This document shows positions 1-18,559 of a stretch of DNA of 18,559 bases, one piece after another (the first letter of the stretch is position 1; every line of letters starts with the position of its first letter). The DNA comes from Candidatus Woesearchaeota archaeon (GTDB lineage Archaea; Nanobdellota; Nanobdellia; Woesearchaeales; JAUUYB01). A program made the position numbers and the translations under genes. The notes under the pieces are model-generated. The model worked only from the letters and a program-made list of their open reading frames with translations, ran no database searches and had not been told where the DNA came from. The DNA lies in contig JAUUYB010000008.1 in the NCBI GenBank assembly GCA_030590605.1, positions 1 to 18,559 of the forward strand, written 5' to 3'.

Positions 1-415
1 CAGCACTGATGGTGCAGCGTTCCAGGGAACTGGCTTCTCCGCTGCAAATCTTCTCTATCTCTCTGTCGGTGATGTCTTCTTTGAGGACCAGCGCTTTTCC
101 TAGAGTAGCAAGAACCACTCCGAGCCTATGTATGGGGTATCTATGATCCCATGGGTAAAGGATGTTCTGCGGTCCCCTGATCCCCCCTGTAGACACTAGA
201 GCCTCTTTTTTGTAGTTCTCCAGCCACGATTCTATCTTCCATTTCTTGATATGGTCTGCTGTAAGTGTGAATCTCTGTACTTTTGGATCATCTAGATTAA
301 ATATTTCCATATCTTTTATTGATCCAGGTGTAAACTTCTCGACCTGCCGAAAATATTCTTTTTTCAGGGTATCGATCTCTCTACCTTTTACATCTTCAGA
401 ACATGTAGAACTCAT
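1..415 (-). CDS. Phosphohexomutase-like protein, N-terminal part (runs off the left edge)
   Basis: An open frame of 138 codons starts at ATG 415-413 and runs without a stop to the window edge. It begins MSSTCSEDVKGREIDTLKKE. Around residues 75-83 it has STGGIRGPQ, which resembles the (F)GTSGIRG substrate/phosphate motif near the N-terminus of alpha-D-phosphohexomutases (phosphoglucomutase/phosphomannomutase). This is followed by a helix-forming stretch (LGVVLATLGKALVL) typical of the fold. The leader of about 75 residues before the motif is longer than in standard family members. The catalytic phosphoserine loop would lie beyond the edge and cannot be checked. The start is supported by an AAGGAGTG ribosome site inside the end of the upstream nucleotidyltransferase gene, whose TGA is one base before this ATG, so the two are probably translationally coupled. 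An enzyme interconverting hexose-6- and hexose-1-phosphate next to a sugar nucleotidyltransferase makes sense for nucleotide-sugar synthesis. The family is inferred from a short motif. Confidence 0.6.
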   Translation of the reverse strand, partial: MSSTCSEDVKGREIDTLKKEYFRQVEKFTPGSIKDMEIFNLDDPKVQRFTLTADHIKKWKIESWLENYKKEALVSTGGIRGPQNILYPWDHRYPIHRLGVVLATLGKALVLKEDITDREIEKICSGEASSLERCTISA

Positions 416-416
416 A

Positions 417-1253
417 TCATTTCACTCCTTTCCATTCCTTTATGGCTCGTTCATATCTCTTCATATTTCCTGTATCGAACCATTGTCCTGAAAAGGGGAA
501 TCCGACTAATTTCCCCATCTTTGCTACTTTGGGAAATATGTCTTTTTCGAGCATCTGGAATCCTTTCCCGATCATATCGATGACAGAAGGTTCCAATATA
601 TAGAATCCTGCGTTTATCAGATTAGAAGGTGCTGCAGCTTTTGTTGGTTTCTCGACGAAATCGACGATCTGGGATCCGTTCAGACGTGCTACTCCGTAAG
701 ATGAAGGATCATTGACTGTAGTGAGCGCTATGGTGATAAGTGCTTGGTTACGCTTGTGGACTTTGAACATCTCTTCTATGTCTATGTCTTTTAGTTCATC
801 TCCGTTCGAGACGATGAATGGTTCATTGAGGACTGTCTTTCCTAGTCTGAGAGGACCTGCAGTCCCAAGTGGTTCGTCTTCTTCGATGTATCTTATCTTG
901 ATACCATACCTATGACCGTCACCGAAGTGATCTATTATTTTCTCTTTCTTATGGCCGACAGCGAGGTAGATATCCTGGATACCATACTTTTTGAAGAGGT
1001 CGAAGAGGTGTTCTGTAAGTGTCTTGTCTTTTATAGGGATCAGCGCTTTAGGAAGCTCATATGTGATAGGTCTGAGCCTGGTCCCTTTGCCTCCTGCAAG
1101 GATGATCGCTTTTCTTGGTACATTGACTCCGAGAGATTTCACGATGAGGAGTTCGATTGCGTGACTCCTGTTTTTGACTTTATACCCATCGATTGTCTTA
1201 TCGACTTTCTTCAGTACGTCTTTTTCAAGAGTTAGCGTTAACCGTTCTTTCAT
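417..1253 (-). CDS. Sugar-1-phosphate nucleotidyltransferase with N-terminal ribbon-helix-helix domain
   Basis: Residues 1-42 (from ATG 1253) read as a ribbon-helix-helix DNA-binding domain: a short beta strand (ERLTLTLE), then two helices with NRSHAIELLI at the start of helix two, as in CopG/Arc-type proteins. Residues 48-278 are a nucleotidyltransferase of the RmlA/ManC type. LAGGKGTRLRPIT (52-64) and PKALIPI (68-74) bind the nucleotide and metal, and LGTAGPL, VSNGDE, VEKP and WFDTGN are further family motifs. The enzyme would join an NTP to a hexose-1-phosphate. Whether the product is GDP-mannose, dTDP- or UDP-glucose cannot be told from sequence. A TTG sits directly before the ATG; I prefer ATG because the TATA box at 1275-1284 is about 26 bases upstream. 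The gene is followed at one base by the phosphohexomutase-like gene. The DNA-binding fusion is unusual and suggests the enzyme may regulate its own promoter region. Confidence 0.85.
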   Translation of the reverse strand: MKERLTLTLEKDVLKKVDKTIDGYKVKNRSHAIELLIVKSLGVNVPRKAIILAGGKGTRLRPITYELPKALIPIKDKTLTEHLFDLFKKYGIQDIYLAVGHKKEKIIDHFGDGHRYGIKIRYIEEDEPLGTAGPLRLGKTVLNEPFIVSNGDELKDIDIEEMFKVHKRNQALITIALTTVNDPSSYGVARLNGSQIVDFVEKPTKAAAPSNLINAGFYILEPSVIDMIGKGFQMLEKDIFPKVAKMGKLVGFPFSGQWFDTGNMKRYERAIKEWKGVK

Positions 1254-1274
1254 CAAATACCTGCTCCCTAAATA

Positions 1275-1284
1275 GTATATAAAG
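1275..1284 (-). promoter_or_regulatory. TATA box for the RHH-nucleotidyltransferase operon
   Basis: On the minus strand this reads CTTTATATA. Its centre lies about 26 bases from ATG 1253, as expected for a leaderless or near-leaderless archaeal transcript. A GGGAG sequence between box and start could also act as a ribosome site. Confidence 0.6.
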
Positions 1285-1298
1285 ATTACGATTTAGTG

Positions 1299-1358
1299 TG
1301 ATATTATATGAAAAGATTTATATAGAAGTATCATATAATGTATGATATAATCATATAA
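1299..1358. repeat. Cluster of ATCATA/TATGAT half-sites, candidate operator
   Basis: Four short related half-sites lie between the two divergent genes: ATATGA at 1306-1311, ATCATA at 1330-1335, TATGAT at 1341-1346 and ATCATA at 1350-1355. ATCATATAA is repeated exactly at 1330-1338 and 1350-1358, a 20-base period close to two helical turns. The sites cover the expected transcription start of the 39-residue ORF. The neighbouring ribbon-helix-helix domain is the obvious candidate reader (inference). The stretch is very A/T-rich, so some repetition is expected by chance. Confidence 0.4.
1317..1324 (+). promoter_or_regulatory. TATA box for the 39-residue ORF
   Basis: TTTATATA lies within GATTTATATAGAAG and predicts a transcription start near 1345. 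That would give a leader of about 28 bases carrying the AAGGGGTGA ribosome site at 1357-1365. Confidence 0.55.
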
Positions 1359-1372
1359 GGGGTGACGAAAAG

Positions 1373-1492
1373 ATGAAAAACATGAATCAGGGAACAGGAG
1401 ATGATATCCGGTTGGATTGGGAAGATCTGGATTCTGGACTGGAACATATCCATAGGTTTACCTTGATCCCGATAGACAAAAGCGAAATCTAG
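1373..1492 (+). CDS. Small hypothetical protein (39 aa)
   Basis: ATG at 1373 opens a 39-codon frame ending with TAG at 1490-1492. It begins MKNMNQGTGDDIRLDWEDLD and ends in IPIDKSEI. I do not recognise it. It is acidic in the middle, without cysteines, membrane segment or signal peptide. Support for its being a real gene comes from upstream signals: a TATA box at 1317-1324 and an AAGGGGTGA ribosome site seven bases before the ATG that matches the 16S 3' end well. It is divergent from the RHH-nucleotidyltransferase, shares the repeat cluster with it, and converges on the methylthiotransferase gene with a four-base overlap of stop codons. It could be a small partner or target of the RHH regulator. 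That is a guess from position only. Confidence 0.5.
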   Translation: MKNMNQGTGDDIRLDWEDLDSGLEHIHRFTLIPIDKSEI

Positions 1493-2793
1493 ATCAATCT
1501 TCCGCGTAGATCATAGATTGAAGAATGAAATATTTTCACATTGATTCTTTGACCAAGTTTCAGGTTTCCGAATACTATGATCGGTTTGTAAGCAAAATTT
1601 CTGGCGACAAAACTGTCATCCTTACCTGTAGATTCAATGATAGCTTTACCCGACCACCCTACCCATGACTTGTTCTTTTCGTAAGATATGCGCTCATGTT
1701 CTGAAGATAGGAATCTGCTCCTGTCCTTGATCTCCCCAGGATGGACATGATCTTTCATGGCCTCTGCCTTTGTGCCTGGTCTGGACCAGAACCTGGATCT
1801 GTTTATCGTCTCAGGCTTGAGCTCCTGGATGAGCCTTAAAGTATCGATGAATTGCTCTTTGGTCTCTCCGGGAAACCCGCAGATTATATCGGTCGAGATA
1901 CTGATCCTCGGGATCTCTTCCCTGAACCGTTTGACTATGGTCTTGAAGTCATCGACTGTGTACTTACGTCTCATCCTTTTGAGCACTTCATCACTTCCTG
2001 ACTGTACAGGTATATGAAGGAATTTGAACATCTTAGGGTGTTTGAACGCCTCTATGAGCGGATCAAGATTCTTGATGACATGATCAGGGTTTGCCATGCC
2101 TAACCTGATAAGGAAATCTCCCGGTATCCCACAACAATCCTTGAGAAGTTCAGGTAGATGGTAACCATCATCATTATCCATCCCATAACATCCAGTATCC
2201 TGGCTTGTAAGCCAGATCTGAGATACTCCATCTCCTATCCCCCGCCGCATCCTCAACTGGATGCTGTCTTTTGGATAGGATAAGAGGACACCTCTGGCCA
2301 GCCTGACTATGCAGTATGTGCACTCTCCAAGACAGCCTTGTGATATCGGGATTATCTCTATATGTCCTTCCTTTCTGACTATTGGAAGAGATAGCTTGTC
2401 TGCACGTTCCGGTACCAGTAGGGTGACTATGTTGCCAGCAAGAGTCTCCTCCACCACTGATACTATCCTTGGTATCTGACTGGGCCCTATGACTGAATAT
2501 CCTGATACTTTGCTTGGTTGGCTCTGAGGATAACATCCTGCGATGATGATTCGCTTGTGTGCTTCTTCACACTCAGTGAGAAATCTCTTGACAGTTGAAT
2601 CTGTCGGTCCTTTTACTGTACATGTGTTTATGATCGCAAGATCACATTCATCGAGACTCTGGACTATATTAAACCCTGCAGCACTGAGCAGCCCTTCAAT
2701 CATCTCTGAATCAGCGTAGTTCTGAGAACATCCAAGTGTCTTGATGTAGATCTTGTCCATGTGTATCGGTATGTTCAACTGATTTATAAACAT
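1489..2793 (-). CDS. tRNA methylthiotransferase (archaeal/eukaryotic MtaB type), ms2t6A synthesis
   Basis: A radical-SAM methylthiotransferase, 434 residues from the chosen start. The N-terminal UPF0004 domain carries three cluster cysteines: C22 (KTLGCSQNYADSE), C58 (INTCTV) and C87 (AGCYPQ). The radical-SAM motif C154-x3-C158-x2-C161 sits in SQGCLGECTYC. Later signatures are HIPVQSGSD and DIICGFPGET. A TRAM-like RNA-binding domain takes up roughly the last 60 residues. By family this type (e-MtaB/CDKAL1) adds a methylthio group to t6A at position 37 of tRNAs reading A-starting codons. The frame stays open up to 2862, but ATG 2793 has a GAGGAGA ribosome site six bases upstream, and MDKIYIKTLGC at 2760 is another possible start. 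The TTTAATAATTT upstream is shared with the divergent RDD gene. The assignment to the archaeal subgroup rests on length and context. Confidence 0.88.
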   Translation of the reverse strand: MFINQLNIPIHMDKIYIKTLGCSQNYADSEMIEGLLSAAGFNIVQSLDECDLAIINTCTVKGPTDSTVKRFLTECEEAHKRIIIAGCYPQSQPSKVSGYSVIGPSQIPRIVSVVEETLAGNIVTLLVPERADKLSLPIVRKEGHIEIIPISQGCLGECTYCIVRLARGVLLSYPKDSIQLRMRRGIGDGVSQIWLTSQDTGCYGMDNDDGYHLPELLKDCCGIPGDFLIRLGMANPDHVIKNLDPLIEAFKHPKMFKFLHIPVQSGSDEVLKRMRRKYTVDDFKTIVKRFREEIPRISISTDIICGFPGETKEQFIDTLRLIQELKPETINRSRFWSRPGTKAEAMKDHVHPGEIKDRSRFLSSEHERISYEKNKSWVGWSGKAIIESTGKDDSFVARNFAYKPIIVFGNLKLGQRINVKIFHSSIYDLRGRLI

Positions 2794-2810
2794 TGATGTC
2801 TCCTCAACCC

Positions 2811-2823
2811 AAATTATTAAATA
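2811..2823. promoter_or_regulatory. Shared A/T-rich core of divergent promoters (methylthiotransferase / RDD protein)
   Basis: AATTATTAAATA lies about 28 bases before ATG 2847 on the plus strand, which fits a leaderless start for the RDD gene. Read on the minus strand, TATTTAATAATT lies about 24 bases before ATG 2793. One A/T tract therefore seems to serve both directions. Confidence 0.4.
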
Positions 2824-2846
2824 GGAACTGATGATGTACCACATGC

Positions 2847-3314
2847 ATGACTTCCCCCACATTCTTTAGGAAATCAATCGCATTCCTGCTTGACATCTTA
2901 GTCCTGTACACATTTATCCTTCCAGGGTTCAATGGCATCCTAAGGAAGCTCATGCCTGTATCTGGGATATCTGATGCTATAAGCCTCTACGGAAATATGG
3001 GGTCAGACCAAGCGCTTGTGACGACAATAACCGCTCTTATCCTTCTCATGTCGCTCTATATCCTGATGTATTTCTCTCTTTCAGAATATCTTCTTGGCGC
3101 CTCTTTGGGGATGTTGATCCTGAAGATGGGTGTTATCGACAGCTCAAAAAATAATCCTCGGCTTTTCTCCTGCATCGTAAGGAATCTCTATAGCATACCC
3201 TTATTTCCGTTCATGATCTTATGGATCGTAGATCCGCTGTTCCTCCTGCTCCGAAAAGGAGACCAGAGGTTGACCGAATTTTTGACTAAGACAAAGGTGA
3301 TATACATTGGCTAA
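2847..3314 (+). CDS. RDD-family integral membrane protein
   Basis: The 155 residues show the RDD layout: an N-terminal helix with the conserved Arg and Asp (FFRKSIAFLLDILVLYTF), a second helix near residues 57-80, then the loop GASLGMLILKMGVIDS and IVRNLYS. The last part, with a third hydrophobic segment at about 115-135, ends in GDQRLTEFLTKTKVIYIG, matching the family's R-L-x-D/E...TKV ending. RDD proteins are small three-helix membrane proteins; some have been linked to ion or solute transport, but the role here is not known. The ATG is about 28 bases after the A/T box, which suggests a leaderless message. The gene overlaps the SppA-like gene by eight bases, so they are likely one operon acting in the cell membrane. 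Confidence 0.75.
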   Translation: MTSPTFFRKSIAFLLDILVLYTFILPGFNGILRKLMPVSGISDAISLYGNMGSDQALVTTITALILLMSLYILMYFSLSEYLLGASLGMLILKMGVIDSSKNNPRLFSCIVRNLYSIPLFPFMILWIVDPLFLLLRKGDQRLTEFLTKTKVIYIG

Positions 3315-4236
3315 ACAAGACAACATTTCGAGATGGATAGCGGTTATTGTGATCGTATTCCTTCTGGGTTTCATGAGCTTCTTTTTCTCGCTCATCATCG
3401 GATTATTCGTAAGCGACAATGCTATAGGTATCGGCAATGTGGCAGTCATTCCGGTCCAAGGGATCATACAGACAGGAGAGATCGGACTTCCTTTCTCTGG
3501 AGAAGTCGCATCTTCTGATAGGATCATAAAGGATATCAAGAAAGCGCAGGATGACCCTCAGATCAAGGCTATCATATTCGATATCAATTCTCCAGGAGGG
3601 TATCCTGTACCATCGCATGAGATCGTGAAAGCTGTAAAAAAAGTCAATAAGACAACGGTTGCGGTTGTCCGTGATATCGGAGCATCCGGTGCATATTGGA
3701 TAGCGAGCGCAAGCGATCATATAGTCGCAGACAGTTTCTCTTTAGTAGGGTCGATAGGTGTGACCTCCGCATTCCTCACGTTCGGAGGGTTCCTTGAGGA
3801 CCATAACATAACCTACCAAAGGATAGTCTCTGCCGAGATGAAAGACATAGGTACTCCTTACAAGGACCTGACTCCTGAAGAGACAGCGGTCCTTCAATCC
3901 ATCACCGACACTGCACATGAGATGTTCGTAAAAGACGTTGCAGGGAACAGGAATATCCCCTACAGCAAGATGGATGACCTGGCGAACGGGCAGGTATACC
4001 TGGGCGTGGACGCACTGAGGAAAGGACTGATCGACAGATTGGGAGGTATGGAAGAATCTATCGAATATCTTGAAGAGACCCTCAATATCACAGTAGATAC
4101 GATAATTTACTCGCACAAGGAATCTTTCCTGGAATCCCTATCCTCGATTTCAGGAGATCAAGCCTATTCGATAGGCTACGGCATCGGTAAGGCGATGATC
4201 TCGCAGGATTCCGGCAGCCAGCTTTCGATGACATGA
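3307..4236 (+). CDS. sppA: SppA-type signal peptide peptidase (serine/lysine protease), membrane-anchored
   Basis: A 309-residue S49-family protease in the short form. One membrane anchor spans about residues 10-35, with the catalytic part outside. The nucleophile is S127 in DIGASGAYWIASA. The general base is K179 in SAEMKDIGTPYKDLT. The 52-residue spacing matches the Ser-Lys dyad of the Bacillus subtilis enzyme (S147/K199). FDINSPGG (91-98) and VGSIGV are further family motifs. By family it cuts leftover signal peptides within the membrane or acts in membrane protein quality control. The start is TTG at 3307, supported by a strong AAGGTGAT ribosome site just upstream and by the absence of a better ATG before the anchor. 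It overlaps the upstream RDD gene by eight bases, so translation may be coupled. The C-terminal tail after residue 270 is serine-rich and variable. Confidence 0.88.
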   Translation: MAKQDNISRWIAVIVIVFLLGFMSFFFSLIIGLFVSDNAIGIGNVAVIPVQGIIQTGEIGLPFSGEVASSDRIIKDIKKAQDDPQIKAIIFDINSPGGYPVPSHEIVKAVKKVNKTTVAVVRDIGASGAYWIASASDHIVADSFSLVGSIGVTSAFLTFGGFLEDHNITYQRIVSAEMKDIGTPYKDLTPEETAVLQSITDTAHEMFVKDVAGNRNIPYSKMDDLANGQVYLGVDALRKGLIDRLGGMEESIEYLEETLNITVDTIIYSHKESFLESLSSISGDQAYSIGYGIGKAMISQDSGSQLSMT

Positions 4237-4333
4237 AAACAGGCTATTATGAAAGTCGTGGGGGGTGTCTTCCCCTCCAGCTAAAAGCCATGAAAACAAA
4301 AATTTTTATATAGGAGCAAGCCAACACATTTAC
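4237..4333 (+). promoter_or_regulatory. GMP synthase promoter region with TATA box
   Basis: The TTTTTATATA box at 4303-4312 is centred 26 bases before ATG 4334, so the message is probably leaderless. Upstream, a G-run followed by a C-run (about 4258-4278) could form a weak hairpin that ends the SppA transcript. It has no T-tract and I do not call it a terminator. Confidence 0.6.
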
Positions 4334-5860
4334 ATGACACAGATAATAGTCATCGACCTTGGAAGTCAGCTTTCTCACCTTATTGCACGTCGAGTGCGGG
4401 AATTGAACGTCTTTTCTGAAGTATATCCGAACACTGTTCCTTATGACACAGTCAAGAAGATGAAAGGTCTTAAAGGCATCATCCTTTCAGGAGGCCCGTC
4501 AAGCATCTATGAGGATTCTTCTCCTGAGATAGATTATCGCATCCTTAAGCTGGGGATTCCGGTGCTCGGAATCTGCTATGGCCACCAGCTGATCGCCCGT
4601 CATGTAGGAGGAGAGGTAGAAGGCGGTGCAAAGAAAGAGTACGGCATAACTGACTATTATATCGCAAGAGACTCTCCACTATTCCATGAATTGCCACGCG
4701 AACAGAAAGTATGGATGAATCATGGTGATATCGTGAGGAACATGCCGGAGGGATTCCACATCACAGGCAGGACTGAGAACAGCCCTGTCGCATCGTTCGA
4801 GAATGATAGTGGCACGATTTTTGGTGTCCAATTCCACACCGAGGTGACTCACACTGACCACGGTTTCCAGATGATGAACAATTTCATCTATCGTGTCTGC
4901 AAGGCTGAGTCTGACTGGAACATGGACAATTTCGTCGATGAAAAGATCAAGGAGATCAAGAAGAGAATAGGGAAAGAGAAAGCGATCATCGGTCTTTCAG
5001 GAGGGGTGGATTCATCGACTTGCGCAGCACTGGTCACGAAAGCTATAGGTAAAAATCTCACTGCGATCTTCATCGACACAGGTTTCATGAGGCTGGATGA
5101 ACCGGACGAGATAAGAAGCGCGGTTTCATCATGGGATCTTGAGCTCAAGATTATTGATTCAAAAAAAGTTTTCTTTGAAGGGCTCAAAGGAGTGTCTGAT
5201 CCAGAAGAGAAACGTAAGATAATAGGAGAGCTCTTCATCAGGGAGTTTGAGAGGGAGGCGCGTGAGATTGATGCCAAGTATCTCGTCCAGGGCACTATCT
5301 ATCCTGACATAATCGAGTCCGGATCCACTGACAACTCTTCAACCATAAAGAGCCATCATAATGTCGGCGGGCTTCCTGAAGATATGGATCTCTTGCTTTG
5401 TGAACCTCTCCGCGACCTTTACAAGGACGAAGTAAGACAGGTAGCTAAAAATATAGGGGTCCCGTTCAATCTCATAAGAAGACATCCTTTCCCTGGACCA
5501 GGTCTTGCGATAAGGATCATAGGGGAATGCACTCCTGAACGTGTAAGCATAGTCCAAAAAGCGAATTATATACTCCATGATGAACTTGTGAACAACAATT
5601 ACTATGACGAGACCTGGCAGGCTTTCGCAGTCCTGCTTCCTATAAATACAGTTGGTGTCCAGGGAGATGCCAGATCGTACAAGCAGGTCATAGCATTGAG
5701 GATGGTCGATTCTGTGGACGCGATGACAGCTAATTTCACAAAGGTCCCGCATAATCTCCTTGAGAAGATATCCACTAGGATAACGAATGAGATCCCTCAT
5801 ATCGGAAGGGTGGTATTCGACATCACGAACAAGCCGCCTGGGACTATCGAGTGGGAGTAG
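4334..5860 (+). CDS. guaA: GMP synthase, glutamine-hydrolysing, full-length fused form
   Basis: Converts XMP to GMP using ATP and glutamine-derived ammonia, the last step of GMP synthesis. It is 508 residues from ATG 4334. Residues 1-190 are the class I glutamine amidotransferase: nucleophile C81 in GICYGHQ and partners H168 and E170 in GVQFHTEV. The ATP-pyrophosphatase domain starts near 200, with the P-loop SGGVDSS at 222-228. The C-terminal dimerisation domain ends in KPPGTIEWE, the usual GuaA ending. The frame extends upstream to 4265, but those extra residues would be read from the promoter itself; the TATA box 26 bases before ATG 4334 fixes the start. Many archaea encode the two halves as separate genes, so the bacterial-style fusion is of some interest. 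The 3' end overlaps the convergent lipoprotein gene by 17 bases. Confidence 0.97.
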   Translation: MTQIIVIDLGSQLSHLIARRVRELNVFSEVYPNTVPYDTVKKMKGLKGIILSGGPSSIYEDSSPEIDYRILKLGIPVLGICYGHQLIARHVGGEVEGGAKKEYGITDYYIARDSPLFHELPREQKVWMNHGDIVRNMPEGFHITGRTENSPVASFENDSGTIFGVQFHTEVTHTDHGFQMMNNFIYRVCKAESDWNMDNFVDEKIKEIKKRIGKEKAIIGLSGGVDSSTCAALVTKAIGKNLTAIFIDTGFMRLDEPDEIRSAVSSWDLELKIIDSKKVFFEGLKGVSDPEEKRKIIGELFIREFEREAREIDAKYLVQGTIYPDIIESGSTDNSSTIKSHHNVGGLPEDMDLLLCEPLRDLYKDEVRQVAKNIGVPFNLIRRHPFPGPGLAIRIIGECTPERVSIVQKANYILHDELVNNNYYDETWQAFAVLLPINTVGVQGDARSYKQVIALRMVDSVDAMTANFTKVPHNLLEKISTRITNEIPHIGRVVFDITNKPPGTIEWE

Positions 5861-7229
5861 AATCTGTTATTTGAATAGGCACGATAATGTCTTTGCCTAA
5901 ATATCTCTTATATTGTTTTCCCATTTCAGGCCAGCCGAAATATGGTTTGAATATCATGGTAGCGTTTTCTTCAAAATCTATATTTGAATCTTTATAATAC
6001 GTCTTCGTTACGCTTTCCCCTGGAATTAGCACCTCTCCTTTGATAAAAGTGTCCATATATTGGTCGACTCTACCGCTGTTATTTATATACACTTCCATAG
6101 AGATATAATAACTATAATAACCTACATTTTGAGCGGACGTATTCTCATTGTTAGTAAATGTAAGATTAATTGAATTAATTACATTTTCCTTCTTTTCCAT
6201 CGTGGCATTGATACTGTTAACAGTAAAATTGAACTTATATTTTGTCAGGTAAAACATCTTCCAATTCCAGACAGTTGTTTCATTCAGCACCTTAGTTTCG
6301 ATAGAGAAATCTTGCAGCATCTCAGGAGCCATCCCACAGAATTCCATTATCTGTTCGGAAATATTTGTCATTTCTGGTTGCCGCTTATTGATTATCGAAT
6401 TGTAATTGAACATCAGTTCAGAATAGGTGGAACCTGTATAGGAAGAACTTAATGTGTCCATCCCTGATTCAAGTTTCTGGTAAATGATGATATTTTTAGT
6501 ACAAGGGATGATATGCAACGTACCGGCACATCCCCGATTATGAGTCCATATCCCATAGATATCAAATACTCTACCATGGACTATAGTTTGAGGGATTATC
6601 CCAATGCTTGTATTTACTTGACGTTGATCCCAAAATGTTGTTATGAAATCAGAGTCTACAAGTCTGTATTTTTTATATGAGTAATCCTTATCTACCTTTT
6701 CGAGCTCTTTCTCTGTCAATGGAAGGGTTCTCCAGTACAGGACTGTCTCATTGTAATAGTATCTCCATGCCTCCCAATTGTCCACAGACACAAAATCATT
6801 GAAAGCTGATGCGTTCCTGATTCTACTGTCATTGAATGTATGAACTACGAATACAGTATGTTTTCTATTTGAAGGGTAAATATCTTGACCTTCCGGCCTT
6901 ACCTCCTCCTGGTATTTCCTTGATCTGTTGTCGACTTTGAACCTATAATCGCTGTCAGTTATCCGATTTATCTCATCAAAGAGTTCATCCAATGTAAAGT
7001 TCCTGTCAGGGAATTCTATCTCGAGGTCGGTCACATTGTCAGGTTCAGATAAGATGGTCTCAATAATTGGAGGTTCATCCAGGACATGAACAGTTTCATT
7101 ATCTCCAGACGCGGTGATATTCTCATTATCCGGATCTCCTGATGATCCCACAGAAGGATCATATACAATATTTCCTGTGCATGACACCAGGAATAGAACA
7201 ATTACCAAGAATGATAATCTGATTAACAT
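5844..7229 (-). CDS. Large secreted lipoprotein, function unknown
   Basis: A 461-residue protein with a lipoprotein signal: hydrophobic residues 2-14, then VSC with the lipidated cysteine at 17. It should be exported and anchored to the outer face of the membrane. A low-complexity acidic linker (about 20-75) follows, then an acidic region and a mostly beta-predicted body. It has at least fifteen N-x-S/T sequons, which fits archaeal surface glycosylation. Three cysteines lie outside the signal, in NRGCAGTLHIIPC and EFCGM. The last ~110 residues (ENVINSINLTFTNNENTSAQ onward) look like an immunoglobulin-type beta sandwich, as in surface CARDB-like domains; this is a weak impression. I recognise no enzyme motif. 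A TTTTAATA box about 24 bases upstream of the ATG supports the start. The gene is A/T-richer than guaA, with which it overlaps tail to tail. Confidence 0.75.
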   Translation of the reverse strand: MLIRLSFLVIVLFLVSCTGNIVYDPSVGSSGDPDNENITASGDNETVHVLDEPPIIETILSEPDNVTDLEIEFPDRNFTLDELFDEINRITDSDYRFKVDNRSRKYQEEVRPEGQDIYPSNRKHTVFVVHTFNDSRIRNASAFNDFVSVDNWEAWRYYYNETVLYWRTLPLTEKELEKVDKDYSYKKYRLVDSDFITTFWDQRQVNTSIGIIPQTIVHGRVFDIYGIWTHNRGCAGTLHIIPCTKNIIIYQKLESGMDTLSSSYTGSTYSELMFNYNSIINKRQPEMTNISEQIMEFCGMAPEMLQDFSIETKVLNETTVWNWKMFYLTKYKFNFTVNSINATMEKKENVINSINLTFTNNENTSAQNVGYYSYYISMEVYINNSGRVDQYMDTFIKGEVLIPGESVTKTYYKDSNIDFEENATMIFKPYFGWPEMGKQYKRYLGKDIIVPIQITDSTPTR

Positions 7230-7251
7230 GTATTACCCATAATTGCTTATG

Positions 7252-7335
7252 GTATTAAAACATTCATATGATTAAAGATATTATTCATATTCTAACACAA
7301 TAAAACTTATTTACCCGTAATAAAGTTTATATAGG
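7252..7335. promoter_or_regulatory. Divergent promoters between two lipoprotein genes
   Basis: Minus strand: TTTTAATA near 7252-7260, about 24 bases from ATG 7229. Plus strand: GTTTATATAGG at 7325-7335, giving a transcript start near 7357 and a short leader with the GAGGAGAGGTG ribosome site before ATG 7369. Confidence 0.5.
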
Positions 7336-7368
7336 ATTATATTGTAAAATAGAGGAGAGGTGTTTACT

Positions 7369-7947
7369 ATGAAACGTTTACTCATCATCATGATCATTGC
7401 ATTGATTGCAGGGTGCTCTAATCCTGACCCTGTTGACCTGAATCCAGTAACTCCTCCTGTCACTCCTCCTGTTGAACCTCCGGTGGACCCAGTAGATCCA
7501 ACAGACCCGCCAGTCGATGCACCGAATGAGACTGTAAATGTGACAGTGGAACCAGTCATCCTGAAAGATGTGGATCCTCAGCTTGATCCAAAGACAGTTG
7601 TTGACGCTTACCTGGATCTGATGACAAAAGCTCTTGATGGAGATACTGTATCATATGAAGATGCATATAAGCTTATCTCACCTCACTCAACTAAGAACAT
7701 ACATTGGATGGCAAGCCTCGATAGGTTCATATCAGAAGCTGATGACACTTATGAGATATATGACTCAGGCAATAACCTCACCGGCTGGCTTGAGACCGAA
7801 GAATACGGCACATCCTATAGGGTCTTTTACTCATACGATGACGATGAGGAGGTATACTATATCACTCAGACATATGATGGGCTCTATTATATTGCGACAG
7901 GAAGCAAGAGAGGCTCGATGTTCTGGCGCTTCACAGGTCCCGAATGA
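7369..7947 (+). CDS. Lipoprotein with proline-rich stalk, function unknown
   Basis: A 192-residue protein with a clear lipoprotein signal MKRLLIIMIIALIAGC (lipidated C16). Residues 17-52 are a proline/acidic stalk built of PPV-D/E type repeats (VTPPVTPPVEPPVDPVDP), which would hold the domain away from the membrane. The domain from about 65 to 192 (VVDAYLDLMTKALDGD...) looks like a small alpha+beta fold of the NTF2-like kind seen in many exported proteins. This is inferred from pattern, with no catalytic motif. ATG 7369 is chosen over GTG 7360 because the GAGGAGAGGTG ribosome site ends inside the GTG. It is divergent from the large lipoprotein and overlaps the convergent hydrolase gene by 17 bases. 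Confidence 0.75.
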   Translation: MKRLLIIMIIALIAGCSNPDPVDLNPVTPPVTPPVEPPVDPVDPTDPPVDAPNETVNVTVEPVILKDVDPQLDPKTVVDAYLDLMTKALDGDTVSYEDAYKLISPHSTKNIHWMASLDRFISEADDTYEIYDSGNNLTGWLETEEYGTSYRVFYSYDDDEEVYYITQTYDGLYYIATGSKRGSMFWRFTGPE

Positions 7948-8770
7948 AATCATAGATGTGTTTGAAGGACGCTTTCCCTCTTTTATCCACCATTATGACA
8001 TGGTATACATCTTTTACCCAGACGATCTTCTTGACAAGAGAACCGGCTTTTCTGTAGATATAATCGACACTTCCTTCACCCACGCCCCAATCAGCTGTGG
8101 ACTGCATGATAAGTATGGGGGCTTTGATTTTCCTAAGTGACCGCTTGGCTTCTTTTACGATTTTCCCTGCATCGACTACGCTCTTGAGAGGGATATGCTT
8201 ATATGTCACTCTTTTTGCGACGGTCTCCGGATCAAGATTCAGTGTGTGGTACCATTTCTTTTGGTATATCTTGAATAGTTTGAGGATAGGAAATACTGCC
8301 TTGTATAGTTTCTCTTTTTTGACAAATATAGGGGTACCGATCGATATGACGCCGTCTACTTTATGATTTGCTGCATACCAAAGTGCCAGGCTTCCCCCCA
8401 TTGAATCCCCGCAGATCACGACCTTGTTTACATCTTTCTTCAGATCATTCATCGCATTTATTACTGACTTTTTCCAATCTTTTTCAGTGGTGGTAAGAAG
8501 ATGTTCTGGAGATGTTCCGTGTCCATCCAGGAGGACAGCTTTACAGCTTACCCCTTTTTTTGCAAGATAATTTCCGAGATCGATATAATCATAACATGAG
8601 CTCGTGAATCCATGTATGAACAGGATGCCGGTCTTTCCACGTTTGTGATAGAAAGGTTCTGCTCCAGGCAATATCTTCTCATTTGAGAAATCCTTGCGTC
8701 TGATGATGAAAAATCGCACTCCCCTATAGACATAGAGAAATACGAACATTGCTATGATGTATTCTATCAT
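7931..8770 (-). CDS. Membrane-anchored alpha/beta hydrolase (carboxylesterase / monoacylglycerol lipase-like)
   Basis: A 279-residue alpha/beta hydrolase. An N-terminal hydrophobic segment (about residues 3-22) followed by RR suggests a membrane anchor with the enzyme in the cytoplasm. HGFTSS (53-58) supplies the oxyanion hole. The nucleophile is S123 in CGDSMGG, the acid is probably D227 in STADWGV, and the histidine is H257 in VYHVIMVD; order and spacing fit the fold. The short length and DGHGTSPEHL recall Est30/monoacylglycerol-lipase-type esterases. The substrate is probably a lipid or other ester but is not known. The start codon overlaps the stop of the upstream coiled-coil gene (ATGA), so the two are one operon and may act together at the membrane. 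The 3' end overlaps the convergent lipoprotein gene. Confidence 0.88.
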   Translation of the reverse strand: MIEYIIAMFVFLYVYRGVRFFIIRRKDFSNEKILPGAEPFYHKRGKTGILFIHGFTSSCYDYIDLGNYLAKKGVSCKAVLLDGHGTSPEHLLTTTEKDWKKSVINAMNDLKKDVNKVVICGDSMGGSLALWYAANHKVDGVISIGTPIFVKKEKLYKAVFPILKLFKIYQKKWYHTLNLDPETVAKRVTYKHIPLKSVVDAGKIVKEAKRSLRKIKAPILIMQSTADWGVGEGSVDYIYRKAGSLVKKIVWVKDVYHVIMVDKRGKASFKHIYDFIRDL

Positions 8771-9351
8771 TTCCTTCTGATCCTCGAGACTAACCTTTCA
8801 AGGGAATCTATTTTCCTTTGAAGTGCCAATTTATCATCCTGAGCTGATTTGAGTTGCTTGGCAAAAGAGGAGAATTCAAAATCTGCATTCTTTATCCCGG
8901 ATGCTATCGATTTCAGCCTTTCCATCTGTTCAGTTGCCTCTTTGAATGATTTTCCGTTATTGTGGAGGGTGTCCTTAAGATTGTTATATTTTTCCATAGA
9001 ATGTTCAAGTTCTTTGCAGTGATCGATAAGCTCTTCCTGGAGTTTGGTATCAAATTTTTGGAGTATCTCTTTTTGCATCTCTTTTTTGAGGACGCTGAAA
9101 TCATAGACTGTCTTGCTGAACTGTTCCCTCGTATCCTTGATGTGTTTCATCTCTTCTCGGAAACTTTTCAGGAACTCATGCTGGGTAGAAGTGACCTCCT
9201 TGACATCATTTCTCAATATAGATATCTCTTCCTTGAATGATCTCATAGAAGATGATAAGCTTTCTACTTCAGTCTCATATGACCCGACTTTTTTGTTGAG
9301 TGTTTCAAGACTTTTCCCTATCGATACGATATTGCGTATTTTGCTTATCAT
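8767..9351 (-). CDS. Coiled-coil protein, function unknown
   Basis: From ATG 9351 this is 194 residues, nearly all predicted long helices with heptad spacing of hydrophobic residues (for example ILRNDVKEVTSTQHEFLKSF and the C-terminal KIDSLERLVSRIRRK). It has no signal peptide, membrane span or known catalytic motif. Charged residues dominate, so it is probably a rod-like scaffold. An open frame reaches TTG 9393, but a TTTTTTAAACC box centred 26 bases before ATG 9351 supports the later, leaderless start. It overlaps the hydrolase by ATGA, which suggests the two proteins are made together and may interact. It is divergent from ribK with back-to-back promoters. Confidence 0.75.
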   Translation of the reverse strand: MISKIRNIVSIGKSLETLNKKVGSYETEVESLSSSMRSFKEEISILRNDVKEVTSTQHEFLKSFREEMKHIKDTREQFSKTVYDFSVLKKEMQKEILQKFDTKLQEELIDHCKELEHSMEKYNNLKDTLHNNGKSFKEATEQMERLKSIASGIKNADFEFSSFAKQLKSAQDDKLALQRKIDSLERLVSRIRRK

Positions 9352-9372
9352 GCTGGGTTGGGACTTGATGGG

Positions 9373-9430
9373 GTTTAAAAAATTTGTCAACAACGGTATT
9401 ACTTAAAAAAGAGTACCACAAACTATTTAA
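9373..9430. promoter_or_regulatory. Divergent leaderless promoters (coiled-coil operon / ribK)
   Basis: Minus strand: TTTTTTAAACC at about 9372-9382, 26 bases from ATG 9351. Plus strand: TATTTAA at 9424-9430, 27 bases from ATG 9454. Both spacings fit archaeal leaderless starts and fix the start codons. Confidence 0.6.
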
Positions 9431-9453
9431 GTAACTAGCCATGACACAACAGG

Positions 9454-10125
9454 ATGGACAAACAGACCTCACGATATTTGGACATTCTACTTGCGATCGC
9501 CAAAGATGGAAGCCTTTTCGATACGGTCTCCACATCGACTGTCGCTCTGGCTAAACAACTGAAATCATCACAGCAATCTACATCAAGAAAACTTGTCGAG
9601 ATGGAACTCCTCGGACTGATCCGCAGGAGGACTAACCAACGGGGGATCACGATCTCCTTGACAGACAGAGGAGTCGGGCAGCTCACCTATCTTAGAGATG
9701 AGCTCATCCAGATAATAACATCTGAAAAAACACCAATTTTAGGCATGGTAGTTTCAGGACTTGGTGAAGGCGGCTATTATGTAGGCCAGGAAAGATACCA
9801 GACCCAATTCAAGAAAATGCTTGGGTTTTCAGCATTCCCCGGGACCCTGAATCTCCGCATAGATATAACCCAATTCAAGCATTTCCTCCATCAGAAAAAA
9901 CAGATTGTCATTAAAGGATTCAAAGGAGAGCATAGGACATTCGGACCTCTTAATTGCATTCCTGTCATGCTCAGGAATAAAAAAAACTCTGTAGAAGGGA
10001 GCCTGATCATCCCTGAACGGACTACACACCCTGAAGACATCGCAGAGGTAATAGCTAAAGACAATCTTCGTTCCCTCTTCGATATCAAGGACAATGATAA
10101 GGTAGAGATAGGTGCTATAGAATGA
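9454..10125 (+). CDS. ribK: CTP-dependent riboflavin kinase with winged-helix domain (archaeal type)
   Basis: Makes FMN from riboflavin, using CTP rather than ATP in this archaeal family (Methanocaldococcus MJ0056 is the model). It is 223 residues. Residues 1-85 are a MarR/winged-helix domain (STSTVALAKQLKSSQQSTSRKLVEME), a fusion found in several archaeal members that may make it a flavin-responsive regulator. The kinase domain from about 95 carries SGLGEGGYYVGQ (101-112), LGF (123-125) and PGTLNLRID (129-137), the nucleotide/metal-binding signatures of the family. The start is fixed by the TATA box 27 bases upstream. The stop overlaps the ATG of the EamA transporter (ATGA), which raises the possibility that the transporter moves riboflavin or a related compound; that link is inference. 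This gene is one of the clearest signs that the window is archaeal. Confidence 0.93.
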   Translation: MDKQTSRYLDILLAIAKDGSLFDTVSTSTVALAKQLKSSQQSTSRKLVEMELLGLIRRRTNQRGITISLTDRGVGQLTYLRDELIQIITSEKTPILGMVVSGLGEGGYYVGQERYQTQFKKMLGFSAFPGTLNLRIDITQFKHFLHQKKQIVIKGFKGEHRTFGPLNCIPVMLRNKKNSVEGSLIIPERTTHPEDIAEVIAKDNLRSLFDIKDNDKVEIGAIE

Positions 10126-11051
10126 ACAGAGGCGTGATTGGTGCGATATTTATTTCGGTAGCTGCCATGCTTTGGGCAGTTGACTCAGCTGCCCTTAGGC
10201 CTAAGCTTTTCCATCTTGATCCATTCATCGTTGTCTTTCTTGAACATGCGATCGCTTTCGCTTTCATGTTCGCATTCCTCATGATAGAGATAAAAGAGCT
10301 GAAGAAACTCAAGTGGAAAGATTGGGGTGCATTCGCCTGGGTCGCATTGTTCGGTGGAGCTATAGGTACACTCGCTATCACCAAGGCTTTTTTCGCAGTT
10401 TTCCTGGAAGGAGTCTCGAGTGTCTCCGTGATTGTCCTGCTCCAGAAACTTCAACCCGTATTTGCGATCCTTCTTGCTATGCTGATCCTTAAGGAACGTC
10501 CAAGACCATTGTTCTGGCCGCTTGCAGGAGCATCCCTTATAGGTTCATACATAGTAGCATTCGGATTTTCGATTCCTTCGCTAAGCTCTGCAAATCCCTC
10601 CCTCATCGTCCCTCTGCTTGCGATCATTGCCGCATTCTCTTTCGGTTCATCTACTGTTTTCGGAAAACGCGCGATTCAGAAAGTCAATTTCCGGGTCGCT
10701 GCATATATCCGGTTCGGACTGACTTCACTCATACTGATGTTATTTATCGTCTCCTTAGGGAAACTTGATGGTTTCAGCAGTATCGGCACGGACTCACTTC
10801 TCCTGATACTCATAATCGTATTCTCTTCGGGCGGACTTGCGATACTCCTGTATTACTACGGATTGAAGCGGGTCCTTGCATCCCGCGCGACCATATATGA
10901 GCTCGCTTTCCCGATAGCAGCGATAGTCCTTGATTACTTCTTGCATGATAAGGTATTAGGTCCAGGCCAGTGGGTGGGTGCGATCATCCTGATTGGATCT
11001 ATCACTACACTAACGCTGTATCATCAGAAAAAAACCGATGTTATTAAATAA
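10122..11051 (+). CDS. EamA/DMT-family transporter
   Basis: A 309-residue membrane protein with about ten hydrophobic helices in two similar halves (roughly residues 3-145 and 160-305), the EamA duplication of the drug/metabolite transporter superfamily. Typical features are the N-terminal ISVAAMLWAVDSAALRP, PVFAILLAMLILKERPRP near the end of the first half (the ErP motif), and AFPIAAIVLDYFLHDKVLGPGQWVGAIILI at the end of the second. It should sit in the cell membrane and move a small metabolite; the substrate cannot be read from sequence. It starts inside the last codons of ribK (ATGA overlap) and is surely co-transcribed with it. Riboflavin or precursor transport is therefore possible but unproven. 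Confidence 0.88.
   Translation: MNRGVIGAIFISVAAMLWAVDSAALRPKLFHLDPFIVVFLEHAIAFAFMFAFLMIEIKELKKLKWKDWGAFAWVALFGGAIGTLAITKAFFAVFLEGVSSVSVIVLLQKLQPVFAILLAMLILKERPRPLFWPLAGASLIGSYIVAFGFSIPSLSSANPSLIVPLLAIIAAFSFGSSTVFGKRAIQKVNFRVAAYIRFGLTSLILMLFIVSLGKLDGFSSIGTDSLLLILIIVFSSGGLAILLYYYGLKRVLASRATIYELAFPIAAIVLDYFLHDKVLGPGQWVGAIILIGSITTLTLYHQKKTDVIK
11042..11049 (+). promoter_or_regulatory. TATA box for the cysteine-cluster lipoprotein
   Basis: TATTAAAT overlaps the end of the EamA gene and is centred about 27 bases before ATG 11073, so the lipoprotein may be transcribed separately and leaderless. Confidence 0.45.
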
Positions 11052-11072
11052 CAACAAATCTGGAATATTTTC

Positions 11073-11684
11073 ATGACAAGATATCTCTTGCTCGGAGTTC
11101 TTTGTTTTATCATGGTTGTAGGATGCACCGATACAGATGAGGTTTCACAGCAGATCACAGGATTACAAGGACAGATAGATAATCTGCAATCACAAAATCA
11201 AAAATTAAGCATAGAGATAACTGCACTCAAGACATCGATAGATGAGAAAGACGCAGAGATTCTAGACCTTTCTGACCGCCTTCAGCGTTATGAAGACGAC
11301 CCGGGTGTCACCGGTAATCTTGACTCTGGCGCTTTCGGACTGATTGAATACGGAGAAGGAGACTGCATGCCATGCGGATGTGAATCCGGATTTGAATGCG
11401 GCTGTCCGGAAAAAGAATATTCTCCTTATGATGGAAAGATCGCATTGGTCTCTAAGATCCTTCTGGACTTTATGGGAGTCCCTTTAGATGATGACTATTC
11501 CTCTGTGATCGAATCCAGTGACCAGTTTGAGGTTACAAACGGAAGTTATGACATAAGGATAGACCATGGTATATATGTCTTGATGCCTGTAGATATGTAT
11601 CAGTACGGAGATAATGTCATCACGATACCAAAAGAGACTTTTGTCGAGAAAGACTTCCAGTTCTTCAGGTGCACTTCTTATTGA
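11073..11684 (+). CDS. Lipoprotein with coiled coil and cysteine cluster, function unknown
   Basis: A 203-residue protein in three parts. Residues 1-18 are a lipoprotein signal ending VVGC with lipidated C18. Residues 24-73 form a clean heptad coiled coil (ITGLQGQIDNLQSQNQKLSI). From about 98 comes a cysteine cluster C98-x2-C101-x-C103-x5-C109-x-C111 (CMPCGCESGFECGC), followed by an alpha+beta domain of about 90 residues ending in a further cysteine (FRCTSY). The cluster could bind zinc or an iron-sulphur centre, or form disulphides outside the cell. The coiled coil points to an oligomer held at the membrane surface. I do not recognise the C-terminal domain. A TATA box 27 bases upstream supports the start. 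Confidence 0.72.
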   Translation: MTRYLLLGVLCFIMVVGCTDTDEVSQQITGLQGQIDNLQSQNQKLSIEITALKTSIDEKDAEILDLSDRLQRYEDDPGVTGNLDSGAFGLIEYGEGDCMPCGCESGFECGCPEKEYSPYDGKIALVSKILLDFMGVPLDDDYSSVIESSDQFEVTNGSYDIRIDHGIYVLMPVDMYQYGDNVITIPKETFVEKDFQFFRCTSY

Positions 11685-11742
11685 GATGAATTTTAGATAA
11701 TTTTTAATATATCCCCTCCAGATATCATTATGAGGTGGAATT

Positions 11743-11955
11743 ATGAATCTTTTTGAGATGGCTGATAATCTCGGCAGCAAGATGAGATGGTACGACTTTT
11801 CTATCCTGAAATTGTCTATGGTCTTTGCCACACTTTTCCTGCTGACTGCATGGGAAGCATTCAGGAACTTGACTTTAGGAGTCGATTGGTATTGGTATCT
11901 GATCGCGACATTGGTCCTGATAATCCCTTTGATGAAAAAGATGTTTTCGGATTAA
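11743..11955 (+). CDS. Small two-helix membrane protein (70 aa), unknown
   Basis: ATG 11743 is preceded by a GAGGTGG ribosome site seven bases upstream and by TTTTTAATATAT at 11701-11712, so it has its own promoter and a short leader. The protein has a polar N-terminus (MNLFEMADNLGSKMRWYDF), a hydrophobic helix at about 20-37, a tryptophan/tyrosine-rich turn (WYWYL) and a second helix at about 48-64 ending in KKMFSD. I do not recognise the family. Its stop overlaps by four bases the stop of the minus-strand small ORF. Confidence 0.6.
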   Translation: MNLFEMADNLGSKMRWYDFSILKLSMVFATLFLLTAWEAFRNLTLGVDWYWYLIATLVLIIPLMKKMFSD

Positions 11956-12089
11956 CTATTGTTTTTTTCTTCCTTCCGTGCTATCCTATAGATATATGAC
12001 CCGGCAGCAATGATAAAGAGACCTGGAATCCATATCATCCCGGCAAAAATTATTATCAACCTCTCCCAGTTGCAGGGTATTTCAGGCAT
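11952..12089 (-). CDS. Small single-helix membrane protein (45 aa), hypothetical
   Basis: ATG 12089-12087 opens a 45-codon frame: MPEIPCNWERLIIIFAGMIW, then PGLFIIAAGSYIYRIARKEE and KNNS. One strong hydrophobic segment (about 11-34) is followed by a positively charged tail, as in a membrane protein with the C-terminus inside. A CATTATATGAT box centred 23-24 bases upstream fits a leaderless archaeal start, and an in-frame stop lies upstream with no other start codon. It is too short for certainty, but the promoter spacing and membrane-protein-like composition support it. It converges on the 70-residue membrane protein with a four-base overlap. Confidence 0.5.
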   Translation of the reverse strand: MPEIPCNWERLIIIFAGMIWIPGLFIIAAGSYIYRIARKEEKNNS

Positions 12090-12150
12090 CGCTTTTTCAA
12101 CAGGATCATATAATGCATATCTGTCTTAACTGAAGGAGGAGGTCTAAATA

Positions 12151-12345
12151 TTATATATAATTGTTTTTCAATTCTTGATAAATTCTAGTTTTCTTAAATT
12201 CAGCCATGAACTCTCTTTTTAGTTTGAAAAAATTTGTTTTTACTAATTGTTCTTTTAAACCCAATTCTCGTGCAATAGTATCATAATCTTTAGCTTCTAT
12301 CATCTTTCCATACAAGATTGTTCTGTCCCTATCATCTAAAGACAT
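12151..12345 (-). CDS. Sigma-70 region 4 fragment, in frame after a TGA in the sigma gene
   Basis: A 64-residue frame from ATG 12345. MSLDDRDRTILYGKM matches the L-x-x-R-x-R-x-I-L start of sigma region 4, and DYDTIARELGLKEQLVKTNF matches the T-x-x-E/D-I-A-x-x-L-G-[VL] helix-turn-helix. The recognition helix keeps the acidic residue after the turn (KEQ) but departs from the usual R-Q-I-E-x-x-A-L-x-K-L-R ending, so -35-type recognition may be weak or different. It lies in exactly the same frame as the upstream gene; only the codon TGA (12357-12355) and three codons (I, S, Q) separate them. No strong ribosome site precedes this ATG. It could be the end of a once-continuous protein, a separately made subunit, or reached by readthrough. 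Confidence 0.6.
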   Translation of the reverse strand: MSLDDRDRTILYGKMIEAKDYDTIARELGLKEQLVKTNFFKLKREFMAEFKKTRIYQELKNNYI

Positions 12346-12354
12346 CTGACTGAT

Positions 12355-12990
12355 TCAGGTTCCAATATGCTTTGATAAAGTTAATCCTGATAATGCACTT
12401 AGGGTTTCTTCTTCATTGCATTGACCGATAAAATTGCTTCTGTTAGTATCACTATCATACATAATCGGAGAATCCAGTGATATAGCCCTAAATTCATAGA
12501 CAATTTGTTTAAATTTTCTGATATTTTCTACTGTATACTCTTTTCCAAGATAATCTCCAGAGATTTTTGCCAAAAACTCATCTGATGGTTCTTTGCTGTG
12601 TTCTTCATAGTATCCTTCAATGATTTTATCACATTTTCTCCGTAATTCCTGTAAATTATAAGGTAGACTATCAATTTTTGATGATTGAAGAAATCTTACT
12701 ATTCCTTGCCTGATCCACCAAGTCCCATAAGAACTGAATTTGAATCCTTTTGATGGATCAAATTTAGTTACTGCTTTCATCAACCCGATATTTCCTTCTT
12801 GAATTAGATCTAATAGATTACCGTTTCTTGAATAAGGTTTTGCTACTGAAACAACCAAGAGTAAATTTGATTCGATAAACAATTTCTTTGCGTCAGGATC
12901 ATTTTTCATCTTTTTCGCTAACACAAACTCTTCTTCTCTATTTAGAAGCGAAGTTTTCGAAATTTCTTTTAGATAACTATCAAGTGTCAT
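12355..12990 (-). CDS. Bacterial-type sigma-70 factor, regions 1.2-3 (ends at an in-frame TGA)
   Basis: A 211-residue frame. Region 1.2: [20 protein letters not shown]. Region 2.1-2.2: [18 protein letters not shown] and [18 protein letters not shown] (61-78), the surface that grips the polymerase beta-prime clamp helices, nearly identical to E. coli sigma-70. Region 2.3-2.4: [18 protein letters not shown] (82-99), keeping the aromatic residues that melt and read the -10 element; the usual Thr after the Gln is Val. Region 3 covers about 105-170 and is followed by ISLDSPI. The frame stops at TGA, and region 4 continues in the same frame. A palindromic archaeal TATA box lies about 25 bases before the ATG. 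The gene is distinctly A/T-rich and uses ATT/TTA-type codons more than its neighbours, which suggests transfer. Archaeal transcription normally uses TBP and TFB, so its job here is unknown. Confidence 0.9.
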
Positions 12991-13008
12991 AATGGATGAA
13001 AATCATAG

Positions 13009-13020
13009 TTTTTATAAAAA
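13009..13020 (-). promoter_or_regulatory. Palindromic TATA box of the sigma-factor gene
   Basis: TTTTTATAAAAA lies in a longer A/T run. On the minus strand its centre is about 25 bases before ATG 12990, the usual archaeal leaderless spacing. The sigma-like gene therefore appears to be read by the normal archaeal TBP/TFB machinery. I see no bacterial -35/-10 pair that fits better. Confidence 0.6.
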
Positions 13021-13052
13021 TATATCATATTTATGTCAAGATTTCATATGTT

Positions 13053-13185
13053 CTATCCTTTCGCGATTATAACTCTCATCAGGGGGTCAGAAGCATATAT
13101 CCCTTCACACTTGTGCCATTTTTTTATGACAAAGAATGCAAATCCAAGGATGTTCTAACTTAATAGTGACAACAAATAGAAACAT
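13053..13185 (-). pseudogene. Small Cys/His-rich (zinc-finger-like) ORF with an apparent one-base frameshift
   Basis: From ATG 13185 the frame reads MFLFVVTIKLEHPWICILCH and then K-K, and ends early as MAQV-stop. If one base is removed from the run of seven A (plus strand T 13119-13125), it continues KKWHKCEGIYASDPLMRVII and AKG-stop, giving 43 residues with C-x2-C-H-x4-H-x-C, a plausible metal-binding pattern. The 133-base length fits one extra base. Homopolymer runs are common sites of sequencing error, slippage and real decay, and I cannot tell which. It is on the same strand as the sigma gene, with 62 bases between them. The antisense frame (13033-13158) is less protein-like. Confidence 0.35.
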
Positions 13186-13194
13186 TTAAATACC
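13184..13194 (+). promoter_or_regulatory. TATA box for the 13215 operon
   Basis: ATTTAAATACC is centred about 27 bases before ATG 13215 and points to a leaderless transcript covering both unknown genes. Confidence 0.6.
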
Positions 13195-13214
13195 ATCGAC
13201 CTTTAAGCAATCAT

Positions 13215-13757
13215 ATGGCCCACACAGCACAGAAAAGAGGAACCAATGGAGTAAATATCACTTCTACTGACAACCCTCACACCATCTATACAGACCTCAC
13301 CGGCGCACTCAGGACTTTCTATGATATTGTGGCAGGGAAGGCATCACAAGAGCTCGTTCAGTCCCATCCCAATCTCCCAAAAACAAGAATAGACGGCCTG
13401 GACTTTATCCAACCTGATCCAATAGATTTTTCAGGATTAGGTCATGGAAAACACATCTTATGTAGCTATCGTCTGGAGCAAAGAGTTAGAGGACACGCAA
13501 AAAAATTAGGGCATATCAACGTCACTTATTCAAAAATTCCGGGTAAAAGATACACTCCTAGCGAAGCTGACTATGCTGTTTCAGACACCTTCGCTTACAC
13601 CAAAGGGTCGCCGGATACCCATTCATTCAACCTGTGGTTCAATACATTTTTGCCTGGAAGAAAAGATACAGCTGTCGCGAGGAAGGGAGAGCGGGATAGG
13701 TTTGTGATGAACCTGGATGAACTTATATCCATATCCCATGCAAATCCATACAGGTAA
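13215..13757 (+). CDS. Hypothetical protein (180 aa), first of a two-gene operon
   Basis: I do not recognise this protein. It is soluble, rich in His, Lys and Arg, with no signal peptide, membrane segment or cysteine cluster (one Cys, in KHILCSYRLEQRVRGHAKKL). The first 40 residues, TGVNITS-like and polar, may be disordered; the rest looks alpha+beta. Motif-like stretches are IDGLDFIQPDPIDFSGLGHG and NLWFNTFLPGRKDT. The basic patch REQ/RGHAKK could bind nucleic acid, but that is only an impression. The start is fixed by a TATA box 27 bases upstream. The next gene begins directly after this stop codon (TAAATG), so the two are co-transcribed and probably work together. Codon use resembles the housekeeping genes here and not the sigma gene. 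Confidence 0.75.
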   Translation: MAHTAQKRGTNGVNITSTDNPHTIYTDLTGALRTFYDIVAGKASQELVQSHPNLPKTRIDGLDFIQPDPIDFSGLGHGKHILCSYRLEQRVRGHAKKLGHINVTYSKIPGKRYTPSEADYAVSDTFAYTKGSPDTHSFNLWFNTFLPGRKDTAVARKGERDRFVMNLDELISISHANPYR

Positions 13758-14636
13758 ATGTCCAGATTGAGTGAACATCGGGAAGAGATGTTTGATTTTC
13801 TCAGGAAGAATATCGCTTGCAAGAAAGTATATCAGGAGCCTGACAGATCGCTGATTGTCAAGAAGCGCAATGCTACATACTGGATCAGGGCTTTTTCCAG
13901 GATCGGCGAAGTCAAACCGGACTTTCATAAGGATCCGACCAATTTTGATGAGGACAGGAGGTATCTCCAGACACTCTATGATGAGATGCTCGAGGTCATC
14001 ACCCAGACTAATCAAAAAGGGTTGATCCCCGGCTTTGTCTTCTTAAAATCGGTTCCAGACAGGAAGAATCTGGGGACCGGAAAGCGTGTCAATGACAGCA
14101 GTTTTGGCAAGCAGTATGTACAGGGAACATCTAGACCCTGGAATGACATGAGGCAGCTTTCACCCCTGGAGGTAGTGATCCAGCAGTTCAATGGGCATCA
14201 TTCTAAGACATCGAATCAATCAGATGGAAAAATGGTGCAAAAAAGATGGAAAGGTAAGATCAGGATAGATGACCATGATGTGCACTATTCATATTTCCCT
14301 GAACTGGCATATTATAACCCTAAAAAGAATCAGCTTGAGATCAATTATTATGCCAAGATAGCTGACACCCTGCCTTTCAAAAGAGATACCTGTCCTGTTT
14401 GCGTCCTTGATAATTCCTCAGATCATCAGGCATGTAAAAGATCAAGAGAGTATGTCAGTTGGGTCAAAGAAAGGACCTTCGCGCGTTATGTCCGCAGAGA
14501 AAGACAGATGAGGATACGTCCGGCTCAAAGAGATACTTCTGTAACCGGAGGAGGGATCGATATCACCTTCGGAATCCTGGACTCCGCCACCCTTCCGAAT
14601 ATTTCTGAAAGATTGAGAATTACGTACTTCAAATAA
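13758..14636 (+). CDS. Hypothetical protein (292 aa) with C-x2-C...C motif, second of a two-gene operon
   Basis: Not recognised. It is a soluble, strongly basic protein. The N-terminal third is helical (MSRLSEHREEMFDFLRKNIA). The middle has charged beta-like segments: KMVQKRWKGKIRIDD and HYSYFPELAYYNPKKNQLEI. Then comes CPVCVLDNSSDHQAC (near residue 213), a C-x2-C-x8-H-x2-C arrangement that could bind zinc. An arginine-rich stretch follows (ERTFARYVRRERQMRIRPAQ), suggesting contact with RNA or DNA, and a final beta-like part with TGGGIDITFG. The ATG directly abuts the upstream stop, which indicates coupled translation. No catalytic motif of a known nuclease, methylase or ligase is visible. 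The Ski2-like helicase follows but has its own promoter. Confidence 0.75.
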   Translation: MSRLSEHREEMFDFLRKNIACKKVYQEPDRSLIVKKRNATYWIRAFSRIGEVKPDFHKDPTNFDEDRRYLQTLYDEMLEVITQTNQKGLIPGFVFLKSVPDRKNLGTGKRVNDSSFGKQYVQGTSRPWNDMRQLSPLEVVIQQFNGHHSKTSNQSDGKMVQKRWKGKIRIDDHDVHYSYFPELAYYNPKKNQLEINYYAKIADTLPFKRDTCPVCVLDNSSDHQACKRSREYVSWVKERTFARYVRRERQMRIRPAQRDTSVTGGGIDITFGILDSATLPNISERLRITYFK

Positions 14637-14641
14637 CGAGA

Positions 14642-14650
14642 TTTTAAATA
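14642..14650 (+). promoter_or_regulatory. TATA box for the Ski2-like helicase
   Basis: TTTTAAATA lies just after the stop of the preceding gene and is centred about 27 bases before ATG 14674, so the helicase is probably made from its own leaderless message. Confidence 0.6.
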
Positions 14651-14673
14651 CCCCTTCTTTCTCGCAAACTCCT

Positions 14674-16581
14674 ATGCAATACAGAGAATTTACTCTCGAC
14701 AAATTCCAGGAAGATTCTGTTCTCGAACTTGAAAAAAACAATTCAGTCGTCGTATCAGCACCGACCGGTTCAGGAAAGACACTTGTAGCGGATTATGTAA
14801 TCGAGATGGACACTAAGAAAGGGAAGAATATCATATACACTGCACCGATAAAGGCACTTTCGAACCAGAAATATAAGGAGTTCTCAGAGCTTTTCGGAAA
14901 AGACAAGGTCGGTCTCCTGACCGGCGACATCACGATCAACCAGGGCGCTCAGATCCAGATAATGACTACAGAGATCTTCAGGAACATGGCGATTACCGGA
15001 GACTCATGCTTAGATAAAGTCTCATACGTCATCTTTGATGAGATCCATTACATCAACGACATAGAACGTGGCCATATCTGGGAAGAATCCATAATATTCG
15101 CTCCTGACCACATGAGATTCCTCTGTCTTTCTGCGACGATCCCTAATGCTGATGAATTCGCTGAATGGATACATTCCATCAAGAAGGACCACATCGTGAA
15201 GACCATCCACCATGATGTGAGGTATGTCCCGCTGCACCATTCGTTCTACACCCGGGAGCTGGGTGTAAGCGATCTTAAAGAGATCAAAGAGATCAAGGAC
15301 ATCCCTGTCCAGAGGAAGAGAAGAAGAGGGAAAAAGCCGGAAAGGCCGGAGATGCCATCCCATGTCGAACTCGTAAACATCCTGAAGGACAAGACACCTA
15401 TACTGTTCTTCACATTCTCAAGATTGCAGTGCCAGAAGCACGCAGTGGAAATAGCTAAGAAGAACTTCTTCAGGCCTGATCCGGAGATAACGAGATATGT
15501 CCGGGAAAAGCTGGCTGATGCACCTGTAGAGATCAACAGGCTCGAATCAGCTAAGACTCTACGGATGATCCTTCCAAGAGGGATCGGTTTCCACCACGCA
15601 GGTCTGATTCCGCAGATGAAAGAGATCGTCGAAGGCCTCTTCGGTATGGGAAAGATAAAAGTCCTATACACTACTGAGACTTTCGCAGTCGGGATCAACA
15701 TGCCGGCTAAGACAGTGTGTTTCGATGCCCTGAGAAAATATGATGGCATCAACTTCAGATATCTGAACTCAAAAGAATACTTCCAGATGGCAGGACGTGC
15801 AGGAAGACGTGGTATAGATAAGGAAGGTTTCGTCTACTCTATGCTCTATCTCCCGAATTTTGAGTATGCCAAGGTCGAACGTTTCACTTCTAAGGATGTC
15901 GAGCCATTGAAATCCCAGTTCAGGATAGAGGTGAATGCAGTGATCAACATGGAGATGCAGCATTCAAAAGAAGAGATCGACAGGATACTTACGCAGAGCC
16001 TCTATGCATTCCAGAATAAGGAACAGGGCATCAGGCAGATCAAGGCGACATATGCGAAACTGTTGAAGAGGCTCAAGAGCACCGGTTACCTGTCACAAGA
16101 AGGCAAAGTCACATGGAAAGGCAGGTTCGCAGCGAGCATTTTCTGCGATGAAGTCCAGATCTCTGAAGTGTTCTCTACAGATTACTACAAGAATTTTTCA
16201 GACTATCAGATTCTCCTCTACATAACATGCCTCGTATATGAGCATAGGGACAAGACCAGGTTCTACAAGAGATACCCGTCCAAGGAGATGACTGATCTCA
16301 AGAAGAAACTGAAGAACCATCCGATACTGAAAGCAGATACCCGGTGGAGACAGATGAGCAAGATCTCAGCTTTTGTCTACCCTATAATGCATGGAGGGGA
16401 TTTCTTTGATATCCTTGACCTTACAAATCTTCTCGAAGGGGATATAATCAGGATATACAGCCAGGTATTGGACCGCATATCTCAGATATTGAAGGCTACT
16501 GACGAACCTGATCTCATGATGAAGATGAAGAGATGCAGAAAGATAGTCGAGGACTGCATGAAAGATATCTCAAGGATATGA
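14674..16581 (+). CDS. Ski2/Mtr4-like DExH RNA helicase
   Basis: A 635-residue superfamily 2 helicase. Motif I is APTGSGKT (29-36), with TAPIKALSNQKY as motif Ia and LTGD as Ib. Motif II is DEIH (122-125), the variant typical of Mtr4/Ski2. Motif III is LSATIPN, with IGFHHAGLIP and TTETFAVGINMPA after it, and motif VI is QMAGRAGRRG. A short basic insert (QRKRRRGKKPERP, about 214-226) stands where Ski2-like proteins have a linker. The C-terminal ~200 residues are helical, as in the DSHCT region of this family. It is shorter than eukaryotic Mtr4 and lacks the arch domain. Known relatives unwind RNA for the exosome. The archaeal DNA helicase Hel308 is a cousin, but DEIH and the C-terminus fit the Ski2/Mtr4 side better. 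An RNA-processing role is inferred. A T-rich terminator follows. Confidence 0.88.
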   Translation: MQYREFTLDKFQEDSVLELEKNNSVVVSAPTGSGKTLVADYVIEMDTKKGKNIIYTAPIKALSNQKYKEFSELFGKDKVGLLTGDITINQGAQIQIMTTEIFRNMAITGDSCLDKVSYVIFDEIHYINDIERGHIWEESIIFAPDHMRFLCLSATIPNADEFAEWIHSIKKDHIVKTIHHDVRYVPLHHSFYTRELGVSDLKEIKEIKDIPVQRKRRRGKKPERPEMPSHVELVNILKDKTPILFFTFSRLQCQKHAVEIAKKNFFRPDPEITRYVREKLADAPVEINRLESAKTLRMILPRGIGFHHAGLIPQMKEIVEGLFGMGKIKVLYTTETFAVGINMPAKTVCFDALRKYDGINFRYLNSKEYFQMAGRAGRRGIDKEGFVYSMLYLPNFEYAKVERFTSKDVEPLKSQFRIEVNAVINMEMQHSKEEIDRILTQSLYAFQNKEQGIRQIKATYAKLLKRLKSTGYLSQEGKVTWKGRFAASIFCDEVQISEVFSTDYYKNFSDYQILLYITCLVYEHRDKTRFYKRYPSKEMTDLKKKLKNHPILKADTRWRQMSKISAFVYPIMHGGDFFDILDLTNLLEGDIIRIYSQVLDRISQILKATDEPDLMMKMKRCRKIVEDCMKDISRI

Positions 16582-16582
16582 T

Positions 16583-16606
16583 TTCTTTTTTTACTTTTGT
16601 CTTTCT
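16583..16606 (+). terminator. T-rich archaeal-type terminator after the helicase
   Basis: TTTCTTTTTTTACTTTTGTCTTTC begins right after the helicase stop codon. Oligo-T tracts without a hairpin are the usual archaeal termination signal. Confidence 0.55.
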
Positions 16607-16627
16607 CTAGTGGTTAAAACCATAACA

Positions 16628-16664
16628 TTTTTATATCATCAACCCATCCTGATAATCAGAGGGG
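16628..16664 (+). promoter_or_regulatory. Promoter and ribosome site of the 16673-18506 operon
   Basis: TATA box TTTTTATAT at 16628-16636 predicts a start near 16660, and GAGGGGATGA at 16658-16667 lies just before ATG 16673. These signals rule out the longer open frame beginning at 16610, which would read through the TATA box. Confidence 0.55.
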
Positions 16665-16672
16665 ATGAGAAC

Positions 16673-16822
16673 ATGCCAAAAGACCTAAATGAAAAAGTCA
16701 TCGATCTTGAAAAAAAATACGAACAGCTTATCAAAGACGATCCGATCAAACAGGCTGCAATTGCGCTTGGTGTTGGTGTTGCGATCGGTCTGGTAGCGGC
16801 TTTGTTGATGAAAAGAAAATGA
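16673..16822 (+). CDS. Small tail-anchored membrane protein (49 aa), YqjD/DUF883-like
   Basis: A 49-residue protein with a soluble helical N-terminus (MPKDLNEKVIDLEKKYEQLI) and one C-terminal membrane helix rich in small residues (ALGVGVAIGLVAALL) ending in MKRK. This layout, with a glycine-zipper helix and basic end, resembles the C-terminus of bacterial YqjD/ElaB (DUF883) membrane proteins, some of which have been described as ribosome-associated. The match is by pattern only. The start is supported by a GAGGGGA ribosome site nine bases upstream. Its stop overlaps the start of the next membrane protein (ATGA), again as in the bacterial yqjD-yqjE pair. Confidence 0.65.
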   Translation: MPKDLNEKVIDLEKKYEQLIKDDPIKQAAIALGVGVAIGLVAALLMKRK

Positions 16823-17106
16823 TAAAAGAAATAACAAGTCTATTGCATGAAGTATTCAAGAGTACAGAAAGTAACATCAGTCGGATGGTGAACAAGGCAG
16901 AACAGACAGCATGGAAGAAACTCTACTCCCTCAAAATATTCGTGACTAGGACTGCACTCGAGATCTCTCTGCTCTTATTCGGAATCGGGTTCTTCCTCAT
17001 CGGACTCGTCCTCCTGTTAGGGAACATCATAAGGATAGACATCCTGCTCCTCCTCCTTGGACTCATCCTGATCAACATCGTCCTCATCTTCGGCAGATTC
17101 AAGTGA
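16819..17106 (+). CDS. Two-helix membrane protein (95 aa), YqjE/holin-superfamily-like
   Basis: A 95-residue protein with an amphipathic N-terminal helix of about 45 residues (SLLHEVFKSTESNISRMVNK), then two hydrophobic helices at about 46-66 and 72-90 joined by NIIRID. In shape it resembles bacterial YqjE-type proteins (DUF1469, 'phage holin superfamily III' by name). It is co-translated with the 49-residue tail-anchored protein through an ATGA overlap. The similarity is of architecture and gene order, and I did not recognise specific conserved residues. The XRE-type regulator gene starts 20 bases downstream and is probably in the same operon. Confidence 0.62.
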   Translation: MIKEITSLLHEVFKSTESNISRMVNKAEQTAWKKLYSLKIFVTRTALEISLLLFGIGFFLIGLVLLLGNIIRIDILLLLLGLILINIVLIFGRFK

Positions 17107-17126
17107 TCCCTCCCTGAGGTTGACAG

Positions 17127-18506
17127 ATGGTACTTAAGAATATTCTAGAAGAAAAAGAGCTTACAGATCTTCTTGGAGCCCCTCTAAAGAGAGACGAACT
17201 TCTCATAGAAAGGTTTTGCTTTGACTATGGACAGCTTGAAGATATCCGTTCATACAAAAGAAATGAACAGCGTATCGATCTTGCTGCCCAGCTTCTCCTA
17301 AAAAATATCAGAGAAAACAACTTGGTCAAACGCAAAGACGAAGGGGCTCAGATCACTACGATCACCCTTGCTGCGATAATAGAGAAAGATTGGTATAGGC
17401 GTAAGATCCACACTAACCGCACATCAAAAGCTATCAGGCGACTCGTAGGTAATCCTAAAGATATCGTAACTGGACGTCTGATTCCCCCCGCCACACATTT
17501 TCTCAGGGAAAAGTATGATGCATATCATGGAAATCTCTTTGAAGCTGAAAGAGTATACCCTAACTTTTCTGCGACCCCTTTCGATTGGCAGAACAGCGTG
17601 ACTATCCCGCTTGATATGGGATTCAATGAATGCCTTCTGTTAGGTGTGCTTGGGTTTATTGCCTATAAACCCCTAAACCGTCCTGGACTCATCAGGTTGA
17701 ACATGAAGAAACTGACCCGCAAAGGAAAGAATGACCCTAACTATCAGTTTCTTGAAACGATATCTTCATTCATCCGGAACCAATACAATATCATAGCAGA
17801 ATCGAAAATAGAGGATAAGCCTATCGACGTCGAGAACGGCTTGGAGACTAACCAGAAGAAAGTGATGGAATGCATCGAATTCCTGGGTAACGGTCCAGTC
17901 ATATCTTATTATCTTACCCCATATCTCCAGTTCTCCTCGAAAGCCATTAAATCCTGGATAACCCAAGACCTAGGCCTGGGCGGAGATCCCGAAAAAGTAT
18001 TCGAGGTCTTTAAAGAAAGAACACAGTTGGAAGGTCTTTTTGCCGGCGGGATTTCAAGGACGAATATCAACTATCGGGGTGGAAGCGCAGTGTTCTCTTT
18101 AAGGCTAAAAAATCAGTTCTATATGTCGATGATGAGCAAGTTAGGGACTGAGTTGGGATACCCCATAGCTCCGCCTAATTCGAGAAAGCTTCTCATCCAG
18201 AACAGGGCTCTTGTATGGGACCTCTATCGAAGAGGGCATTACCTCCATCCGATGCATAGGATGGAAATCGGAAATTATCATCAGCCGAACATACCTTCAT
18301 GGGAACTTGGTCAGGAGACCTTGGGAGGAAAGATATCCTATCTCAGAAATCAGGCCCATCTCTCACAGGTACGGTTTGCAGACCTGCTCGGAGTGACCCC
18401 CACATCTGTCGAGAACTGGGAAGCAGACAAAAACACACCAAGAGAGAACATATTAGACAAGATCACTGTTTATTTCAATCTTCCAAAAGACCGGCTTATC
18501 AAATAG
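17127..18506 (+). CDS. LAGLIDADG-like protein with C-terminal XRE helix-turn-helix; probable DNA-binding regulator
   Basis: A 459-residue protein with no signal peptide. Residues about 400-457 are a clear XRE/Cro helix-turn-helix (GGKISYLRNQAHLSQVRFAD, then LLGVTPTSVENWE). The middle resembles a two-copy LAGLIDADG fold. LLLGVLGFIAY (170-180) could be the first motif helix. LEGLFAGGIS (301-310) could be the second, followed by the family-like run SAVFSLRLKN...MSKLGTELGY and SRKLLIQNRALVWDLYRRG. The acidic residues that bind metal in homing endonucleases are missing (AGG instead of D-x-D/G), so cutting activity is unlikely. The N-terminal 110 residues are helical and basic. A degraded LAGLIDADG core joined to a helix-turn-helix recalls bacterial WhiA. 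GAGGTTGA before the ATG supports the start. The helix-turn-helix is firm; the LAGLIDADG link is inference. Confidence 0.75.
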   Translation: MVLKNILEEKELTDLLGAPLKRDELLIERFCFDYGQLEDIRSYKRNEQRIDLAAQLLLKNIRENNLVKRKDEGAQITTITLAAIIEKDWYRRKIHTNRTSKAIRRLVGNPKDIVTGRLIPPATHFLREKYDAYHGNLFEAERVYPNFSATPFDWQNSVTIPLDMGFNECLLLGVLGFIAYKPLNRPGLIRLNMKKLTRKGKNDPNYQFLETISSFIRNQYNIIAESKIEDKPIDVENGLETNQKKVMECIEFLGNGPVISYYLTPYLQFSSKAIKSWITQDLGLGGDPEKVFEVFKERTQLEGLFAGGISRTNINYRGGSAVFSLRLKNQFYMSMMSKLGTELGYPIAPPNSRKLLIQNRALVWDLYRRGHYLHPMHRMEIGNYHQPNIPSWELGQETLGGKISYLRNQAHLSQVRFADLLGVTPTSVENWEADKNTPRENILDKITVYFNLPKDRLIK

Positions 18507-18522
18507 AGCCGACAAGCGGCTA

Positions 18523-18559
18523 TTATGAAATCCTCGCTACTATCGTCAGTCCGAGCTTC
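18523..18559 (-). CDS. Possible C-terminus of a further gene (runs off the right edge)
   Basis: On the minus strand the last codons read KLGLTIVARIS followed by TAA and TAG. This looks like a natural protein end and sits in the space after the convergent 459-residue gene. Eleven codons are too few to name a family. Confidence 0.25.
   Translation of the reverse strand, partial: KLGLTIVARIS

Follow-up and report, generated by a model that had tools for sequence, protein, structure and literature searches.

What might a bacterial-type sigma-70 factor do in an archaeon? Archaeal RNA polymerase is understood to start transcription with TBP and TFB, and an original prediction for a contig of a Candidatus Woesearchaeota archaeon placed a sigma-70 protein in the midst of archaeal genes. 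The stretch analysed (JAUUYB010000008.1, positions 1 to 18,559) is referred to here at its full length of 18,559 nt as the window. A real sigma-70 family gene is present on the minus strand of this archaeal contig (Table 1). Its regions 1.2 and 2 scored above the cut-offs of Pfam Sigma70_r1_2 and Sigma70_r2, the strings originally quoted for regions 2.2 and 2.3 were found to be present, and its PDB sequence matches were bacterial SigA, RpoD, RpoS and SigB (best E 6.2e-33). Regions 3 and 4, which had been claimed together with regions 1.2 and 2, fared less well: the Pfam scan of the window protein gave no region 3 match, a 3.2-like stretch being visible by alignment only, and region 4 lies past an in-frame TGA, has changed 4.2 residues and scored 24.1 bits with PF08281, just under the cut-off of 25.7. 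The same TGA breaks 12151-12990, which had been taken as one open frame. A structure model of the 211-aa product (mean pLDDT 77.8, pTM 0.52) gave a list of PDB structure matches that were sigma chains (best E 5.1e-11); since rmsd values over the chain were 10.7-17.6 Å, the placement of domains in the model is tentative. The stop codon, the low GC content at third codon positions (GC3) and the fact that promoter-reading residues have been lost, all treated below, had been overlooked.

Table 1. Positions of the sigma-70 gene, its parts and its upstream elements in the window
Feature	Position	Strand	Remarks
Sigma gene, open product of 211 aa (region 1.2 to region 3.2 finger)	12355..12990	minus	Stop codon included; ATG at 12990, TGA 12357-12355
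Sigma-70 region 1.2, residues 3-29	12904..12984	minus	PF00140, 37.9 bits (cut-off 22)
Sigma-70 region 2, residues 39-103	12682..12876	minus	PF04542, 63.1 bits (cut-off 24)
Region 3.2 finger-like stretch, residues 171-189	12424..12480	minus	Alignment to bacterial and archaeal sigma factors
In-frame TGA	12355..12357	minus	Between region 3.2 and region 4
Continuation in the same frame past the TGA	12151..12354	minus	67 codons with a diverged region 4, then TAA 12153-12151
Possible separate region 4 polypeptide, 64 aa	12151..12345	minus	ATG 9 nt past the TGA
TATA-like box TTTTTATAAAA	13010..13020	minus	Starts 30 nt before the sigma ATG
TTGACA-N17-TATAAA	13011..13039	minus	11/12 match; second hexamer shared with the TATA box; picked after the fact

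The genome around this gene is archaeal, and the claim of a bacterial-type sigma factor in an archaeal genome was borne out. The draft assembly (1.13 Mb, 166 contigs, 84% complete) encodes one archaeal Rpo1, one TFB and two TBPs (genes at G000:C28 and G000:C142); the window gene is its sole Sigma70_r2 match, and no second, bacterial-type largest polymerase subunit was found in it. The CTP-type riboflavin kinase named as a neighbour was confirmed by a domain above its Pfam cut-off, and a second neighbour exceeded the NCBIfam cut-off for MiaB-like-B methylthiotransferases, a type that we take to be archaeal. The window also encodes a Ski2/Hel308-like helicase (14674-16581), homologues of which (51 and 47% identical) lie near sigma in loci L151 and L158; such a helicase was near sigma in three of 41 loci, the window included.

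A sigma-70 gene in an archaeon of this kind is not new, as sigma-70 is already in print for DPANN (fam00359), mostly for Woesearchaeota and without anti-sigma factors, in the accessible portion of PMC8204110. As in the present case, the fam00359 genomes also encode TBP and TFB, and the family is prevalent in Woesearchaeota; in contrast, the clamp mismatch, the subtype and the stop codon described below are not treated in that portion. Homologues in related archaea, on which the original prediction depended, were many, and one of them sits in a single-contig genome (G010). Sigma70_r2 was matched in 37 of 99 genomes, the window's own included (36 above the cut-off), and the A3 profile found sigma in 106 of 352 genomes of the order, again with its own included (E 1e-6). 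In overlapping samples of the class and the phylum, sigma was present in 59/378 and 60/371 genomes, respectively (E 1e-20). A pattern scan of genome contigs returned nine loci, all bacterial; its patterns were ill-aimed and its silence on archaea is uninformative.

The best match of the window sigma was a Nanoarchaeota MAG protein (61%), and four DPANN-type rows led the matches listed, the next 116 of which reached at most 49%. In a tree of 132 rows, thinned from 225 by a k-mer rule, the window sigma grouped with P0002, a protein of a Nanoarchaeota archaeon (SH-aLRT 100), then with P0003 and P0004 (97) and then with the sigma of genome G368 (90). The phylogeny against bacterial, phage and archaeal sigma factors that had been proposed as a check backs the clade of the window with DPANN proteins but not the deep order, this being a quick tree with 66 of 129 inner branches open. 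Its archaeal rows required 16 label changes, at least two being forced. Elsewhere, loci L183 and L189, from two genera of one family, had six neighbours around sigma in common (in L189, four of them were a PPDK-like protein, a class II tRNA synthetase, a THUMP methyltransferase and an aminotransferase), which speaks for stable inheritance there, of a sigma subtype other than that of the window.

The composition of the window gene differs from that of its surroundings. GC3 was 0.23 before the TGA and 0.25 after it; the 19 neighbour genes ranged from 0.39 to 0.62, and this gap suggests that the gene arrived from a genome of lower GC. Frames of 272-359 aa accounted for 32 of the 36 matches listed from other orders of the class; this is the size class of the window gene, and the loci fetched from those orders were mostly of low GC (0.26-0.37). 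On the simplest reading, the window sigma was acquired from a low-GC relative, the transfer presumably having run in that direction.

The TGA is an ordinary stop codon in the window, where it terminates 10 of the 19 neighbour genes, and was therefore read as a stop in the sigma gene too. Five close relatives are uninterrupted (P0002, P0123, P0124, P0003 and P0004, with 57, 50, 51, 49 and 46% identity to the read-through frame) and carry H, H, Q, H and S, respectively, at the TGA column. Recoding was ruled out on the grounds of the neighbour genes and of these residues, and an Rfam scan of the window, which bears on the same point, found no family at its gathering score. The part past the TGA is conserved with P0002 (49%), and, given the local base composition, 66 codons free of stops would arise there by chance with a probability of 0.0009. 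When P0003 and P0004 served as outgroups, 10 changes before the TGA were unique to the window (mean BLOSUM +1.30), compared with 18 unique to P0002 (+0.06); after the TGA the numbers were three (+2.00) and two (-0.50). No decay was seen on either side by unique changes or BLOSUM values; R385 (to L) and K393 (to P) of region 2.1 have changed in an unusual way. With both halves free of decay, the TGA is recent, or is an assembly error, or divides the protein into two. Most likely, the window copy is a very recently disabled allele or an assembly error.

Alignment of the window sigma revealed which faces of the protein are bacterial in type. The clamp-grip residues D403, Q406, E407, N409 and M413 and the melting residues F427, Y430, W433 and W434 are kept, and D403, Q406, E407, N409, F427, Y430 and W434 are kept in all four members of the window's sigma subtype. 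Among the residues checked for reading of the -10, extended -10 and -35 elements, R436, Q437, R441 and E458 are kept, and changes were found at T440 (to V), R451 (to S), V454 (to Y) and H455 (to N) and, in region 4.2, at R584 (to E), E585 (to Q), R586 (to L), R588 (to K) and Q589 (to T). The promoter-reading roles are those that we take these residues to have, apart from the roles given in PMC8321222. Region 4.2 is often kept in other archaeal sigma factors, the same five residues being present in 18 of 18 members of an RpoD-like group. On this pattern, the window's subtype appears to have given up much of bacterial promoter reading and to have retained the polymerase and melting face. Like RpoD and RpoS, sigma factors of groups 1 and 2, the window sigma has regions 1.2 and 2 with the clamp-grip and melting residues; unlike them, it has mostly changed promoter-reading residues and an archaeal host polymerase. 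Assignment as an RpoD or RpoS equivalog was rejected, since the 211-aa product scored 141.2 and 135.8 bits where NCBIfam requires 555 and 378.7, respectively, and P0002-P0004 were also below the cut-offs.

The polymerase side does not mirror the sigma side. In the accessible text of a study on E. coli, the beta' substitutions R275Q, E295K and A302D hamper holoenzyme formation, and sigma residues 403, 406, 407 and 409 bind the beta' coiled coil, where changing them merely weakens binding. A gap-free alignment of the helices revealed that the equivalents of R275, E295 and A302 are absent from all 25 archaeal Rpo1 rows (being I, A or V; L; and H, respectively), with positions R278, L279, P288 and Q300 shared with bacterial beta'. 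Thirteen of these rows came from genomes with sigma and 12 from genomes without it, the latter meaning no match in the sigma profile searches; the search for Rpo1 had covered 30 genomes, five of them without a match. Rows with and without sigma were alike, which ruled out co-variation of the clamp helices with the presence of sigma. The original statement that the protein keeps its clamp-grip residues along with those for melting thus stands for sigma, but the archaeal clamp lacks three bacterial sigma-binding residues. It follows that other contacts are used, or a different polymerase, or that no polymerase is needed. In four genomes (G368, G436, G578 and G419; loci L219, L220, L222 and L223), Rpo1 frames were 1154-1171 aa long, compared with about 850-985 aa in most others, and are perhaps fusions of A' and A''.

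Tentatively, we favour the reading that this sigma factor assists initiation by the cell's own polymerase as an accessory factor, with an altered choice of promoters, and that the window copy is disabled or mis-assembled. Starting from what is observed directly (family, genome, stop codon, composition, residue pattern and absence of decay), a sigma-70 gene of the small DPANN subtype would have been taken up from a lower-GC genome and would be transcribed by the archaeon's TBP/TFB machinery through the TATA-like box. In intact relatives, sigma region 2 would dock on the archaeon's own RNA polymerase at its clamp helices, and DNA would be opened at a few promoters that no longer obey the bacterial -10/-35 rule; in this assembly the TGA leaves the window copy only a product of regions 1.2 to 3.2, which would have lost its function. 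This reading is consistent with the archaeal host and its single type of largest subunit, with the clamp-grip and melting residues kept throughout the subtype, with the low GC3 and the same-size forms in mostly low-GC loci of other orders, with the housekeeping neighbours conserved around another sigma subtype, with the TATA-like box and the absence of decay flanking the TGA, and with the four shared clamp positions. Against it stand the three missing clamp residues, whether sigma is present or not, and the flap-tip helix, which binds region 4 and is commonly absent from archaea according to the portion of PMC8321222 available.

Promoter counts also weigh against an accessory initiation factor. 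TATA-like boxes were commonest 20-49 nt ahead of the start in 34 archaeal sigma genes with an upstream region of their own, a set from which the window gene is excluded, and likewise in 180 controls. Sigma-70-like sites were not enriched upstream of the 34 genes (Mann-Whitney p 0.42). The 21 genomes with sigma had 20 exact TTGACA-N16-18-TATAAT sites and the 19 without it had 24, which is no excess; control sites with wrong spacers numbered 34 and 25, respectively. Exact consensus promoters are scarce in any genome, hence the low power of this genome-wide count. No target gene of the window sigma was found.

An unlikely alternative is that the protein, although derived from sigma, no longer starts transcription and serves as a DNA-binding or defence module by which foreign DNA is sensed or opened, something that may also occur in systems with the sigma-like protein MzaA. 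The bacterial contact residues missing from the archaeal clamp fit such a module, and MzaA models match the window sigma (112 bits in NCBIfam, 77 bits in PADLOC). MzaA was also the best PADLOC match in all five large sigma proteins scanned, and among the large relatives one carries a fused Helicase_C domain (L156) and another lies beside a HATPase_c_3 protein (L155). Yet the cut-off of the NCBIfam model is 800 bits, the match is confined to the sigma part, as it is in the large relatives, and the melting residues are retained. The window sigma, short and standing alone, shares a sigma domain with MzaA of the MZA anti-phage system but is without its long N-terminal part, and no MZA set was seen among the PADLOC-scanned neighbours. 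Identification as MzaA itself was rejected at 112.1 of 800 bits, with the PADLOC match covering MzaA 411-513 of 683 and no partner in the scanned neighbours.

The large sigma relatives varied in layout. A single frame of 1550 aa (L151:4696-9348, G249) has three sigma-70 region 2 stretches and a GC3 of 0.32, its neighbours having 0.24-0.47. Three consecutive sigma genes of 475-494 aa are present in L160 and L161, from two genomes of one genus (G219 and G220). In L156:371-3661 (G254), a Helicase_C domain is followed by sigma in one fused protein, for which PADLOC adds similarity to a ZorD-like helicase. In L155:5385-10446 (G228), an 877-aa sigma lies beside a 793-aa HATPase_c_3 (GHKL) protein, an arrangement reminiscent of MzaA-MzaB, by unproven analogy. 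In five further loci (L152, L153, L163, L164 and L166), the large sigma adjoins another large gene on the same strand (554-756+ aa), mostly without a Pfam match; these partners were alike in sequence only between L152 and L153.

A virus-serving role had also been suggested, and it is quite unlikely that the gene belongs to a virus or mobile element of these archaea and redirects the host polymerase. The viral sigma family phrog_351 matches the window sigma at 136 bits, which is about level with the RpoD and RpoS models, and among the matches listed viral contigs carry sigma at up to 49% identity (best-segment figures). The foreign GC3 points the same way, as do two accessory genes beside sigma (13215-14636): no relatives were found in searches with the first, and the second occurs in five of 352 genomes, its own included. 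However, the tree places the window sigma among DPANN proteins and apart from 29 viral rows, these being the rows entered from 80 viral sigma loci kept of at least 511 confirmed. A scan of nine window proteins found no viral structural genes, the exceptions being weak matches to tail proteins through coiled coils (26.9 bits for the best, at 8767-9393) and, at 17127-18506, HTH matches of the repressor type.

It is very unlikely that the target of the window sigma is a bacterial partner's polymerase, another option suggested at the outset. The contact side of sigma is indeed bacterial and the archaeal side is not; against this, most of the residues that read -10 and -35 elements in bacteria have changed, and no membrane-like or signal-like stretch was found in the window sigma, five relatives and 23 other small forms by a crude 19-residue hydropathy test used in place of a signal-peptide predictor.

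Only a slim chance is given to a split sigma factor, in which a 211-residue part and a 64-residue region 4 part would be made separately and cooperate. The TGA separates region 3.2 from region 4, an in-frame ATG follows closely, both halves are conserved, and a two-subunit factor, SigO-RsoA, is known in Bacillus subtilis from the accessible part of PMC10028694. If both window halves are made, Sigma2 and sigma4 would be on separate polypeptides as in that pair; unlike that pair, the window halves belong to one frame that a lone stop interrupts, and the region 4 part is putative. All five close relatives are unsplit, the arrangement is seen in a single copy in one draft genome, and no clear ribosome-binding site was found by eye.

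It is highly improbable that such a split sigma works on the archaeal polymerase and controls itself through TTGACA-N17-TATAAA, with the -10 box doubling as the archaeal TATA box. The local chance of this site ahead of the window gene is 0.0037 for a site chosen after it had been seen, and two sites of its 11/12 type were found window-wide where 0.47 were expected; a sigma-promoter scan demanding T at the last base does not list it. As the subtype is without the usual -35 reading residues, the site is a lead only. Assuming usual spacings, transcripts would presumably start at about 13004 for sigma and about 12990 for TBP/TFB, and two unrelated initiation systems would in that case read a single promoter, each from its own start site. 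Self-regulation in the wider sigma family was not backed: upstream enrichment is absent, and 11/12 sites were present in 0 of 47 sigma genes and two of 237 controls.

A chimeric assembly with bacterial DNA, for which the fragmented, incomplete draft and the lower local GC might be cited, is hardly credible for a lone gene flanked by archaeal genes on one contig with a Nanoarchaeota best match and homologues in many related archaea.

What is new here is a testable mismatch between the bacterial-type contact residues of sigma and an archaeal clamp without three matching beta' residues, and this makes the open question of what archaeal sigma factors do sharply testable. If a DPANN sigma factor loads on the archaeal polymerase, two initiation systems would serve one enzyme, which would bear on the relation between sigma and TFB.
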